A DNA stretch of 64,000 nucleotides from assembly GCA_902799355.1 (NCBI GenBank), contig CADCAG010000017.1, forward strand, positions 1 through 64,000. The letters run 5' to 3'. The notes under the pieces are model-generated. The model ran no database searches. It saw only the letters and a program-made list of their open reading frames with translations, and was not told where the DNA came from. Shown in pieces: positions 1 to 64,000 of the stretch (position 1 is the stretch's first letter; each line of letters begins with the position of its first letter). The position numbers and the translations under genes were made by a program. This DNA comes from an uncultured Bacteroidales bacterium. GTDB taxonomy: Bacteria > Bacteroidota > Bacteroidia > Bacteroidales > Bacteroidaceae.

Positions 1-1
1 T

Positions 2-283
2 ATTCCCCGTGGCGGAAGACTGAAGGTTCGCGTAAAGGCCATGAACGATGGTAACAACCAGCTGATTGCCTGGATGCTCGACCCCACAAGTCCACGCGAC
101 TTCTCCATCAAGTTCGTCAACACCGTAGACGGCGCAGCCATGAAGGAGCTGAAGGGCACCAACTGCTACTGCGTGAACTACGTAGAGAAGTGGGAAGACG
201 GACAGCAGCACTACGAAGAGATCGAGATTGTTTGCCAGAAGCTGGAGAACGGCCCCGTCTCATTCGACAACCCCTGGAAGTAA
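2..283 (+). CDS. tssD: TssD (Hcp-like) T6SS tube protein, 5' end outside the window
   Basis: The reading frame is open from base 2, so this is the C-terminal part of a protein that starts upstream. The visible residues follow the Bacteroidetes Hcp pattern: a charged N-terminal strand, then a tryptophan-containing segment (LIAWMLDP), an FVN strand, a CYCVNYVEKW strand and a short C-terminal end near NPW. Hcp-family proteins form hexameric rings that stack into the inner tube of the contractile apparatus. It is the first of three TssD-like genes in a row, which supports the family call. A hairpin follows the stop. An ATG at 41 exists but lies inside the conserved fold, so it is not the start. 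Confidence 0.8.
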   Translation: MPRGGRLKVRVKAMNDGNNQLIAWMLDPTSPRDFSIKFVNTVDGAAMKELKGTNCYCVNYVEKWEDGQQHYEEIEIVCQKLENGPVSFDNPWK

Positions 284-298
284 TTCCTCAATGACAAC

Positions 299-337
299 TG
301 CCGACCCAGGCTAGACTGGTCTGGGTCGGTCTTATTA
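299..337 (+). terminator. Hairpin after first tssD (terminator or attenuator)
   Basis: A 9-bp perfect stem (301-309 with 321-329) and an 11-base loop are followed by a short T-rich run. No TAnnTTTG promoter box is visible before the next gene, so transcription probably reads through in part. A leaky hairpin here would let the tube gene be expressed above the downstream genes. That last point is inference. Confidence 0.6.
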
Positions 338-367
338 AAATACGACGAATAGTAAACACTGACGATT

Positions 368-766
368 ATGGCACTACTCACCACACTGAAGCTCAAGGAC
401 GTCTCGGACGACTACAAGGTTGCAGACTTCCATCTGCACATGTCGCGCAGCTACAATCAGTTCAATCCTGAATCAGCTCCATCATGCGAGAGTATTGAAA
501 TGACTGTAGTAGCCCCCTCCACAGACGACTACACCATCTACGAATGGTACAACAACGACAGCCTGCTGTCAGGTAAGCTGATGTACGAGCTGCCCGTATC
601 GTTGAACCACACCTATTCGGAGATTCGCACCATCGAATTCCTGGATGCCAGGTGTTTCGAATTCAGTGAGAGCTATGATATTGACAACACAAGCCGTCGA
701 CTGCTGACCATCAGGATCGTACCTGAGAAGGTCATGATGGAAGGTGTTTGCTTCAACAAACTGTAA
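368..766 (+). CDS. tssD: TssD-family T6SS tube protein, second copy
   Basis: A 132-residue protein, the usual length for Bacteroidetes TssD. It opens with a beta strand (ALLTTLKLK) and contains the family features of a Y/F-rich segment followed by an exposed EW dipeptide (IYEWYN), then a strand ending in FLDARCFEFSESYD, where the family normally has a cysteine or tyrosine in a D-A-x-C/Y motif. It is divergent from the copy ending at 283. It may be a specialised tube or tip-proximal ring, or an effector-carrying Hcp. No extra toxin domain is present. It lies 85 bases after the first copy with a hairpin in between. Confidence 0.7.
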   Translation: MALLTTLKLKDVSDDYKVADFHLHMSRSYNQFNPESAPSCESIEMTVVAPSTDDYTIYEWYNNDSLLSGKLMYELPVSLNHTYSEIRTIEFLDARCFEFSESYDIDNTSRRLLTIRIVPEKVMMEGVCFNKL

Positions 767-817
767 CAGAGGGCACGAGTCTTCATACGCGTACCTTATT
801 AATAAACAACAGTCGCT

Positions 818-1330
818 ATGGAAGGAGAACAGAACGATATGAAAGAGATCAAGGTAATGGTATTTTCCGGTAACCTCGCTGAACTGGCAAAGTCAGAGAT
901 GAAGGATGTCGTGTTGAAAAACCGATTCCAACAACAGCAGGGCTATACCGTACAGCAGTTCTCATACGCCTGCAAGAAACAGCGCGATGAGGCTGGCACC
1001 ACCTTTGGAGTGAGCTCGGGAGTCGTAGTAGACTTCACCATCCGCGTCATGACCAACGACCAGACGCTGTTTTATGACAAGCTCAAGGATCTGGGTGCCG
1101 ACCACTACAGTTTCGTCTTCAACGGCACCTTCGAGAACGGCAGGCTGAAATACTACGATAATGCCATCATGGTGGACGGCTATGTGGTAGATGTCGAAGA
1201 GACCGCCGCCAACGACCATAATCAGGCACTCATGCACGTCAAACTGCTGGCCCGCGAACTGGCCTACATCCACCACGACGGTAGCGGTCTGTCCATCAAT
1301 ATCAGTAACGGCGAACAAAGCAGATTATAA
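818..1330 (+). CDS. TssD-like T6SS protein, third copy
   Basis: A 170-residue protein, about 35 residues longer than ordinary TssD. The core from about residue 45 has an Hcp-like strand order: VVVDFTIRV, then a segment with FYDKLKDLG, then YSFVFNG, KYYDNAIMVDGYVVDVEE and a final amphipathic strand. The N-terminal extension (about 35 residues) contains a KxxVMVFSG strand and a charged helix. An in-frame ATG at 839 would remove seven residues and gives a cleaner N-terminus (MKEIKVMV), so the true start could be either. It sits directly upstream of vgrG, a usual position for a tube protein that docks on the spike. The family call rests on pattern and position. Confidence 0.55.
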   Translation: MEGEQNDMKEIKVMVFSGNLAELAKSEMKDVVLKNRFQQQQGYTVQQFSYACKKQRDEAGTTFGVSSGVVVDFTIRVMTNDQTLFYDKLKDLGADHYSFVFNGTFENGRLKYYDNAIMVDGYVVDVEETAANDHNQALMHVKLLARELAYIHHDGSGLSINISNGEQSRL

Positions 1331-1353
1331 TAAATAACTACACTATATCTAAT

Positions 1354-4300
1354 ATGGCTACAACCTATTCATTCAAAATTGGTAATACCGATGTCAAATA
1401 CAGTGACAGCAAGACCATAAAAATAGACGGAACAGAGTATCTGTTGTCACTCTTGTCGCTGCGCTATTTCAAGAAGATGTACCAGCCAGGACACGTGGAG
1501 GCAAAATTGCAAATCAGACAGAATGCCGAAAGTGGCATGAAAGCACCAGAACTGGTACCGCTGGTCGCCTTCTTCAGGACCGGGAAAAACGAAGTGAACC
1601 TGTCGAAGACCGTGGATGGTAAGTCAGTAGTCATTGCAGAAAACTATTATGTCAACAGAGTAATACCAGAGTACAAGCGCTCTGAGAAAGGACAATATGT
1701 GCAGGTTACACTACACATCTACAGCCCTGACCACAAGCTGACACTCGACAAGTATTGCCGCGCCTATACCAACCGCAAGCTTGCTACTGATATTCTCAAG
1801 CGTTTCGATGAGAAAGACAGTATTATGAAAGCTGCCGGATTCACATCAGACAACGTGGATACCGAGCACTTGAAGTTCTTACGCTACGTCGTTAGCAACA
1901 AAGACAACCAGATAGAGTACGAGCAATTCCTGCAGCCCTATCTCGTGCAGTATAATGAGAGCTTCTTCGATTTCATGGCACGCACAGCCAACCGCTGTGG
2001 TGAGTACTTTTATTATGAGAATGGCAAGTTGCACCTGGGAGTGGACAATTTCAGTGATGCACCGACTACTGACAATGACCGTAAGGACTGGGTAGACATT
2101 GACCGCGACAGCGTGCTCTCATACCGCTACTCGATGGCACAAGAGGAGCTTATGGAGGTCTTCGACCACTACCACAACAGTCTGAAGTCGAAAGATCAGT
2201 CATCTTCCAGCGCCTATTCTTTCAACAACGAGCTTCCACTTGACGAATATCTTGGCAACCTCGTCAAGATAAATTCATATACGAATACATTAAATGAATT
2301 CTTCCCGAAGATGTGGGGTACTATTCCCGAGGCAATAGGTGCACTCACCACAGGCGGTATTGCAGGTATTGTTGCCTGGGCGGTGCCCACAGTATTAATG
2401 GGAACATTCTTTGCAGAATCTGTAGCAAATACCAAGAACAAGATATTCAATGAGAAATGGGTGTGGAAAGATGGAGCTGGTCCCACTGGTCCCACTATGT
2501 GCCCAGGTTACATCAAAGATCGTTTCGACAAGTCTACCATGAAGACATCACTCTTCGGTACCCAAATGCCAAACGATGTCAAGGCAAAGAACTACGTTTT
2601 CCAACAGAACATCGATGCTAACCTCTATAACTTCATCGGCTTTGGTAGCAAGATCGTCTCTGAGAATCTGGTAGATATCTGCCTTCCTGTTGAGCACAAA
2701 TCATTCCTCTTAGGCCAGGACGTTACTTTCGAGAGCAAGTCGGATGTAGCCAATAAAGAGAAAAACATGAAGCCAGGTGAAGTCTTTAACTTCAAGCATT
2801 ATAACATTATTGAGGTCTCTGAGGTTATCAAGGCCGAGGCGGGCGACCAGACGAAAGAGGAATGGCAGTTAGGTCAGAAGATCACTATCGCCCCGCTCTA
2901 TAGCGTCGTAGTCTCTAAATATAATGAGACCGCCAAGACAAATCTGGAGATTCCCTGTCCGCCAGTGATGTGCCCATTTATTAAGACTTCAGGTACTCAA
3001 CGCGCCATTATCTACAATAGCGTTGACCCATTGCGCTATGGCCGTGTGCAAATCACCTATCCATGGCAGAACAGCACTGAAAACCCCGACTGTTCACCAT
3101 TCATCCGCCAGGCCGTTCCATACGTTCCTAGTACGGATAAGTTCGGAGGTGGCTTCTATTTCCAGCTGGAAAAAGGCACCGAGGTGCTGGTAGACTATGA
3201 GAATGGAAACATAGAGCGTCCTTTCGTCATTGGATGTCTTTACAGCAAAAATGCCAAGGCACCAAGAGACGGTTATACATATACTGGAGGATGGTCGCCC
3301 TCCCTGCATCCCGACGAACCCAAGGAGCCACTGGTCATCTCATCAAAGAAAGGACATAAAATCAAGTTCGATGACAATGGTAACCTGGAAGACTTCCTGA
3401 TGGGCGCAAGTCCAGCTATCGAACTCTCCAGCTTGGTATGGAAGCATCTTATTCCGAGCGAATACCGTTTAGACCAGAAAGGAGAAAGTGAGTTATCAGG
3501 AGGCTTATCGATATGCGACAAGTGGGGCATTTACAAGATTAATTGCAGTACCACCAAACGCAGCATTTCTATCGATTCTCCCTTTGGAGCTGTTAATCTC
3601 AACGCCTTTACCGGCATTACCATCAACTGTCCTAATGGCGACGTTACCATCAAGGGAAAGAATATCAAGCTAGAGGCCGGTAACGAGATTAGCATCCACT
3701 CTGGAACGAATATTAATCCTCCTGGACATAGCCTCTGGAGAGATACCATTGCCAAAGGTGCCGTCAATGCGTTGCTCGACAAGTTCGTGCTACCAATGGT
3801 TGACCTCAGACTGGTTCGTACTGTTGCGGAAATCTTCTTGAAACCTGCAGCAGGAACGCTGAACCTCAAGTCGAACCGCTATCTGCTGCTGGGCGCCGGA
3901 TTAGGCAAGCCAGAGATTCCTACGTCAGCATACAGCGCAAAGGGACTCGACATGAAGGTTTATCACGACGAGAGAGGCCGTCTGCACAGACAGCTTGGAT
4001 ATACAGGTGCTGTCATCAATGGCTTCTTTTTGGATTTCAGCCAGAAATATAAGGTTCTGAGGACTGACATCAACAGCCTCGTGAACAAATTAAAGAGTGA
4101 CGGTGACAAAGCTCAGCAAAGGAAGAACTTCGTAGAGGCTGCCTACACCAAGAAAGACTTCACGATTGAGGACTTTGAGTTTAACAATCACATGACTCGA
4201 AACAGAAAGCAACAGATTGTTAATGAAGCCATCGAGATTGCAAAGAATCAGCAGAAGTTACTGAAGATCTGTGAGGACGTCTTTGTCAATGCCAAATCTA

Positions 4301-4968
4301 TGGACTTCGACCTGGACGGTGCTTTCACAGCTGGAACTTTCAAGAAGGTGCTGGCCAAAGAGAGCAAGAAAGTTGTACCGACATTAGTTCAAGGTATTAT
4401 TGACAAGACGGAGCTCTTCAACAAGCCTGACGAGGATCTTGTAGAGATGGAACAAAGCAAGAGAATCATCAAGAGGTATCTCATGTACCATATCATCGTT
4501 GGCACCTATGGAGTAGAATATGTTCCTTCTCCTACCAAGATTATAACATTCGATACTATAGATGACTTCGCTGACAATCAAAAATGGCTAGACTGGGTCA
4601 ACAACCTTCATAAATATACCGGTAAGAGCATCAATGGAGGCCCGCTTAACCAGCAAGAATTCGAGTGGAAGAAAATTCACAAGTGGGGATTGGCAAAGAT
4701 AGAGAACGCCGGAAGAAGATCATACGGTCCTCTCGGAAGATTCTTTGGTGAGGTGAAGGATGAATCCGCTAAGAAAGTAGAGAGTTATAATCCCTACAAT
4801 GCTTGGAAAGAGAGAGATATCTGGGGACCTGGACAAAAAGGAGAAATCCTTATCTCTGACAAGGGTGGTCAAGATACCATCAACATTGTTAACGGTGCAT
4901 TGAACCGTACAGAAAACTCTGACGGATACACCAACAAGATTAAAGCATTCCTGTCATCTGTATATTAA
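1354..4968 (+). CDS. tssI: TssI (VgrG) spike protein with long C-terminal extension
   Basis: A 1204-residue VgrG, about twice the length of a plain Bacteroidetes VgrG. Residues 1-410 are the gp27-like hub. Residues about 538-625 are the gp5-type OB fold, recognisable from DPLRYGRVQITYPW and from GGFYFQLEKGTEVLVDYENG. Residues about 745-785 are short beta repeats of the needle (ITINCPNGDVTIKGKNIKLE). Residues from about 800 to the end form a mostly helical, charged extension that I cannot assign. An unusual hydrophobic segment lies at about 327-355 within the hub. The trimer would form the spike on which the tip protein sits. The extension may be a fused effector or a loading platform, but no known toxin motif was recognised and there is no obvious immunity gene next to it. 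Confidence 0.9.
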   Translation: MATTYSFKIGNTDVKYSDSKTIKIDGTEYLLSLLSLRYFKKMYQPGHVEAKLQIRQNAESGMKAPELVPLVAFFRTGKNEVNLSKTVDGKSVVIAENYYVNRVIPEYKRSEKGQYVQVTLHIYSPDHKLTLDKYCRAYTNRKLATDILKRFDEKDSIMKAAGFTSDNVDTEHLKFLRYVVSNKDNQIEYEQFLQPYLVQYNESFFDFMARTANRCGEYFYYENGKLHLGVDNFSDAPTTDNDRKDWVDIDRDSVLSYRYSMAQEELMEVFDHYHNSLKSKDQSSSSAYSFNNELPLDEYLGNLVKINSYTNTLNEFFPKMWGTIPEAIGALTTGGIAGIVAWAVPTVLMGTFFAESVANTKNKIFNEKWVWKDGAGPTGPTMCPGYIKDRFDKSTMKTSLFGTQMPNDVKAKNYVFQQNIDANLYNFIGFGSKIVSENLVDICLPVEHKSFLLGQDVTFESKSDVANKEKNMKPGEVFNFKHYNIIEVSEVIKAEAGDQTKEEWQLGQKITIAPLYSVVVSKYNETAKTNLEIPCPPVMCPFIKTSGTQRAIIYNSVDPLRYGRVQITYPWQNSTENPDCSPFIRQAVPYVPSTDKFGGGFYFQLEKGTEVLVDYENGNIERPFVIGCLYSKNAKAPRDGYTYTGGWSPSLHPDEPKEPLVISSKKGHKIKFDDNGNLEDFLMGASPAIELSSLVWKHLIPSEYRLDQKGESELSGGLSICDKWGIYKINCSTTKRSISIDSPFGAVNLNAFTGITINCPNGDVTIKGKNIKLEAGNEISIHSGTNINPPGHSLWRDTIAKGAVNALLDKFVLPMVDLRLVRTVAEIFLKPAAGTLNLKSNRYLLLGAGLGKPEIPTSAYSAKGLDMKVYHDERGRLHRQLGYTGAVINGFFLDFSQKYKVLRTDINSLVNKLKSDGDKAQQRKNFVEAAYTKKDFTIEDFEFNNHMTRNRKQQIVNEAIEIAKNQQKLLKICEDVFVNAKSMDFDLDGAFTAGTFKKVLAKESKKVVPTLVQGIIDKTELFNKPDEDLVEMEQSKRIIKRYLMYHIIVGTYGVEYVPSPTKIITFDTIDDFADNQKWLDWVNNLHKYTGKSINGGPLNQQEFEWKKIHKWGLAKIENAGRRSYGPLGRFFGEVKDESAKKVESYNPYNAWKERDIWGPGQKGEILISDKGGQDTINIVNGALNRTENSDGYTNKIKAFLSSVY

Positions 4969-4979
4969 AATATTGGATT

Positions 4980-6854
4980 ATGAAACAGAAGATTGACGCC
5001 ACCGCATTAGACGAGTGGTATGAGATAGCAAAATCGTTCAAGGACTACACTGACAAGGTGTTGAATGAAGTCCATAGTGCAAAACTAGACGTCATGGCAT
5101 TGCGCGACGAGCTTGTGAGCCTTATTGATACAGGCCAGTATATACATGATAATCATCGTATCATCATTTCTGCACCTGAAATCATTATTGGTAACGTCAA
5201 TAAGCAGGGAATACTGAAGGAAGGTGGCAGGGTTATCATCAAAGGATCGGACATGCAGATCCATGGCGTCGGTGATGATGGTATTGTGTCAGTGAAGGCT
5301 CCAATTATCGAACAGACTGCAGTCAACCCTGGTATCGATGGCGAGGAAGAGGTTGTATGCGATGCCTCCAGAATCGTAACGCTTGCCCGTGATATTTGTA
5401 TCGATAGCCAGAAGCCTAGAGAGGTGGATTTCCGTGGAGCGGTATTCATGCCTTCTGAATACGACAGTGGTATTACGATTAAGTCTGCAGAAGACCTCAC
5501 GGTGATGGCTGCCAATCAGAACAAAACAAAAAAGGAGAAAATCGATAACCGTCTGGAGAGTATTGGGGAACTCATCAATAGTGCCAAGGAGGATTCTAAT
5601 GCAGAACTGCAAAAGATGAAAGATACCATCGATAAGATGAAAGACGCCATCTCCCAGAATAAGCTTCTGAATGCAACAGAAGATTTGAGCAGAGCAAACA
5701 TTGCTGCAGTAGACATGTTGAGCGCGACCTACCAAGACGACATGAATACCTACTGTGTCGCCCTGGCCAGATATACTCAGTCGGTATCGAAACTGGCTGA
5801 ACTGCAACGCCAAAAAGCCTGCCTGGAGAACGAGAAGACATTTATTCCCTCTGATAATTTATATAAGACAAATACAACCAATGCCAATCTGTTCCTGATG
5901 GCAGAGAACATTGGTCTTATGTCCTACGATGGTGAGGGCGAAGTCCGTACAAACCCGGATGCTGGCATCAAGATGATTGGCAACAACATCACCATGGAGT
6001 CTATAGACAACAAGGGTGCACTGACACCAGCAGAAGCAGTTGGCAAGATTAGTCTTCGCTCACGAAACATCAACTTGAGTACAGAGGACTTTACTGGAGA
6101 ATATAATCAGGGAGAATTGAAGTCCGCCAAGTTCCCGCTGGTAGGTAATGTCACCATCAATTCAAAGACCATCGACATGAACGCTGTGGATGTAGAGATG
6201 GAAAATGACAAATACAAGGAAACGGCCCTTACCAAGGACAGCAGTGTCAACATCCGCGCTGAGAAGGTGAAAATCAAGACCATCGACGAACAAGGCAAGT
6301 CCGTAGGTAAGTTCAGCGTCAACAGTCAGAAGATATCCATGAAGTCCACCGATATCAAGGAATACAAAGCGGAGTTGGAGCTGGATGATCAGCAAAACTT
6401 CAAGCATCCTGAGAAGATGAACTCCGAAAAGGTGGCAGAAGGCAGTTCTATGCTATTGATGTCTGAGACCATGAATGTAGGATTCAAGTCTAAGGAGTTT
6501 GAAGCCAAGAACTTATATGCCTCCGCTAGCGAAAACCTGCTGCTGAATAGCAAGGCACACGCTCAGCTGACGCAAGGCGAGAAAGGCAGTGCTGATGCCA
6601 CCATTGATATGAGTGGTAAGAACTTGGAAGTATCTGCTGGCGGTAATACCGTCCTTGAGGGTGATGGCGGTGTGGCAATTTATGGCGACACAACGATAAA
6701 TGGCAAGGTTAAAGCCGGTGACGTAGAAGTAGATAATCTGGATGCCAGCAAGTCGGTAACTGCACCGAATATCACAGATGGTATGAAGATGCCAGGAACG
6801 CCGTCTAAAAATAATAAAAATACGGGTACTGAATTCCAAAATGCCAAAGAGTAA
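4980..6854 (+). CDS. Beta-helix-like T6SS spike-associated protein, function unknown
   Basis: A 624-residue protein without a signal peptide, 11 bases after vgrG. Three parts can be seen: an N-terminal helix (1-55), a beta-rich part with repeated short strands (ISAPEIIIGN, GGRVIIKGSDMQIHG, SVKAPII), and a charged coiled-coil insert at about 180-285. A long second beta-repeat part follows to about 610, with many units of the form x-I-x-M/L-x-S-x-x-I. These strands resemble VgrG needle repeats and phage spike repeats. I infer that it stacks on, or folds around, the VgrG needle, or carries the PAAR-like tip encoded immediately downstream. I do not recognise a named family. It could also be a cargo adaptor. 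Confidence 0.6.
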   Translation: MKQKIDATALDEWYEIAKSFKDYTDKVLNEVHSAKLDVMALRDELVSLIDTGQYIHDNHRIIISAPEIIIGNVNKQGILKEGGRVIIKGSDMQIHGVGDDGIVSVKAPIIEQTAVNPGIDGEEEVVCDASRIVTLARDICIDSQKPREVDFRGAVFMPSEYDSGITIKSAEDLTVMAANQNKTKKEKIDNRLESIGELINSAKEDSNAELQKMKDTIDKMKDAISQNKLLNATEDLSRANIAAVDMLSATYQDDMNTYCVALARYTQSVSKLAELQRQKACLENEKTFIPSDNLYKTNTTNANLFLMAENIGLMSYDGEGEVRTNPDAGIKMIGNNITMESIDNKGALTPAEAVGKISLRSRNINLSTEDFTGEYNQGELKSAKFPLVGNVTINSKTIDMNAVDVEMENDKYKETALTKDSSVNIRAEKVKIKTIDEQGKSVGKFSVNSQKISMKSTDIKEYKAELELDDQQNFKHPEKMNSEKVAEGSSMLLMSETMNVGFKSKEFEAKNLYASASENLLLNSKAHAQLTQGEKGSADATIDMSGKNLEVSAGGNTVLEGDGGVAIYGDTTINGKVKAGDVEVDNLDASKSVTAPNITDGMKMPGTPSKNNKNTGTEFQNAKE

Positions 6855-6866
6855 TATTATTAGATT

Positions 6867-7259
6867 ATGGGACAGTTTGTTTGTCAGGGCGCAATGCTAC
6901 AGTGCACATTCGGAATGGCACCAGGCACATTCTCGGTCATAGACCCCATGCGCCCAAAATGTATGAATATGGCAATAGGCAACATCATGGACAATAAGCC
7001 CATGGTCAACATAGCACCCTTCGGAATGTGCCAGTCGTTGGCGAATCCGACAGTAGCCGCAGCAACATCGGCAGCCATGGGTGTGCTGACACCTCAGCCC
7101 TGTATGCCTGTGATAGCAGCCCCATGGGCACCAGGTGGACAGGCGAAGATTTCCAACTTCCCTGCCCTACTCGACAACTGCAAATGCATGTGCAACTGGG
7201 GCGGTCAGATCTCTGTCACCATGCCTGGGGCAATAGCTCCAAACACATCGGGAAAGTAA
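6867..7259 (+). CDS. DUF4280 PAAR-like spike tip protein
   Basis: A 130-residue protein matching the DUF4280 (PAAR-like) family. It has an N-terminal GAMLQCTFG segment, a central MVNIAPFGMCQSLANP segment with the usual cysteine, a P-x-P-C-M-P turn and a C-terminal C-x-C-x-W-GG-x-I-S. The cysteines at these positions are probably metal ligands that sharpen the spike, as histidines and cysteines do in true PAAR proteins. It has no C-terminal effector domain, so it would act as a bare tip. It lies 12 bases after the spike-like gene and 4 bases before the next gene, in a tight operon. Confidence 0.85.
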   Translation: MGQFVCQGAMLQCTFGMAPGTFSVIDPMRPKCMNMAIGNIMDNKPMVNIAPFGMCQSLANPTVAAATSAAMGVLTPQPCMPVIAAPWAPGGQAKISNFPALLDNCKCMCNWGGQISVTMPGAIAPNTSGK

Positions 7260-7263
7260 AAGG

Positions 7264-8430
7264 ATGATGAGAAGAGGGCTGATACTGTTGATGATGATTG
7301 CGCTGGCAACGTTGGCAAACGCCCAGCAGATGGGAATCGAGGATTTCTCTCGCCTGAAGCGTCCCTTCTGGAAGCGTTCAAAGGTCACCGTCGACAAGCA
7401 GAAAGCCATTATCGACCTCTACACCCAAGAGAAAGGCTTTGCCTTCACCGCCAACGGCAAGGAGGCAGCAGAGGCCGAAGAGGGTGACGGAGTTATCACG
7501 GTGAAGGTGCCAACGAAAACGCACCACCTCACCATCAAGCACCCCCAATACGGCACACTCACCTGGCGCGTACCGGTGAAGTATCTTAAGCGAAAGAAAC
7601 ACTATCGCGCCACGCTGCTGGCCACTGACAGCACCAAGAAATACAAACTGAAAGAACAGTGGGTGCAGTTTGAGGTATCGCCCAAGAACGCCATCGTGCA
7701 CATGGACACCACTATCATCCTGCTCCGCGACGGACTGATGGCCAAGTATCTGCCACTGGGCAAGCACACCTATCAGGTGGAGGCACCGTTCTATGAAGAG
7801 TTGACAGACAGCTTTGAACTGGCAGACAGCGCCAAGACCATGCTCAGCATAGCCCTACAGCCCACCTACTCGTATCTAACGGTGAGTACGCAGATGCCCA
7901 AAGCTGACATTCGTGTCGACGGGCTGTCCATCAACAAGCAGGAGGAGACGAGTACCCGACTGATTCCTGGTGAACACAGGCTGTCGCTGCACTATAAAGG
8001 CAACTGTTACTACGACGAGCCCTTCACCATCGGACTGGGTGAGAAGAAACACATAGAGGTGGCACTGAAAGACCTGCGACTGCGTCCCGCTGCTGAAAAG
8101 CCGAAGAAGGCGCTGGCCCTGGCACCACCCGCAGAGGCTAACGACAGTACCGCTACGACAGGAGCCAAAGAGGCTGATCCGAAGGATATGGCCGCCTCCC
8201 TACCCCTCGACATGCGAGGAATGGTCAACATTCACAGCAATGTCATTGGAGCACGAATATCCATCAGTGGCAAGCCCGTCGGAGAGACACCCTGCATCGT
8301 GCAAGACTTGTCTACGCGTCGCAGCTACGTCATCACACTGGAGAAAGAGGGCTACAAAACCGTCAAGACTGCCGTCAGGCCTCGTGGTAACGAGTTGACA
8401 GACCTGAATATAAAGATGAAACAAAAATAA
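7264..8430 (+). CDS. Exported PEGA-domain protein of the T6SS operon
   Basis: A 388-residue protein with a signal peptide (about 20 residues, ending NANAQ-like at LANAQQ) and several beta-sandwich modules. The last, about residues 315-388, is a clear PEGA domain: VNIHSNVIGARISISGKPVGETPC followed by YVITLEKEGYKTVK. Earlier parts (about 60-270) look like diverged repeats of the same fold, with a low-complexity K/A/P/E linker at about 275-310. PEGA proteins usually sit on the envelope surface or bind cell wall. In this operon it may belong to the envelope-anchored part of the secretion machine. The start at 7264 could instead be the ATG at 7267. Confidence 0.65.
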   Translation: MMRRGLILLMMIALATLANAQQMGIEDFSRLKRPFWKRSKVTVDKQKAIIDLYTQEKGFAFTANGKEAAEAEEGDGVITVKVPTKTHHLTIKHPQYGTLTWRVPVKYLKRKKHYRATLLATDSTKKYKLKEQWVQFEVSPKNAIVHMDTTIILLRDGLMAKYLPLGKHTYQVEAPFYEELTDSFELADSAKTMLSIALQPTYSYLTVSTQMPKADIRVDGLSINKQEETSTRLIPGEHRLSLHYKGNCYYDEPFTIGLGEKKHIEVALKDLRLRPAAEKPKKALALAPPAEANDSTATTGAKEADPKDMAASLPLDMRGMVNIHSNVIGARISISGKPVGETPCIVQDLSTRRSYVITLEKEGYKTVKTAVRPRGNELTDLNIKMKQK

Positions 8431-8450
8431 TAATTAAAAGAGTAAGAACA

Positions 8451-9137
8451 ATGGACTATTCAGTAAAAATGCTGCTTTCGGAATATAGCAGTGTGTTAGA
8501 AGGATATAGTGGACTGCTCATGCTTCGACTGATGAATCTCTGTGTCAAGTCGAATCCAGTATCACTTCTTCCAGTAGTGATAGAGCACCCTAGTGGCGAC
8601 TTACCTATTGAGGATGTGGCAGATGTCTCTATACCTGATGATGACCATATCGATGTCTATCCGAAGTTGGAGGACGATATCTTCCTCATCGGGAAAAGCA
8701 TCTTGCAGACTCACCCAGAGTTTCAGATGAGTCAAGAAACCATGAAGAATGGAGATGATGAGATGCACTATCTGCGTTTCAAAATGCCTGAGGTCGACAA
8801 GAATCGTCGCGACGTGCTCACGCAAGCTGTCGATGCCTTCTACGAGGAGTGTAAACAACAGCTTAATCAGACAAAAGTCAAGTTCCAGCCTCAATTGACA
8901 GAGAAATGTGCAAGGCTGTCAAAAGAGGATGCCGACAAGGCCAAGGATGATTTTGACAACACCTTCAAGGCCAACACTGACGTAGCTAAGGATACTGTAG
9001 AAAGTAAGAAGAAAGAGATAGAAGATGCTTACCAGCGTTACTTGCAGAAGAAAGCTACTGCTGAACAGGCTACCCAAGAGCAGAAGGCTGCTGAGGGCGA
9101 GGATGTGAAGAGCCAACTCAAAATGCCTACCGAATAA
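8451..9137 (+). CDS. Hypothetical cytoplasmic protein directly upstream of the E1-like gene
   Basis: A 228-residue protein without a signal peptide or membrane segment. Residues 1-50 look like a hydrophobic helical hairpin (VLEGYSGLLMLRLMNLC), 50-130 are mixed alpha/beta, and 130-228 are a long lysine- and glutamate-rich coiled coil. I do not recognise the family. It is not a JAB peptidase, since no HxH-x-D metal motif is present. It ends in TAA, and the E1-like frame begins at the very next base in the same frame, so the two are translationally linked. That position makes it a candidate partner, substrate or accessory factor of the conjugation enzymes, or an unrecognised baseplate component. 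Confidence 0.65.
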   Translation: MDYSVKMLLSEYSSVLEGYSGLLMLRLMNLCVKSNPVSLLPVVIEHPSGDLPIEDVADVSIPDDDHIDVYPKLEDDIFLIGKSILQTHPEFQMSQETMKNGDDEMHYLRFKMPEVDKNRRDVLTQAVDAFYEECKQQLNQTKVKFQPQLTEKCARLSKEDADKAKDDFDNTFKANTDVAKDTVESKKKEIEDAYQRYLQKKATAEQATQEQKAAEGEDVKSQLKMPTE

Positions 9138-10304
9138 TTGGATATTGAGCGTATAGAGTCAGACGTGTTTACCCAGCTGTCGTGGTTTCGCAGAGACCGA
9201 GTAACAGCAGCCAGAGTGATGGTGGTGGGGTGTGGTGCCTTGGGCAACGAGGTGCTTAAATGCCTAGCACAGTTTGGCATACAGCATATCGTCGTTGTAG
9301 ACTTCGACCACGTAGAGCCAGAGAACCTGACACGATCGGTATTCTTCACCATCGACGATGCCATCAACAGCAGGCGGAAGGTCGATGCTGTGGCAGAGCG
9401 TCTGACAGCCATGAATCCAGACATCGAGGTAGAGAGCATCTTTGGTGACATCGCCTACGATGTCGGTCTGGGACTTGTCAAGAGCATGGATGTAGTGATA
9501 GCCTGTGTCGACAACCGCTGGGCACGCTACTGCATCAACCGCCTGTGCATGAGGGCTGGAGTGCCCTGGGTAGACGGTGGCATCGACGGTCTTGAGGGTA
9601 CGGCACGAGTATTCCGCCCTGGCGAGAACTGCTATGCCTGTAATTTAGGACCGGAAGGGTTGAAAGACCTGAAACGCCGCATGCCCTGTGCCGGTATTAT
9701 CCGTCGCAACGAAGCTGCCGGCCGTGCTGCCACCACGCCCATCATCGCCTCCATCATCGGTGCCGTAGAAGTACAGGAGGCGCTAAAGCTGATACACAAG
9801 GAACAGCTGGCGGCTGGTGAGCTGACGTCACTATGTGGAAAAATGTTTTGCTACGAAGGACAACATCTGACCACTCGAAACGTTATATTTAAAGCCTATG
9901 ATGATGACTGTGCCGTACACGAGCAGTGGCAGCCTGTCATCAAAACCGACATAACGACGGCAAGTACGGTGGCCGACACGTTACAGCAGCTGCAACAGCT
10001 GCTCAACGACGAGGCCCCACAGATATGCCTCAACGACTGCTTTGTAGACATGGTGGAGCTACGCGCCACTGGTGAGCAAGCAGAAGTGATGAAGCCCGGC
10101 AGAGCCGTCAGCGACTATATTGAGCAGAATGCCACACTGCGTGGACGCATGCTCAGTGAATTGTACCAGCACGAATACAACCTGCTGGACAACACGTTCC
10201 CATATCAGCAGCTGACGCTGGCTGACGTGGGAATACCTGCATGGGATGTGTTACACGTCATTACCGCAGCAGGAGAAAGTTATATTGAAATGGACAAACA
10301 ATGA
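9138..10304 (+). CDS. E1-like (ThiF/MoeB-fold) ubiquitin-like activating enzyme
   Basis: A 388-residue protein with the full adenylating core. It has an arginine finger region (R18, R19), glycine loop G31-x-G33-x-x-G36, D55-x-D57, N63-L-T-R66, K81 and D125. C165/C168 plus C258/H261 match the split zinc site of this family. C184, in MPCAG before the crossover segment, is the likely thiol-forming cysteine. Residues 263-388 form an extra C-terminal domain that could recruit the modifier or the E2. The start is TTG directly after the upstream stop; GTG at 9165 is an in-frame alternative and keeps all motifs. The next gene overlaps by 4 bases. There is no thiamine or molybdopterin gene nearby, whereas a Ub-fold protein and an E2 are in the same operon, so a conjugation role fits best. 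Confidence 0.85.
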   Translation: MDIERIESDVFTQLSWFRRDRVTAARVMVVGCGALGNEVLKCLAQFGIQHIVVVDFDHVEPENLTRSVFFTIDDAINSRRKVDAVAERLTAMNPDIEVESIFGDIAYDVGLGLVKSMDVVIACVDNRWARYCINRLCMRAGVPWVDGGIDGLEGTARVFRPGENCYACNLGPEGLKDLKRRMPCAGIIRRNEAAGRAATTPIIASIIGAVEVQEALKLIHKEQLAAGELTSLCGKMFCYEGQHLTTRNVIFKAYDDDCAVHEQWQPVIKTDITTASTVADTLQQLQQLLNDEAPQICLNDCFVDMVELRATGEQAEVMKPGRAVSDYIEQNATLRGRMLSELYQHEYNLLDNTFPYQQLTLADVGIPAWDVLHVITAAGESYIEMDKQ

Positions 10305-11092
10305 AGAAGATAAACCAGAATCTGTCAGAGGCCAATGCAGAGATGCTGTTGCACTATCTCTACCCGGAGATGGACGACAAATGGACGGTGGAACACCAAG
10401 GAACGTTCTACCGTAACTTCAATCGTGACCTGATAGTTTATGACGAGGAGACCGGTGAAGTACAGGTGGCACGTGACAGTTTCACCAAGCTGCTGCCTCC
10501 TGGTTTATTGTTCTCTGAAAGTTCGCTGAAGGGCAAGGGTCAAAAGAACAAGATTAACAAGCTGAACGATCGTCAGCGCATGTTACGGGAAATGTTCCAG
10601 CCCATAGACAATGTCTCCTTTAAGCGGCGGATGAATATAGAGCGGGAGATTGCATCACTACTGGACACCAAGCAACAGTACGTACTCAGCACCTACTTCC
10701 ACTACGACATCAAGGCAGAGACTAATGAATATATCAAGCAAATGGCAGGATTGTTGCCGTTAGTGCGCGACATCAGAGGAGACTTCAAGCTGATACGCAA
10801 CATATTGGCAACGCTATTCAAATGCGAGGTGACATGTACGTTCGGACGCTATAGTGATACAGACCAGTCACGCTCTTGGATTCCTCAGGTAGCCTACGAG
10901 CTGATCATCGAAGAGCTTACCCCCGAGAGCTACGAACAGACTGCCAAGAATTTGGAAGAGCTTCGTCAATTCATGCAGGAGTGGTTTATCCCATTCGACG
11001 TAAACTGCGTCACGACCATTAAGTGGCACAACCAGTCCATGAACGACAGCAAGCATTGGATGTTGGATTATAATACGGAATTAAAAGTTTAG
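10301..11092 (+). CDS. tssG: TssG-like T6SS baseplate protein
   Basis: A 263-residue cytoplasmic protein that overlaps the E1-like gene by ATGA. It is predicted mixed alpha/beta, with an RDSFTKLLPPGLLF segment near residue 60 and a long helical middle. A segment at about 160-180 (IRNILATLFKCEVTC) resembles the place in TssG where a domain start is followed by a beta strand. Its neighbours are TssK, TssE and TssF, and TssG is the expected missing wedge partner of TssF. The assignment rests more on operon position and size than on signature residues, so an unrelated baseplate accessory protein is possible. Confidence 0.5.
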   Translation: MKKINQNLSEANAEMLLHYLYPEMDDKWTVEHQGTFYRNFNRDLIVYDEETGEVQVARDSFTKLLPPGLLFSESSLKGKGQKNKINKLNDRQRMLREMFQPIDNVSFKRRMNIEREIASLLDTKQQYVLSTYFHYDIKAETNEYIKQMAGLLPLVRDIRGDFKLIRNILATLFKCEVTCTFGRYSDTDQSRSWIPQVAYELIIEELTPESYEQTAKNLEELRQFMQEWFIPFDVNCVTTIKWHNQSMNDSKHWMLDYNTELKV

Positions 11093-11101
11093 AACAAAGA
11101 T

Positions 11102-12241
11102 ATGGATATCAACGCGAGAATCAACTGGAGACCGGGAATGGAGCTGACCACACAGACCTTCCTGGACATGGACGAGAATCTGGACTTCAGACAGCAGACA
11201 GCCATCCGTGCAGCATTGGGTGACCACTGTATCGGACTGCTACCCGATATGCCATTCGACAATAGTGGAATGTTTTATACCAACAGATACGAGATGCAAA
11301 GACTGCAGTGTACCGCGCTGCTGCCATCAGGACGCATCATTCAGGTTGATGAGCCCGTAAGCATCAGCATCCCGATGGTCTTTGGCGACTCGTATTATCT
11401 GACGATAGGTATCGGAGAGGGAAAGATTCCATTCGAGAAGAGGGATATCAACTATATCCGTCCGCAGTATTCCTACGCTATCATGACGTTAGAGAATGTA
11501 ATCAACAACGACGTCTTCCCCGTCATTCGCTTTACGGTAAAGGATGGCACATTCTCGGAGGACAAGGACTTTATTCCCCCTTGTCTGTTGATATCAGGCG
11601 ACAAGCGTTTCGAAACCTATCGTAATCGCTATGCTGACTTGCTCCAACAGTTGGGCGAACATGCGAACTTCAAAGAGGGCGATGGCAAGCAGGCCATGTT
11701 GCGCTATATGTTCCGCATGCGTTCACAGTCCTTGCAGGGACAAGGTATTGAATTCCTGAGACTGACACAGGAGATAGCCCAAGCTGTGGACTATTTCATC
11801 ATGCGTCCGAATACGAATCAGACCATAGAGATTCCTACTCCAGTACAAGCAGATCCCGGCAAGTGGCTGAAATGGTTTGAAGACTATCTGGCAGGTGCTA
11901 GCAACTTGCTGGACGGCGTCACGCTGGTAGATGACAGCATAGACTATGAGGCACTGCTGGCTCAGGCAAAGAAAGAACTCTATGAGCAGTTGCATCCAGA
12001 ATTGTTCGAGCTCTTGCTGGAGCGTATCAAGACAGAGCTTCGTGAGGAATTGCATAACAGTCTGAGTAATGAGCTCACCAAGTATATGGAAGAGGTTGTG
12101 AAGCCGGAGTTGGGACGTATCCTCAGTCAGGAGCTGTATGAGAAGCTATACGAGAAACTGTATACTGAACTCTTCGAGAATCTGTTCAATGCCCTTTATG
12201 TGCCTGAACCAGAAGAGAAGGAGTATATTCCGCAGATTTGA
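11102..12241 (+). CDS. tssK: TssK T6SS baseplate connector
   Basis: A 379-residue protein that starts with the TssK hallmark, an INWRPGMELTTQTF stretch, which matches the W-x-E/P-G-M-x-L-x-P-x-x-F opening of the family. Beta-rich shoulder domains follow, with ALLPSGRIIQVDEP and a SISIPMVFGDSYYLTIGIG strand pair. A helical neck comes next, then a strongly periodic Glu/Leu helix at about 290-365. TssK joins the baseplate wedges to the membrane complex. The C-terminal helix is longer than expected and replaces the usual globular head, which is the part that contacts the membrane complex. That is consistent with a non-standard membrane complex in this lineage. Confidence 0.75.
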   Translation: MDINARINWRPGMELTTQTFLDMDENLDFRQQTAIRAALGDHCIGLLPDMPFDNSGMFYTNRYEMQRLQCTALLPSGRIIQVDEPVSISIPMVFGDSYYLTIGIGEGKIPFEKRDINYIRPQYSYAIMTLENVINNDVFPVIRFTVKDGTFSEDKDFIPPCLLISGDKRFETYRNRYADLLQQLGEHANFKEGDGKQAMLRYMFRMRSQSLQGQGIEFLRLTQEIAQAVDYFIMRPNTNQTIEIPTPVQADPGKWLKWFEDYLAGASNLLDGVTLVDDSIDYEALLAQAKKELYEQLHPELFELLLERIKTELREELHNSLSNELTKYMEEVVKPELGRILSQELYEKLYEKLYTELFENLFNALYVPEPEEKEYIPQI

Positions 12242-12242
12242 T

Positions 12243-12284
12243 GTGAGATGTAAGAAGTAAGATGTCAGATGTAAAAAGCAAGAA
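12243..12284. repeat. Degenerate 7-base tandem repeat, about six units
   Basis: Six consecutive 7-mers of the form G-T/C-x-A-G-A-x fill almost the whole spacer between the tssK-like and tssE-like genes and stop two bases before the tssE start. Unit identity is about 5 of 7. No hairpin or promoter box is visible. Confidence 0.75.
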
Positions 12285-12286
12285 GT

Positions 12287-12739
12287 ATGGAGAATCTTGT
12301 ATCACCACTGGAAATCGTTATGGGCGGTATTTCACGTACCGACAACATCAAAGAATCGATTAACTCGTTCTTAGAGATACTGCTCACCTCGGCCTGCGGC
12401 GACTGCTGTATAGACCCGGAATTCGGCTTTATCTTCAACAACATGCGTTTCGAGATCTTCAATGAACGTGAGGGCACGATTTACAACTCAACGACACCAG
12501 AAAGCGAAGAGGAAGACGAGATGTACACCAAGAAGATATCCGGTAATTCACGCAATCTCAACACCTTTGCCACAGACCTGAAAGAGGTCATCATGAAGTA
12601 CGAGCACCGCTTGGCAGATGTGGCTGCTACCATGTCCTATGTGCGTGAAGAGCGTAAGATATATATCACAGTAACAGGTGTCATCATTGACACAAAAGAG
12701 AAATACAAGTATGACACTACACTGAAAATTTGGAGTTAG
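12287..12739 (+). CDS. tssE: TssE (gp25-like) T6SS baseplate protein
   Basis: A 150-residue protein of gp25 type. It has an N-terminal helix (SINSFLEILLTSACGDCCIDPEFG) in which the acidic DPEFGF segment is the usual gp25 signature, then a linker, a long helix (FATDLKEVIMKYEHRL) and a final beta hairpin (ERKIYITVTGVI). The R-L pair in KYEHRL corresponds to the E-P-R-L motif of gp25-like proteins in a degenerate form. It forms part of the wedge with TssF and TssG and nucleates the sheath. The tssF start follows six bases after the stop. Confidence 0.8.
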   Translation: MENLVSPLEIVMGGISRTDNIKESINSFLEILLTSACGDCCIDPEFGFIFNNMRFEIFNEREGTIYNSTTPESEEEDEMYTKKISGNSRNLNTFATDLKEVIMKYEHRLADVAATMSYVREERKIYITVTGVIIDTKEKYKYDTTLKIWS

Positions 12740-12744
12740 GAACG

Positions 12745-14457
12745 ATGAAACAAACAGCATTCGATACACGACAACGGGCGGCAGAGCTACTCCAGGAGGC
12801 GGCAGCCATCTGGCGACAGAGTGCCCATAGCGAACAGCTGGAAGGCATAGAGCGCGACCCGATATTCTCGCTGCTTATCACTGCGTTGGCCTATCAAGCC
12901 AACGAGACAGACAGCGATATTGAGCGTCTGAAACAGGACGTACTGCAAGAGTATGCCAGTCTGATGACTCCCTATGAGGCTGGTCGTCCCATTCCTGCTA
13001 CTGCTATCGTGGAGGCTGTTTTGAAGAGCGATGTGGCAGAAACAGAGCTCAGCGAACAGTCTGTTTTCTATTTAGAGAATACGCGATACCAGTTTATGCC
13101 ACTATTACGGCAGCGTATTATCAACGCCTCCATATCCAACCTAACCCGTATTGATGGCAGGCGATGGAAGGTGACACTGGTATTCCAAAATCCTATCAAG
13201 GACCTCACGGGAATGACTTTTGCCATTACAGATCCTCGCTTTCAGGATGTTAAAGTGACTGTCAACAACACCCTGATGCGACTGGTAAAGCCATGGAACT
13301 ATGCCGACATGCCACTACAGCCATGCTTTTCCACAGAGTCGCTTTTGTACAATAAGGCACAGATGTACAGTGCCTCACTGGCAGCACTGGATTTGTTTGC
13401 TAACCAGAATGTCGCCATCTTCTCTATCAAGAAGTTCCTGACGGACTCTGTCATTCCTGCAGAAACCAGTACTTTAGACATTGTATTCGACTTCCAAGGG
13501 ATTCCCGAGGACTTCAAATTTGACAAGAGCCACTTTGTATTAAACCCTGTGCTGCTGATTAATGCCAAGATTTCTACAGCTACACTTTCATCAGCTAGCC
13601 CCATTGTGAGGGTCACTGGATATACTCCTACCAGTCCCGATGAAAGCCAACTGATGCATCTGGTGCCTCCTTCAGAAGAACAAATGTTCGGCAAAACCCC
13701 CATTGAAATACGCCGTGTCTCGTCCGACCGTTTCAATCAGGCCACACTCATGAAACTGATTAACAGTTTGACGACAAAGTTCCACTCTGACTACTATGCT
13801 TTTCTGGAAATGAGGAGCAACGGTATGACTGAGGTCATCAGGAATATGCAGGACGGACTGTTGAAACTGTCACGAGCTGTGAGACAGGAACAGTTGCACA
13901 GTACACCTGGCGTATATTTGTTCATCAACCGAGACTTCATGACGGAGTCAAAGAACATCAGCCTTGATATCTCCTATGTCACGACTCCCGGAGCAGCCGT
14001 CAACAGCAGTTTGTCGTCCGACAGCCGCTTCATTCCGCCTGCAGGCTTCAACGGCTCGGCCATGCGGTTGATTACAGATCCTATAGGAGGCTTCGATGAA
14101 ATCAACGATACTGAGAGACTTCTCAACTATGCCCGTTACCAAATGGTCACCAACGATCGCATCGTTACACCTGCCGACATGAAGATACTATGCTATACCG
14201 AACTGACAAACCGCTATAGCATTGCTCCCACCATGATTAGCGAAATGACGGTCTGCCATCGCCAACAGGCAGATAAGTCCGACTGCGGCTATGCGTTTTG
14301 GGTCAATATCAGACTACAAGATAACCCCTTTGTCCGCCGTAGCTTTGCGGACAAGATTCCACAGGCAGAGATGTACCTTCAGAAGCGCTTAAAGGTAAGG
14401 AGTTCGTGCATACTCCCCATCTATGTCAATATACAAATGGAAACAGATACTATATAA
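12745..14457 (+). CDS. tssF: TssF T6SS baseplate wedge protein
   Basis: A 570-residue protein with the TssF opening: a helix with DPIFSLLITALAYQANETDSDIE, then LLQ-like helices and a Y-x-x-L-M-T-P-x-x-x-G-R-P-I-P-A turn that corresponds to the YP-RP-P-S motif of the family. Beta-rich lobes follow, with repeated F-Q-x-I-P strands. The reading frame is open from a TTG at 12730, but the ATG at 12745 gives a normal helix and avoids overlap with tssE, so I use that start. It is the main wedge subunit. The ubiquitin-fold gene begins nine bases downstream, so the two are probably co-translated. Confidence 0.8.
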   Translation: MKQTAFDTRQRAAELLQEAAAIWRQSAHSEQLEGIERDPIFSLLITALAYQANETDSDIERLKQDVLQEYASLMTPYEAGRPIPATAIVEAVLKSDVAETELSEQSVFYLENTRYQFMPLLRQRIINASISNLTRIDGRRWKVTLVFQNPIKDLTGMTFAITDPRFQDVKVTVNNTLMRLVKPWNYADMPLQPCFSTESLLYNKAQMYSASLAALDLFANQNVAIFSIKKFLTDSVIPAETSTLDIVFDFQGIPEDFKFDKSHFVLNPVLLINAKISTATLSSASPIVRVTGYTPTSPDESQLMHLVPPSEEQMFGKTPIEIRRVSSDRFNQATLMKLINSLTTKFHSDYYAFLEMRSNGMTEVIRNMQDGLLKLSRAVRQEQLHSTPGVYLFINRDFMTESKNISLDISYVTTPGAAVNSSLSSDSRFIPPAGFNGSAMRLITDPIGGFDEINDTERLLNYARYQMVTNDRIVTPADMKILCYTELTNRYSIAPTMISEMTVCHRQQADKSDCGYAFWVNIRLQDNPFVRRSFADKIPQAEMYLQKRLKVRSSCILPIYVNIQMETDTI

Positions 14458-14466
14458 CAAGAAAAT

Positions 14467-14790
14467 ATGGAAGAAAAGGATTTCCTGTTAGACATTGTCT
14501 ATAAGAACAAAACCGTCAAGTTCAGGGTCGTCAATCCAGAGGCTCCTTTGGAGACGCTGATGACTAACCTGCGCCATGCCATCGGCAATGACGGCAAGCT
14601 CATCTTTGACTTTCCGTCTATCGACCAGACGGGAGCACCACTCGACTACTTCTTTGGGAAAGAAGATCCTGAAGTGCATGAGATCAGAGTGCTGCGTCCA
14701 CGCATAGGACATACCGACCAGACACTGGCCGATTATAAGATTAATAATGGTGACACTGTTTACCTGATGCCAGACCCATTCCCTGGATGA
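14467..14790 (+). CDS. Ubiquitin-fold (beta-grasp) modifier protein ending in glycine
   Basis: A 107-residue protein. It opens with a beta hairpin (DFLLDIVYKNKTVKFRVV), then a helix (LETLMTNLRHAIG), a middle strand (KLIFDF) and a final element TLADYKINNGDTVYLM at residues 86-101. That last element lines up with the TL-x-DY-x-I-x-x-x-x-T-x-x-L end of ubiquitin. The chain ends PDPFPG, so a terminal glycine is already exposed and no processing protease is needed, although it has PG rather than GG. It lies between tssF and the E2 gene. I infer that the E1-like enzyme adenylates Gly107. Alternatives are a sulfur carrier or a non-conjugated structural Ub fold, like YukD of type VII secretion. Confidence 0.75.
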   Translation: MEEKDFLLDIVYKNKTVKFRVVNPEAPLETLMTNLRHAIGNDGKLIFDFPSIDQTGAPLDYFFGKEDPEVHEIRVLRPRIGHTDQTLADYKINNGDTVYLMPDPFPG

Positions 14791-14804
14791 GGAAATAGCG
14801 AAAA

Positions 14805-15380
14805 GTGAAGAGTGAAGACTTTAATCCCAAGATGCTGAGTGGACGCAACAGACGGTTGCTCCATGAGTGGCGGACGTTGGAACAAGGGCTAGAAGGCCGT
14901 TCTGACATCACCTGTCGTGTGCTGACCACCAATGCGGAAGGTCTGCCCACGGCATACCTCGTCGACTACGCGGTACGTAGCATCTCGGGCGTCACCAACG
15001 TGGAGCACCTGAACGAGCCTGGCGTCAGTAATGAGCCCGTTTACAATGACCACTTTACCATGCAACTCACGTTGCCTGCCAACTATCCACAAGTGGATGG
15101 TGCACCAGTCTTCAACTTCCTGACCATTGATGGCAATGGACATGACATCCCCCACCCCTGGCATCCCAACATCCGATACTTCGGAGCCTTTGCCGGCAGG
15201 GTCTGTATCAATATGGTCGATACCTACTGCGACCTCTTGTGGGCAGTACGACGCATCGCAGCCTATCTGCGCTACGACACCTACCACGCCACACTGGAGC
15301 CGCCACACCCGGAAGACCTGCAGGTGGCAGCATGGGTGCGCAATCAGGGAGAGCCGAATGGGTGGCTGGCCTTTAGTTAA
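14805..15380 (+). CDS. E2-like (UBC-fold) conjugating enzyme
   Basis: A 191-residue protein with a recognisable E2 core. It has an N-terminal helix (NRRLLHEWRTLEQG), strands including FTMQLTLPANYP and APVFNFLT, then H120-P121-N122-I, G131 and C134 in a GRVCIN segment. W146 precedes the following helix, and the chain continues EPPHPED, as in E2s where a P-rich turn follows. C134 is the expected thioester cysteine and the HPN motif is intact. The start is GTG; the next ATG (14832) would still keep the core. There is a 55-residue loop region before the strand with FTMQ, longer than in small E2s. It follows the modifier gene by 14 bases. Confidence 0.85.
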   Translation: MKSEDFNPKMLSGRNRRLLHEWRTLEQGLEGRSDITCRVLTTNAEGLPTAYLVDYAVRSISGVTNVEHLNEPGVSNEPVYNDHFTMQLTLPANYPQVDGAPVFNFLTIDGNGHDIPHPWHPNIRYFGAFAGRVCINMVDTYCDLLWAVRRIAAYLRYDTYHATLEPPHPEDLQVAAWVRNQGEPNGWLAFS

Positions 15381-15410
15381 GAATTAAAAGATAAGAGTAA
15401 TATATCATAT

Positions 15411-16565
15411 ATGAATATCATACAAAGAGCATTTATCATAGGAGTCTGCTGTCTGGCAGCCATTACCATACACGCAAAGACGGTCAAGACCATCACCGTC
15501 TCTGACAGCGTACCATTTACAGACCATATAGCCATGGCTACTGATGCCACGGATAAAGACCTGATGGTGAAATTCGTTTTCGACGAAAAAAAAAATACGT
15601 TGACGGTCAGCGTCCTCTCCTTCCGCATGCTCTTCGTTTTCTGGGAGTCGACACCCTATAAAGGAGTTGTCAGTCGTCGCTGGATACACACCGACCGTCT
15701 GCCATACGTTGTGACAGCAGAGGAGGGTCAGCAGTTCCGCCTGACGAAGCCGTTCCGCAACTCACTCACACACCCTTACAAGAAGCATGTCTTCAAGAAA
15801 TGGATAGAATATGAAGGACTACAGCCGCAGGAGAAAGAATTGAAGATGCTCAACGACTATATCGACCAGACCTTCGACATCCAAAACAAGCGCAACAATG
15901 TGACCGTCCGCCTACGCGACGTGATGCTGATGGATGCTACGCGTCAGAAAGGCATCAATACCCGTTATGAGATTGGTTTCGGCAAGGATCTGGATACCGA
16001 ATACCAGATTACCATCCAGCGTAACCCCTGTTTCGGGTTGGAGAAGGAGATAGAGAGTGCCACGAAGTCACTGGAGGCTATTAAGAAGAGCTATAAGTCA
16101 CTCAAGGCAAAATACGGCAAGGGGACCGTTAATTCTGACGAAGGCCAGAAAGCGTTTGCCGAACTCAAGGCTACGCTGACAGCACAGTTCCAGCAGATTA
16201 ACGACAGCAGTGCTTGTCCTGACATACAGCAGTGCTACACGCAGTACAATCTGTATGCCGACTCGCTAGCCAACATGAAGGTTAGCATTGCTGCTCCAGC
16301 AGAATCCTCGGAAAAGATTCTGGGTGCCAAAGGCAGTGAGGCCAATGCAAAGATTGTGCTGACCAATTCGCGACTGCTAGACAACAAGGTGGCTTTGTGG
16401 CTCAATAGCCGAGACCCCTTAGAGCGCCAGGACATCGTAGCTACCTGTCAAAACATTATTAAAGACACAAAGCTCATCATCAGTACATTACCATCAGCGC
16501 AATATAAAGAAACTATTAAGGTGTTCAACAACGCAGAACAGTATTTCAAGAAGACATGCAGATAA
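15411..16565 (+). CDS. Exported T6SS-operon protein, function unknown
   Basis: A 384-residue protein with a signal peptide (about 22 residues, cut near IHAKT). The middle, about 40-130, is beta-rich with aromatic strands (RMLFVFWESTPYKG). Residues about 210-300 form a coiled coil of lysine, glutamate and serine with a cysteine pair (C near 264 and CPDIQQC). The C-terminal 80 residues are helical. It lacks a transmembrane segment and should be periplasmic. The position between the E2 gene and two envelope proteins suggests part of the Bacteroidetes-specific membrane complex (the TssO/P/Q/R set), but I cannot match it to one of these names. Its stop overlaps the next start by 10 bases. Confidence 0.6.
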   Translation: MNIIQRAFIIGVCCLAAITIHAKTVKTITVSDSVPFTDHIAMATDATDKDLMVKFVFDEKKNTLTVSVLSFRMLFVFWESTPYKGVVSRRWIHTDRLPYVVTAEEGQQFRLTKPFRNSLTHPYKKHVFKKWIEYEGLQPQEKELKMLNDYIDQTFDIQNKRNNVTVRLRDVMLMDATRQKGINTRYEIGFGKDLDTEYQITIQRNPCFGLEKEIESATKSLEAIKKSYKSLKAKYGKGTVNSDEGQKAFAELKATLTAQFQQINDSSACPDIQQCYTQYNLYADSLANMKVSIAAPAESSEKILGAKGSEANAKIVLTNSRLLDNKVALWLNSRDPLERQDIVATCQNIIKDTKLIISTLPSAQYKETIKVFNNAEQYFKKTCR

Positions 16566-17461
16566 CGAGGCACATACTACACTGGTTGCTCTGCCTGCTC
16601 CCGATAGCAGCAATGGCTCAAGCACCGGCATCTGACGCATCTAATGCATCAGTTGCTGATGGTTCGCCAGAAGCTCTACATGAGGAGCTCAGTGCCCGTA
16701 TGACGCAATATATCGATGAACTGAATGAGCTGTCCTCTGTCAGCGATGTACAGGTGATGTTCTCCAATACGTTACCGCTATCCAAGCAGTATATCAATGT
16801 ACTGAAAGACAAAGTCAACCTTCTTGAAGAGCGATACAACTCCATCAGTCTCCGTTGGACAACATTCTCACAAGCCATGCAGGTGGACATTGCTGACGAT
16901 GAAGAACTGATGAACCTCATGACCAATGTAGAAGAGGTAAAGAAGGCTGTTGGCGATTCCATCGCTTCGAAGAAGGAAAAGTGCAACGCGCTACAAGATT
17001 TTGCTGACGCAGAACATATGCTGGCTGGTCAGGATACCATCTATAAGAGACTCTATGAGAAGGCTTTTAGATTATCGCTGATTCAAAAGCTGGCACCACA
17101 ACTGGAGAAACTCAAAGCCCGTGAGCAGGCCCAATATGCAGAAATCCAGCAGAGTTATCAGAAAGCGCAACAAGCCTGTGAGCTATTGCCTATACTGAAA
17201 AAACGCATCGGCACGCTTGACGACTCTTTCTCCAATATCCAGATGATATCCAAGAAGATACAGGAAACAGAATACAAACCATTCATACAACGTATTAAGG
17301 ACTACCTCATTGGCTTTGCCTGTGCTGCCATCCTACTACTCTTTTTCAATATGCTGACGAGTAAGATGAAGGCCATAAAAACAGCCCGCCAGCAGGCTAA
17401 GAAATATGAAGAGATGATGCGCCAGAACGGCAACGGCCCTGGAGGATACCCGACGATATGA
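16556..17461 (+). CDS. Exported coiled-coil protein with C-terminal membrane anchor (T6SS envelope)
   Basis: A 301-residue protein that overlaps its upstream neighbour by 10 bases. It has a signal peptide (cut near AMAQAPA), then long periplasmic helices with heptad leucines (about 40-240). A single membrane segment lies at about 247-267 (LIGFACAAILLLFFNML), with a positively charged, short cytoplasmic tail rich in K/R followed by GNGPGG. The topology is periplasm-out with the tail inside. It resembles the single-pass rods of Bacteroidetes T6SS membrane complexes in layout, though I cannot name the subunit. It precedes the multi-domain VWA protein. Confidence 0.6.
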   Translation: MQITRHILHWLLCLLPIAAMAQAPASDASNASVADGSPEALHEELSARMTQYIDELNELSSVSDVQVMFSNTLPLSKQYINVLKDKVNLLEERYNSISLRWTTFSQAMQVDIADDEELMNLMTNVEEVKKAVGDSIASKKEKCNALQDFADAEHMLAGQDTIYKRLYEKAFRLSLIQKLAPQLEKLKAREQAQYAEIQQSYQKAQQACELLPILKKRIGTLDDSFSNIQMISKKIQETEYKPFIQRIKDYLIGFACAAILLLFFNMLTSKMKAIKTARQQAKKYEEMMRQNGNGPGGYPTI

Positions 17462-17467
17462 GAAATG

Positions 17468-17507
17468 GAGAGATTGAGAGATTGAGATAATGAGAAATTG
17501 AGTGATT
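17468..17507. repeat. Degenerate 8-base tandem repeat, five units
   Basis: Five 8-mers of the form GAG-A/T-x-A-T-T lie in the spacer before the VWA/RING/FHA gene. The longest open frame begins at a TTG inside the repeat (17498), which is not convincing, so the repeat also argues for the downstream ATG start. Confidence 0.75.
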
Positions 17508-17521
17508 ATTATCATATGACG

Positions 17522-19924
17522 ATGAAGAATAAGATAAAGATACAGACCTACCTACTGGCTATTGTCACTACCCTGCTCCTGACGGGTTGTGACCAACTGG
17601 TCAGCTATTTTGCCACTCCTGACAATTTAGATTTTATTGGCAGTTCATCGGCTGACCAGAAGGAAATCATACAGGTCCATCAGGTAACATTCTCACCTGA
17701 TTACAAGACGTTTAGCGTCACTACCCGCATGAATGGTGACATCGGCCCATATAGCTTAGGCGATTCCACCAAGGTCAGAATTGAAGTCAACAGCTCCATT
17801 GGTGGTGTTAGCGAGAACAAGTATTCCCGCCCACACCTCACGAAGGTCATCAACACCAAGGCCGAGAATATAGCCAAGAAAGAAGTGCAGGTGCTGGCAC
17901 TAATCGACCTGACACAATCGCAGGAGACGTTAGATGCTATCAAAGATTATCTGGTAGAGCTTAGTGCGGTATTCAACGACTCCAACCTGTATGTAGCCTT
18001 TGCTTATGGTGATTCTATCAGCAAGTCCCTCCTTGCTACAGATTATGTTCTTGACAAACATATTGTTTCGGCTCATCAGAAGCATGTATTCCTGTATCGT
18101 GCCATCGTTCAGAAATACGATGAGATGATGTCTCATCAAGGCCCGTGGGCTAATGCCAAACGGATGGCCTTGCTGACATTCTCTGATTCTGAGGTGTATG
18201 ACAACAACACCAACATGCCTATTGACCCCGACCACTACACCTTTGAAGAGGAAATGGCTCAACGAGGCAACCATCCAGATCCGAACATGACAGTATGCTA
18301 TGCCGGCATGAACACGTCATCGCAAGATGCAAACTCTCAAGACATTTTGGTGCTGAAACACTTCTGCCACATGACCAATGGCATCTATATGCGTCCCTAC
18401 AGTGGAAATGATTTTAAGAACTGTATTCTGGAAGCGTTCTCCATCAGTCCTGATGCCAACGAATTTGTCTTTGAGAATCCTGACGGGAAGGTCTATCGAG
18501 GTAGCTTTGAGACGCTGAATGTAAAGTTCTACAGCCAGCAGGCAGACTCGCTCATCGCCTCTTTCACTACCCTCATCAATGAAGGTGACTTCTATAACCC
18601 GATTATTGTTCATGGTTTAGCGAGACCAGTGGTTATTCTGATAGGAATCATCATTGCCATCGTCATAGCAGGTATCCTATGGTTACTGTTGCAATACTTG
18701 GTACCATTCATCCACTATAAGTACTTCTGCCACAAATATGTGATGCGCTATTCCGGCCATAACATGGGCCTTGGCGCCAACATGGTGGCAGAGTCGTGCT
18801 ATCTGTGTAAGGAACCTTTTGAGGTGAACGATGAGATTGTCGTGAAATGTAGCCATACCATGCACAAAGAGTGTTGGGACGAAAACGGCTATCACTGTAC
18901 AGAATACAGCGACCGTTGTAAGCATGGCTCACATTATTATAATAGTAAGAACCTCTCTGACAAGCACAATGCCCCATTCTTTACCAAGTGGGTACTGGCA
19001 GGCGTGGCTGCTACCACATTTGCGTGGATGCAGTTTATCTTTAGAAGCCATCGGGTGACGGAGTGGTTAGCCACTCATCTGTCTCTGCTGCTTACCGGCA
19101 TAGAATCCGGCAGTCCTGAAGCAACGGCATTGTTCAACGACAACCCCGTATCACCGTTGCCTTCATTCGGGTTCTCCAGTGGTTTCTTCATGACACTGGC
19201 TGTAGCCCTGTTGTCAACGAAGCTGGTGAACGTACGCCACAACTTTGTGTCATACCTAATACATGCTTTGGTGGCTGCCGTATTAAGTTTCTTGGTATTC
19301 CTGTTCACCAACGTTCTGGTAATCAGTTCCGGCATCAGCGACTATGCTTTCTTAGTGGAATGGACACCTTGGGTAATCTCTGCAATCATCATTGCAGCCT
19401 GTGGCACACACGGCACCCGTGTGGTACTGCGTAAGCGACTGATTATTCCGTGCACCATCATTACCATTTTCGCCACATACGTCTTATGGATGTTCTATTC
19501 CGGTTTCCTGGATTATCGTCTTATGCTGCTGGTGGCATTCCTCGTCTACGGTTGTGGACTCATGCTATGTATTGCGATGGTGGCACCAAGGTCAGAGCGC
19601 TACTTCCTAAGGGTGGAAGGTGCCGTCAAGGAGATGGACATTGCCATCTACAAGTGGTTCCGTAACGATCCAGATCGTGTGGTAACCATCGGTAAGTCAG
19701 TAGACTGCAGCCTACAGTTGTCATGGGACCTCATGGGCGATATCGCTCCTATCCATGCAGAGATTCGCATGCGACACAATATCCCCTACCTGACAGCTAT
19801 AGAAGATGGCGTCATCGTCAACGGGAAGCCAGTAGAAGTTGGCCATGAGGTATGGCTTTACCATGGCACGTCGTTCTCTATTGCGAATACGACATTCACC
19901 TATTTCGAGAAGGATTTAGCATAA
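17522..19924 (+). CDS. VWA, RING-H2-like, polytopic membrane and FHA protein of the T6SS operon
   Basis: An 800-residue protein from ATG 17522. Residues 1-23 end in LTGC, a lipoprotein-type signal. A VWA domain follows with MIDAS-like D129-L-T-Q-S133. The first membrane segment is at about 369-394. A zinc site then follows with C426-x2-C429-x13-C443-x-H445-x2-H448-x2-C451-x7-C459-x6-C466, which fits RING-H2 except for the wide last pair. About six membrane segments cover 485-695, and an FHA domain with IGKS and HAEI covers about 700-800. A periplasmic VWA puts both the RING-like site and the FHA domain in the cytosol. FHA domains bind phosphothreonine, and RING domains recruit E2 enzymes, so this could be a membrane E3. 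It may also be a fusion of the Bacteroidetes TssR- and TssN-like subunits. A longer frame starts at TTG 17498, but that lies in a repeat. Confidence 0.75.
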   Translation: MKNKIKIQTYLLAIVTTLLLTGCDQLVSYFATPDNLDFIGSSSADQKEIIQVHQVTFSPDYKTFSVTTRMNGDIGPYSLGDSTKVRIEVNSSIGGVSENKYSRPHLTKVINTKAENIAKKEVQVLALIDLTQSQETLDAIKDYLVELSAVFNDSNLYVAFAYGDSISKSLLATDYVLDKHIVSAHQKHVFLYRAIVQKYDEMMSHQGPWANAKRMALLTFSDSEVYDNNTNMPIDPDHYTFEEEMAQRGNHPDPNMTVCYAGMNTSSQDANSQDILVLKHFCHMTNGIYMRPYSGNDFKNCILEAFSISPDANEFVFENPDGKVYRGSFETLNVKFYSQQADSLIASFTTLINEGDFYNPIIVHGLARPVVILIGIIIAIVIAGILWLLLQYLVPFIHYKYFCHKYVMRYSGHNMGLGANMVAESCYLCKEPFEVNDEIVVKCSHTMHKECWDENGYHCTEYSDRCKHGSHYYNSKNLSDKHNAPFFTKWVLAGVAATTFAWMQFIFRSHRVTEWLATHLSLLLTGIESGSPEATALFNDNPVSPLPSFGFSSGFFMTLAVALLSTKLVNVRHNFVSYLIHALVAAVLSFLVFLFTNVLVISSGISDYAFLVEWTPWVISAIIIAACGTHGTRVVLRKRLIIPCTIITIFATYVLWMFYSGFLDYRLMLLVAFLVYGCGLMLCIAMVAPRSERYFLRVEGAVKEMDIAIYKWFRNDPDRVVTIGKSVDCSLQLSWDLMGDIAPIHAEIRMRHNIPYLTAIEDGVIVNGKPVEVGHEVWLYHGTSFSIANTTFTYFEKDLA

Positions 19925-19933
19925 GAATAGTAT

Positions 19934-20065
19934 ATGAAGAAACGATATCAGATACCAAGAACACAGGTCTTCAGACTGGAACAACGACAATTGCTCTGTG
20001 CCAGTCCTCAAGGTGATCTAGGAGATCCTCAAGCACCTGAAGGCGGAGAACAAGAGTGGAACTAG
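19934..20065 (+). CDS. Small peptide with Y-x2-P ... L-E motif, function unknown
   Basis: A 43-codon frame, ATG to TAG, begins 9 bases after the stop of the VWA gene. It has a basic N-terminus and the pattern MKK-x-Y-x-x-P-x-T-x-V-F-x-L-E-x-x-x-LLC, then a glycine, aspartate and proline-rich tail. Very similar short frames are common next to surface genes in Prevotella, from general knowledge. There is no signal peptide of normal length. Its function is unknown. Confidence 0.5.
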   Translation: MKKRYQIPRTQVFRLEQRQLLCASPQGDLGDPQAPEGGEQEWN

Positions 20066-20089
20066 TATTATAACTAAAAACGAACAACG

Positions 20090-20470
20090 ATGAAACACAA
20101 GGCTATATTCTTTTTGGCAACAGCCCTGCTAACGGCTGTTCCTGCATTTAGCTCGACGCCCGACGATGAAGACACTAAGCAGACACTCACCATTGCCGGT
20201 GAGACTATTGAGCGCACGGTAAGTGAGATACGTATCAATGCCAACAATGCCATACTGCTGTTTACTGACGGTGACACACAGGAAGTTGATATGAAAGACG
20301 TCAGTTTGAAGCTGACCTATAATGAGAAAACGGGTGTCAACAACCTGCGTCTGCAAACGCCAGACGGCAAGGTGAGCATCTATAACCTGCAAGGACAACC
20401 TGTCAGCAAGGGCAAACAGCAGAACGGCATCTATATTGTGAACGGTAAAAAAGTTACTCACAAAAAGTAA
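20090..20470 (+). CDS. Exported small protein with T9SS-like C-terminal motif
   Basis: A 126-residue protein with a signal peptide (about 21 residues, cut near AFSSTP). A short beta-rich middle (EIRINANNAILLFTDGDTQE) resembles the N-terminal module of the following gene. The end, VSIYNLQGQPVSKG and GIYIVNGKKVTHKK, has the NL-x-G ... GIYI-NGKKV pattern common at the C-termini of Prevotella surface proteins and related to type IX sorting signals. It was probably made with the downstream gene, 16 bases away. The function is not known. Confidence 0.65.
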   Translation: MKHKAIFFLATALLTAVPAFSSTPDDEDTKQTLTIAGETIERTVSEIRINANNAILLFTDGDTQEVDMKDVSLKLTYNEKTGVNNLRLQTPDGKVSIYNLQGQPVSKGKQQNGIYIVNGKKVTHKK

Positions 20471-20485
20471 AAAGGAAGTATAATC

Positions 20486-21889
20486 ATGAAGAAACTATAT
20501 CTCCTGCTCACTATTATGCTGTGTGGCGTCATGCCCATCATGGCTCAGAATACTGACGACAATCATAACAAGGCGGTATTCCTGTCAAGCGATGGTAACA
20601 GTGAAGTAAACACCGACGACATTCAGCTCATCCGCTTCGATGGTGGTAAGGTGACCGTGGTTCAACCATGGGGCGAAACCGTTTTCGACCATACCTTACA
20701 AAACCTCACCTTCTTCCGCTCGCAATCAGGTACTCTGCGTCTAACTGTTGACGCCAATATCGATACGAGCGACGACACCAATCGTGCTTTCAGCATTGAC
20801 GGGAACGGTAATCTTGTCTCTACATGGCAGTCAGGCGACGTAGTGTATGTCTATTCCAATAAAGAAAGCACTACAGAAATCGGTACGCTGACACCTGCCA
20901 CTACTGGTTCCAGCTCTGCCCGTCTTGTAGGTGATGTCAGCGGGCTTTTCGATAATCAGACACTCTATCTGGAGACCCAACCCCGTACATACAGTTTTGC
21001 CTCTCAGACAGGGTCACTCAGCAATATGTTCTATGCTAAAGCTACAGCGACAGTGTCCATCAATGGTGGTAATGCCACCATCAGTAATGCGACGTTTACT
21101 CGTCCTATGGCTGTCGTAAAGTTCACTCTGAAAGACAAGGCAACGACTTATGCCATTAAAGCAAGTCCTTTGATTATCAAGATTGGTGAAACGACATACA
21201 CTGTAACACCGACCTCAGCAGCCAGCGAAATCTATTTCGCTATTCCAGAATTTAGCGATAAGGATATCACGCTTACCGCTACTGTAGGCACTGACACCTA
21301 TACATATAATAAGACTGGTGTAACGTTTGAAAACGGGAAGTACTATAGCATCGGAGTCAAGATGACTCGTCAGGCTAATACTGGTGACATTGGTAAAATT
21401 ATCGCCACCAACGGATGCATCTACGATCATGGCGCAACCTTACCAACAGGAGTCTCTGAAGCCGGTATGATTGCTTATGTAGGTAATGAGTCTGACTGTG
21501 CTCATGGCTTGGCTATTGCATTAGCAGATGAGACTGGTGACAAGACATTTGGTACAGCAGGAACTACAGCCAGCCAAAAGAATTCGGACATGCCTGTAGT
21601 GGGTGGTACATGGAGGATACCATCCAAAACAGACTGGGAAAATATGTTCTTGGCATGTAGGAAAGATGGCGATGCTTCATCAGCGGCTTCCGATATGACT
21701 AATGCTGGATTCAGAGATAAACTTACCGCTTGTAGTGCAAATGTAACAACCTCTGAGAAATATTGGACGAGTACTACCAGTTCAGGCGATAACGGATATT
21801 GTATCTATGTCGGTAGTGACACGAGTGCTAGTATTCAAAGTACACCTAAGATCAATACACTTAAAGCTCGTGCCGTCCTTGCCTTCTAA
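20486..21889 (+). CDS. Exported surface protein, fimbrillin-like or FISUMP-like
   Basis: A 467-residue protein with a signal peptide (cut near IMAQNT). Residues 27-75 form a small module, DIQLIRFDGGKVTVVQ, that is also seen in the preceding gene. The middle has an alternation of beta strands with threonine and serine, as in fimbrillin-like beta-sandwich folds. The C-terminal 150 residues carry the GTWRIPSKTDWENMF and KYWTSTT elements of the Fibrobacter/Bacteroidetes FISUMP-type (C-lectin-like) domain and end in KARAVLAF. It is likely cell-surface or fimbrial. The gene ends just before a strong promoter for the next gene. Confidence 0.65.
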   Translation: MKKLYLLLTIMLCGVMPIMAQNTDDNHNKAVFLSSDGNSEVNTDDIQLIRFDGGKVTVVQPWGETVFDHTLQNLTFFRSQSGTLRLTVDANIDTSDDTNRAFSIDGNGNLVSTWQSGDVVYVYSNKESTTEIGTLTPATTGSSSARLVGDVSGLFDNQTLYLETQPRTYSFASQTGSLSNMFYAKATATVSINGGNATISNATFTRPMAVVKFTLKDKATTYAIKASPLIIKIGETTYTVTPTSAASEIYFAIPEFSDKDITLTATVGTDTYTYNKTGVTFENGKYYSIGVKMTRQANTGDIGKIIATNGCIYDHGATLPTGVSEAGMIAYVGNESDCAHGLAIALADETGDKTFGTAGTTASQKNSDMPVVGGTWRIPSKTDWENMFLACRKDGDASSAASDMTNAGFRDKLTACSANVTTSEKYWTSTTSSGDNGYCIYVGSDTSASIQSTPKINTLKARAVLAF

Positions 21890-21930
21890 TCAAGTATAGG
21901 GAAATCCCCCTGTGGGTTTAGGGATAATCC

Positions 21931-21962
21931 TTTGTGCTATCATCATTTTCTTCATAACTTTG
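21931..21962 (+). promoter_or_regulatory. Bacteroidales-type promoter
   Basis: TTTG at 21931-21934, then a 20-base spacer, then TAACTTTG at 21955-21962. This matches the sigma-ABfr consensus well. It also shows that the next gene starts at ATG 21990 and not at the earlier GTG at 21912, which would lie upstream of the transcript. Confidence 0.85.
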
Positions 21963-21989
21963 CAGCGAGAACATAAAACAACTGCGATT

Positions 21990-22955
21990 ATGAAGAAGAT
22001 GATGATAGCCCTTTTAGCAATGCTGACGATAGCAGCATCGGGCAAGGCAATGAGTTACGAACAGGCTCGCAACGAGGCCCTGTTCCTAACCGATAAGATG
22101 GCTTACGAGCTGAATCTTACTGACGAACAGTATGAGGCCGCCTACGAAATCAACCTTGACTACCTGATGGGTGTGACGAGTTACGACGATGTCTATGGCG
22201 ACTACTGGGAGCGCCGCAACCGCGACCTTAGCTACATACTGCTCGACGCCCAGTGGCAGGCATATATCGCTGCCAGCTATTTCTACCGTCCCCTGTACTG
22301 GAGCGCAGGTTATTGGCACTTCGGCATCTATGCCCGCTATCCGCACCGCGACTACTTCTACTTCGGACGCCCCGTGTTCTACGCTACATATAGAGGTGCT
22401 CACGCATGGCACCTACACGGCACCCACGGCTATTACTATAGCCATCGCCACCACTTCCGTCCTGCCGGAGGCACACACTTCGGCATGCACGACCGCTGGA
22501 ATCGTGGTGACTTCCGTCACCATCACGGAGGCTCAATAGGACATAATGGAAAACCTGGACATCATGGAGGTTCGTTTGGCCATCACGATGGAAGACCAGA
22601 ACACCATGGAGGTTCATTGGGTCACCAAGGGAACACGGGTAAAGACCACGGCACTGTCAGAGACTTTGGCACGAATCGCCATCGCCCAGACAACTCTGGT
22701 GGACCACGTACCAGTTCTACACGAACCACAGTGAACCGCAGCAGTAGCTCTGTCGGCGAAAGCCGTAGTAGCGGAGCTTTCGGTGGCAGTCGCAGCAGTG
22801 GTTCATTCGGTAGCCGTAGTGGCTCATTCGGCGGAAGCCGTAGTAGTAGTTCCAGCAGCAGCGCTTCTCGAGGAGGTTTCAGCGGAGGCAGCCGCAGCAG
22901 TAGCAGCCATAGCGGCGGAAGCAGAAGTGGCGGTTCGTTCGGTAGACACCGTTAA
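21990..22955 (+). CDS. Exported histidine-, glycine- and serine-rich protein
   Basis: A 321-residue protein from the ATG at 21990, which lies 28 bases after the -7 box. It has a signal peptide (about 20 residues, MKKMMIALLAM). A helical part (about 22-90) with a Y-E-Q-A-R ... LTD-E-Q-Y motif resembles a heat-shock-type Spy/LTxxQ fold. Aromatic residues follow, and then a low-complexity tail from about residue 130 with H-H-G-G-S and later S-S-G-S-F-G-G-S-R repeats. The tail could bind metals through its many histidines. It lacks a known catalytic motif. The last 132 bases run antisense to the C-terminal coding part of the convergent phosphatase gene. Confidence 0.7.
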   Translation: MKKMMIALLAMLTIAASGKAMSYEQARNEALFLTDKMAYELNLTDEQYEAAYEINLDYLMGVTSYDDVYGDYWERRNRDLSYILLDAQWQAYIAASYFYRPLYWSAGYWHFGIYARYPHRDYFYFGRPVFYATYRGAHAWHLHGTHGYYYSHRHHFRPAGGTHFGMHDRWNRGDFRHHHGGSIGHNGKPGHHGGSFGHHDGRPEHHGGSLGHQGNTGKDHGTVRDFGTNRHRPDNSGGPRTSSTRTTVNRSSSSVGESRSSGAFGGSRSSGSFGSRSGSFGGSRSSSSSSSASRGGFSGGSRSSSSHSGGSRSGGSFGRHR

Positions 22956-23486
22956 CAGGCGCACTTCAGCATTCATCATACGCTGTACCTCACGCATCGT
23001 GCATCCCGCATAGACAGAAAGAATTGCTTTGTTGATGATGCCATGACCAACGGCCACCACCCGCTTACCGGGATAGGTGGCCGTCATGTATTGTAGGAAG
23101 TCAGCAGCACGCTGCAACAATGCCTGTTCACTCTCTATGTCGTCTGGCCACACCTCACCTTTCAGGTCGGGAATGAAACGCCCCGTAAAGCTGCCCCAGT
23201 CACGCTCACGCAGCAGTGGAGTGGTCGAAACGGGTAAACCGTGAGGCGCAGCAATGATTTCTGCGGTCTGTATAGCACGGTGTAGGTCGCTGGCGACAAC
23301 GGCATCGAAAGGTTCGTCAGCCAGACGCTGCGCCACCTGCTGTGCCTGTTCCCTACCCCGCTCGTTCAGACAGCCCTGCGTCTGTCCCTGCATAATCTGG
23401 CGGGCATTGTCAATGGTCTCACCATGACGTACTAAGAAGAGAGTGGTTGCGCCACTCTCTTCTACTGTTTTCTCTCCGTTATACAT
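22824..23486 (-). CDS. Histidine phosphatase family protein (phosphoglycerate mutase-like)
   Basis: A 220-residue protein from the ATG at 23486. It has the RHG motif LFLVRHGETIDNARQ, a second-histidine segment GKRVVAVGHGIINK, and the R and E of the catalytic set (SDLHRAIQTAEII, LLRERDWG). It belongs to the PhoE/CobC/GpmB-type branch. It begins within the end of uridine kinase, with an 8-base overlap, so they are co-translated. The chain continues past the usual end with a 36-residue alanine/serine/threonine tail, which is only the antisense image of the glycine/serine repeats of the opposite gene. The longer frame beginning at 23669 would overlap uridine kinase and is not used. Confidence 0.85.
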   Translation of the reverse strand: MYNGEKTVEESGATTLFLVRHGETIDNARQIMQGQTQGCLNERGREQAQQVAQRLADEPFDAVVASDLHRAIQTAEIIAAPHGLPVSTTPLLRERDWGSFTGRFIPDLKGEVWPDDIESEQALLQRAADFLQYMTATYPGKRVVAVGHGIINKAILSVYAGCTMREVQRMMNAEVRLLTVSTERTATSASAAMAATAAAASAETSSRSAAAGTTTTASAE

Positions 23487-24093
23487 TGGTAACAATGCCT
23501 TCGATATAGGTTTTGAGGATATGGATACCCGTCTTGTTGTCGCCACCCCAGGGAATGATGAGGTCCGCAAACTTCTTCGTGGGTTCGATAAACTGTTCGT
23601 GCATGGGTTTGAGGACTTTCTCATAGCGGTCAAGCACCATGTCGACAGTACGTCCACGCTCCACCACATCGCGACGGATGTTACGGATGAGTCGTACGTC
23701 AGAGTCGGTATCCACGAATATCTTCAGGTCCATCATGTCGCGTAGCTTCTTATAGTGCAGCGTCATGATACCTTCCAGAATGATAACGGGCTTAGGTTCG
23801 ACATGTATCGTCTCGGGCAGACGGTTAGAGATGATGTATGAATAGGTGGGCTGCTCAATGGCCTGACCATTCTTCAGCATCTTGATATGCTCTGTGAGTA
23901 ACTTCCAGTCGAAGGCGTCAGGGTGGTCGAAGTTGATGGCCTTACGCTCTTCATCAGTCAATCCCGTCGTATCATTATAATACGAGTCCAAGGGTACTAT
24001 GGCTGCACAATGAGGTGGCAGCACACTGGCAATTCTCTTGACGACGGTGGTCTTTCCAGAGCCTGTACCGCCTGCTATTCCGATAATGTACAT
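23479..24093 (-). CDS. udk: Uridine kinase
   Basis: A 204-residue protein with P-loop GGTGSGKTT at residues 8-16, DSYY at about 36-39, NFDHPDAFDW as the substrate-binding region, and RNIRRDVVERGR as the lid. It phosphorylates uridine and cytidine for pyrimidine salvage. The length matches the bacterial family. Its stop is overlapped by the downstream phosphatase start. It follows the exported nuclease-fold protein by 11 bases on the same strand. That would place nucleoside salvage after extracellular nucleic-acid breakdown. Confidence 0.92.
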   Translation of the reverse strand: MYIIGIAGGTGSGKTTVVKRIASVLPPHCAAIVPLDSYYNDTTGLTDEERKAINFDHPDAFDWKLLTEHIKMLKNGQAIEQPTYSYIISNRLPETIHVEPKPVIILEGIMTLHYKKLRDMMDLKIFVDTDSDVRLIRNIRRDVVERGRTVDMVLDRYEKVLKPMHEQFIEPTKKFADLIIPWGGDNKTGIHILKTYIEGIVTNV

Positions 24094-24104
24094 TATTTAA
24101 TATA

Positions 24105-25157
24105 TTATTGCTTTTGTTCTTTTACAAGATAAACCAGCGTAGGCAGGTGATCGCTATAGCCATCAAGCCATACACCACCGGCATGCGTACGCAACGGGTT
24201 TCCTTTGTAACGACCATCCTGCTGGAAGAGGTAGTCACGACGGAATATCTGTGCCTGCCAGAACTTCAGAGTTGAGTAGTCCTTCTTGCCTTTCTGGTTC
24301 AGCAGTGAGTGCGACATGATAATCTGGTCAAAGAGGTTCCATGCTCCGTCATAGCGCAGCGTACCTGTTCCACTGGCATGGATATTCCAGAATGGATTGT
24401 ACAGGCCACCGGGCTTCACGTCATTGATTTCGCGCTGGGCACCCAGAGATTTCGACATAGAAGGATCAGCGGGGTCGTCGTTCATATCACCCATAATGAA
24501 GAGCTTGACATTGGGATCATCCTTCAACAGCGAGTCCTTCACGGCACGAATCTGCTTACCGCCAAGTTCACGATAGTAGCTCACAGCACCACGTGAGGGC
24601 AGGTGGTTGACGATGATGGTGACATGCTCGTCAGCCAGTGTACCACTAACCACGAAGAAACCACGAGTGGCACGACGGGCATCCTCAGGCTTGTCATATA
24701 TATAAGGTACAAGCTTCACATTGCGAACCGTAAACAATGCCGGATTATACAACAGTCCACAGTCCACACCACGATGGTCCGGACCTTCTATCAGCAGATG
24801 CTGGAAGTTGCGCTTCTTCAGAGGCTCCTGCTCGCAGAGATCTGCCAAGCAGCCATCATTCTCTACCTCAGAGACGCCAATCGCTGCACATCCTACCGTA
24901 GGAAGCTTGTCTGTACCCATCTCTGCCAGCACGCGGGCCATATTGCGTAGCTTGTGTCTGTATTTCAATCCTGACCACTTATTCTTTCCGTCAGGCAGAT
25001 ACTCATAGTCATTATGACCCTCATCGTGGCATGTATCAAACAAGTTTTCGAGGTTGTAGAAACCGATGGCATAAACGGAATATTTCTTCTCCTGAGCCAT
25101 TACACTTACCGTTCCCACTAGAAACAGTACAGCAATCGTCAACAATAGTTTTTTCAT
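24105..25157 (-). CDS. Exported endonuclease/exonuclease/phosphatase family protein
   Basis: A 350-residue protein with a signal peptide (cut near VMAQEK). The EEP fold is visible in the motifs FYNLENLFDT, where N and E are metal or phosphate ligands. VSEVEN follows in the middle and PDHRGVDCGLLYN in the strand region. FIMGDMNDDP carries the D and N of the active site, and GYSDHLPTLVYL the terminal D-H pair. It is a periplasmic or surface nuclease or phosphodiesterase. It diverges from the TonB-dependent receptor gene across a 162-base spacer, so it probably shares regulation with that nucleic-acid uptake set. Confidence 0.85.
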   Translation of the reverse strand: MKKLLLTIAVLFLVGTVSVMAQEKKYSVYAIGFYNLENLFDTCHDEGHNDYEYLPDGKNKWSGLKYRHKLRNMARVLAEMGTDKLPTVGCAAIGVSEVENDGCLADLCEQEPLKKRNFQHLLIEGPDHRGVDCGLLYNPALFTVRNVKLVPYIYDKPEDARRATRGFFVVSGTLADEHVTIIVNHLPSRGAVSYYRELGGKQIRAVKDSLLKDDPNVKLFIMGDMNDDPADPSMSKSLGAQREINDVKPGGLYNPFWNIHASGTGTLRYDGAWNLFDQIIMSHSLLNQKGKKDYSTLKFWQAQIFRRDYLFQQDGRYKGNPLRTHAGGVWLDGYSDHLPTLVYLVKEQKQ

Positions 25158-25271
25158 AGTTTTACATTTAATTACCAGTTTATGGTTGCGAAGTTAGTGA
25201 TAATTTTTGAGAAAAACTAACTTTTTTCAAAAAAAAACACGAAAAGTTACTCTTTTTTGCATTTTATTCCT

Positions 25272-25279
25272 TATCTTTG
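25272..25279 (+). promoter_or_regulatory. Promoter -7 box for TonB-dependent receptor
   Basis: TATCTTTG fits the TAnnTTTG box, 41 bases before the start codon. The -33 element at the expected distance is weak (GTTA at 25246). The region just upstream is T-rich. Confidence 0.65.
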
Positions 25280-25319
25280 CACCAAAACAAATATATAGTT
25301 ACTAAAAAAACTAACGCTT

Positions 25320-27872
25320 ATGAAAAAACACCTTAAATTACTTTTAATGGCATTTTGTGTCGTAAGCTCAGCATCAGCCCAGGTGAAGGAGGCTCCTTCC
25401 GAGACTGACGTCAAAGCGGAACTGACCGAAGAAGCCTTTACATTTACTGAGGCCCAGATTGGTGGAGATGACGATGTCACTCAAAACATCACTATTGTGG
25501 GCTCTAACAACAACGTGTATGCCAGCCAAGTGGGTTTCCGCTTCAGCGCTGCTAGATTCAAGTTCAGAGGTTACAACTCCAAGTATAACGAGATGTACAT
25601 CAACGGCAACCCTGCCAATGATGCAGAACGTGGCGAGTTTAACTTCTCCTTCATCGGTGGTTTGAATAACCAGACACGTAACGTGGAGTCGGCACTTCCT
25701 TTCGAGGACAACAACTTCGCCATGTCGTCACTGGGTGGTTCAAGCAACTACAATTTCCGTCCGAGTGCTATGGCTACAGGCTCACGCGTGTCGTTGACAG
25801 GTGCAAACCGCAACTACACCGTTCGTGGTATGTACACCTACAACACTGGTGTTATGCCTAACGGATGGGCTTTCTCTGGTAACCTGACATACCGTTGGGC
25901 AAACATGGAGACTGCCAATGTGGAAGGTACGTTCTACAACGCACTGAGCTACTTCCTTGGTGCCGAGAAAATCATCAACGACCAGCACTCTGTCTCACTC
26001 GTCACTTGGGGTAATCCCACAGAGCGTGGTGCTCAGTCAGCATCTACTGACGAAATGTACTGGATTGCCAACAACAATTTCTACAATCCTAACTGGGGTT
26101 ATCAGGATGGCAAGAAGCGTAATTCCCGTATCGTTAACAGCTTTACCCCCTCAGCATTGCTGACCTGGGACTACAAGATCAACGAGGACATGAAGCTCGT
26201 TACCAGCCTGTTAGGCAAATACTCTATGTACAGCAGCACTCGTCTGAACTACAACAATGCGACCAACCCGGCTCCAGACTACTATAGCTTGATGCCATCT
26301 TATTATTATGATGTATGGAATGACACAGGTAGTGAAACAGACAAAGCCAACTGGCAAGCTGCCTACAACTATCTGAGTGCATCGAAAGCTAACCGCCAGC
26401 TCAACTGGGACGGTATGTACTATGCCAACAAGGCTGCCAACGTGCAGAATGCAGATGCCATGTACTATCAGCAGGCCTACCACGATGACCAGTTGGCATT
26501 CAGCCTCAGCAGCACGCTGACCACTCGTCTGAGCAAGAACTCACAGCTGAACCTTGGTTTCAACCTCTCTACCAACAAGGGTATGCACTACCAGACGATG
26601 GAAGACCTGTTGGGTGCCAAGTATTTCCACAATGTCAACACCTATGCAGTTGGTGAATACGCTGAGGATGCTACCGAGGTACAGTACGACTTGAACAACC
26701 CCAACGCTTTGGTAAAAGAAGGCGACCGTTTCGGTTATGACTATAACGTCTTTGTAAACAAGGCTGGCGCATGGGCAGGTTACTCTGTTGACTTCACCAA
26801 GCTTCACCTTTTCTTGAACGGACGCGTAACAGGCACTTCTATCCAGCGTGAAGGTAAGATGCGTAACGGTTTGGCAAAGGACAACTCTTTCGGCAAGGGC
26901 GGCACGGCCAAGTTCCTGGATGGTGGCGGTAAGATTGGCTTACACTACACATTAGGCAAGGGCGTAGCTATGATGCTCGGTGGCGGTTATGAGTGGAAGG
27001 CTCCTACTGCACGTACTGCTTTCATTGCTCCTCAAGTCAACAACGACTTTGCAAAGGATCTGAAGCTGGAGCGTAACATGAGTGCTGAGTTCGGCATGAT
27101 GTTTACCTTCCCTTGGCTGAAGGCCAACATCAACGGTTACTACAGCCGTTTGGAGGATGTCACCGAGTATTCTATGGCTTACTCTGACATTGCACACAGC
27201 TTCACCTACATCTCTCTTACTGGCATCAATAAGGAGTACTACGGTGTTGAGCTGGGTTTGAACTTCAAGGTTACTGAGCTGTTCAGCATCAAGACTCTGG
27301 GTACTATCAGCGAGGCTAAGTACATTAACAACGCCAATGTTACCTATATGCAGTCAAATGCTGAGCCAGACTCAAAGACTGGTAGCCTCTATCACGAAGA
27401 CATCTGCGTCAACAAGGGTATGCGCGAAGGCGGCACGCCACTTGCAGCAGCCAGCGTTGACCTGTCATACCACTGGAATTTCTGGTATTTCGACCTCATT
27501 GGTAACTACTACGACAAGATTTACCTCTATTATTCACCCATCACCCGCTACTATAGCGACTTCCCCGATCCCGACAACGACGGTGTACACGACCTGTCTA
27601 CACTGCCTGATCAGGCCGAAGGTAAGGGTGGTTTCATGCTCGACGCCTCTATCAGCAAGAGCTTCCGCCTGAAGAAGGGTCAGCTCCGTGTAAACCTCAT
27701 GGTTTCTAACATTCTGAACAACACCAAGATTTGCACAGGTGGTATGGAGCAGAACCGTCGTGACCTGAATGAGAACGGAGAGCCTATCCGCACCTACAAT
27801 TTCGCGAATAGCCCCAAGAAGTTCTATGCTAACGGCATCAACGGTATGATTCAGTTTACTTACTTGTTCTAA
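25320..27872 (+). CDS. TonB-dependent receptor-like outer-membrane protein
   Basis: An 850-residue protein with a signal peptide (cut near ASAQVK). It has a plug-like part at about 60-190, with FKFRGYNSKYNEMYINGNPANDAERGEF and an R-x-x-x-A pattern, then about 20 amphipathic strands, and ends in a terminal aromatic residue (FTYLF), as beta barrels do. It lacks the carboxypeptidase-like N-terminal domain of SusC receptors. Two surface lipoproteins follow in the same operon. The set lies among three nuclease genes, so I infer uptake of nucleic-acid products. Other ligands remain possible. Confidence 0.85.
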   Translation: MKKHLKLLLMAFCVVSSASAQVKEAPSETDVKAELTEEAFTFTEAQIGGDDDVTQNITIVGSNNNVYASQVGFRFSAARFKFRGYNSKYNEMYINGNPANDAERGEFNFSFIGGLNNQTRNVESALPFEDNNFAMSSLGGSSNYNFRPSAMATGSRVSLTGANRNYTVRGMYTYNTGVMPNGWAFSGNLTYRWANMETANVEGTFYNALSYFLGAEKIINDQHSVSLVTWGNPTERGAQSASTDEMYWIANNNFYNPNWGYQDGKKRNSRIVNSFTPSALLTWDYKINEDMKLVTSLLGKYSMYSSTRLNYNNATNPAPDYYSLMPSYYYDVWNDTGSETDKANWQAAYNYLSASKANRQLNWDGMYYANKAANVQNADAMYYQQAYHDDQLAFSLSSTLTTRLSKNSQLNLGFNLSTNKGMHYQTMEDLLGAKYFHNVNTYAVGEYAEDATEVQYDLNNPNALVKEGDRFGYDYNVFVNKAGAWAGYSVDFTKLHLFLNGRVTGTSIQREGKMRNGLAKDNSFGKGGTAKFLDGGGKIGLHYTLGKGVAMMLGGGYEWKAPTARTAFIAPQVNNDFAKDLKLERNMSAEFGMMFTFPWLKANINGYYSRLEDVTEYSMAYSDIAHSFTYISLTGINKEYYGVELGLNFKVTELFSIKTLGTISEAKYINNANVTYMQSNAEPDSKTGSLYHEDICVNKGMREGGTPLAAASVDLSYHWNFWYFDLIGNYYDKIYLYYSPITRYYSDFPDPDNDGVHDLSTLPDQAEGKGGFMLDASISKSFRLKKGQLRVNLMVSNILNNTKICTGGMEQNRRDLNENGEPIRTYNFANSPKKFYANGINGMIQFTYLF

Positions 27873-27892
27873 ATAAAAGGAGGATACAACAT

Positions 27893-28750
27893 ATGAAGAA
27901 CATTAAATATTATATCTTCGCTGCCGTCTGTGGCCTATTTGCAGCCTGTCAGAACGGCAATTGGGACGAGCCAAGTTTCTCAACTCCTCCCTATGGCAAC
28001 AACGACATTAAGGAGACTAACGTCATAACCATTCAGCAGTTGATTGACAAATATCCTAATGTATTTGCCAGCACTGATGAGAATAAACTCATCGAAGAAG
28101 ACATCCAGATTAAAGGATGGGTAAGTGGAAATGATATAGGCGGCAACCTCTACAAGCAGTTCTGCCTACAAGATGCCACACGCGGTATCATCATCGCTGT
28201 CAATCAGGGTGGTATTAGCGGTTATCTCCCCCTCGGCCAGGAAATATTGGTAGATCTGAAAGGGCTCTACATCGGTGGTTACCGTAAACAGCCAGAGTTA
28301 GGTGCCCCTTACAATGGAAGCAGCATCGGCCGTATGTCTAAGGACATCTGGGCTCAGCATTTCAAAGTTCTTAAGAACATCAATGATGTGAAAGCCGATG
28401 AGATTAAGCCCGTAGACTTCGATGAAGACTTTAGAAAGGACTTGAACGGCAATTGTGCAAAATTGGTGACTATCAAAAATGTGACCTTCACTGATGCTGA
28501 TGGTAAGAATGTTTTTGCTCCTCAGGGTGAGAGCAACACTAACCGTCAGATGAAGCAAGACGGCAAAGACCTTGGTTCGAATATTGTAGTACGCACAAGT
28601 AGCTATGCAGACTTCGCTGGTGAAAAGCTTCCATACGACGAAACCAAGAAACAGCCCATTCCTTGCAACATCACCGGTATTGCTACCCGCTATAACTCAA
28701 CGTGGCAAATTCTGATTCGCAACGCAAGCGACATCGAAATTATTAAATAA
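27893..28750 (+). CDS. DUF5689-type surface lipoprotein
   Basis: A 285-residue lipoprotein with a signal peptide ending in FAACQ. DUF5689 features follow, with an OB-fold-like core at about 60-150 (IQIKGWVSGNDIGGNLYKQFCLQDATRGIIIAV, then LGQEILVDLKGLYIGGY). The rest, with NITGIATRYNSTWQILIRNASDIE, repeats the same nucleic-acid-binding-like fold. OB folds of this kind are known beside exported nucleases. It lies 20 bases after the receptor gene and should sit on the cell surface as its partner. Confidence 0.8.
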   Translation: MKNIKYYIFAAVCGLFAACQNGNWDEPSFSTPPYGNNDIKETNVITIQQLIDKYPNVFASTDENKLIEEDIQIKGWVSGNDIGGNLYKQFCLQDATRGIIIAVNQGGISGYLPLGQEILVDLKGLYIGGYRKQPELGAPYNGSSIGRMSKDIWAQHFKVLKNINDVKADEIKPVDFDEDFRKDLNGNCAKLVTIKNVTFTDADGKNVFAPQGESNTNRQMKQDGKDLGSNIVVRTSSYADFAGEKLPYDETKKQPIPCNITGIATRYNSTWQILIRNASDIEIIK

Positions 28751-28779
28751 CCTTTATTGACAACTAAAAAACTATTGAT

Positions 28780-30789
28780 ATGAAAAAGACAATTAAATCA
28801 CTATTTGCGATAGCTGTTACAGCATTCGCATTTACTGCCTGCTCTGACGTTCCTGCGCCCTATAACATGCCGGGTACCGGTGGCGGCAGTGACACCCCAG
28901 AGGGCACCATCATGTCCACAAACTTTAAAGATGGTCAAGGTAGCTGGAAGGTCATGGATGTAAACCATCCTGCAGGATTTACTGGTTCTATCTGGACAAA
29001 TGACAAGAAGTATGGCATGGTAGCAACCGCTTATGACAAGTCGTCAAGTACCAACTATGAGAGTGAAAGTTGGCTGGTAGGTCCTGCATTCGACCTTAGC
29101 AGTGTAGAGAAAGCTACTCTGAACGTTAATCATGCAGCAAACTACTTCCCAACAACAGGTCCCGCAGCTGCATGTGCTATTATGGTCAGCTCTAACTACA
29201 CCCAAGGTGCTGAGATTTCTTCAGCCACATGGGAGGCAGTTGAACTGAGTCAATGGCCATCAAACAAGGACTTTACCTATGTAGATGCCACAGCTGATTT
29301 GGCTAAATTTGTAGGTCAGAATAACGTAACAGTAGCTTTCAAGTACACCAGCACCAGCAGCAAGGCTGGTACATGGGAGGTCGCAACCTGTACAGTTACA
29401 GACAAGGCACCCGAAGAACAAACTCCTGACGACAAAAACTGGGGTACAGATAAGGAACCAATATCAGTAGCTCAGGCTTTAGCTAACATGGACGACTTCA
29501 AGGACGGTGATGCTAGCTCTACGGAAGCATACGTAAAGGGATTCATTACAGCTTTCGACGAGAAAGATGCTCCTGGCAACGATTATGGTAATGCAACGTA
29601 TTTCATCGCAGATGAGAAAGGCGGCACAACAACTTTGGAAGTTTACCGTGGATACGGACTCGGAGGCGAGAAGATTAAGGCTGATGATCTTAAGATTGGT
29701 GATGAAGTTATCGTTGTTGGTACACTGACGCTGTTTAAGAGCACCAAGGAATTCAAGCAGGGCAGCAAGATTTATTCACTCAACGGCGAAACTGCTAGTG
29801 GTAGCGGTGAAGGTGGTGGCGGTGATACGCCATCAGGAGCAACCATGACAAAGACCGTTGAGGGAACTGTATTAACATTCACAAGTACTACTGTGACAGG
29901 TTCTGATGTTGTAACCGTTGACTTCAATGCTCAAGGTTGGGAAGACAAAGCAGCTGCAACAACAGTTACTTTATCAAATGGAACTACTATTGAATTTGCC
30001 GGCGGTGAGAATACAAGCAATAAGCCTACATTCTATGCTGCAACAAAGGGTGTACGTGTATATGCTAAGAATCAAATTACAGTTAAAGGCTCTAAAAAGA
30101 TTGCTAAAATTGTCATGAACTGTGATTCATACAACGGAACTGACTACATTGGAAATGACATGGCATATGCTAAAGAAGAAGGCCAAACTGTAACTATATG
30201 CAATGACAACACTGAGGCTAAAGGTGGTGTACAGATACGCGTTCAAACCATGGTTATCACTTTTGAAGGTGAAGGCAGCGAAAGTGGTGAAGGTGGCGAA
30301 GGCGGCGGTGATACGCCCACACCTAGTGACGACATTCTTAACGCATCATTTGCAAACGGTCAGGGTGATTTCACAATTGAGGACAAGGATCTCGGCAGTT
30401 TGACATATGTATGGAAAGCTGATAGCAAAGGATACATGAAGGCCTCTGCATTTGCAAATAACACCAACCATGCCGCTGAAAGTTGGCTCGTTTCTCCAGC
30501 ATTCAGCCTGAAAAATGCGACAGCTCCCGTAATGACCTTCAACAATGCATGTAACTACGTCAAAGAAGGTACTATTACAGATCATATCAAAGTAATGGTA
30601 TTCGATGGAGCCAACTGGGCAGAGGCAACCATTGCAAATCTGCCTAATGGGTCAAGCTGGACATTTGTAGACAGCACCGTAGACCTCAAAGCCTATGCAG
30701 GCAAAGAGAACGTTAAGGTTGCTTTCAAGTATGTCAGCACTACAGCTGTCGCTCCTACATGGGAGATTAAGACTGTTAGCATTAAGTAA
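28780..30789 (+). CDS. Choice-of-anchor-J and OB-fold surface lipoprotein
   Basis: A 669-residue lipoprotein with a signal ending in FTACS. Residues about 45-200 form a choice-of-anchor-J type domain (TNFKDGQGSWKVMD and ESESWLVGPAFDLS). Residues about 225-340 form an OB-fold module (VAQALANMDDFKDGDASSTEAYVKG). A GSGEGGGG linker follows and then a beta module. A second anchor-J-like domain (NASFANGQGDFTIED, AAESWLVSPAFSL) occupies about 505-669. The two anchor-J copies resemble each other and may be an internal duplication. It completes the receptor-DUF5689 operon and is followed by a terminator. Confidence 0.75.
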   Translation: MKKTIKSLFAIAVTAFAFTACSDVPAPYNMPGTGGGSDTPEGTIMSTNFKDGQGSWKVMDVNHPAGFTGSIWTNDKKYGMVATAYDKSSSTNYESESWLVGPAFDLSSVEKATLNVNHAANYFPTTGPAAACAIMVSSNYTQGAEISSATWEAVELSQWPSNKDFTYVDATADLAKFVGQNNVTVAFKYTSTSSKAGTWEVATCTVTDKAPEEQTPDDKNWGTDKEPISVAQALANMDDFKDGDASSTEAYVKGFITAFDEKDAPGNDYGNATYFIADEKGGTTTLEVYRGYGLGGEKIKADDLKIGDEVIVVGTLTLFKSTKEFKQGSKIYSLNGETASGSGEGGGGDTPSGATMTKTVEGTVLTFTSTTVTGSDVVTVDFNAQGWEDKAAATTVTLSNGTTIEFAGGENTSNKPTFYAATKGVRVYAKNQITVKGSKKIAKIVMNCDSYNGTDYIGNDMAYAKEEGQTVTICNDNTEAKGGVQIRVQTMVITFEGEGSESGEGGEGGGDTPTPSDDILNASFANGQGDFTIEDKDLGSLTYVWKADSKGYMKASAFANNTNHAAESWLVSPAFSLKNATAPVMTFNNACNYVKEGTITDHIKVMVFDGANWAEATIANLPNGSSWTFVDSTVDLKAYAGKENVKVAFKYVSTTAVAPTWEIKTVSIK

Positions 30790-30813
30790 TTTGCACTTTA
30801 CACCTAAATATTC

Positions 30814-30845
30814 GGCTGCACACCACCCTGGCGTGCAGCCGTTAT
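30814..30845 (+). terminator. Intrinsic terminator-like hairpin
   Basis: An 8-bp perfect stem (30814-30821 with 30833-30840), with an 11-base loop, closes the operon. The following run has few Ts, so it may be partially efficient. Confidence 0.6.
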
Positions 30846-30881
30846 ATTTATCACCGATTGCTTTTTTCAATTTTAGGTTCT

Positions 30882-31085
30882 CAAAAAATTGCTTTCACTT
30901 TCACACTCGTGCGAAAAAGCCCTGTAAATAGGCAGTTTTCAGCTATTCATACGTATGGAGAGTGCGCTAAACGTTTCACATCGCTTTCACAGAAAAGTGT
31001 GAAACGTTTGTGAAACGTCAAAATTGGGTAAAATGGCTCAGAGGCCCTGTATATAAGGTATTGTGAAAGTGAAAGCGATTTTTCA
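30882..31085. repeat. 204-base element bounded by 24-base imperfect inverted repeats
   Basis: The left end (30882-30905) and the reverse complement of the right end (31062-31085) agree at 21 of 24 bases; the shared core is GCTTTCACTTTCACA. Inside are extra copies of the same words: TTTCACATCGCTTTCAC at 30974-30990 and GTGTGAAACGTTT at 30997-31009, followed by GTGAAACGT at 31010-31018. No open frame of note lies in it. It could be a small non-autonomous element or an RNA-forming repeat. Confidence 0.6.
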
Positions 31086-31102
31086 AAAAGCCTTCGCGCG
31101 GA

Positions 31103-31124
31103 GCGTGCATGCGCACGCGCGCAC
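31103..31124. other. Alternating purine-pyrimidine tract
   Basis: Twenty-two bases alternate purine and pyrimidine without a break. Such a GC/AC tract can take up Z-form DNA under supercoiling. It lies between two repeat regions in a 644-base gene-free stretch. Confidence 0.6.
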
Positions 31125-31145
31125 GAGACAGCCCATCCCACGTCT

Positions 31146-31259
31146 GTATTAGCTATTCCCAGTCGCGTATTAGCTGTTCCCAGCAGAAAGTGGTACCACT
31201 TTTGGAAAAGTCGTACGACTTTTTCGCGTATACAACTGTCTCGTCAGCGGGAATAGCTA
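31146..31259. repeat. Direct and inverted repeats with two perfect palindromes
   Basis: Direct repeats of a 17-base word, with one change, occur at 31146-31162 and 31167-31183. The reverse complement of the AGCTATTCCC part recurs at 31248-31259. Between them lie two perfect palindromes: 16 bases at 31187-31202, centred on GGTACC, and 18 bases at 31206-31223, centred on CGTACG. They could form a cruciform or bind a dimeric protein. No coding frame is supported here. Confidence 0.65.
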
Positions 31260-31350
31260 TCTCAGCAGTCGCTACAGCTATTAGAAAGACAAGTACGCCC
31301 GCACTACGTACCTATTATTATAGCAATAATAGAAAATAAACCAAGAAAGA

Positions 31351-31382
31351 TTTGGTCAATACGAAAAATATTCGTACCTTTG
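31351..31382 (+). promoter_or_regulatory. Promoter for L31
   Basis: TTTG at 31351-31354, a 20-base spacer, and TACCTTTG at 31375-31382 form a near-ideal Bacteroidales promoter. The start codon of L31 is 52 bases further. Confidence 0.85.
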
Positions 31383-31433
31383 CAGCCGCAATATGCACAT
31401 ATATCAAATAACAAGTAATAATTAACAAGTAAA

Positions 31434-31688
31434 ATGAAAAAAGGTATTCATCCAGAAAACTATCGCCCCGTCGTGTTTAAGGACATGTCCAACGGCGATA
31501 TGTTCCTCTCGCGCTCTACCGCTAAAACTAATGACACCGTAGAGTTCGAAGGCGAAACTTACCCCGTGGTAAAGATTGAAATCTCGAGCACATCTCACCC
31601 CTTCTACACTGGTAAGAGCAAGCTCGTCGACACCGCTGGTCGTGTTGATAAGTTCATGAGCCGCTACGGTAAGGCTGCGAAGAAATAA
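31434..31688 (+). CDS. rpmE2: Ribosomal protein L31, type B
   Basis: An 84-residue protein of the zinc-free (type B) L31 family. It begins [17 protein letters not shown], has FLSRSTA, and contains [20 protein letters not shown] near the end. There is no CxxC motif. Type B is used where zinc may be limiting, and in Bacteroidetes it is usually the main copy. It has its own promoter and a hairpin after it, so it is an independent unit inserted between the nucleic-acid uptake genes and the endonuclease. Confidence 0.95.
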
Positions 31689-31716
31689 GATACTATATTT
31701 CAAGCAAGACATTTTG

Positions 31717-31758
31717 AAGGTGCGTACAGGGTAGTTGCATATGCCTTGTGGGCACCTT
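31717..31758 (+). terminator. Weak terminator-like hairpin after L31
   Basis: A 7-bp perfect stem (31717-31723 with 31752-31758) and a long loop of 28 bases. The following sequence is TACCTTTC, with few Ts. Confidence 0.4.
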
Positions 31759-31817
31759 TACCTTTCTAAAGAGGAAACAAACAACAACAAACTAAAACGA
31801 CTAAAAAATCCGACACT

Positions 31818-32807
31818 ATGAAAAAGTTTAATCTATTTCTGTCAGCATTAGCGCTCATTGTCTTCGTAGGTTGCGAAGCAGGAGATGACGACAAACTGCC
31901 CACTGGCAACAAATCTGGTAAAAAAGACACAAGTGGCTCTGCTGCCTTGATTGTGACAAACGGCACATCCAGCGACCAGTCGAACACCAACAAGAATGTT
32001 ACCGGTAACAACAATTTGGACTCACGTTACGAAATGCCCCACATCGTTGGCGGCAACGGCAATTATATCCTAATCCGCAGCACCGAAGCCTACGGCATCA
32101 ACTACGTTATCGAGTGGAACAATGCCAAGAAAGCCCAGCGATGGACAGCCTTTCAGATGTACAGTGGCAACAGTGGTAGCAGTTGGAACCGCAATAACTG
32201 GCAATACCAGACTGACAACGAGTGGGCCATGCTGAATCTGCAAAACTATCGCTATGGCGATCCTTTCCAGCCTGATCCCGACCTGCCCGTTGAGTATCGT
32301 ACGGAGTTAAGCGACTATCGCGGTTCAGGCTATTCGCGCGGTCACATCTGCGCCTCCGCCGACCGTTTGAACTCCATGGAAGCCAATGAGCAGACTTTTT
32401 ACCTGTCGAACATAATGCCCCAGACTAGCAAGCTGAACGAAGGAACATGGGCAAACATGGAGAATCAAGTGCGTAAATGGAACAGCAACAAATACCGCGA
32501 GACGTTATATGTTGTCAAGGGAGGCACCATTGACGACCAGCATCTTTTATCGCCAACATCTTCAGGACTGACAGTTCCCGAATACTTCTTCATGGGCATC
32601 GTCAGCAAGTTGTCTAATAAATACAGAGGTATTGCGTTCATTCTGGAACATGCCAACCCCGCTAAAAACGGCACAAGTCCCAAAAACTATGTGTTTAGCA
32701 TCGATCAGCTGGAACAGATGACAGGCATCGACTTCTTCTGTAATCTACCCGACGACGTCGAAAAGGAAGTAGAGTCTTCGGTAGACCGCAACTTCTGGGG
32801 TATGTAA
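31818..32807 (+). CDS. DNA/RNA non-specific endonuclease lipoprotein
   Basis: A 329-residue lipoprotein with a signal ending in FVGCE. The low-complexity linker to about residue 70 is rich in S, T, N and G. The nuclease domain has SRGH-IC at about 173-178 (general base H176), where the family usually has DRGH, with an S here in place of D. LSNIMPQ and WANMENQVRKW follow and supply the metal-binding asparagine. It should cut DNA and RNA at the cell surface. It lies downstream of the receptor and OB-fold operon, but a promoter and two hairpins separate them. Its promoter was not located. Confidence 0.88.
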   Translation: MKKFNLFLSALALIVFVGCEAGDDDKLPTGNKSGKKDTSGSAALIVTNGTSSDQSNTNKNVTGNNNLDSRYEMPHIVGGNGNYILIRSTEAYGINYVIEWNNAKKAQRWTAFQMYSGNSGSSWNRNNWQYQTDNEWAMLNLQNYRYGDPFQPDPDLPVEYRTELSDYRGSGYSRGHICASADRLNSMEANEQTFYLSNIMPQTSKLNEGTWANMENQVRKWNSNKYRETLYVVKGGTIDDQHLLSPTSSGLTVPEYFFMGIVSKLSNKYRGIAFILEHANPAKNGTSPKNYVFSIDQLEQMTGIDFFCNLPDDVEKEVESSVDRNFWGM

Positions 32808-32833
32808 AATATATCGCAAAAAAATGTAAAACC

Positions 32834-32865
32834 TTTGGTTTTCCCAAGGAAAAGTCGTATCTTTG
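32834..32865 (+). promoter_or_regulatory. Promoter for glutathione peroxidase-trxB
   Basis: TTTG at 32834-32837, 20-base spacer, TATCTTTG at 32858-32865. The start codon is 58 bases further. Confidence 0.85.
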
Positions 32866-32922
32866 CTGCAAGCAATGATACGACTTTAATTATAGAATAA
32901 ATATTACAACAAAAACAACACA

Positions 32923-33474
32923 ATGAAAACCGTTTACGACTACACTGTCAAAGACAGAAAAGGAAAGGACGTCTCTCTGAAAGAGTATGCCAACGAAGTA
33001 CTGCTCATCGTCAACACCGCCACGAAGTGTGGCTTTACACCCCAGTACGACGAGCTGGAAGCCCTGTACAAGAAGTACCATGCTGATGGTTTCGAGATTC
33101 TCGACTTCCCCTGCAACCAGTTCGGCCAGCAGGCTCCAGGCACTGACGAGAGCATCCATGAATTCTGTAAGCTTAACTTCGGCACCGAATTCCCTCGTTT
33201 CAAGAAGGTGAAGGTGAATGGCGACGATGCTGAGCCTCTGTTCCAGTTCCTGAAGGAGCAGAAAGGTTTTGCCGGCTGGGACATGGAGCACCCCATTGCT
33301 CATATTCTTGACGACATGCTCACCAAGGCAGACCCAGACTACAAGGAGAAGGCTGACATCAAGTGGAACTTCACCAAGTTCCTGATTAACAAGAAGGGAC
33401 AGGTCGTAGCTCGCTTCGAGCCAACAGAGAAAATCGAGAATATCGCCAAGAAAATCGAAGAATTGCTAAAATAA
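32923..33474 (+). CDS. Glutathione peroxidase family protein
   Basis: A 183-residue peroxidase. Catalytic C36 lies in TKCGFTPQY. LDFPCNQFGQQ supplies the glutamine, and a KWNFTKF segment supplies the tryptophan and asparagine. The partner gene immediately downstream is thioredoxin reductase. That and the lack of known glutathione synthesis in Bacteroidales suggest that it is a thioredoxin-dependent peroxidase in spite of its name. The DFPCNQ cysteine at about 69 is a usual position for a second, resolving-type cysteine in such enzymes. The length is normal. Confidence 0.92.
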   Translation: MKTVYDYTVKDRKGKDVSLKEYANEVLLIVNTATKCGFTPQYDELEALYKKYHADGFEILDFPCNQFGQQAPGTDESIHEFCKLNFGTEFPRFKKVKVNGDDAEPLFQFLKEQKGFAGWDMEHPIAHILDDMLTKADPDYKEKADIKWNFTKFLINKKGQVVARFEPTEKIENIAKKIEELLK

Positions 33475-33478
33475 ATCG

Positions 33479-34414
33479 ATGGAACACGTAAAATGTTTGA
33501 TAATTGGCAGTGGTCCGGCAGGATACACTGCCGCTATTTATGCCAGCCGCGCCAACCTGCACCCTGTAGAGTATAGTGGTATGCAGCCTGGCGGTCAGCT
33601 GACACAAACCACCGAGGTAGAGAACTTCCCCGGCTACCCTCAGGGCGTTGACGGCAACCAGATGATGATGGATATCCGTGAGCAGGCCGAGCGTTTTGGT
33701 GCCGACATCCGCGACGGCTCTATCGTGCGCGTCGACTTCTCCAACCGCCCCTACAAAGCATGGGATGAGAACAACAACGAGATAGAAGCCGAGACAGTCA
33801 TCATAGCTACTGGTGCATCTGCCAAGTATCTGGGACTGGACGATGAGCGTAAGTACAACGGACAAGGCGTCTCTGCCTGCGCTACCTGCGACGGTTTCTT
33901 CTATCGTAAGAAGACCGTAGCTGTAGTTGGCGGTGGCGACACTGCCTGCGAAGATGCGCTCTACTTGAGTGGATTGGCCAAGAAGGTATATCTCATTGTC
34001 CGTAAGCCCTTCCTCCGTGCTTCTAAGGTCATGCAAGACCGTGTAATGGCTGCAGAGAACATAGAGATTCTGTTTGAGCACAATACCCTCGGCCTATTCG
34101 GCGAAAACGGTGTAGAAGGCGCTCATCTGGTAAAGCGTAAGGGCGAAGACGATGAACAGCTGGTGGATATCCAGATTGACGGCTTCTTCCTGGCCATCGG
34201 CCACAAGCCTAATACAGACATCTTCAAGGAGTGGCTGGAAACCGACGAGGTAGGCTACCTGAAGAAGATTGATGGTACACCACGCACCAAATTGCCTGGC
34301 GTCTTTGTTGCCGGAGACTGTGCCGATCCAGTCTATCGTCAGGCCATCAGCGCAGCTGGCACAGGCTGTCAGGCTGCCATCGAAGCAGAACGCTTCCTTT
34401 TGGAGAACTCATAA
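33479..34414 (+). CDS. trxB: Thioredoxin reductase
   Basis: A 311-residue flavoprotein. It has an FAD-binding loop GSGPAG-Y at about 10-16, and the redox pair C134-A-T-C137-D. A second nucleotide loop, GGGDTACEDA, follows for NADPH. FVAGDCAD and RQAISAAGTGC come near the end. It follows the peroxidase gene by four bases, so the two are co-expressed and probably form a detoxification pair with thioredoxin. A terminator follows 90 bases downstream. Confidence 0.95.
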   Translation: MEHVKCLIIGSGPAGYTAAIYASRANLHPVEYSGMQPGGQLTQTTEVENFPGYPQGVDGNQMMMDIREQAERFGADIRDGSIVRVDFSNRPYKAWDENNNEIEAETVIIATGASAKYLGLDDERKYNGQGVSACATCDGFFYRKKTVAVVGGGDTACEDALYLSGLAKKVYLIVRKPFLRASKVMQDRVMAAENIEILFEHNTLGLFGENGVEGAHLVKRKGEDDEQLVDIQIDGFFLAIGHKPNTDIFKEWLETDEVGYLKKIDGTPRTKLPGVFVAGDCADPVYRQAISAAGTGCQAAIEAERFLLENS

Positions 34415-34415
34415 T

Positions 34416-34492
34416 CCCCCTAAGTTAGGGGGACATAGGGGGTCTGAACAAACGCTCCTTCAAACCCCACCTTACCTCCCCTAACTTAGGGG
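34416..34492. repeat. Paired palindromes in opposite orientation
   Basis: A 17-base near-palindrome at 34416-34432 (CCCCCTAA-G-TTAGGGGG) and a 15-base one at 34478-34492 are almost the same word. Each can fold alone, and they can also pair with each other. This CCCCTAA/TTAGGGG word is a frequent spacer motif in Bacteroidales genomes, from general knowledge. Confidence 0.7.
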
Positions 34493-34507
34493 AGAGACAA
34501 AAATCAG

Positions 34508-34535
34508 AAAAGCCCCGCTTCACAGCGAGGCTTTT
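34508..34535. terminator. Bidirectional terminator
   Basis: Stem of about 11 bp with one mismatch (34508-34519 with 34523-34535) and a small loop. T-runs lie on both sides. It ends the peroxidase-trxB unit on the plus strand and can end the minus-strand transcript described next. Confidence 0.8.
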
Positions 34536-34649
34536 CCATGTAAAAACTAAATTAATCAACCATAAACCTTAACCATTAAAAATCTCTTGTTATGAATTAG
34601 AGTATGAAACACTCTATAATCGATAGCGATTCGCCAATCTTTTATCGAC
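34536..34649 (-). ncRNA. Candidate small RNA on the minus strand
   Basis: A minus-strand TATCTTTG box (34654-34661) points into a gene-free region that ends at a bidirectional terminator at 34508-34535. A transcript of about 115-140 bases would result. The only frames in it are a few codons long. The plus-strand sequence at 34553-34590 resembles the leader usually seen before Prevotella SusC genes, and the frame stops at once (ATG AAT TAG), so the region may instead be a remnant of a lost SusC unit. Without transcript data this is only a candidate. Confidence 0.3.
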
Positions 34650-34653
34650 ATTG

Positions 34654-34661
34654 CAAAGATA
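34654..34661 (-). promoter_or_regulatory. Minus-strand promoter -7 box
   Basis: TATCTTTG when read on the minus strand. No protein gene lies downstream on that strand before the terminator. The -33 element is not clear. Confidence 0.4.
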
Positions 34662-34819
34662 ATTAATATTTTTTATATATAGGTTTAGATAACATTAAAT
34701 ATGGTTCAATTATCGTTAATTCTACGTTTTTTCGACCTCAAATATCGTTTTTCAAACCAAAATACACCCATTTAACATCTTTTTAACCACTAAAATTAGG
34801 TAAAATGAAAGAAAAAATA

Positions 34820-34827
34820 TACTTTTG
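34820..34827 (+). promoter_or_regulatory. Promoter -7 box for AraC-fusion regulator
   Basis: TACTTTTG fits TAnnTTTG. The start codon of the regulator is 22 bases further. The -33 region is A/T-rich without a clear TTTG. The rest of the 435-base stretch after trxB is A/T-rich and holds the palindromes, the terminator and the candidate small RNA. Confidence 0.5.
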
Positions 34828-34849
34828 TTTACGTTTTCAATAATAATAA

Positions 34850-35857
34850 ATGATTAGCAGTCATATCATATTCATCGGAATAATTGTTTTTTTAGTAACA
34901 ATTATCATCTATCAGAAGCTACACCAGCCTTCTCAGGACCCTCATTTCCCCCTTCCTGAGCACATTGGCCTGCGTGTCAGCAGCAATGATATCATGCATT
35001 TTCTGAAAGAAAGTAGTGAAAACGTCAAAACACTCTTGGAACACAGAGGTATTGAGTTTAAGATGAAGGTTGATCCAGAGAGTATGATGGGATGGATAGA
35101 TACAGAACTGTTAGACAGAATATTACTTCTGCTATTGTCAGATACTGCAAAGCGTCTGGATCAGAATGGAAAAGTTAATATCGCTGCCTATACCAATCAA
35201 GAATACGACAGCATCACCATCCGTATTAGTGATAATGGACCAAAGATGAGCGAGACAGGCCTACTCATCATCCACTACATGGTAGCCTACCATCGTGGAA
35301 CCATCAGAAATGAATACTTGGAACGGCAAGGAAACACCACCATAATAGAGCTGCCCATCAAAAAAGACGCCTATGAAGCGGAACAGTTGGAGAGTGAGAC
35401 CTCATCAGCCTTCCATATTCCTAGCAATATTGAGCTGCGCGTACCTACCATAGAGTTGCCCACTGGTTACGAAGAGGGCAACAGCAGTCTACGGGAAATC
35501 ATGCAAGCCCCCCACTCTGCCGACCAGGAATTTCTGCGACGTGCCGTCAAATGCATTAACGACCATATCAGTGAGACCGACTATGACCGTCAGACCTTCG
35601 CTTCTGATATGGGATGCAGCGTCAGTACCTTATATAATAAGATTCGTGAACTCACAGGCAAGAACATCAGTAACTTTGCCCGCGACATACGCATCAAGAC
35701 AGCCTGTAAGCTGGCCAAGGAGAATCCTGACCTGCGTGTTAGTGACATCGCCTACCAAGTAGGATTTAAAGATCCCAAATACTTTGCCACCTCCTTCAAG
35801 CGTGTCACGGGTATGCAGCCTAAAGAATATTTCCTACAGTTGAGAGGTAATGATTAG
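34850..35857 (+). CDS. Membrane regulator: kinase-like ATPase domain fused to AraC DNA-binding domain
   Basis: A 335-residue protein. One N-terminal membrane segment is at about 5-22. Residues about 45-180 look like a degenerate histidine-kinase ATPase domain: a helix with TELLDRILLLLLSD, then an ITIRISDNGPKMSE segment as the G1-like D-x-G box. Residues about 225-332 are an AraC-type double helix-turn-helix (FASDMGCSVSTLYNKI and VSDIAYQVGFKDPKYFATSFK). Both a histidine phospho-acceptor helix and a receiver domain are missing, and there is no periplasmic sensor. It appears to be a shortened hybrid two-component regulator that binds DNA while tethered to the membrane. Its target may be the convergent transporter or a lost polysaccharide locus. 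Confidence 0.7.
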   Translation: MISSHIIFIGIIVFLVTIIIYQKLHQPSQDPHFPLPEHIGLRVSSNDIMHFLKESSENVKTLLEHRGIEFKMKVDPESMMGWIDTELLDRILLLLLSDTAKRLDQNGKVNIAAYTNQEYDSITIRISDNGPKMSETGLLIIHYMVAYHRGTIRNEYLERQGNTTIIELPIKKDAYEAEQLESETSSAFHIPSNIELRVPTIELPTGYEEGNSSLREIMQAPHSADQEFLRRAVKCINDHISETDYDRQTFASDMGCSVSTLYNKIRELTGKNISNFARDIRIKTACKLAKENPDLRVSDIAYQVGFKDPKYFATSFKRVTGMQPKEYFLQLRGND

Positions 35858-37305
35858 CTGTTGACTTTCCCAGAAAACCAGAGACCGAGGAAGGTGAGGA
35901 AGCCGTTGAGCATCAGCAGTTCGTAGCCAAAACGATAACCCGTCAGTTGTCCTACAATCATGTCCAGCAGATAACAGACAATGGGAGATGCCACACAGAT
36001 GTATGGCACCAAACGGTCGTTGGTAGGACGTTTCGTCAGCAAGCCGAAAGCAAAGAGTCCCAACAGCGGGCCATAGGTATAGGAGCATAGAATATAGATA
36101 GCATCAATGACGCTAGTGGAATTGAGTACTCTAAATATCAGGATAAACACCACGAAGATGCCCGCCATAGCGATATGTACCCGACGGCGCAACCGCTCAT
36201 CGTCAGGTCGTCCACAGATATCCACACAGTAGCTGGTAGTCAGGGCCGTCAGGGCTGAGTCAGCACTGGAGAAGGCCGCCGCTACCATGCCCAGCATGAA
36301 AATGTATGATGTAAGAGGGCTGATGGAAGATGTCTGTTGAATGAATGCAGGCAACAGTTCGTCGCCTTTGACAGGCAAAGCAATTCCCTGCTGTTGATAC
36401 CACATGGTGAGGAGCACGCCCAACGACAGAAACAACAGATTAGCAGGCAGAAAAGCGACACCGTATGTACACATATCCTTTTGTGCGTCACGCAGAGAAC
36501 GGCATGTCAGGTTCTTCTGCATCATATCCTGATCCAGTCCCGTCATCACGATAGCAATGAAAGCACCACTAAGGAACTGTTTCCAGAAATACTGTTTGGA
36601 AAACCAGTCATCTAGCACAAAGACGCGTGACAGTTCACTATTCTTTATAGTCACCACTGCGTCACCCATTGTCATTCCTAAATCGCCCACCACCTTATAT
36701 ATAATAAGGAGTAAGGCACCAAACAGACACATAGTCTGTAGAACGTCGGTCCATACCAGTGTCTTGATGCCGCCTTGTCGAGTATATAACCAAATGAGGG
36801 CTGTCATTGCCACGACAACAACAGCAAACAGCCAACTATCATGTCCACCAGCAGTTTCCCCGCCAGCGCCACCTAATCCACACTCCATCAGTATCCAGCA
36901 CACCACATAGAAACGCACAGCAGCCCCCGTCATCTTCGATAGGAGGAAGAACGAGGCACCCGTCTTGTATGCTCTATGGCCGATGCGTTGCCCTAGATAG
37001 CTGTAGATAGTGGTCAGATTCAGACGATAGTAGAGCGGCAACAGCACAAAGGCAATAACCACATAACCCACGATGAAGCCCATACATGTCTGTAGGTATG
37101 TCATACCGATACTGTTCACCATGCCAGGAACAGAGATGAAAGTAATGCCAGAGATGGACGCACCCACCATACCTATAGCCACCATATACCATGGTGACTG
37201 TCTGTTGGCACGATAGAACGTCTCGTTTGTTGCCCGTCGTCCTGTCCATCGGCTAATGGCAAACAACAGGGCAAAATACAGCAATACAATGAGTATAGTT
37301 GTCAT
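35854..37305 (-). CDS. Sodium:solute symporter family protein
   Basis: A protein of about 483 residues from ATG 37305, with about 13 membrane segments. It matches the SSS family: an early FYRANRQSPWYMVAIGMVGASISGITFISVPG stretch and a later SSADSALTALTTSY, which is the conserved sodium-site region on the family's eighth to ninth helix. The substrate cannot be told from sequence. An alternative start at 37326 lies inside the promoter -7 box, so the downstream ATG is preferred. It overlaps the stop of the AraC-fusion gene tail to tail by three bases. Confidence 0.85.
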   Translation of the reverse strand: MTTILIVLLYFALLFAISRWTGRRATNETFYRANRQSPWYMVAIGMVGASISGITFISVPGMVNSIGMTYLQTCMGFIVGYVVIAFVLLPLYYRLNLTTIYSYLGQRIGHRAYKTGASFFLLSKMTGAAVRFYVVCWILMECGLGGAGGETAGGHDSWLFAVVVVAMTALIWLYTRQGGIKTLVWTDVLQTMCLFGALLLIIYKVVGDLGMTMGDAVVTIKNSELSRVFVLDDWFSKQYFWKQFLSGAFIAIVMTGLDQDMMQKNLTCRSLRDAQKDMCTYGVAFLPANLLFLSLGVLLTMWYQQQGIALPVKGDELLPAFIQQTSSISPLTSYIFMLGMVAAAFSSADSALTALTTSYCVDICGRPDDERLRRRVHIAMAGIFVVFILIFRVLNSTSVIDAIYILCSYTYGPLLGLFAFGLLTKRPTNDRLVPYICVASPIVCYLLDMIVGQLTGYRFGYELLMLNGFLTFLGLWFSGKVNS

Positions 37306-37314
37306 AATTGCTTG

Positions 37315-37322
37315 CAAAGGTA
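37315..37322 (-). promoter_or_regulatory. Minus-strand -7 box for the symporter
   Basis: Reads TACCTTTG on the minus strand, ten bases before the chosen start. It implies a very short leader. A -33 element is not clear, because a heptad repeat lies there. Confidence 0.5.
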
Positions 37323-37332
37323 GCAAAAAGAT

Positions 37333-37357
37333 AAGAGTTAAGAGTTAAGAGTTAAGA
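37333..37357. repeat. 7-base tandem repeat, AAGAGTT, three and a half units
   Basis: Three exact units of AAGAGTT and a partial fourth (AAGA) lie upstream of the symporter promoter. Confidence 0.85.
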
Positions 37358-37383
37358 AAAAAATGTAAGACAGATGTAATTTT

Positions 37384-37411
37384 CTTCATTCTTCATTCTT
37401 CATTATTCATT
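37384..37411. repeat. 7-base tandem repeat, CTTCATT, four units
   Basis: Three exact CTTCATT units and one ATTCATT unit lie just before the trpB2 -7 box. This is a different unit from the array 27 bases upstream in the same spacer. Confidence 0.85.
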
Positions 37412-37419
37412 AAATTATG

Positions 37420-37427
37420 TACCTTTG
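37420..37427 (+). promoter_or_regulatory. Promoter -7 box for trpB2
   Basis: TACCTTTG, with the start codon 35 bases on. The expected -33 position falls in the CTTCATT repeat and shows no TTTG. Confidence 0.65.
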
Positions 37428-37461
37428 CATGCGGTAATCACTAACCAACAAACAAGAAACA

Positions 37462-38826
37462 ATGACAAAACAGAAAAAATTCATCCTTCAGGAGAGTGAG
37501 ATTCCAACACAGTGGTACAACATCCAGGCCGACATGCCCAACAAGCCCATGCCGCCCATCCACCCTGCTACCAAGCAGCCCCTTGGCGTCGACGACTTGG
37601 CACACATCTTCCCTCGCGAATGCTGTGTGCAGGAGCTAGACACTGAGCACCGTTGGATAGACATTCCCGAGGACGTGCTTGAGAAGTACAAGTATTACCG
37701 TTCAACTCCGCTGGTACGTGCCTATGCACTGGAAGAGGCGCTGGGTACTCCTGCCCACATCTATTTCAAGAATGAGTCAACCAACCCGCTGGGTTCGCAT
37801 AAGATCAACTCTGCCCTGCCGCAGTGCTACTATGCCAAGCAGGAAGGAACTACCAATGTAACTACAGAGACTGGTGCTGGTCAGTGGGGTGCTGCCCTGA
37901 GCTATGCCGCCAAGATCTACGGACTGGACTGCGCAGTTTATCAGGTAAAGATTACCATGCAACAGAAACCTTACCGCAGCAGTATCATGCGTACCTTTGG
38001 CGCTGTCGTTGAGGGTTCGCCTTCGATGTCTACCCGTGCCGGTAAGGATATCCTCACCAAGGATCCCACCCACTCAGGTTCGCTGGGTACTGCCATCTCT
38101 GAGGCTGTAGAGTTGGCAACGACCACACCTAATTGTAAATATACGCTGGGCTCAGTACTGAACCACGTAGGTCTGCACCAGACCATTATAGGTTTGGAGG
38201 CTGAGAAGCAGATGCAGATGGCTGGCGAGTATCCCGACATCGTAATTGGCTGCTTCGGTGGTGGTTCTAACTTCGGTGGTATTGCTTTCCCCTTCATGCG
38301 TCATAATCTTCTCGACGGCAAGAATACAGAGTTCATTGCTGCAGAACCTGACAGTTGTCCTAAGCTGACACGCGGTCAGTTCCGTTATGACTTCGGTGAC
38401 GAGGCAGGCTATACTCCGCTGTTGCCTATGTACACACTGGGCCACAACTTCAAGCCAAGCAACATCCACGCTGGTGGTCTGCGCTACCACGGTGCTGGCA
38501 TGATTATCTCACAGCTGATTAAGGACGGCCTGATGCACGGTGTTGACATTCCTCAGCTCGAGACCTTCGAGGCTGGTATGCTTTTTGCACAGACTGAGGG
38601 TATCATCCCCGCTCCTGAGAGCTGCCACGCTATCGCTGCCACTATCCGCGAGGCCAAGAAGTGTAAGGAGTCTGGCGAGGAGAAGGTAATCCTCTTCAAC
38701 CTCTCTGGTCACGGACTGATTGACATGCCTAGCTACGACTCATTCATCAAGGGCGACCTGCAGAACTACACCGTTACCGACGAGATGATTGCCGCTAACC
38801 TGGCAGAACTGGATAAGCAACAATAA
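37462..38826 (+). CDS. trpB2: TrpB2-type tryptophan synthase beta chain
   Basis: A 454-residue PLP enzyme, which is the longer TrpB2 class (normal TrpB is about 400). K114 in NPLGSHKINSA is the Schiff-base lysine. ETGAGQWG is the catalytic E and G region, CFGGGSNFGG is the phosphate-binding loop, and FNLSGHG is the C-terminal signature. Classic TrpB enzymes carry the ETGAGQHG motif and pair with TrpA; TrpB2 enzymes lack the residues for TrpA contact and act alone on serine and indole or as phosphoserine-type enzymes. No trpA is next to it. The gene has its own promoter and terminator. Confidence 0.93.
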   Translation: MTKQKKFILQESEIPTQWYNIQADMPNKPMPPIHPATKQPLGVDDLAHIFPRECCVQELDTEHRWIDIPEDVLEKYKYYRSTPLVRAYALEEALGTPAHIYFKNESTNPLGSHKINSALPQCYYAKQEGTTNVTTETGAGQWGAALSYAAKIYGLDCAVYQVKITMQQKPYRSSIMRTFGAVVEGSPSMSTRAGKDILTKDPTHSGSLGTAISEAVELATTTPNCKYTLGSVLNHVGLHQTIIGLEAEKQMQMAGEYPDIVIGCFGGGSNFGGIAFPFMRHNLLDGKNTEFIAAEPDSCPKLTRGQFRYDFGDEAGYTPLLPMYTLGHNFKPSNIHAGGLRYHGAGMIISQLIKDGLMHGVDIPQLETFEAGMLFAQTEGIIPAPESCHAIAATIREAKKCKESGEEKVILFNLSGHGLIDMPSYDSFIKGDLQNYTVTDEMIAANLAELDKQQ

Positions 38827-38847
38827 ACTAACATTATACGTTAGACA

Positions 38848-38889
38848 AAAAAGACTGCGCTAACTCCTATCGAGTAGCGCAGTCTTTTT
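38848..38889. terminator. Bidirectional terminator between trpB2 and TonB-like receptor
   Basis: A perfect 15-bp stem (38848-38862 with 38875-38889), a 12-base loop, and T-runs in both directions. It serves the two convergent genes. Confidence 0.9.
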
Positions 38890-38909
38890 ATCTAAATACT
38901 TTTCACTTC

Positions 38910-41906
38910 TTAGAAGCGGCCAGGGCCACCGAAGCCACCGCCACCAGGACGTCCGCCACCGAAGCCGCCGCCAGGACCACCGAAACCGCCACCACGGCCA
39001 CCACGACCACCAGGGCCACCGAAGCCAGGACCACCCTGACCACGACGGTTGTTACCCAAGCCTCCGAACAAGTTCAGACGGTAGATGACGTGCAGCATTG
39101 CGTAGCTTGTGATAGCATTATATTCTGTATCAGTACGCTGCATAGCTGAGATAGCACGGCTGAAGGTAGACTGCTTTTTCAAGATATCATAGAACTGCAG
39201 CGACAGTGTCAGTGCGTTACCACGCAGGAACGACTGTGCAATCTGGGCATTCCAGATGAGTTCGTTGGTGTTCATAGCCTCATCATTATAACCACGACGG
39301 CTGTTCATATTCATATTGGTAGATAACTGAGTACCCCAAGGAGCAGTAACCATCACACTACCACCATAAGAGAATGTCCAGGTGTCGAGGTCGTTGTTGC
39401 TCTGCAGTTCACTGCGGGCATGCATATAGTCCAGAGAACCATTCAGTTCCAGCTCGAACCAACTGTTACGATAGCTGGCAGACAGGCGCTCACCATAGGT
39501 TGTAGAGCGTGTCACTGACTCCTGAGAATTCTGTCCCTGAAGGCTAACAAAACCTACATTATGAGCATAGCGCAAGGTCGTGAACGTGTTGACGTTGAAG
39601 TAGCCAGCAGAGTCGACAGATGTATTGAACATCACCATAGCGAAGGCATTCCAGTTGCCATTGATATTCTCTGGCCGTGTGGTGTTAACACCCGTCCTCT
39701 CATCATACGTTGTCATGTTGGAGATGCTGTTAGCAGTAGTCGAGAAGTTTGCATTCACCATCAAGCTACGCTGATAGCTCTGCCAATAGTTATTGTACTG
39801 GAAGCGCATGTTCTGTGTGAACGAAGGCTTCAAGCCAGGATTACCCTTGCGGATGTTCAGTGGATTCGAGTCGTCGGTGATGTCCAACAGGTCGGTCATC
39901 GACGGCTGACTGGTATTGGCACGGTAATTAATGCGCATCTGGCTAACATTCGAAATCTTCCAACGGAAGTCAGCTGTCGGAGCCCAGTTGGTCACGGTAC
40001 GCTCAATGTCGGAGTATTCTTTTCCTTGGTAGCGATAGTCGAGACGTGACTTCTGCGGCACCACCTGCATACCGATGTTAAGGTTGTATGCATCACGCAC
40101 CACGCGCAACATAACCTCGCCTGTATGTATATAGTTTTTGTATTCAGAGAATTGACTTAACTTATCAGACTTGTAATCCTCAAGAGGTGCACCGCCCATC
40201 AATGACAGATAGTCATCCCAGCCACGGAAAGAAGGAACCACGCTCATGAAGTCCCAGCCCTGATTACTCAGATCATAGGTTCCACGGTCGCTCTTGCTAT
40301 ACTTGTACTGGTACTGGTAAGAGAACTGCAGATAGGTACGACGCAGGATAGGCTCGCTATAGGTCAGACGGATACTGTAGTCCCAATTCTTGGTAGGTGT
40401 CACGGCATAGCGGTTGTTCTCCACGTCAGGAGTCAGAGTGCCATTGATGGCAGTATAATATTTTACCTGGTCATTAGAGAACGACTTGCTCATACCCTCG
40501 CTGTAGTTGGCACCCAGACGCAGGGTTATGTTACGTCCGTAATTATTGAGTTTGCGGTTATACTGTCCCCAGCCACCCACGCTCTTATTGTCGCTGTAAC
40601 TCAGGCTATTGTTGATATTGCTATTCTTGACGATGCTGTTACCGTCCTCGTCTTTCTCATCTTTAAGGATATCCAGCTGGCTCAATGGATCTGTAACCCC
40701 CTTGACTTTATAAGGATCCTTGCTGAAGGTAGCACTCGAGCCTTCTGTCAGTCCGTCATTTGAGTTGTAGTTGAACTGCGGACGGAACATGATATTGGTC
40801 ATAGAGTCTGGCGTCCACTCGATACGGAACTGGCCATTCCAACTGTTCGAGCGTGTGCTATTGTCGTTAAGACGATTGCTGAACGAGCTAACTGAAGAGC
40901 TCATGAAACTCTCGGAAGCCGTCTTGCTGACAGCAATACCATCACTGTGGTTCCAACGGATGCTACCATCCACCGTGATGAGGTCTGTCTTCTCGTAGTT
41001 CAGGTTCAGACCTGTCATCTTCGTAGCTGTCAAGCCCTGACGGCCACCACCGAAACGGCCACCGCCACCACCGAAGCCCATATCATTCACGTTGTTGGCA
41101 CTGGTCATAAGGAATGCCTTGAAGTCATCCTTCATCAAACCGCCAAAGATACGGCCTGCATAGCGATCCTTTGTACCTGCTGCCAGGTCGGCATTGACCA
41201 TGATACCCTTGTTCATACCCGTCTTGATACCAAAGTCAAGCACAGTCTCTTCCTCACCATCATCAATACCACTGACACGGGCCAGGTCGCTCTTCTGGTC
41301 ATAAGCACGCACGCGCTCAATGATGTTTGTCGGCAAGTTCTTCAGGGCGGTCTTGGTATCGCCGGTCATAAACTCCTTACCATCAACCTTAATCTTCTTT
41401 ACCTCTTTACCGTTGATGGTAATCTTACCATCGTCATCAACCTGGGCACCAGGCAGACGCTTCACCAATTCCTCAACAACAGAACCTTCTGGTGTGCGAT
41501 AGGCAGAAGCATTATATATAAAGGTGTCTGCCTTGACAATCACCTTAGATGCATTACCCGTCACAACGGTGTTCTTCAGCATGATAGCGTCAGGCTTCAG
41601 CTCCAACGTACCCAAGGCGACATCCTTGTCTTCAGATACGTTAATGCGCTTGGTATAAGGCTTGAAACCTACACATGTCACCTGCAGGATATAGGTGCCT
41701 GCCTTGGGTGCTGACACGCGGAACTTACCTTCCAGTGATGTCAGACCGCCCGTAACCAGTGTAGAGTCACTACGAAGCAGTTTAACTGTGGTCTGTGCTA
41801 CAGGCTCTTGGGAGTCGCTCTCGACTACCACACCGCTCACATGGCGCTGAGCCATCACTACCACATTACTTAATAAGAATAGTAGAATAAATAGTTGCTT
41901 TCTCAT
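38910..41906 (-). CDS. Outer-membrane TonB-like receptor with carboxypeptidase-like domain and Gly-rich tail
   Basis: A 998-residue protein. It has a signal peptide (cut near VMAQRH). Residues 22-100 form a carboxypeptidase regulatory-like domain (VSGVVVESDSQEPVAQTTVKLLRS). A plug-like domain follows with VVTGNASKVIVKADTF and the VEELVKRLPGAQVD segment. The rest is an outer-membrane beta barrel. An odd GFGGGGGRFGGGRQ insert comes early in the barrel, and a GRF-ending tail of about 50 residues made of G, R, P and F closes it. It fits the outer-membrane beta-barrel (OMP_b-brl) receptor families of Bacteroidetes. The ligand is unknown. The tail has no aromatic barrel end of the ordinary type. 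Confidence 0.8.
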   Translation of the reverse strand: MRKQLFILLFLLSNVVVMAQRHVSGVVVESDSQEPVAQTTVKLLRSDSTLVTGGLTSLEGKFRVSAPKAGTYILQVTCVGFKPYTKRINVSEDKDVALGTLELKPDAIMLKNTVVTGNASKVIVKADTFIYNASAYRTPEGSVVEELVKRLPGAQVDDDGKITINGKEVKKIKVDGKEFMTGDTKTALKNLPTNIIERVRAYDQKSDLARVSGIDDGEEETVLDFGIKTGMNKGIMVNADLAAGTKDRYAGRIFGGLMKDDFKAFLMTSANNVNDMGFGGGGGRFGGGRQGLTATKMTGLNLNYEKTDLITVDGSIRWNHSDGIAVSKTASESFMSSSVSSFSNRLNDNSTRSNSWNGQFRIEWTPDSMTNIMFRPQFNYNSNDGLTEGSSATFSKDPYKVKGVTDPLSQLDILKDEKDEDGNSIVKNSNINNSLSYSDNKSVGGWGQYNRKLNNYGRNITLRLGANYSEGMSKSFSNDQVKYYTAINGTLTPDVENNRYAVTPTKNWDYSIRLTYSEPILRRTYLQFSYQYQYKYSKSDRGTYDLSNQGWDFMSVVPSFRGWDDYLSLMGGAPLEDYKSDKLSQFSEYKNYIHTGEVMLRVVRDAYNLNIGMQVVPQKSRLDYRYQGKEYSDIERTVTNWAPTADFRWKISNVSQMRINYRANTSQPSMTDLLDITDDSNPLNIRKGNPGLKPSFTQNMRFQYNNYWQSYQRSLMVNANFSTTANSISNMTTYDERTGVNTTRPENINGNWNAFAMVMFNTSVDSAGYFNVNTFTTLRYAHNVGFVSLQGQNSQESVTRSTTYGERLSASYRNSWFELELNGSLDYMHARSELQSNNDLDTWTFSYGGSVMVTAPWGTQLSTNMNMNSRRGYNDEAMNTNELIWNAQIAQSFLRGNALTLSLQFYDILKKQSTFSRAISAMQRTDTEYNAITSYAMLHVIYRLNLFGGLGNNRRGQGGPGFGGPGGRGGRGGGFGGPGGGFGGGRPGGGGFGGPGRF

Positions 41907-42035
41907 TGTTATTAATGATTGATGTTTTGCTTTCTATGACGCACGAAACGTTGAAAAGTTTAACAATAACAGAAAAAAATGACCTAAATCTAACAATTAT
42001 ACCTCATTTTGTATACGACTTTGCCATATTTGTTG

Positions 42036-42043
42036 TAATTTTG
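42036..42043 (+). promoter_or_regulatory. Promoter -7 box for aroB
   Basis: TAATTTTG, 17 bases before the start. TTTG words lie at 42008 and 42020, but neither has the 19-21 base spacing. Confidence 0.55.
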
Positions 42044-42059
42044 CACCCAGTAAACCACC

Positions 42060-43124
42060 ATGGATCAACAAAAGGTAGTCATATCGCAAGATTTAGAACA
42101 GTCGCTCAGCCAAGCTTTGGTCGAGTGCGACTACGATCGTCTGTTCGTTTTGGTAGACAAGACGACAGAGAAATGCTGCCTACCCGAACTTATCTCATCC
42201 ATCAAACATCTGCCATCAGACATCGCCACCATCACCATCGGTGCCACTGACCAGCACAAGACGCTCGACACTGTGAGTCACGTATGGAGTGAACTGCAAC
42301 AGATGGGTGCCACACGCCACTCGTTGATGATTAATCTCGGTGGAGGCATGGTTACAGATTTAGGAGGTTTTGCCGCATCAACCTTCAAGCGCGGTATACA
42401 TTATATTAATATACCTACGACCCTGCTATCCATGGTCGATGCCTCTGTAGGCGGCAAGACCGGCATCAACTTCGGGGGACTGAAGAACGAGATTGGCGTT
42501 TTCAACAATGCCGACTGTGTCATTCTGGACACCGAATTCCTGAAGACCCTCGACCGGGAGAACATTCTCTCTGGCTATGCAGAGATGCTGAAGCACGGTC
42601 TGATTGACAGCGAGGAGCATTGGGCAGAGATACTAGGTAATCTAGAGGATTTAGAATGTCTAGATAATCTAGAAAGACTAGCCACTTTGGTTGCCAAGAG
42701 TGTCGCTGTCAAGCAGCGTATCGTCACGGAGGATCCTACAGAGAAAGGGTTGCGCAAAGCGCTTAACCTGGGGCATACCGCTGGGCACGCCTTTGAGTCG
42801 CTGGCACTGGAGCGTACACCTATCCTGCACGGCTTTGCCGTAGCCTACGGATTGGTCGTCGAACTCTACCTGTCATGTGCAAAGACAGGCTTCCCCACCG
42901 ACAAGATGCGACAGACGGTACAGTTTATCAAAGAGCACTATGGCAAGATGAACATCACCTGTGATGACTACCCCCATCTGCTGGAGCTCATGCATCACGA
43001 CAAGAAAAACGAAGGTAGTGCCATCAACTTCACCCTGCTGGCTGACATCGGTGATCTACGTATCAACCAAACTGCTACAGAGGAGGAGATTAAGGAGGCG
43101 CTCGACTTCTATAGAGAGTATTAG
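42060..43124 (+). CDS. aroB: 3-dehydroquinate synthase
   Basis: A 354-residue protein of the normal length. NAD site GGGMVTDLGGF at about 98-108, then PTTLLSMVDASVGGKTGIN and a metal site with E at SGYAEMLKHGLI. GHTAGHAFE and HGFAVAYG supply the zinc histidines. It makes 3-dehydroquinate for aromatic amino-acid synthesis. It has its own promoter between two minus-strand genes. Confidence 0.95.
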   Translation: MDQQKVVISQDLEQSLSQALVECDYDRLFVLVDKTTEKCCLPELISSIKHLPSDIATITIGATDQHKTLDTVSHVWSELQQMGATRHSLMINLGGGMVTDLGGFAASTFKRGIHYINIPTTLLSMVDASVGGKTGINFGGLKNEIGVFNNADCVILDTEFLKTLDRENILSGYAEMLKHGLIDSEEHWAEILGNLEDLECLDNLERLATLVAKSVAVKQRIVTEDPTEKGLRKALNLGHTAGHAFESLALERTPILHGFAVAYGLVVELYLSCAKTGFPTDKMRQTVQFIKEHYGKMNITCDDYPHLLELMHHDKKNEGSAINFTLLADIGDLRINQTATEEEIKEALDFYREY

Positions 43125-43164
43125 GAAAACTACTACCTATTAAATTTGCTAATTAACCAAGTGT

Positions 43165-43194
43165 ATAGGGCCTATCCGTGAGGACAGACCCTAT
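43165..43194. terminator. Terminator-like hairpin after aroB
   Basis: A 6-bp outer stem (43165-43170 with 43189-43194) with an inner TCC/GGA stem. T-rich on both sides. It is weak. Confidence 0.45.
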
Positions 43195-43210
43195 TTAATT
43201 GGTATTTAGC

Positions 43211-43711
43211 TTAAAATTGTGGACGGGGACCAGGACCACCAGGACGGCCACCACCGAAACCGCGACCAAATCCACGACGTCCGGGACGAGACTCCTGATA
43301 CTGCTTGTACTGGTCTTCGGTCAGGATCTCCTTCAGTTTCTTTTCATACTCCTGACGCTTCTCCATGCGCTGCTTCATCTCTTCACGCTGCTCATCGGTC
43401 AGCTGAGGACGCTCTGGACGCTTTTGATCTTTCTGTGCTGTTGCACCAGACTCGCCGTCGGGACGCTGAGGGCGAGGGCCACGCATGCCAGGACCTGCAA
43501 TCACCTGCTCATACTCCTTGTTCAGTGCCAGCACCTTCGTTTTCTGCTCGTCAGTCAACTTAAGATTGTTGGTCATACGTTCAGTAACTTGTTCAGGAGT
43601 CATCTGTCGTGGGCCACGGAACTGCTGTTGGTTCAGATTGTTGTCATTCTCTTGGGCCTGCACTGCTGTCATTAACAGGAGGGCTACCATCATTAAAACA
43701 ATTTTCTTCAT
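43211..43711 (-). CDS. Exported DUF4890 (LTxxQ-type) protein with Gly-rich tail
   Basis: A 166-residue protein with a signal peptide (cut near VQAQEN). Helical motifs LTDEQKTKVLALNKEYEQ and LTDEQREEMKQRM, and later ILTEDQYKQYQ, match the LTxxQ repeats of the Spy/CpxP-type periplasmic chaperones (DUF4890 in Bacteroidetes). The tail, about residues 145-166, is G-R-G-F-G and P-rich, like that of the receptor at 38910-41906. It may help outer-membrane protein folding. The tail is unusual for the family. Confidence 0.8.
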   Translation of the reverse strand: MKKIVLMMVALLLMTAVQAQENDNNLNQQQFRGPRQMTPEQVTERMTNNLKLTDEQKTKVLALNKEYEQVIAGPGMRGPRPQRPDGESGATAQKDQKRPERPQLTDEQREEMKQRMEKRQEYEKKLKEILTEDQYKQYQESRPGRRGFGRGFGGGRPGGPGPRPQF

Positions 43712-43769
43712 ACTTTTGTTTTTTTAAAAGGTTATACTTTTTGTTCGTCTTTCTGTTATTAAGACGTAA

Positions 43770-43777
43770 CAAAGGTA
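43770..43777 (-). promoter_or_regulatory. Minus-strand -7 box for the DUF4890 gene
   Basis: Reads TACCTTTG on the minus strand, 58 bases before the start. No clear -33. Confidence 0.6.
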
Positions 43778-43863
43778 TGAATCGTTTAATCGCCCACCCG
43801 TCACTTTCAGCGAACACTATATTTCATTCAGCGAACGGGGAGATAGAAATGATAAAATGCCAA

Positions 43864-45144
43864 TCAGAACTTTTCCAGCTTGTCAGACCAGTATTTCCGC
43901 AAGGCTGTCCACTTATAATAATAAGGTGTACCCGTAGGCTCTATGGGGAGGGTGACCTCATGCTCGTTGAGAAGCGCCTTGACAAGAATGTCGCCCTGAC
44001 CACTCTTGGGTTTAAAGAATATAAGCTGGATATTAGAAGCCATGGGGAATATCTTGTAGTTCTGCCAATAACGGTCCAGCTGTTCGAGGTCGTTGATGCT
44101 TGCATTACAGGTGCCCAGTTCCATAAGACAGGCCAGCGGCATGACACACACCTCGTGGCCAAAACGCAGGGTGGCTTGAGGCTTACCTATAGCTACGCAA
44201 CTGTCAGCAGTCTCAATGAAATTCTTCAGCAGGTTGTACTGGCTGAACGGCAAGACGTTATCCGTCTGTGGAGCGTTGGCATAGCGCAGATACCAGCTGA
44301 CGTTAGTGATGGACCACTGGTCGTAGAGCTCGTCATTGGTAAAGAGGTTTAGCATATCGATGCCATCATCGTGGCTCTGCATATTGATAACCACCTCAAA
44401 AAGGTTGCGCATCAAGGCACCTTGGTTGATACTGTCGGCAGCCCAGCGGACATCGTTGAAGAGTACCTTCATGAGTCGCACAGGATGAGTCTTACGTTCA
44501 GTATAGGCAGACAAGAAACTTCTGTCCATATTATCGCGGGCCTCCTTAACCTTGCCCTCACGCGGCTGATTCAGATAATACTGCAAACTCTCGCTGACAT
44601 CATTATGGATGCGTGCCGTAGGATTGGCAGCCATGAATTCCTCACACTCGGCAACCATCGACAGCACACAACGGGTCACCACCGTACTGCGGGCATCAAT
44701 GGCCAGTCCCTCGCTCTTGAAAATCTCCGGGAAATGCTCGACAATACGTTTGCCAATGCCGTGGTGCTGGCGTTCACCAACAGTGGTCAGGTCGCCAAGG
44801 CGCTTATAGGTCGTCTTATTAAACTGTTCCAGCTGTTCCAGCGTCTGCTGACCAACAGCAGTAAGCTTGCCCTGTTGGGCAGCCTTTCGCAAAGGGTTCA
44901 GCACACGCTCATAACTATCGTCGCCGATGAGCCAGCGAGAGCCATGACGTCCATAGTGGGTAAAGTAGAAGGGGACGTAGCCGGCAGGAGCTGCTGTATA
45001 CTTGAAGTCAGGCAACTGACGGTCGTAATCCACATAGTTAGAACCTGCCAACCAAGGATTGGCCTTGATGTCATCACGTGCTGTCTGGGCTGTCATGGTG
45101 GTTATGGCAACCACCAAGAACAGCAGGGTAAACAATTTCTTCAT
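43864..45144 (-). CDS. Exported histidine-type acid phosphatase (MINPP/phytase-like)
   Basis: A 426-residue protein with a signal peptide (cut near TMTAQT). YGRHGSRW carries the RHG-x-R-W catalytic motif. The second motif near residue 330 is RFGHEVCVMPLA, with H-E in place of the usual H-A-E or H-D, which points to the inositol-polyphosphate (MINPP) branch rather than to the PhoA-type branch. It lies in a 4-base overlap (ATGA) with the AAA_28-CYTH-like gene, which suggests a shared job. Phytate or another phosphorylated substrate is possible, but not shown. Confidence 0.8.
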   Translation of the reverse strand: MKKLFTLLFLVVAITTMTAQTARDDIKANPWLAGSNYVDYDRQLPDFKYTAAPAGYVPFYFTHYGRHGSRWLIGDDSYERVLNPLRKAAQQGKLTAVGQQTLEQLEQFNKTTYKRLGDLTTVGERQHHGIGKRIVEHFPEIFKSEGLAIDARSTVVTRCVLSMVAECEEFMAANPTARIHNDVSESLQYYLNQPREGKVKEARDNMDRSFLSAYTERKTHPVRLMKVLFNDVRWAADSINQGALMRNLFEVVINMQSHDDGIDMLNLFTNDELYDQWSITNVSWYLRYANAPQTDNVLPFSQYNLLKNFIETADSCVAIGKPQATLRFGHEVCVMPLACLMELGTCNASINDLEQLDRYWQNYKIFPMASNIQLIFFKPKSGQGDILVKALLNEHEVTLPIEPTGTPYYYKWTALRKYWSDKLEKF

Positions 45145-46238
45145 CTGCGTCGTGCTATGTTATAGTTATAGTATTGTTTGTTACCGGTAATATCCTGTAG
45201 AACCTTGATGAATGGCGGGAAGTTGACATTCTCCTGTTCAGCGACACCCTTGGTCTGCAGCACCATGAGGTTGTCGACGGGCTCGTGGAAGAAGTCTATC
45301 TCAAAGTACTGACCCTTCCAGATGAAACTACGACGTGTCTTACGGATGGTGGAACGATAGGGATCGGCCTGTTGCAGCAGTGACTCATAGAGGGCATTGC
45401 TGACCTGGCGCTCTGTCTCCAGATACTCTGTTTGAGACACACGCTTCTTGGTCTTATGGACATTGACGACCTCGCCACCCCAGCAGCGACGGCGCAAGCG
45501 TACCTCAACTCCTGGGTCAGCCACCAGATAGGTCTGCGTAATCTCGCTCTCGATACAATCGGGCAGGTCGCCAGTGAGTTCGATGAGGTATACACGCTCT
45601 TCTTCGATGGGTTGTGGAATGCCCAACACATTGGAAATCTCCAAAATGACACGGTTTAGCTTGGCATCGAAGTCGTCATGGTTGTTGATGACACGCAGAT
45701 GGGGATGTCCAGTCCATGACTTATTGACCTTCTTATCCAGGTCACGAGCCAACTGTAGCCCTTCTTCGTTGGCCTGCTCATAGCGGGTAGAGTTGGTAGC
45801 AGTGGTATAGTATTGCTCTGCACCATCGGCAGCAGACACAAGGTGCAGCACGGCATCGTAGCGATCCTTCAACTCGTTGGGTGTGGTACCACATTTCTGG
45901 CACAGCTCAATCCACATCTCTGGAGAGATATATGCTGAGATATCAAGCGTGCCACGGTCGCAAACCACAAAGGTTGGCTTGGTACACGTTTCTGCCAGGC
46001 GCATAAAACTATCCTCCAAAGCCAACTGCGTCTGCAGAATGGCTAACTCACCCTCGTAATAGAGGTTGCGATTAGGTGTCAGGTAGCTCCAGCCTCCCTG
46101 ACTATACATCGTAGGAACTTCGGGCACAGTAAACACTTTAAAACCCAGATTGGAGAAATGTTCAATGATGCGTACCAACGCCGTCGTCTTGCCGGCACAA
46201 GGTCCACCTGTCAATACAATTCGCTTAACGTTACTCAT
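45141..46238 (-). CDS. AAA_28 ATPase with CYTH-like domain (TTD14-like)
   Basis: A 365-residue cytoplasmic protein. P-loop GGPCAGKTT at 10-18. A FVVCDRGTLDISAYI element carries the Walker B-like D and the ATPase core runs to about 190. From about 210 the chain looks like a CYTH-type tunnel: YLIELTGDLP, QTYLVADPGVEVRLRRR and RRSFIWKGQYFEIDFF. That is the layout of the animal TTD14 protein, which binds phosphoinositide and GTP, from general knowledge. Bacterial functions are not known. It precedes the phosphatase in a 4-base overlap and has its own promoter. Its link to inositol phosphates is inference. Confidence 0.75.
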   Translation of the reverse strand: MSNVKRIVLTGGPCAGKTTALVRIIEHFSNLGFKVFTVPEVPTMYSQGGWSYLTPNRNLYYEGELAILQTQLALEDSFMRLAETCTKPTFVVCDRGTLDISAYISPEMWIELCQKCGTTPNELKDRYDAVLHLVSAADGAEQYYTTATNSTRYEQANEEGLQLARDLDKKVNKSWTGHPHLRVINNHDDFDAKLNRVILEISNVLGIPQPIEEERVYLIELTGDLPDCIESEITQTYLVADPGVEVRLRRRCWGGEVVNVHKTKKRVSQTEYLETERQVSNALYESLLQQADPYRSTIRKTRRSFIWKGQYFEIDFFHEPVDNLMVLQTKGVAEQENVNFPPFIKVLQDITGNKQYYNYNIARRR

Positions 46239-46258
46239 AGTGGTTGTAGAATTTGCTG

Positions 46259-46289
46259 CAAAGATACGAAATAATTGATAATTGACAAT
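46259..46289 (-). promoter_or_regulatory. Minus-strand promoter for the TTD14-like gene
   Basis: TATCTTTG (46259-46266 on the minus strand) with ATTG at 46286-46289, spaced 19 bases. The -33 element is part of a heptad repeat array. Confidence 0.7.
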
Positions 46290-46300
46290 TGATAATTGAA
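46273..46300. repeat. 7-base tandem repeat, AATTGAN, four units
   Basis: Four AATTGA(T/C/T/A) units. The TTG in each unit supplies possible -33 elements for both divergent promoters at 7-base steps. Confidence 0.85.
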
Positions 46301-46318
46301 AATTATTTTATAATTTTG
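46288..46318 (+). promoter_or_regulatory. Promoter for prolyl oligopeptidase gene
   Basis: ATTG at 46288-46291, 19-base spacer, and TAATTTTG at 46311-46318. The start codon is 23 bases further. Confidence 0.7.
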
Positions 46319-46340
46319 CAGCAGAAAAAAAACACCTATT

Positions 46341-48446
46341 ATGAAAAAGATTCTTTTTACTATCATGGCAACCATAGCCACAACACAGGTGACTGCACAG
46401 AGTTTGCATTATCCAAAAGCCGCGAAAGACGGCACAGTAGACGAATACTTTGGCACTAAAGTCAGTGACCCTTACCGTTGGTTAGAGAACGACACCTCTG
46501 CACAGACTGCTGCCTGGGTAGAGGCAGAAAACAAGGTGACGACTGATTACCTCGCTCGCATTCCCTTCCGTGGCAAGCTGCTGAAGCGTCTGACAGAGTT
46601 GGCCAACTACGAGAAGATTGGTGCACCTCGCAAGCGTCATGGCAAGTGGTACTTCTATAAGAACGACGGTCTGCAGAACCAGTATGTGATGTACGTCATG
46701 GACGAGTTAGGCGCAGAGCCCCGCGTCTTTCTGGACCCCAACAAGTTGAGCACAGATGGTACGGTAGCGCTGAAGGGCACTTACTTCTCGCATAACGGAC
46801 GGTGGATGGCTTACGCCATCTCACGTAGTGGCAGTGACTGGCAGGAGTTCTACGTCATCGACCTGAAGACAGGACAGCTTACCAACGACCATATCGAGTG
46901 GGCGAAGTTCTCTGGTGCAGCATGGAAGGGTGATGGTTTCTACTACAGCGCCTATGACCGTCCCACAGAAGGCAAGGAGTTCTCGAATGTCAATGAGGGC
47001 ATGAAGATTTACTACCACAAGATGGGGACTCCACAGTCGCAGGATGTGCTGTTTTATCAGAATCCCATGAAACCTAAAGTCTTCTTCGAGCTGAGCGTCA
47101 ACGAAGAGGAGACACTCATGTATATGTACGAAGCTGGAGCCGGAGCCGGCAACAACCTGTTTGTCCGCGACTTACGCCAGAAGGAGTCACAGTTCATCCA
47201 ACTGACGGATAACATGGACTACCAGTATAGTCCCATCTACAGTGAAGGCAACAAAATATACATCTATACCAACTACGGTGCTCCTAAGGGACGCATCATG
47301 ACTGCCGACATCCGTAAGCCAGGAGTCAACGACTGGCAGGAGCTCATCCCCGAACAGAAGAACGTGTTGGGTGGTGTCGATGTCATCAACCGTCAGTTCA
47401 TTCTCACCTATGCTCAAGATGCCTGCGACCATGCCTTCATCTATGACTTGGACGGTAAGATGCGTCATGAAGTGAAGCTGCCTATGGTAGGTAGTGTTGG
47501 CTTTACAGGCGACGAGAAACAACCCGAGTGTTTCTACACCTTCACATCGTTCACCATGCCTGGTACCATCTATCGCTACGACATGGCCAAGAACGAGAGT
47601 ACGCTCTATGCCCAGCCGAGCGTAAAATTCCGCCAGCAGGACTACGAGAGCAAGCAGTTGTTCTTCCAGAGCAAAGATGGTACGCGCGTACCTATGTTTA
47701 TAACCTATAAAAAAGGACTGAAGCTGAACGGCAAGAATCCCGTCTACCTCTATGGCTATGGCGGTTTCAATATTCCGTTGGGGCCAGGTTTCTCAGCTAC
47801 ACGCATCCCATTTCTGGAACAAGGTGGTATCTATGCACAGGTGAACCTGCGTGGTGGTAGCGAGTATGGCGAGGAGTGGCATCTGGCAGGTACAAAGATG
47901 CAGAAACAGAACGTGTTCGACGACTTTATCAGTGCCGCAGAATACCTGATTAAAGAGGATTACACCTCCAAGGAGAAACTGGCCATCGTAGGTGGCTCCA
48001 ATGGCGGACTGCTCGTTGGTGCCTGCATGACACAGCGTCCTGACCTGTTCCGTGTAGCCATTCCACAGGTGGGTGTCATGGATATGCTGCGCTATCATAA
48101 GTTCACCATCGGTTGGAACTGGGCCAGCGACTACGGTACCAGTGAGGACTCAAAGGAGATGTTTGAATACCTGAAGGGCTATTCACCCCTACACAACCTG
48201 AAGAAGGGCACTTCCTACCCAGCTACACTGGTTACCACTGCCGACCACGACGACCGTGTGGTTCCTGCCCACTCGTTTAAGTTTGCAGCCACCCTGCAGG
48301 AGTGTCATGAGGGCAATAACCCCGTGCTTATACGCATTGACACCAAGGCCGGACATGGCGGTGGCAAGCCTCTCGCCAAAGTTCTGGAGGAACAGGCCGA
48401 CATCTATAGCTTTATCCTTTATAATATGGGGTTGAAGTATAAGTAA
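46341..48446 (+). CDS. Prolyl oligopeptidase family serine peptidase (S9A)
   Basis: A 701-residue protein with a signal peptide (cut near TAQSLHYP). The N-terminal part has the DPYRWLE(N/D) motif of this family and a seven-bladed propeller to about residue 430. The hydrolase part has GGSNGGLL with S553 as nucleophile, TADHDDRVVP with the aspartate, and KAGHGGG with the histidine. It cleaves proline-containing peptides and would act in the periplasm. It has its own promoter and a strong terminator. Confidence 0.93.
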   Translation: MKKILFTIMATIATTQVTAQSLHYPKAAKDGTVDEYFGTKVSDPYRWLENDTSAQTAAWVEAENKVTTDYLARIPFRGKLLKRLTELANYEKIGAPRKRHGKWYFYKNDGLQNQYVMYVMDELGAEPRVFLDPNKLSTDGTVALKGTYFSHNGRWMAYAISRSGSDWQEFYVIDLKTGQLTNDHIEWAKFSGAAWKGDGFYYSAYDRPTEGKEFSNVNEGMKIYYHKMGTPQSQDVLFYQNPMKPKVFFELSVNEEETLMYMYEAGAGAGNNLFVRDLRQKESQFIQLTDNMDYQYSPIYSEGNKIYIYTNYGAPKGRIMTADIRKPGVNDWQELIPEQKNVLGGVDVINRQFILTYAQDACDHAFIYDLDGKMRHEVKLPMVGSVGFTGDEKQPECFYTFTSFTMPGTIYRYDMAKNESTLYAQPSVKFRQQDYESKQLFFQSKDGTRVPMFITYKKGLKLNGKNPVYLYGYGGFNIPLGPGFSATRIPFLEQGGIYAQVNLRGGSEYGEEWHLAGTKMQKQNVFDDFISAAEYLIKEDYTSKEKLAIVGGSNGGLLVGACMTQRPDLFRVAIPQVGVMDMLRYHKFTIGWNWASDYGTSEDSKEMFEYLKGYSPLHNLKKGTSYPATLVTTADHDDRVVPAHSFKFAATLQECHEGNNPVLIRIDTKAGHGGGKPLAKVLEEQADIYSFILYNMGLKYK

Positions 48447-48467
48447 CGTTGATTTAACGAACAAAAA

Positions 48468-48502
48468 AAGGAGTCCCTGCCCAATACGGACAGGGACTCC
48501 TT
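48468..48502. terminator. Bidirectional terminator
   Basis: A 12-bp perfect stem (48468-48479 with 48491-48502) and an 11-base loop. A-run before and T-rich run after. It separates the convergent peptidase and mutB genes. Confidence 0.85.
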
Positions 48503-48515
48503 GTATCATAGACAA

Positions 48516-50684
48516 TTACTCTTTGTCAAGCAGAATCTTCATCATCTCGACAGCAGCCTTAGCCACTGAAGTACCAGGACCGAAGATGGCGGCAACGCCT
48601 GCCTTGTACAGGAAGTCGTAGTCCTGAGCAGGGATAACACCACCAGCGATGACCATGATATCCTCACGACCCAGCTTCTTCAGTTCCTCAATCAGCTGAG
48701 GAATCAGTGTCTTGTGACCTGCGGCCAGTGAAGAGGCACCAACGCAATGGACATCGTTCTCAACAGCCTCACGGGCAGCCTCGGCAGGAGTCTGGAACAA
48801 GGGACCCATATCTACGTCGAAGCCACAGTCGGCATAACCCGTAGCAACTACCTTTGCACCACGGTCGTGACCATCCTGACCCATCTTAGCAATGAAGATA
48901 CGAGGACGGCGACCTTCCTTCTCTGCGAACTCGTCAGTCAGCTTGCAAGCCAACTCGAAGTCCTTATCATTCTTTGATTCTGAACTATACACGCCTGAAA
49001 TGGTTCTGATTACTGCTTTATAACGGCCTACAATTTCTTCGCAGGCATCTGAAATCTCACCCAAAGTACAACGCAGCTGAGCAGCCTTAACAGCCAGATC
49101 GAGCAGGTTGTTCTCGCTCTTGCGGCCTTCCTTGAAGTCGCGAACACAATCCGTGATGGCCTTCAGGGCAGCTTGGCATGCAGCCTCGTCGCGCTTGCTG
49201 CGGACATCCTTCAGACTCTCCTCCTGTTGCTTGCGCACAGCAGTGTTGTCGACCTCGAGGATATCGATAGGATCCTCATGCTCCAGACGATACTTGTTAG
49301 TACCTACAATTGTCTGAACGCCAGAGTCAATACGAGCCTGAGTACGGGCAGCAGCCTCCTCGATACGCATCTTGGGCAGACCAGTCTCGATAGCCTTAGC
49401 CATACCACCCAGTTTCTCAATCTCCTGAATATGCTCCCAAGCCTTGTGAACCAGTTCATTGGTCAAGGTCTCCACATAGTAAGAGCCTGCCCACGGATCA
49501 ATCTGCTTGCAGACCTTCGTCTCGTTCTGGATGTAAATCTGCGTGTTACGAGCAATACGAGCCGAGAAGTCGGTAGGCAGGGCGATAGCCTCGTCAAGGG
49601 CGTTGGTGTGCAGTGACTGTGTATGTCCCAGTACGGCAGCCATAGCCTCGATACAGGTACGACCAACGTTGTTGAAGGGGTCCTGCTCGGTAAGTGACCA
49701 ACCAGAGGTCTGAGAGTGGGTACGCAAAGCCAGTGACTTCGGATTCTTGGCACCGAAGCTCTTCACAATCTTTGCCCACAACAGACGACCAGCACGCATC
49801 TTGGCAATCTCCATAAAGTGGTTCATACCGATAGCCCAGAAGAATGACAGACGAGGAGCGAAGGCATCGACGTCAATACCGGCATTGACACCAGTGCGCA
49901 GGTAGTCCATACCGTCGGCCAGAGTGTATGCCAACTCAATGTCAGCAGTAGCACCAGCCTCCTGCATGTGGTAACCAGAGATAGAGATGCTGTTGAACTT
50001 CGGCATCTTCTGTGAGGTATACTCGAAGATGTCAGCGATAATCTTCATGGAGAATGCAGGTGGGTAGATGTAGGTGTTACGCACCATGAACTCCTTCAGA
50101 ATATCGTTCTGGATAGTTCCTGCCATCTCCTCGAGCTGAGCGCCCTGCTCCAAACCTGCTACGATGTAGAATGCCAGGATAGGCAGCACAGCACCATTCA
50201 TGGTCATAGAGACAGACATCTTATTCAAGGGGATACCGCTGAAGAGCACCTTCATGTTCTCCTCGTTACAGATACTTACACCAGCCTTACCCACATCACC
50301 TACCACACGGGCATTGTCAGGGTCGTAACCACGGTGTGTCGGCAGGTCGAAGGCAACAGACAGTCCCTTCTGACCAGATGCCAGGTTACGGCGATAGAAA
50401 GCATTTGACTCTTCAGCAGTAGAGAATCCGGCATACTGACGGATAGTCCAAGGCTTGAAGGGATACATCATTGAGTACGGGCCACGCAGATAGGGCGGAA
50501 TACCAGCCGTAAAGTCGAGGTGTTCCATACCCTCAAGGTCCTCCTTAGTATAAACTGGGCGAACCTCGATATGCTCTGGGGTCTTCCAGTTAGCCTCAAT
50601 GTTATTGTCTTTAATCCACTTGGCACCATCTTGAGCCTTGATACCAGCGTAGATATCTATGTCTTTAAATTGTTTACGCATCAT
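48516..50684 (-). CDS. mutB: Methylmalonyl-CoA mutase large subunit
   Basis: A 722-residue protein. The N-terminal barrel has [31 protein letters not shown] and [12 protein letters not shown]. The B12-binding domain has [13 protein letters not shown], with D-x-H-x-x-G that provides the cobalt-binding histidine. It interconverts succinyl-CoA and R-methylmalonyl-CoA in fermentative propionate production. It follows mutA by 9 bases on the same strand. The length is normal. Confidence 0.97.
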
Positions 50685-50693
50685 TCAATTCTC

Positions 50694-52436
50694 CTATTCT
50701 TTAACAAACATCGCACGACCATTCAAATACTTGAAGGCAGGGATAGCATACTCAGCATACTCATCGTCGCTAGAGCAGATCACCACGATGTCGGCCTTAG
50801 CTTCGAGGGCAGCATCAACACCTTCCTCAACAGTCTTGAATCCGAGGTTATCAATCACCTTATAGCCAGCGCAAGCCAGGAAGTTGCACGAGAACTGTGC
50901 ACGAGCCTGACGCATAGCCAAATTACCGATGGTTAGCATGAAAGCAGTAGGTACCTTCGTCTCTTCGGTATGGATGCGGAGATCCTCAAAGTCGGCAGCC
51001 AAACGGGTGCTCTCGATAGCCTTGAAAGGATGCTCTTCTTGCTCAGCATGTCCACAGCAGCAGCCACAACTCTTAGCTTTCTTGCCCTCGCTCTTCTCTG
51101 TGAAGTTGGGGAACTGGTTGGTACCCAGCAGGAACTCCTTACGCTTGGCAGCATCACCGTGGCGCTTCACGTTGGTAGCATTGATATCGTCCTGGATACT
51201 GCCAGCCTTAATGGCAGCGAGGAAGCCTCCCTCCTCTTCTACCTTCAGGAATATCTTCCATGCCTCAGTAGCCAGCGCATCAGTCAAATGCTCGATATAA
51301 TAAGAACCTGCTGATGGATCAACGATGCGGTCGAAGTGGCTCTCCTCCTTGATCAGCAACTGCTGATTGCGGGCGATACGCTCAGAGAAGTCTGTAGCCT
51401 CCTCATAGGGAGCATCGAACGGAGTGACCACCATCGAGTGAACACTACCCAGGGCAGCACTCATCGCCTCAGTCTGTGAACGTAGCAGATTGACATAGCT
51501 GTCGAACAATGTCTGGTTATAAGTAGAGGTGGTAGCGTTGATAATCATCCTGCAAGCACAGTCGCACTTTGGCTCGTACTGCTTCACAATCTGAGCCCAC
51601 AACAAGCGTGCTGCACGGAACTTAGCAATCTCCATAAAGTAGTTCTCGCTAACACCCATATTGAACTTGATGCTCTTAGCAGCGAGGTCTACATCGATGC
51701 CTGCATCAACGAGTTGCTGCAGGTACTCATTACCCCAAGCAAGTGCATAACCCAGTTCCTGAACGATATAGGCACCGGCATTGTTCAGTGCATCACTGCC
51801 CACAGCAATACAACGGAAGTTGGGATACTCTTTCAGCGTTTCTACAAGCTTCGGGCCGAACTCCAGGATTGGAGTAACATCCTTGCCCTTCATCACCATC
51901 TTTGCCATGGGATCCCACTCGATAGAGCCGACCACCTTCTCCTTGTCGTAGCCCTTCTTCTGGAAGAACTCAACCAAGATCTCAGCAAGCTCTACAGAAT
52001 GACGCGGACAGGTAGCAAAGTTCACCTCAATGATGTCGCAATAGATACCATCGAGCAATGTCTCCACAGTTTCTTTCGACACCAGCTTGCCAGGAAGCTT
52101 GAAGCCCAGCGAGTCGATACCCTTGTTCAGGATGTCGAGTGCCTTAGCATTAGCCGTCTTCGCATCATCAACAACGATGTTCTGACGGACATACCACTCG
52201 TTAGAGTCCTTCTTGTTACCACGCACAAAGGGGAATTCTCCTGGAAGTGCATCGGGTGTTTTCAGGTTCGCCAAGTCTTCGCGGCGATAGAAGGGCTGCA
52301 CATTAAAACCTTCGTTTGTTCTCCATACCAAGCGCTTTTGGAAGTCAGCTCCTTTTAGGTCGACTTCAATTTTGTCCAACCACTCTTGAGTGGTAGGCGC
52401 GGTAAACTCAGTAAAGAGTTTCTCTTTGTTTGCCAT
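50694..52436 (-). CDS. mutA: Methylmalonyl-CoA mutase small subunit
   Basis: A 580-residue protein with the family barrel (LAKSIKFN-like stretch, then FRAARLLWAQIVKQY). The C-terminal domain has lost the cobalamin-binding DxHxxG motif, as is normal for the small subunit. A cysteine-rich stretch, CGCCCGH, is found between the barrel and the C-terminal domain (about residue 450), next to HAEQEEH. I do not know it from other small subunits. The promoter -7 box is at 52481-52488. It pairs with mutB in one operon. Confidence 0.93.
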   Translation of the reverse strand: MANKEKLFTEFTAPTTQEWLDKIEVDLKGADFQKRLVWRTNEGFNVQPFYRREDLANLKTPDALPGEFPFVRGNKKDSNEWYVRQNIVVDDAKTANAKALDILNKGIDSLGFKLPGKLVSKETVETLLDGIYCDIIEVNFATCPRHSVELAEILVEFFQKKGYDKEKVVGSIEWDPMAKMVMKGKDVTPILEFGPKLVETLKEYPNFRCIAVGSDALNNAGAYIVQELGYALAWGNEYLQQLVDAGIDVDLAAKSIKFNMGVSENYFMEIAKFRAARLLWAQIVKQYEPKCDCACRMIINATTSTYNQTLFDSYVNLLRSQTEAMSAALGSVHSMVVTPFDAPYEEATDFSERIARNQQLLIKEESHFDRIVDPSAGSYYIEHLTDALATEAWKIFLKVEEEGGFLAAIKAGSIQDDINATNVKRHGDAAKRKEFLLGTNQFPNFTEKSEGKKAKSCGCCCGHAEQEEHPFKAIESTRLAADFEDLRIHTEETKVPTAFMLTIGNLAMRQARAQFSCNFLACAGYKVIDNLGFKTVEEGVDAALEAKADIVVICSSDDEYAEYAIPAFKYLNGRAMFVKE

Positions 52437-52480
52437 AAAAAGTGTTTATTATATAAGTTGTTCTAAGTTATATCTGATTG

Positions 52481-52488
52481 CAAAGGTA
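52481..52488 (-). promoter_or_regulatory. Minus-strand -7 box for mutAB
   Basis: Reads TACCTTTG on the minus strand, 45 bases before the start of mutA. Confidence 0.65.
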
Positions 52489-52581
52489 ACAAATAATTCT
52501 GAACTGACGAAAGATTTAATAAATATTTCGTTTTTATCAAAAAATGTTGCACAAAAATGCGGCTATTGCGCAAATTCTTTG

Positions 52582-52589
52582 TACCTTTG
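52582..52589 (+). promoter_or_regulatory. Promoter -7 box for the exchanger-like transporter
   Basis: TACCTTTG. The start ATG used (52617) is 28 bases further, whereas an earlier ATG at 52557 would lie upstream of the transcript. Confidence 0.7.
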
Positions 52590-52616
52590 CACGCAAATAT
52601 AATTAATAGGTATGTT

Positions 52617-54308
52617 ATGGAATCATTTCAATGGTTAGAGGATTTATTTACGAGGACTGACTCTGTAGCTCATATAGCGATGTTATATGCCATCGTCATC
52701 GCTATCGGAGTGTATTTAGGAAAGATTAAAATTGGTGGTATTTCTCTGGGTGTTACATTTGTATTGTTTGCTGGTATCATTGCCGGCCATATTGGTTTTA
52801 CCGCCCCCACACCCATTCTCACATTCATTCAAGACTTTGGACTTATCCTGTTTGTCTTCATGATAGGTATGCAGGTAGGCCCTGGTTTCTTTGAGAGTTT
52901 TGGCAAAGCAGGTGTCAAACTCAATTTACTGTCCACCACGGCCATTGCGCTGAACATCGCCGTGATGTTTGCCTGCTATTACATTTTCTTCGACACCACC
53001 AACGTCTCAAATCTGCCCATGATGGTGGGTACGCTCTATGGTGCTGTGACCAACACCCCTGGTCTTGGTGCTGCTAACGAGGCATTAGGCAGTGTCTTCG
53101 GGCAGAACGCTCCACAGATTGCTTCCGCCTATGCCTGTGCCTATCCCTTAGGTGTGTTGGGCATCATTGGTGCTACTATATTAATAAGGTATATCTGCAA
53201 GATCAGGTTGGAGAAAGAAGAGGCTGAGTTGAGCGCCCTGGAGGAAACCAGTGCAAACAAGAAGCCCTATAAGATGCATCTGGAAGTCAGCAACAAATAC
53301 CTGGAAGGCAAGACGCTTTTGCAGGTTCACGACTTCCTCATGCGCGACTTTGTGGTTTCACGCATCGTACATGAAGGCGAGTTGTCCATTCCTAACCGTG
53401 ACACCATCTTCCACATGGGTGACCAGATGCTTATCGTCTGTGCAGAGGCTGACCAAGAGGCTATCACGGCCTTTATCGGTCCTAAACTTGACATCGACTT
53501 CGAACAGTCTGACCAGCCGCTGGTATCTAAGCGCATCCTGATTACCAATCCTAAGATTAATGGTAAGTCATTGGCATCGATGCACTTCTCAAGCATGCAT
53601 GGCGTTAATGTGACACGCGTCACCCGTCAGGGCATGGACATCTTCGCAAGTGCCTCACTGCCGTTGCAGGTGGGCGACCGTATCATGGTGGTAGGTCCTG
53701 AGGATGCCGTTGACCGTGTAGCCAACAAGATGGGTAACAGCATCCGCCGTCTGGATGCCCCCAATATTGCGACCATCTTTGTCGGTATCATCCTGGGTAT
53801 CATCTTTGGTTCACTGCCTATTGCCTTCCCAGGCATGCCTGTTCCCATGAAACTGGGTATTGCCGGAGGTCCGCTGATTATTGCTATTTTGATTGGTCGC
53901 TATGGCTATAAAATACATCTGGTCACCTATACAACGACCTCGGCAAATATGATGTTGCGCGAGATGGGCTTAGTACTCTTCCTTGCCAGCGTAGGCATCA
54001 AGGCTGGAGCAGGATTCTTTGAGACAGTCGTACAAGGCGACGGACTGCTCTACGTCCTTACGGGCTTCTTCATCACGGTTATTCCCATCCTGATTGTAGG
54101 TCCGATAGCACGTCTGCGCTACAAGTTCAACTACTTCACCATTATGGGTATGCTGGCAGGTACTTATACCGATCCCCCTGCATTGGCTTTCGCCAACAGC
54201 ATCTGCTCGAAGGAGGCACCGGCCATCGGCTATTCAACGGTATATCCGCTCTCGATGTTCCTACGCATCTTCACAGCCCAGATAGTGGTACTCTTCTTCT
54301 GCGGATAG
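52617..54308 (+). CDS. Aspartate:alanine exchanger-family (YidE/AspT-like) transporter
   Basis: A protein of 563 residues. Two halves of five or six membrane segments each (with [15 protein letters not shown] and [18 protein letters not shown]) carry the Asp-Al_Ex signature. Between them lie two RCK-C (TrkA-C) type domains at about 200-370 ([18 protein letters not shown] and [17 protein letters not shown]). The family includes the AspT antiporter and uncharacterised YidE proteins, so substrate and coupling remain open. Its position between mutAB and the decarboxylase genes hints at dicarboxylate or amino-acid exchange. It has its own promoter. Confidence 0.8.
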
Positions 54309-54355
54309 CTAGCACCAACCGAACTAATAATACACGTACTAATTTAAACAGACAA

Positions 54356-55393
54356 ATGAAAAAACTTAGACTCCTAACGGGGGTACTTGTGGCCATGGCC
54401 TCGCTACCGATGTTGGCACAGATGGATGCCAGCATCAAGCTGAATGAGGTGATGACACACAATGAGAACAGTCTGATTGATGAATACGGAGAACGTCACG
54501 CGTGGGTAGAGATAGCCAATATCTCTCACTCCACGTACAACATCCGTGGGATGTATCTCACGACAGACCGTTCCGTACTCGACAAGAAGATGAGTGTGCC
54601 AGAGCGTGTCAAACGCATGAGCCAGATTCCCAATGGCGACACCCGCACGAACCTGAGCGGTCAACAGCTTGTCGTCTTCCAACTCGGCAGTAGTCCTGCT
54701 CAAGGAGCACTGCATCTCTCTGTGCCTGTAGATGCTAGCCAGCCTACATGGATAGCCCTCTACAATGGTAATGCCACCCAGCTCATCGACTCTATCACCG
54801 TACCCGTCATCGCTGCAGACCAGTCATTTGCCCGCATCGCCAATAACGGTACTCGTAGCGACTGGGAAGTGAAGTCTGCCGACCGTGTAACACCAGGAAT
54901 ACAGAATCAGACGGTGGTCAGCGAGTCGAAGATTGAGAAGTTCAAGCGTGAAGACCCCTACGGTGTCGGCATGGCTGTCATGGCCATGGGCATTGTGTTC
55001 TTCTGCCTGGCACTGCTATGGATTACCTTCACCCTCTTTGGCTTATTGATGCGCCACATGGAAACGGCTAAGAAGGTTGCTCATCAACAGCCCATCAAGC
55101 CTATTACCAAGACTGTCGAGAAGACCATAGAGGTTGGCCACAAGACAGGTATCATCCTGCAGGAAGGCCTAAAGACCAAGGGTATCGACAAGGAAGTGTA
55201 TATGGCAGTTATTGGTATGGCACTGAAACAATATCAGGACGATGTCCATGATGTAGAGTCTGGCATTATCACCATCAAGTCGAAAGATACGGGATGGGAC
55301 GATGAGTACTCGCAGATGACTCAGTTCCACTCCCCGATTCTTCCCACTATGCCACAGAGCATGAAGATTCCCACTGGCCCAGAGTTAAAGTAA
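54356..55393 (+). CDS. OadG-type decarboxylase gamma subunit with lamin-tail domain
   Basis: A 345-residue protein with a signal peptide (cut near MLAQMD). Residues about 27-185 resemble a lamin-tail (LTD) beta-sandwich (IKLNEVMTHNENSLIDEYGERHAWVEIANIS). A single membrane helix lies at about 205-228 (MAVMAMGIVFFCLALLWITF), and OadG-like features follow. The plain gamma subunit is only about 85 residues, so the LTD part is a large exported extension. It assembles the carboxyltransferase and beta subunits in the membrane. The biotin and beta-subunit genes are directly downstream. Confidence 0.8.
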   Translation: MKKLRLLTGVLVAMASLPMLAQMDASIKLNEVMTHNENSLIDEYGERHAWVEIANISHSTYNIRGMYLTTDRSVLDKKMSVPERVKRMSQIPNGDTRTNLSGQQLVVFQLGSSPAQGALHLSVPVDASQPTWIALYNGNATQLIDSITVPVIAADQSFARIANNGTRSDWEVKSADRVTPGIQNQTVVSESKIEKFKREDPYGVGMAVMAMGIVFFCLALLWITFTLFGLLMRHMETAKKVAHQQPIKPITKTVEKTIEVGHKTGIILQEGLKTKGIDKEVYMAVIGMALKQYQDDVHDVESGIITIKSKDTGWDDEYSQMTQFHSPILPTMPQSMKIPTGPELK

Positions 55394-55394
55394 A

Positions 55395-55422
55395 GTTTAG
55401 AGTTTAATGTTTAGCGTTTAGA
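55395..55422. repeat. 7-base tandem repeat, GTTTAGA-like, four units
   Basis: Four GTTTA-x-x units lie between the gamma subunit stop and the start of the biotin protein. Confidence 0.8.
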
Positions 55423-55425
55423 GAT

Positions 55426-55884
55426 ATGAACAAATATCAATATAAAGTACAAGGTGTCGACTACGAAGTAGAAATCGAGGAAGTAGAAGGCAACATTGCC
55501 AAGGTCAACGTCAACGGTATTCCCTTTGAGATTGAGATGCAGCGCCCCATCAATGCTGCCAAGCATCCCAGTATTGTCAAGCCCAAGGTTGAGGCTCCCC
55601 AACCCGTCTCTGCAGCTCCTGTACAGCCAGCTGCAAAGCCTTCCCAGCCCGCACAACAGGCTGTCGGCAATGGCAATCCCGTGAAAGCTCCTCTACCTGG
55701 TACCATCACCAATGTGAATGTGAAAGTTGGCGACAATGTCAATGTAGGTGATGTCGTCATAGTCCTGGAAGCCATGAAGATGCAGAACAACATCGAGGCT
55801 GAATATGCAGGCGCCGTAACAGCCATCAATGTCAATCCTGGCGATTCCGTCATGGAAGGAAGTGTGTTGCTGACCATTGGATAA
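55426..55884 (+). CDS. Biotin carboxyl carrier subunit of sodium-pumping decarboxylase
   Basis: A 152-residue protein. The biotin site is K118 in EAMKMQN. A proline/alanine-rich linker (about 45-80) joins a small N-terminal part to the biotinyl domain. It carries CO2 from the carboxyltransferase to the beta subunit. It lies between the gamma and beta genes, in the usual order for methylmalonyl-CoA decarboxylase of Bacteroidales. The next gene starts 16 bases after the stop. Confidence 0.93.
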   Translation: MNKYQYKVQGVDYEVEIEEVEGNIAKVNVNGIPFEIEMQRPINAAKHPSIVKPKVEAPQPVSAAPVQPAAKPSQPAQQAVGNGNPVKAPLPGTITNVNVKVGDNVNVGDVVIVLEAMKMQNNIEAEYAGAVTAINVNPGDSVMEGSVLLTIG

Positions 55885-55900
55885 TTCAAAGTTCATAGTT

Positions 55901-57058
55901 ATGTCATTCTTCGACTTTATTGCAGAAAACTTCCATGAGTTCCTGACCTATACAGGCTTTGCCAATGTCACGGCAGGAAATCTCATCATGATAGCAGTGG
56001 GCGCCTTCTTCATTTGGCTTGCCATCAAGAAGGACTTTGAACCCCTGTTGCTCGTGCCCATTGGCTTGGGTATCATACTGGGAAACATTCCATTCCGTGC
56101 TGATGCTGGTCTGGAGATTGGTCTCTACGAAGACAACTCAGTACTCAACATCTTCTATCAAGGTGTACGCCAAGGCTGGTATCCACCGCTGATATTCCTG
56201 GGAATCGGTGCCATGACTGACTTCTCGGCACTGTTGGCTAATCCGAAACTGATGCTTATTGGCGCTGCTGCCCAGTTTGGCATCTTCGGTGCCTACATGT
56301 TTGCTTTGGCACTGGGCTTTGAGCCTAACCAGGCAGCAGGTATCGCTATCATAGGTGGTGCCGATGGTCCTACGGCCATCTTCCTCAGCAGCAAGCTGTC
56401 GCCGAACCTGATGGGAGCCATCGCCGTATGTGCCTATTCGTATATGGCACTGGTACCACTCATCCAGCCACCATTGATGCGTCTGCTCACCACCAAGAAG
56501 GAGCGTCTCATCAAGATGAAGCCCGCCCGTCAGGTATCGCAGACAGAACGTATCCTGTTCCCCATCGTAGGACTCTTGCTAACCACGTTCATCGTACCTT
56601 CCGGCCTACCTCTACTGGGTATGCTCTTCTTCGGCAACCTGTTGAAAGAGAGTGGCAAGACCACCCGTCTGGCCAAGACCGCAGGTGCTGCTCTGAATGA
56701 TATCGTTGTCATGCTGTTAGGACTGACGGTCGGCTGTTCGACACAGGCTTCCGAGTTCCTGACCATGAACACCATCTACATCTTCGCCATCGGTGCTGGT
56801 GCCTTCATCATTGCCACCATGAGTGGTGTCTGCTTCGTTAAACTGATGAATGTCTTCCTGCCGAAGGACAAGAAACTGAATCCGCTGATTGGTAATGCTG
56901 GTGTGAGTGCCGTACCTATGGCAGCCCGCATTTCCAACAACCTCGGACTGGAGTACGACCGCCACAACTTCCTGCTCATGCATGCCATGGGACCTAATGT
57001 GGCAGGTGTCATTGGTTCAGCTGTCGCCGCAGGTGCCTTGCTTGGATTCCTGTCGTAG
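55901..57058 (+). CDS. Sodium-translocating decarboxylase beta subunit
   Basis: A 385-residue membrane protein with about ten segments. It has GIGAMTDFSALLANPK, GGADGPTAIFLSSKL (the sodium-carrying aspartate lies in GGADGPT), and GNAGVSAVPMAAR. It couples decarboxylation of the carboxybiotin to export of sodium ions. An earlier TTG at 55877 would overlap the biotin gene, so ATG 55901 is used. In this locus the oxaloacetate/methylmalonyl alpha subunit is not present. The mutAB genes nearby point to methylmalonyl-CoA as substrate. Confidence 0.94.
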   Translation: MSFFDFIAENFHEFLTYTGFANVTAGNLIMIAVGAFFIWLAIKKDFEPLLLVPIGLGIILGNIPFRADAGLEIGLYEDNSVLNIFYQGVRQGWYPPLIFLGIGAMTDFSALLANPKLMLIGAAAQFGIFGAYMFALALGFEPNQAAGIAIIGGADGPTAIFLSSKLSPNLMGAIAVCAYSYMALVPLIQPPLMRLLTTKKERLIKMKPARQVSQTERILFPIVGLLLTTFIVPSGLPLLGMLFFGNLLKESGKTTRLAKTAGAALNDIVVMLLGLTVGCSTQASEFLTMNTIYIFAIGAGAFIIATMSGVCFVKLMNVFLPKDKKLNPLIGNAGVSAVPMAARISNNLGLEYDRHNFLLMHAMGPNVAGVIGSAVAAGALLGFLS

Positions 57059-57090
57059 AACATTTAAAAAATTCAAATAACGACTAATTA

Positions 57091-57120
57091 AAATCGGTAA
57101 TCCTTTTTGATTACCGATTT
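57091..57120 (+). terminator. Strong terminator overlapping the next promoter
   Basis: A 12-bp perfect stem (57091-57102 with 57109-57120), 6-base loop, then a T-rich run. The loop and the first base of its 3' arm carry the TTTG of the promoter that follows, so the promoter -33 element lies in the terminator. Confidence 0.85.
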
Positions 57121-57135
57121 TATTTATTACCTTTG
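57106..57135 (+). promoter_or_regulatory. Promoter for deoxynucleoside kinases
   Basis: TTTG at 57106-57109, 18-base spacer, TACCTTTG at 57128-57135. The start codon is 20 bases further. Confidence 0.8.
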
Positions 57136-57154
57136 TGCCATTAAATCTAAGACA

Positions 57155-57781
57155 ATGCACATTGCAGTAGCAGGAAATATAGGAAGCGGAAAGTCGACAC
57201 TGACACAGCTGCTGGCCAAACACTACGGGTGGGAGGCACGCTTTGAAGCTGTCGACCACAACCCCTATCTCGAAGACTATTATCGCGACATCTACCGTTG
57301 GTCCTTCAATTTGGAAGTATACTTCCTGAAGGAGCGTTTTCGTGACTTGATAGACATTGCCAAAGCCGACCACACCATCATCCAGGACCGCACCATCTAC
57401 GAAGGCGTCTACGTCTTTATGGAGAACAACAAGGCCATGGGCCACCTCTCCGACCGCGACTACGAGACCTTCATGGAGCTCTTCGACCAGATGATGACCG
57501 TTGTCCGTCCGCCAGAGCTGATGATCTACCTCCGTGCCTCTGTCCCCCATCTGGTAGGGAACATCCAGAAGCGTGGCCGTGAGTACGAGCAGAGCATCCA
57601 ACTGGAATATCTGCAGAACCTCAACAAGCGGTACGATGACTTCATCTACCACAAGTATCCTGGTAAGGTGATGACCGTCGAGAAAGACCAGCTGGACTAT
57701 CTCAACAACCCCAAGGACCTGGCCCAGATTATCGACCGCATTGACAGCAATCTCTTCGGACTGTTCCCAGACAACGTTTAA
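57155..57781 (+). CDS. Deoxynucleoside kinase, first copy
   Basis: A 208-residue kinase from ATG 57155. P-loop GNIGSGKST, then IIQDRTIYE with the catalytic and base-binding DRT, and R-x-R-x-x-x lid features (QKRGREYEQ). It phosphorylates deoxynucleosides for DNA precursor salvage. A second copy follows in tandem. Earlier frame codons (57107) would lie in the promoter. In Lactobacillus the two tandem kinases form a heterodimer for deoxyadenosine and deoxyguanosine, or deoxycytidine, from general knowledge. Confidence 0.9.
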   Translation: MHIAVAGNIGSGKSTLTQLLAKHYGWEARFEAVDHNPYLEDYYRDIYRWSFNLEVYFLKERFRDLIDIAKADHTIIQDRTIYEGVYVFMENNKAMGHLSDRDYETFMELFDQMMTVVRPPELMIYLRASVPHLVGNIQKRGREYEQSIQLEYLQNLNKRYDDFIYHKYPGKVMTVEKDQLDYLNNPKDLAQIIDRIDSNLFGLFPDNV

Positions 57782-57809
57782 TGTTTCATTTTTAATGTTT
57801 AATCTTTAA
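57782..57809. repeat. 7-base tandem repeat, TGTTTAA-like, four units
   Basis: Four T-x-TTTxA units lie between the two kinase genes. Confidence 0.75.
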
Positions 57810-57819
57810 CCTACAAGAT

Positions 57820-58440
57820 ATGCACATCGCAGTAGCAGGAAACATCGGAAGTGGCAAGACCACACTGACCAAGATGCTGGCCCACCGTTATGGCTGGACG
57901 CCTCGTTTCGAACCCGTCGACAACAACCCCTATCTGGCTGACTTTTATGCCGATATGCCCCGCTGGTCGTTCAACCTGCAGGTGTATTTCCTCAACAAGC
58001 GTTTCAAGGAGGTGGTAGAGATTTCGAAGTCGAAAGACACCATCATCCAGGACCGTACCATCTTTGAGGATGCCCGTATCTTCGCACCCAACCTGCATGG
58101 TCAGGGAATGATGTCCGACCGCGACTTTGCCAACTATACCGACTTGTTCGACCTAATGATGTCGCTGGTCAAGCTCCCAGACCTGATGATCTATATCCGT
58201 TCGAGCATTCCCACACTGGTTGCACAGATTCAGAAGCGTGGTCGTGAATACGAGCAGACCATGCGTCTGGACTACCTGGAAGGTCTGTCGAAGCGCTACG
58301 AAGAGTGGATCAGCACCTACAAAGGTCAACTTATTATCATTGAAGGCGACACCTGCAAGTTTGGCGAACGTGCCGAGGACTTCAAGCAAGTCACCGACAT
58401 GATTGACGCCAAGCTCTACGGACTATTTCCCATGGAGTAG
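57820..58440 (+). CDS. Deoxynucleoside kinase, second copy
   Basis: A 206-residue paralogue of the preceding kinase, about half identical by eye. P-loop GNIGSGKTT, IIQDRTIFE, and QKRGREYEQTM are all kept. The substrate-binding loop differs (VDNNPYLADFYADMPRW instead of VDHNPYLEDYYRDIYRW), which suggests a different nucleoside preference. It ends in FPME, like FPDNV in the first copy. Probably a heterodimer with it or a specialised duplicate. Confidence 0.9.
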   Translation: MHIAVAGNIGSGKTTLTKMLAHRYGWTPRFEPVDNNPYLADFYADMPRWSFNLQVYFLNKRFKEVVEISKSKDTIIQDRTIFEDARIFAPNLHGQGMMSDRDFANYTDLFDLMMSLVKLPDLMIYIRSSIPTLVAQIQKRGREYEQTMRLDYLEGLSKRYEEWISTYKGQLIIIEGDTCKFGERAEDFKQVTDMIDAKLYGLFPME

Positions 58441-58446
58441 CAGTTT

Positions 58447-58481
58447 GCTATTAGCTATTAGCCAATAGCCAAAAGCCAACT
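58447..58481. repeat. 7-base tandem repeat, GCTATTA/GCCAATA-like, five units
   Basis: Five units with a shared GC-x-A core fill the spacer and touch the stop codon of the convergent minus-strand gene. Confidence 0.8.
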
Positions 58482-59136
58482 AGCGGCGACGCCTGCGGCT
58501 CTTTGCCCTCTTTGTACGATGGCGGCGTGAGGCCTTACGACGCTTGGACACCTTTTTCTTGCTGACCTCAGGAGGTGCCGTACTCTTCCACGTCACCTGT
58601 TCCTCCGCTGTATAGTAAGGTACATCATCATTGGGGTTACGCTCACAATACTTCAATATGGAGTAGTAGTCTATGTTACGCACGCTATGGTTCTCGTAGA
58701 ACCAGATTTCTACTGCCGACTGTGCAGTAGCAATCATCACGATGTCACGGTCGTAGTCCACATACCAGCGTGCAAAGCGGTGACTGCGCACCGTCGACTC
58801 CCATGTTGGCTTGCCATAATGCTTTTGCATCCACTTCATCAGTGTCACATAGTCTTCCTGCTGACTGACACCCTGTTGTGTGCGAGTAGTCAGCACCAAG
58901 TGGCTACATCCCGTGGTGTCCTTGTTGGCACCTATGCTCAACCAGACATCAAGACCAGCTATGCGTCCTGAGAAACTATTGGTATAGTCACGTTGCAGTC
59001 CCTTCTCTACGAGTTTTTCCGTCAGCTCCTCAGGACTCTGCGACAATGACACGCCTACGAATTCGGTGTGTTTCTGAGCTGTCGCCATGAGTGGCAATAA
59101 CAGCCCACAAAGTATCTGAATGAAATATTTTTGCAT
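58480..59136 (-). CDS. Exported hypothetical protein with very basic tail
   Basis: A 218-residue protein with a signal peptide (cut near ATAQKH). Residues about 25-160 form an alpha/beta part with RFARWYVDYDRDIVMIATA and IWFYENHSV. The last 35 residues are mainly K and R (RKASRRHRTKRAKSRRRRR). I do not recognise the family. The basic tail might bind nucleic acid, LPS or teichoic-type polyanions. It has its own promoter, divergent from the RsbW-like gene. Confidence 0.65.
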   Translation of the reverse strand: MQKYFIQILCGLLLPLMATAQKHTEFVGVSLSQSPEELTEKLVEKGLQRDYTNSFSGRIAGLDVWLSIGANKDTTGCSHLVLTTRTQQGVSQQEDYVTLMKWMQKHYGKPTWESTVRSHRFARWYVDYDRDIVMIATAQSAVEIWFYENHSVRNIDYYSILKYCERNPNDDVPYYTAEEQVTWKSTAPPEVSKKKVSKRRKASRRHRTKRAKSRRRRR

Positions 59137-59156
59137 CTTTCTTAAAAAATCAGGTG

Positions 59157-59164
59157 CAAAGATA
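59157..59164 (-). promoter_or_regulatory. Minus-strand -7 box for the basic-tail protein
   Basis: Reads TATCTTTG on the minus strand, 21 bases before the start. Confidence 0.65.
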
Positions 59165-59186
59165 CGAAATATTCGTGAATTATTCC

Positions 59187-59194
59187 TATCTTTG
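59187..59194 (+). promoter_or_regulatory. Promoter -7 box for the RsbW-like gene
   Basis: TATCTTTG, 26 bases before the start. It is divergent from the box at 59157-59164, only 22 bases apart. Confidence 0.65.
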
Positions 59195-59219
59195 TAGCCA
59201 AATATGAAAATATAATCGT

Positions 59220-59651
59220 ATGCAACACAGCATTACTCTTACCAACGACATCGAACAGGTGCCACAACTGGCTGATTTTGTTGACATGGTGTGTGAAGAA
59301 GTCGGCATGGATATGGCAGTAGCCATCCAGATGAATCTTGCAATGGAGGAAGCCGTTGTCAATGTGATGAGTTACGCCTATCCCGCAGATACCGTAGGCG
59401 ACGTTACCATTGAGGCTGTAACCATTGCCGACCAGCTACAGTTCACCATCACTGATTGTGGCACCCCCTTTGACCCCACAGCCAAGGAGGATGTCGACAC
59501 CACCTTGAGTGCTGAAGAGCGTCCTATTGGCGGTTTGGGTATCCATCTGGTCCGACAACTGATGGATAGCATCACCTATGAGCGCATTGATGGCAAAAAT
59601 GTGCTGACTCTACGCAAGAAATTCGATAAGCCTTCAGTAATACAAGGCTAA
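59220..59651 (+). CDS. RsbW-like anti-sigma factor kinase
   Basis: A 143-residue GHKL ATPase. N-box NLAMEEAVVNVMSYAY, G1 DCGTPFDP, G2 GGLGIHLVRQLMD, all intact. Such kinases phosphorylate a STAS-domain partner and bind a sigma factor or other target. The STAS protein at 63550-63852 is the likely partner, at the other end of the same four-gene region. No sigma factor is seen in the window. Confidence 0.9.
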   Translation: MQHSITLTNDIEQVPQLADFVDMVCEEVGMDMAVAIQMNLAMEEAVVNVMSYAYPADTVGDVTIEAVTIADQLQFTITDCGTPFDPTAKEDVDTTLSAEERPIGGLGIHLVRQLMDSITYERIDGKNVLTLRKKFDKPSVIQG

Positions 59652-59710
59652 TTGCGTCCTATTTAATGTTTTTTAACTGCGTGTAGAAGACCCTAGTCTG
59701 AGATTTTTAA

Positions 59711-59718
59711 TAATTTTG
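59711..59718 (+). promoter_or_regulatory. Promoter -7 box for the ABC transporter
   Basis: TAATTTTG, 48 bases before the start. The -33 element is not clear. Confidence 0.55.
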
Positions 59719-59765
59719 CAAACAATATATATATTCCATCATCATCTGATGGGCCATCAAAACAA

Positions 59766-62654
59766 ATGACAGACATCATACTTTCCAGTTTCATCAGCTT
59801 GTTTGCCCTCTTCGGCAAAGAAGAACAGGTGGATGAACAACGGGCAAAAGACATGCTCGTCAGCTATCTTCGTCGTCATTTTGGCATTCGCAATATAGAC
59901 ATCTATCTCGATCTCTATAGCGACATGCGAATGGCTTATGAGATGAGTGACGACCTGGACACAGCAGCTACAGTCAGCAGCATCTGCTCTACCCTTCACG
60001 GCAACATCCGTTCCACAGAAGAGTCCTTGTTGCTGCTCCGCCTCATGGAGTTCTGTAGCGATGACGGTCTACAGGCCGAAGCCATTTTCAAGACGATGGC
60101 TCAGATATTCGGCATCTCCGAACAGCACTACAACTGCTATCTGGACTATGTCAACAACAAGCCTTCTGACTATATCATCCTCCACCATCTCAATCATTTC
60201 GATGGTGTGCTGAAGACGCTCCTGGATCCTTCCACAGGTCTGTTGCTCTTCACTTATATGGGCCACGACACCGTACTGCTCAACGACATCCCCGTGCTTT
60301 CAGGCACCTACCAGGTATGGTTGCAGAGCAGTGTCCTCAAGAGTGCCAGCGGCAAACCCGTCTACTATTCGTCTATCATCAGCAGCTACGGACAGGGCGA
60401 CCAAGCCACACAGTCCGTCACCTTCTGCGGTCGCGACATCAACTTCCGTTTCCCCAACAGCGACAACGGCATGCACGATCTCAGCTTCACGCTGCACAAT
60501 GGTGAACTGTTAGCCATCATGGGCGGTTCCGGAACGGGTAAGACCACCCTCTTATCGTTGCTCAACGGCACGCTGGTACCCCAACAGGGTTCCATCACCA
60601 TCAACGGCCACAGCATCACAGAACCAGCCACCAAGGCCCTCATCGGTTTTGTGCCACAGGACGACTTGCTCATCGAGGAGCTCACCGTCTACCAGAACCT
60701 CTGGTACACTGCCAAGTTATGCTTTGAGGGTATGAGCGACGCAGACCTTGACCGCCGTGTCATGAAGACGCTGAAAGACCTCGGACTCGATGCCGCCAAG
60801 GACCTGAAGGTCGGTTCACCCATCCATAAATACATCTCTGGTGGTCAGCGCAAGCGTCTGAACATCGCCCTGGAGCTTATCCGCGAGCCAGCAGTATTGT
60901 TCCTCGACGAGCCCACCAGCGGTTTGTCGTCAGCAGACACTGAGAAAGTCATCAACCTCTTGAAGGAGCAGACGCTGAAGGGCAAACTTATCGTTGTAAA
61001 CATTCACCAGCCGTCCAGCGACGTCTATAAGCTCTTCGACCGTCTGTGGCTGCTCGACAAAGGCGGCTATCCCGTCTTCGACGGTAACCCCATCGATGCT
61101 GTTACCTATTTCAAGGAGGCAGCCAACTATGCCGACGCGGAGACCAGCGCCTGTCCTACCTGTGGCAATGTCAATCCGGAGATTGTGCTGAACATCATCG
61201 ACGAGAAAGCCCTCAACAGCAGTGGCGAGCTCTCTGACGATCGCAAGACGACACCTCAGGAGTGGCACGAGCTTTACGTGAAGGAGCAGCAAAAGAAAGG
61301 ACTGGGACAAGTCAAAGTCAGTCCCGTTCCCGCCTCCGACCAGAAGAAGCCTGGTGCCCTCAAGCAGTTCTTCATCTTCCTGCGCCGCACTATCCATACC
61401 AAGATTACCAATACGCAGTATATGGCCATCGCCCTGCTGCAGGCTCCCCTGCTGGCACTGGTCTGTGGCTATCTGACACGCTTTGCGCCACCCGAGGGCT
61501 ATAGTGTCATGAACAACAAGAACCTCGTGAGCTATTTCTTCATGGCGGTCATCGTGGCAACCTTTACCGGTATGAGCGGTAGTGCCGAGGAAATCATCAA
61601 AGACCGTGCCCTGCTGAAGCGCGAACGCTTCCTGCACCTGTCATACGGCAGCTATATCTGGTCGAAGATCGTCTTCATGGCAGCTCTCTCACTGGTACAG
61701 ACCTTACTGTTTATCCTCGTGGGCAACACGATGATGGGCATCCACGGACTTTTCTTCACCTGGTGGGGCATCCTGTTTACCACAGCCTTCCTGGCCAACC
61801 TCACAGGACTGTTGCTCTCCCAGTGTCTCAGTTCCATTGTGGCCATCTATATCAGCATCCCCATGCTGCTCATTCCACAGATTCTGCTCTGCGGACTCGT
61901 CGTCAGCTTCTCTGACCTCACGCCCAAGAGCACGACTGGTAACGTACCCCTCGTGGGCAACCTCATTCCCTCACGTTGGGCATACGAAGCACTGGCTGTC
62001 ACCTCGTTCACGGACAACGACTACGAGAAGAACTACTTCGATGTCGACCGTGAGAAGTACGAGAACCAGTTCTTTAACATGGGCTACCTCTATGAGTTAC
62101 AGTCACAGTTGCAGACCATGCGCGACGAGCAGAAGAACGGCAAGACCGTCGACCCCAACCATCTCGATGTTATCCGTACCAACCTGCCGCGACTCACAGA
62201 CTTCTGTGCCATGAAGCCCTATCAGGGAGACTATGGCTACCAGTCGCTCCACGACTATATGCAGGAGGCCGAGCAACTGCTCTCCAAGCGCAGCAACCAG
62301 TTAGCGCTGAAGAGAGAGGCCATCACGAGTAAGATGCTGCGTGCCATTGGCAAGGACGGCATCCAGCAGCTGAAGCGCGACAACTACAACCTCAAGCTGG
62401 AGGACTGCGTGATTGGTGCCGACCAGCATTCCATGGTCGACGTCATCGACAACATCCTCGTACCGCGTACAGGACTCATCTTCCTGACGCCGTTCAGCAC
62501 CTGCGGCAATGCGCCGTTCTACTCCAGTCAGAAGGTTATGGGCTCCTGGCATGTCAAGACGCTGTGGTACAACCTCTCCGTCCTGCTGTTCATGAGTCTC
62601 ATCGCCATCATCCTGCTACTGACCGACTGTCCAGGCAGATACGTTAGGAAATGA
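59766..62654 (+). CDS. ABCG-like fused ATP-binding and permease transporter with TerB-like N-terminus
   Basis: A 962-residue protein. Residues 1-115 are helical and TerB-like (LLLLRLMEFCSDDGLQAEAIFKTMAQIFGI). A linker follows, then an ATPase domain with GGSGTGKTT (253-261), YISGGQRKRLNIALEL and AVLFLDEPTSGL. The C-terminal permease has five to six membrane segments and a helical insertion of about 150 residues (720-885, with DRGKYENQ-like features) before the last segment. The layout is like the WHITE/ABCG family fused in one chain. A CPTCGN motif follows the ATPase. Substrate unknown. It lies next to a partner-switching pair. Confidence 0.85.
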   Translation: MTDIILSSFISLFALFGKEEQVDEQRAKDMLVSYLRRHFGIRNIDIYLDLYSDMRMAYEMSDDLDTAATVSSICSTLHGNIRSTEESLLLLRLMEFCSDDGLQAEAIFKTMAQIFGISEQHYNCYLDYVNNKPSDYIILHHLNHFDGVLKTLLDPSTGLLLFTYMGHDTVLLNDIPVLSGTYQVWLQSSVLKSASGKPVYYSSIISSYGQGDQATQSVTFCGRDINFRFPNSDNGMHDLSFTLHNGELLAIMGGSGTGKTTLLSLLNGTLVPQQGSITINGHSITEPATKALIGFVPQDDLLIEELTVYQNLWYTAKLCFEGMSDADLDRRVMKTLKDLGLDAAKDLKVGSPIHKYISGGQRKRLNIALELIREPAVLFLDEPTSGLSSADTEKVINLLKEQTLKGKLIVVNIHQPSSDVYKLFDRLWLLDKGGYPVFDGNPIDAVTYFKEAANYADAETSACPTCGNVNPEIVLNIIDEKALNSSGELSDDRKTTPQEWHELYVKEQQKKGLGQVKVSPVPASDQKKPGALKQFFIFLRRTIHTKITNTQYMAIALLQAPLLALVCGYLTRFAPPEGYSVMNNKNLVSYFFMAVIVATFTGMSGSAEEIIKDRALLKRERFLHLSYGSYIWSKIVFMAALSLVQTLLFILVGNTMMGIHGLFFTWWGILFTTAFLANLTGLLLSQCLSSIVAIYISIPMLLIPQILLCGLVVSFSDLTPKSTTGNVPLVGNLIPSRWAYEALAVTSFTDNDYEKNYFDVDREKYENQFFNMGYLYELQSQLQTMRDEQKNGKTVDPNHLDVIRTNLPRLTDFCAMKPYQGDYGYQSLHDYMQEAEQLLSKRSNQLALKREAITSKMLRAIGKDGIQQLKRDNYNLKLEDCVIGADQHSMVDVIDNILVPRTGLIFLTPFSTCGNAPFYSSQKVMGSWHVKTLWYNLSVLLFMSLIAIILLLTDCPGRYVRK

Positions 62655-62723
62655 AAAATGAAAGATAAATAACAAGAAATAAAAACAACAAACATTATTA
62701 ATAACTTAAAATTTTAACAAGAA

Positions 62724-63521
62724 ATGAAAAAGTTAACTATCTTGGCTCTCGCAGCCATCGTTTTCGCAGCATGCGGAGGTAACAAGAGTGCAAACAACGA
62801 AGCAGAGGCAGACTCTCTGAAGTCTTTCGAGCAGGAGCAGATCGAAGCCAGCATTAAGATGCACTTCGACAGCATCGCCGCTGAGTTCAGCAAGATGGAG
62901 CAGCCCGGCTTCGTCAAGGAGACCAAGGACGGTATTGCCCTCACCAAGGAAGAGAAGCAGGTGAAGCCCACCTATCTGCTCGATGCAGCAGTAGCTGACG
63001 AGGCTACCACCCTCGCTGAGAAGTATCGCGTACTCAGCGCCCTGAACGTTGACAAGCGCATCGCCGCTCTCTATGAGATGCCCGTTGAGGACTACGACAA
63101 GGCTATCACTAAGCTGGCTGCCGACATCGACGATCCTTCTTTCAAGGCTGTTGAGGATGCAGGTACCCTCTTCGAGACTTCTGCTGCCCTGTATGATGCC
63201 ATGAACCAGAACGGTCGCATCAACTACTTCTGGCAGATTGCTTCTGCAGCGCTCGTTGAGCAGCTCTACGTTGTCAGCCAGAACAAGGACAAGTTCCTGA
63301 GCACCTTCACTGACGATACTGCAGCTAACGTTACCTTCCGTATCATCCTCATCCTCGACGCTACCAACCGTCTGTCTCAGTACGATCCTGAGATCCAGCC
63401 CGTAGCTGCTGCTATGACTCCCCTGGAGCACCTCAACGCTACCACTGTTGACGAGCTGAAGGCTCAGATGGACGACATGAAGGCTGAGATTGAGGCTGCC
63501 CGCAAGGCTCTCATCAAGTAA
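62724..63521 (+). CDS. Helical surface or periplasmic lipoprotein, function unknown
   Basis: A 265-residue lipoprotein with a signal ending in FAACGG. The rest is almost all helix, with alanine/leucine periodicity (LAEKYRVLSALNVDKRIAAL and VEQLYVVSQNKDKFLSTF) and a final coiled coil. No known domain was recognised. Codon use is strongly biased to frequent codons, which suggests high expression. It lies between the ABCG-like gene and the STAS gene. Confidence 0.75.
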   Translation: MKKLTILALAAIVFAACGGNKSANNEAEADSLKSFEQEQIEASIKMHFDSIAAEFSKMEQPGFVKETKDGIALTKEEKQVKPTYLLDAAVADEATTLAEKYRVLSALNVDKRIAALYEMPVEDYDKAITKLAADIDDPSFKAVEDAGTLFETSAALYDAMNQNGRINYFWQIASAALVEQLYVVSQNKDKFLSTFTDDTAANVTFRIILILDATNRLSQYDPEIQPVAAAMTPLEHLNATTVDELKAQMDDMKAEIEAARKALIK

Positions 63522-63549
63522 ATGAAATCTGACAATTAAACATTAAGAG

Positions 63550-63852
63550 ATGATATTTGATATTAAAGAAACGCCCCAGGGCATGTATGCCAACGTGAGC
63601 GGTCGCTTAGACACCCCTGCAGCTGTCAAGGCTCAGCAGGAGATTGTACCGCTGTTGGAGAATGCCAACAAGACTATCACCCTTGACTGCAAAGACCTGG
63701 AGTACATCAGTTCTTCTGGTCTGCGCCTCTTCCTCACCATCCGTAAGGAAGCCTCTGCAAAGGGTGGCAGCATCGTTATTGAGAACATCAACGAAGACAT
63801 CAAGAAAGTTTTTATGATGACTGGTTTCTTCAACCTCTTTGATATCCGTTGA
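63550..63852 (+). CDS. STAS-domain anti-sigma factor antagonist
   Basis: A 100-residue STAS protein. The phosphoserine site is in EYISSSGLRLFL, with a canonical SSGLR. The beta-alpha order of the family is complete (GRLDTPAAV, ITLDCKDL, GSIVIENIN). It would be phosphorylated by the RsbW-like kinase. It is close behind the lipoprotein and followed by a strong terminator. Confidence 0.92.
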   Translation: MIFDIKETPQGMYANVSGRLDTPAAVKAQQEIVPLLENANKTITLDCKDLEYISSSGLRLFLTIRKEASAKGGSIVIENINEDIKKVFMMTGFFNLFDIR

Positions 63853-63882
63853 TCATCGCTAAATAGCGAATACTTTACACGC

Positions 63883-63926
63883 TGAGACCATCCCAACAGA
63901 AAAAAGTGGGATGGTCTCACTGTTTT
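63883..63926 (+). terminator. Strong terminator after the STAS gene
   Basis: A perfect 13-bp stem (63883-63895 with 63907-63919), an 11-base A-rich loop, then CTGTTTTTT. Confidence 0.9.
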
Positions 63927-63941
63927 TTCCATTTTTTTTCG

Positions 63942-63949
63942 TACATTTG
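63942..63949 (+). promoter_or_regulatory. Promoter -7 box for a gene at the window edge
   Basis: TACATTTG fits TAnnTTTG. A gene begins 10 bases later. Confidence 0.55.
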
Positions 63950-63958
63950 CAGTCAGAA

Positions 63959-64000
63959 ATGGAAATGCATAAGATGGGACAACCCAAAATGGTCGTGGTG
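63959..64000 (+). CDS. Start of a gene cut by the window edge
   Basis: Fourteen codons from ATG 63959, reading MEMHKMGQPKMVVV. ATGs at 63965 and 63974 are also in frame. The product cannot be told. It may belong to the partner-switching region, which is only a guess from position. Confidence 0.4.
   Translation, partial: MEMHKMGQPKMVVV

Follow-up and report, generated by a model that had tools for sequence, protein, structure and literature searches.

In the window, the stretch of 64,000 nt of DNA analysed here, the operon of a type VI secretion system (T6SS) contains a set of genes for ubiquitin-like conjugation, consisting of an E1-like activating enzyme, a ubiquitin-like modifier (Ubl), an E2-like conjugating enzyme and a membrane RING protein. 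We predict, with a probability of about two in three, covalent attachment of the Ubl to a component of the secretion machine, likely at the docking site of the baseplate at the inner membrane. The operon is best read as that of a distinct T6SS with a membrane-bound RING protein, the predicted ligase.

Table 1. Genes of the operon in the window, with the matches and features on which their names rest
Product	Position	Strand	Match or feature
Hcp tube protein (TssD)	368..766	+	PF17642 45.6 bits, cut-off 25.8
VgrG-like spike	1354..4968	+	Phage_base_V 31.7 bits, cut-off 23.8
DUF4280 protein	6867..7259	+	PF14107 102 bits
PEGA-domain protein	7264..8430	+	PF08308 76.5 bits
Ribosome-recycling-factor (RRF) paralogue	8451-9137		first gene of the interval 8451..19924
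E1-like activating enzyme	9138..10304	+	ThiF 169 bits; zinc set C165/C168/C258/H261; candidate catalytic C184 (9687-9689)
TssG, baseplate	10301..11092	+	named via L114 relative
TssK, baseplate	11102..12241	+	TIGR03353 4.8e-6, below cut-off
TssE, baseplate	12287..12739	+	gp25 29.7 bits, cut-off 27.2
TssF, baseplate	12730..14457	+	named via L136/L114 relatives
Ubl, 107 residues, C-terminus ..DPFPG	14467..14790	+	terminal G107 at 14785-14787
E2-like conjugating enzyme	14805..15380	+	HPN 15162-15170; candidate catalytic C134 15204-15206
Conserved protein, predicted signal sequence, likely periplasmic	15411..16565	+	hydrophobic N-terminus
Protein with predicted signal sequence and C-terminal TM segment, likely periplasmic	16556..17461	+	hydrophobic segments 7-25, 247-265
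Membrane RING protein	17498..19924	+	lipobox C31, likely periplasmic VWA, TM 378-396, RING-H2-like 434-474 (18797-18919), more TMs, FHA 729-795

Baseplate and conjugation genes of the operon

The ORFs that the first-pass annotation had claimed for the E1, Ubl, E2 and RING proteins were all found, open and intact, interleaved with TssG, TssK, TssE and TssF. From the E1 to the RING gene, the nine gaps are -4, 9, 45, -10, 9, 14, 30, -10 and 36 bases, among which -4, 9, -10, 9, 14 and -10 bear out the overlaps and spacings of less than 15 bases described earlier. The DUF4280 protein upstream is presumably PAAR-like, and the PEGA protein is a frequent member of the operon (HMM matches in 67 loci, duplicates counted). 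The RRF paralogue was ruled out as a baseplate gene; a second, far stronger RRF gene is present elsewhere in the same genome.

The baseplate genes were compared with those of two relatives, L114 and L136. The window TssE matched the TssE of L114 at 2.3e-13, which itself passes gp25 at 46.7. The TssG family HMM found the TssG of L114 at 7.7e-7 (hhalign 64%), and this protein passes PF06996 with 25.6 over 24.6. When the window TssF itself was searched against Pfam TssF, no match was obtained; its family HMM found the TssF of L136 at 3.1e-30, which passes PF05947 (28.4 over 25), and two proteins of L114 at 6e-20 and 1e-19. The TssK family HMM found a TssK-like protein of L114 at 9e-13 that is itself below the cut-off. 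By these comparisons the operon encodes the T6SS baseplate proteins TssE/F/G/K: TssE is over the cut-off, TssF and TssG are linked to relatives that exceed it, and TssK is only below it. The sheath, tube and spike are also represented, by Hcp and VgrG in the window and by TssC, which is located on C19 of the window's own genome and adjoins the module in G020, G237 and G105. The TssB match is weak (15.7 bits, cut-off 24). The ATPase has a better score for ClpB than for ClpV, both under the respective cut-off, and the ClpV label therefore rests on gene position.

In the E1, the residues G31, G33, G36, D55, N63, K81, D125, C165, C168, C258, H261 and C184 are invariant in 75 core and 4 divergent sequences, and R66 is kept in 97% of the core sequences. 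We take these residues to form the ATP site, the zinc site and the candidate catalytic cysteine; they had been described as intact. The profile matches in the PDB were ThiF, MoeB, SAE2 and UBA1, and the protein probably has the ATP site, zinc site and catalytic cysteine of E1/ThiF enzymes.

The Ubl ends with glycine in 84 of the 85 copies in the loci, the window copy with PG, and among its 1114 database relatives all of the best 120 have the terminal glycine. Its AF2 model (pLDDT 86.1) showed ubiquitin topology and matched SUMO, ubiquitin, EccD, talin and one bacterial Ubl. The model thus agrees with the earlier description of a beta-grasp protein ending in glycine, as expected for a ubiquitin-like modifier. 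With 77.8%, the mean pairwise identity of the Ubl was the highest of the 16 gene families compared, a set in which Hcp consists of mixed paralogues and VgrG of n=3.

The residues H120, N122 and C134 of the E2 are invariant in 81 core and 4 divergent sequences, and P121 in both alignments (27 and 18 sequences), as claimed for the HPN motif and C134. UQ_con was matched by 18 of the 18 aligned members, the window protein alone being below the cut-off. A distant relative scored 35.4 bits against the Pfam cut-off of 27, and its PDB matches to E2 enzymes reached down to 1.6e-7. The profiles point to a UBC domain with HPN and a candidate catalytic cysteine. The first-pass annotation had stated that its idea would fall if the E2 lacked a UBC fold or the Ubl a beta-grasp fold; by profile for the E2 and by model for the Ubl, neither was the case.

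In the RING protein, the eight ligands C434, C437, C451, H453, H456, C459, C467 and C474 (numbered from the TTG at 17498; minus 8 for the ATG at 17522) are invariant in 74 core sequences, from which three fused copies were left out. This upholds the polytopic protein with an eight Cys/His site noted before. The families Prok-RING_1 and zf-RING_2 were matched in 39 of 39 members, the window protein being below the cut-off, and the 38 PDB profile matches were mostly RING proteins, many of them named E3 ligases. The last ligand pair is spaced x6, not x2, and the fold model of the segment was weak. The ligands correspond to the cross-brace of a RING domain, and a ligase role is predicted. The FHA domain scored 25.0 bits (cut-off 20.7), VWA was above the cut-off in two homologues but not in the window protein, and the segments were assigned by a hydropathy scan.

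The first of the two likely periplasmic proteins is conserved across the core loci and matched proteins of L131 and L134 with hhalign at 86% and 90%. The second shares a single ORF with the RING protein in L044, L068 and L070. It was also considered as a JAMM protein that had lost its protease domain, which was rejected since L131 has a relative (hhalign 77%) and a separate JAMM gene.

Conservation of the module and its position in relatives

The order E1-TssG-TssK-TssE-TssF-Ubl-E2-x-x-RING, strand included, is the same in 81 of 81 core loci, of which 73 have all ten genes; in the other 8 a contig ends inside the cluster. The loci come from Prevotella, Bacteroides, Parabacteroides, Alistipes and other genera. 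The objection that the genes might not be kept together in the T6SS loci of relatives was not borne out, barring the contig cuts. With the window's own genome included each time, the E2 profile found matches in 5 of the 344 genomes from the order and in 3 of the 395 from the phylum, and the module is therefore patchy. A search of a plasmid collection with the E2 at E 1e-5 gave no match.

The first-pass annotation had proposed that the modifier is attached to a baseplate, tube or effector protein and so controls assembly or loading. The part that stands is the conjugation set built into the T6SS operon and conserved with it; the attachment, its target and its effect on the machine are what we infer. 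A real pathway that serves the T6SS could instead tag the cargo or tube (an effector, VgrG, Hcp or a PAAR-like protein) for loading, rather than the baseplate or the envelope complex. We consider this unlikely, although it is the most serious competitor. Six divergent loci (G059, G047, G049, G237, G105 and G301) join the module to T6SS genes, and in divergent loci the Ubl and E2 genes follow VgrG, in most cases separated from it by DUF4280, which would fit a cargo tag. A cargo tag would also fit G466 and G560, where the module is beside PAAR genes, in G466 also beside an eCIS-core protein. However, in the core loci the E1 is next before TssG in 76 of the 76 that show both, at a distance of -60 to 100 bases in 68, and the Ubl follows TssF in 81 of 81, at a distance within the same range in 77, whereas the VgrG, DUF4280, RRF and PEGA genes upstream vary and the baseplate block is constant. 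This argues for attachment at the baseplate or membrane complex.

A JAB/JAMM protease is an operon feature of Bil/CBASS-type Ubl operons. In five of the six divergent T6SS-linked loci, a JAMM protein is encoded between the E2 and RING genes; the sixth locus is cut by the contig. One of these proteins passes Pfam JAB (22.9 over 22.5). A pattern scan of the ORFs of the 81 core loci found no JAMM motif bar one 82-residue chance match (L068).

In three genomes an E1-Ubl-E2-JAMM-RING module has no sheath or baseplate genes of a T6SS near it, and the JAMM protein of such a relative matches RPN11; the module is therefore not exclusive to the T6SS. It might thus be a self-contained module for regulation or conflict that moves along with T6SS genes and has other proteins of the cell as its modification targets, for instance in self-protection or stress, as Ubl modules are used in defence elsewhere (PMC7159879, PMC10097602, in the parts used here). 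We give this a low probability, below that of a cargo tag. The baseplate genes are interleaved with the module in every core locus, and seven of the nine E2-positive genomes among 100 have TssC; of the two others, G047 has baseplate genes on the same contig. The exclusion of TssN described below also speaks against it.

Relation to T6SSiii and to other ubiquitin-like systems

Among the 100 genomes (own included), E2 was found in 9, TssC in 11 and both in 7. TssN was over the cut-off in 3 of the 100 (G016, G026 and G078), all TssC-positive and E2-negative, but in none of the nine E2-positive genomes and in none of a set of 5 that includes G105, G237 and G301. E2 and TssN are mutually exclusive in the genomes searched. 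The TssC scores in the 100 genomes were 333-434 bits for this T6SS and 745-768 for T6SSiii; a clean gap between the two groups was dropped as a claim, with G105 falling between at 568. In a TssC tree (15 of 23 long matches used, 3 of them TssN-positive), the TssN-positive set stood apart with a support of 1.0, adjoined by G105. Since the tree is unrooted, the order of origin of the two T6SS types cannot be read from it.

The T6SSiii of Bacteroidota (GA1-GA3), with its TssNOPQR membrane complex, is described in PMC10781749 and PMC4714493. As far as the parts of these papers used here go, it has TssC, Hcp, VgrG, homologues of TssE/F/G/K and, weakly, TssB in common with the present system, and its TssR has a VWA domain, as do the RING-protein homologues. 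In contrast, TssN is lacking here over the cut-off and TssO, PKD (TssP) and TssR gave no Pfam match in the operon, which has E1, Ubl, E2 and RING genes instead. With hhalign, the three envelope families could not be linked to the TssN, TssO, PKD or TssR proteins of one locus (L114), the values for the last three being less than 1%. No TssQ was identified in L114.

According to PMC10781749, in the part used here, a ubiquitin-like domain of TssN is proposed to mediate docking of the baseplate. The Ubl could be a version of this domain in trans, acting only as a non-covalent adaptor that the E1 and E2 merely bind. The absence of TssN above the cut-off in E2-positive genomes and the match of the Ubl model to EccD domains would suit such an adaptor, but the conserved C184 of the E1, the HPN and C134 of the E2, the terminal glycine and the JAMM protein of relatives are hard to square with binding alone, and we regard it as improbable. 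A sulfur-carrier pathway of the ThiS/MoaD type is very improbable. ThiF and MoeB are nearest to the E1, but the set includes an E2 and a RING protein, the gene order is bound to the T6SS, and none of the genes recognised beside the module belongs to thiamine or molybdopterin synthesis.

We take CBASS Cap2, Bil and Bub to be the bacterial E1-E2-Ubl systems for comparison (PDB 8tyz, 9ea5). E1, E2 and Ubl are in common with them, and the Ubl model matches chain B of 8tyz; unlike these, the present set is bound to a secretion operon and has a transmembrane RING protein, and no JAMM protein was seen in the window's lineage. The EccD/YukD ubiquitin folds of type VII secretion are not known to be conjugated or to have E1 or E2 partners. 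The tri-ligase systems of FtsH-ternary conflict operons (PMC7159879) share E1, E2, a RING-type E3, JAB and Ubl, but their Ubl is fused to E2 and an effector-associated domain, and the part of the paper used here does not name T6SS genes. The E1/E2/RING pathway with a prokaryotic ubiquitin and a small RING protein (PMC5654768) is archaeal, and secretion is not mentioned in the part used here. Among the papers listed in a search of titles and the starts of abstracts, with bioRxiv preprints and most subscription papers outside its range, none named E1/E2/Ubl in a T6SS.

Proposed conjugation at the baseplate

In the preferred reading, conjugation to the machine itself, the E1 would adenylate G107 of the Ubl and hand the Ubl via C184 to the E2, which would take it up on C134. 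The RING domain would face the cytosol at the inner membrane, in the same protein as the likely periplasmic VWA and the cytosolic FHA domain. It would recruit E2~Ubl, leading to conjugation of the Ubl to a subunit of the baseplate or membrane complex, and at the envelope the conjugate would link or license the baseplate. The TssN-type membrane complex may be replaced by the RING protein together with the two likely periplasmic proteins encoded before it. In the divergent relatives, a membrane-anchored JAMM protein might reverse the tag. The invariant lysines listed are TssE K83 and TssK K196; no substrate is named from them because the list is too weak.

A further-reaching proposal, which we hold only tentatively and at less than even odds, is that this is a separate type of contractile injection machine in which the envelope anchor doubles as a ubiquitin ligase. 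The RING/VWA/FHA protein would replace the known membrane complexes, sense the envelope via the periplasmic VWA domain and build the junction of baseplate and membrane by Ubl attachment. Each firing machine would thus be put together by conjugation and, in lineages with JAMM, dismantled by deconjugation.

The bacterial Ubl pathways compared here serve defence, conflict or cofactor making, whereas the present one, in gut genera, has its genes fixed among those for assembling a secretion machine. Its parts include activating, conjugating and ligase-like proteins, to which relatives add a likely removing enzyme. If the pathway works as predicted, it offers a natural bacterial setting for asking what Ubl conjugation did before eukaryotes, and may explain the anchoring and control of T6SSs that have no recognisable known membrane complex in the operon. 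The module is present in the named isolates Xylanibacter ruminicola D31d, Bacteroides mediterraneensis An793, Mediterranea massiliensis and Millionella massiliensis, and is therefore directly testable.

The ten-gene operon and its conservation

The window covers bases 1-64000 of contig C17, so that its first base is also the start of the contig, and it opens within an operon of the type VI secretion system (T6SS). The genome measures 2.87 Mb and is 82.9% complete. All genes of the run lie on the + strand. Hcp genes, VgrG, DUF4280, PEGA and a ribosome recycling factor (RRF) paralogue are followed by ten genes in the order E1, TssG, TssK, TssE, TssF, a ubiquitin-like protein (Ubl), E2, two envelope families with predicted signal sequences and a RING protein. 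The first-pass annotation had described the E1, Ubl, E2 and RING genes as interleaved with those of TssG, TssK, TssE and TssF, which this run bears out. From E1 through RING the intergenic gaps are -10 to 45 bases, and 165 bases separate RING from the following ORF. TssC is encoded at the end of contig C19 beside a partial Hcp gene; what the operon lacks upstream is therefore probably the part with the sheath genes.

Features in the window's genome and in T6SS locus L023
Feature	Location	Remark
RRF paralogue	window 8451-9137	PF01765, 53 bits; within the T6SS operon
E1	window 9138-10304	
Ubl	window 14467-14790	ends in glycine
E2	window 14805-15380	
RING protein	window 17498-19924	
Small VWA protein and Lcl_C-domain protein	window 20090-21889	3' of RING, past the gap
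TssC	C19:490-1845	
Second Ubl, membrane-fused	L023:1586-2401	ends in KPVS
Second TssC paralogue	L023:13852-15285	fast-evolving; same T6SS locus

Apart from this paralogue, the genome contains another, strong match to RRF (219.6 bits). The RRF paralogue was matched by HMM in 55 loci, duplicates included, in some of them on the opposite strand together with PEGA. The small VWA and Lcl_C-domain proteins had matches in 6 and 7 loci only.

Relatives were sought in one genome per species, and the best 80 loci of 110 E2 relatives were retained, giving 81 core loci with the window; a few may share a genome, as do L096 and L099, both from a single MAG. The same gene order, proposed in the first-pass annotation as a check on relatives, was found on the same strand in all 81. 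The set is complete in 73 and a contig end falls inside the cluster in the remaining 8. In three loci (L044, L068, L070) the gene preceding RING shares one ORF with it.

When copies below 70% length and duplicate genomes were omitted, C184 and the zinc set of E1 were kept in 75/75 core and 4/4 divergent sequences, H120, N122 and C134 of E2 in 81/81 and 4/4, and the RING ligands in 74/74 core sequences. Among the divergent RING proteins, all eight ligands are present in L018, L020 and L022; L024 has a gap in the C467 column, and the L021 sequence is fragmentary. The 85 Ubl C-termini read DPFPG (67), DPIPG (14), IAG (3) and KPVS (1), the sole non-glycine end being that of the second, TM-fused copy in L023. 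The protein database held 1114 Ubl relatives at E 1e-3 or better, with a terminal G in 120/120 matches listed, and 503 E2 relatives, of which 119 of the 120 listed matched the HPN..C pattern and the 120th, P0108, carries LPWHPN..C. In a comparison of 16 families, mean pairwise identity was highest for Ubl, at 77.8%; TssG/K/E/F reached 45.8-52.3%.

Divergent T6SS loci and a JAMM protein

Three genomes of the same genus (G059, G047, G049) have T6SS genes and an E2 that is 43-46% identical, in the different order RING-E1-TssG-TssK-TssE-TssF. G237, G105 and G301 belong to other families of the order. Their genes run in the sequence ClpV/ClpB-type ATPase, TssB, TssC, two Hcp, VgrG, Ubl, E2, interspersed with others. 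The remaining genes lie downstream in G237 and G105, where TssC is over the Pfam cut-off; in G301 the contig ends there. L023 has a second Ubl and a second TssC paralogue within one T6SS locus (see table).

Isopeptides are cleaved by JAMM enzymes. In 5/6 divergent T6SS-linked loci, a protein between E2 and RING has a JAMM motif of the HSHPG..F.S..D type. That of G237 is over the Pfam JAB cut-off (22.9 over 22.5), three match JAB under the cut-off and that of L021 is without a JAB match. Scanning the core loci for the motif gave nothing beyond one unrelated 82-residue ORF (L068), and outside them one match in a flank (L014).

Relation to the TssN-type T6SS and a proposed role

Among 100 genomes, the window's own included, TssC was found in 11, E2 in 9 and both in 7; the other E2-positive genomes are G075 and G047, the latter with baseplate genes on a contig that is cut. 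TssN was over the cut-off only in G016, G026 and G078, all TssC-positive and E2-negative. Five more TssN matches were all under the cut-off, two of them in the E2-positive G059 and G020. G042 has a TssC fragment only. TssN was likewise not found in G105, G237 and G301. TssC scored 333-434 bits in the E2-positive genomes, whereas it scored 745-768 in the three TssN-positive ones; G105 had 568.

The G078 locus encodes TssN, TssO, TssR and PKD proteins by Pfam. The window-family TssF, TssE, TssK and TssG profiles match proteins there, and those of E1, E2, Ubl, the two envelope families and RING had zero matches. The matched TssE and TssG are over the Pfam cut-off, TssK is under it and the TssF-like proteins are without a Pfam match; the name TssF is used because L136 of G105 passes Pfam (28.4 over 25).

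An E1 adenylates the C-terminal glycine of its modifier and passes it to the E2 cysteine, and RING proteins carry E2~Ubl to substrates. By the topology predicted from the lipobox and hydrophobic segments, the RING would face the cytosol. It would thereby bring E2~Ubl to the inner membrane, the site of baseplate docking. For T6SSiii, the portion of PMC10781749 consulted proposes the ubiquitin-like domain of TssN as the baseplate-membrane contact. Here TssN was not found; the operon does have a free Ubl, accompanied by a set of conjugation genes. Conjugation of Ubl may supply the contact otherwise ascribed to TssN, which would explain both the mutual exclusion of TssN and E2 and the gene order. 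Post-translational T6SS control in other bacteria involves FHA domains, and such a role would fit a phospho-gated ligase.

The T6SS and Ubl-conjugation halves are of already known kinds. E1/E2/Ub-like/JAB operons are described in the portion of Iyer 2006 consulted, where a T6SS link was not found. The word ubiquitin is absent from the main text of Coyne 2016 (PMC4714493; GA1-GA3) and of PMC8102008, and a T6SS conjugation pathway of this kind was not found in the passages located within the first 300,000 characters of the polymorphic-toxin paper PMC3482391. Within the limits of the literature searched, the fixed combination of T6SS and conjugation genes without a TssN-type membrane complex appears to be new.

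The module without sheath or baseplate matches nearby

In G075, G466 and G560 the module E1-Ubl-E2-JAMM-RING had no T6SS sheath or baseplate matches in the roughly 40 kb examined, and a genome-wide search of G075 found no TssC. The RING ORFs of G466 and G560 are incomplete, cut by the ends of the stretch examined. The Ubl ends in AGYLVV (G075), PG (G466) and PGGK (G560). The JAMM relatives of G075 and G466 are clearly over the JAB cut-off (34.7 and 34.0 bits), and that of G466 matches RPN11, CSN5 and AMSH.

PAAR genes lie beside the module in G466 (47.2 bits) and G560 (41.6 bits; cut-off 27), and a domain scan of G466 proteins placed an eCIS-core protein and an nSTAND1 NTPase there as well. 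These loci (L142-L145) perhaps show the module in a second contractile-injection setting. In G075 (L024, L117) the module adjoins SrfB and Virul_Fac family genes, and another JAB protein as well as additional Ubl-like ORFs are encoded on the contig.
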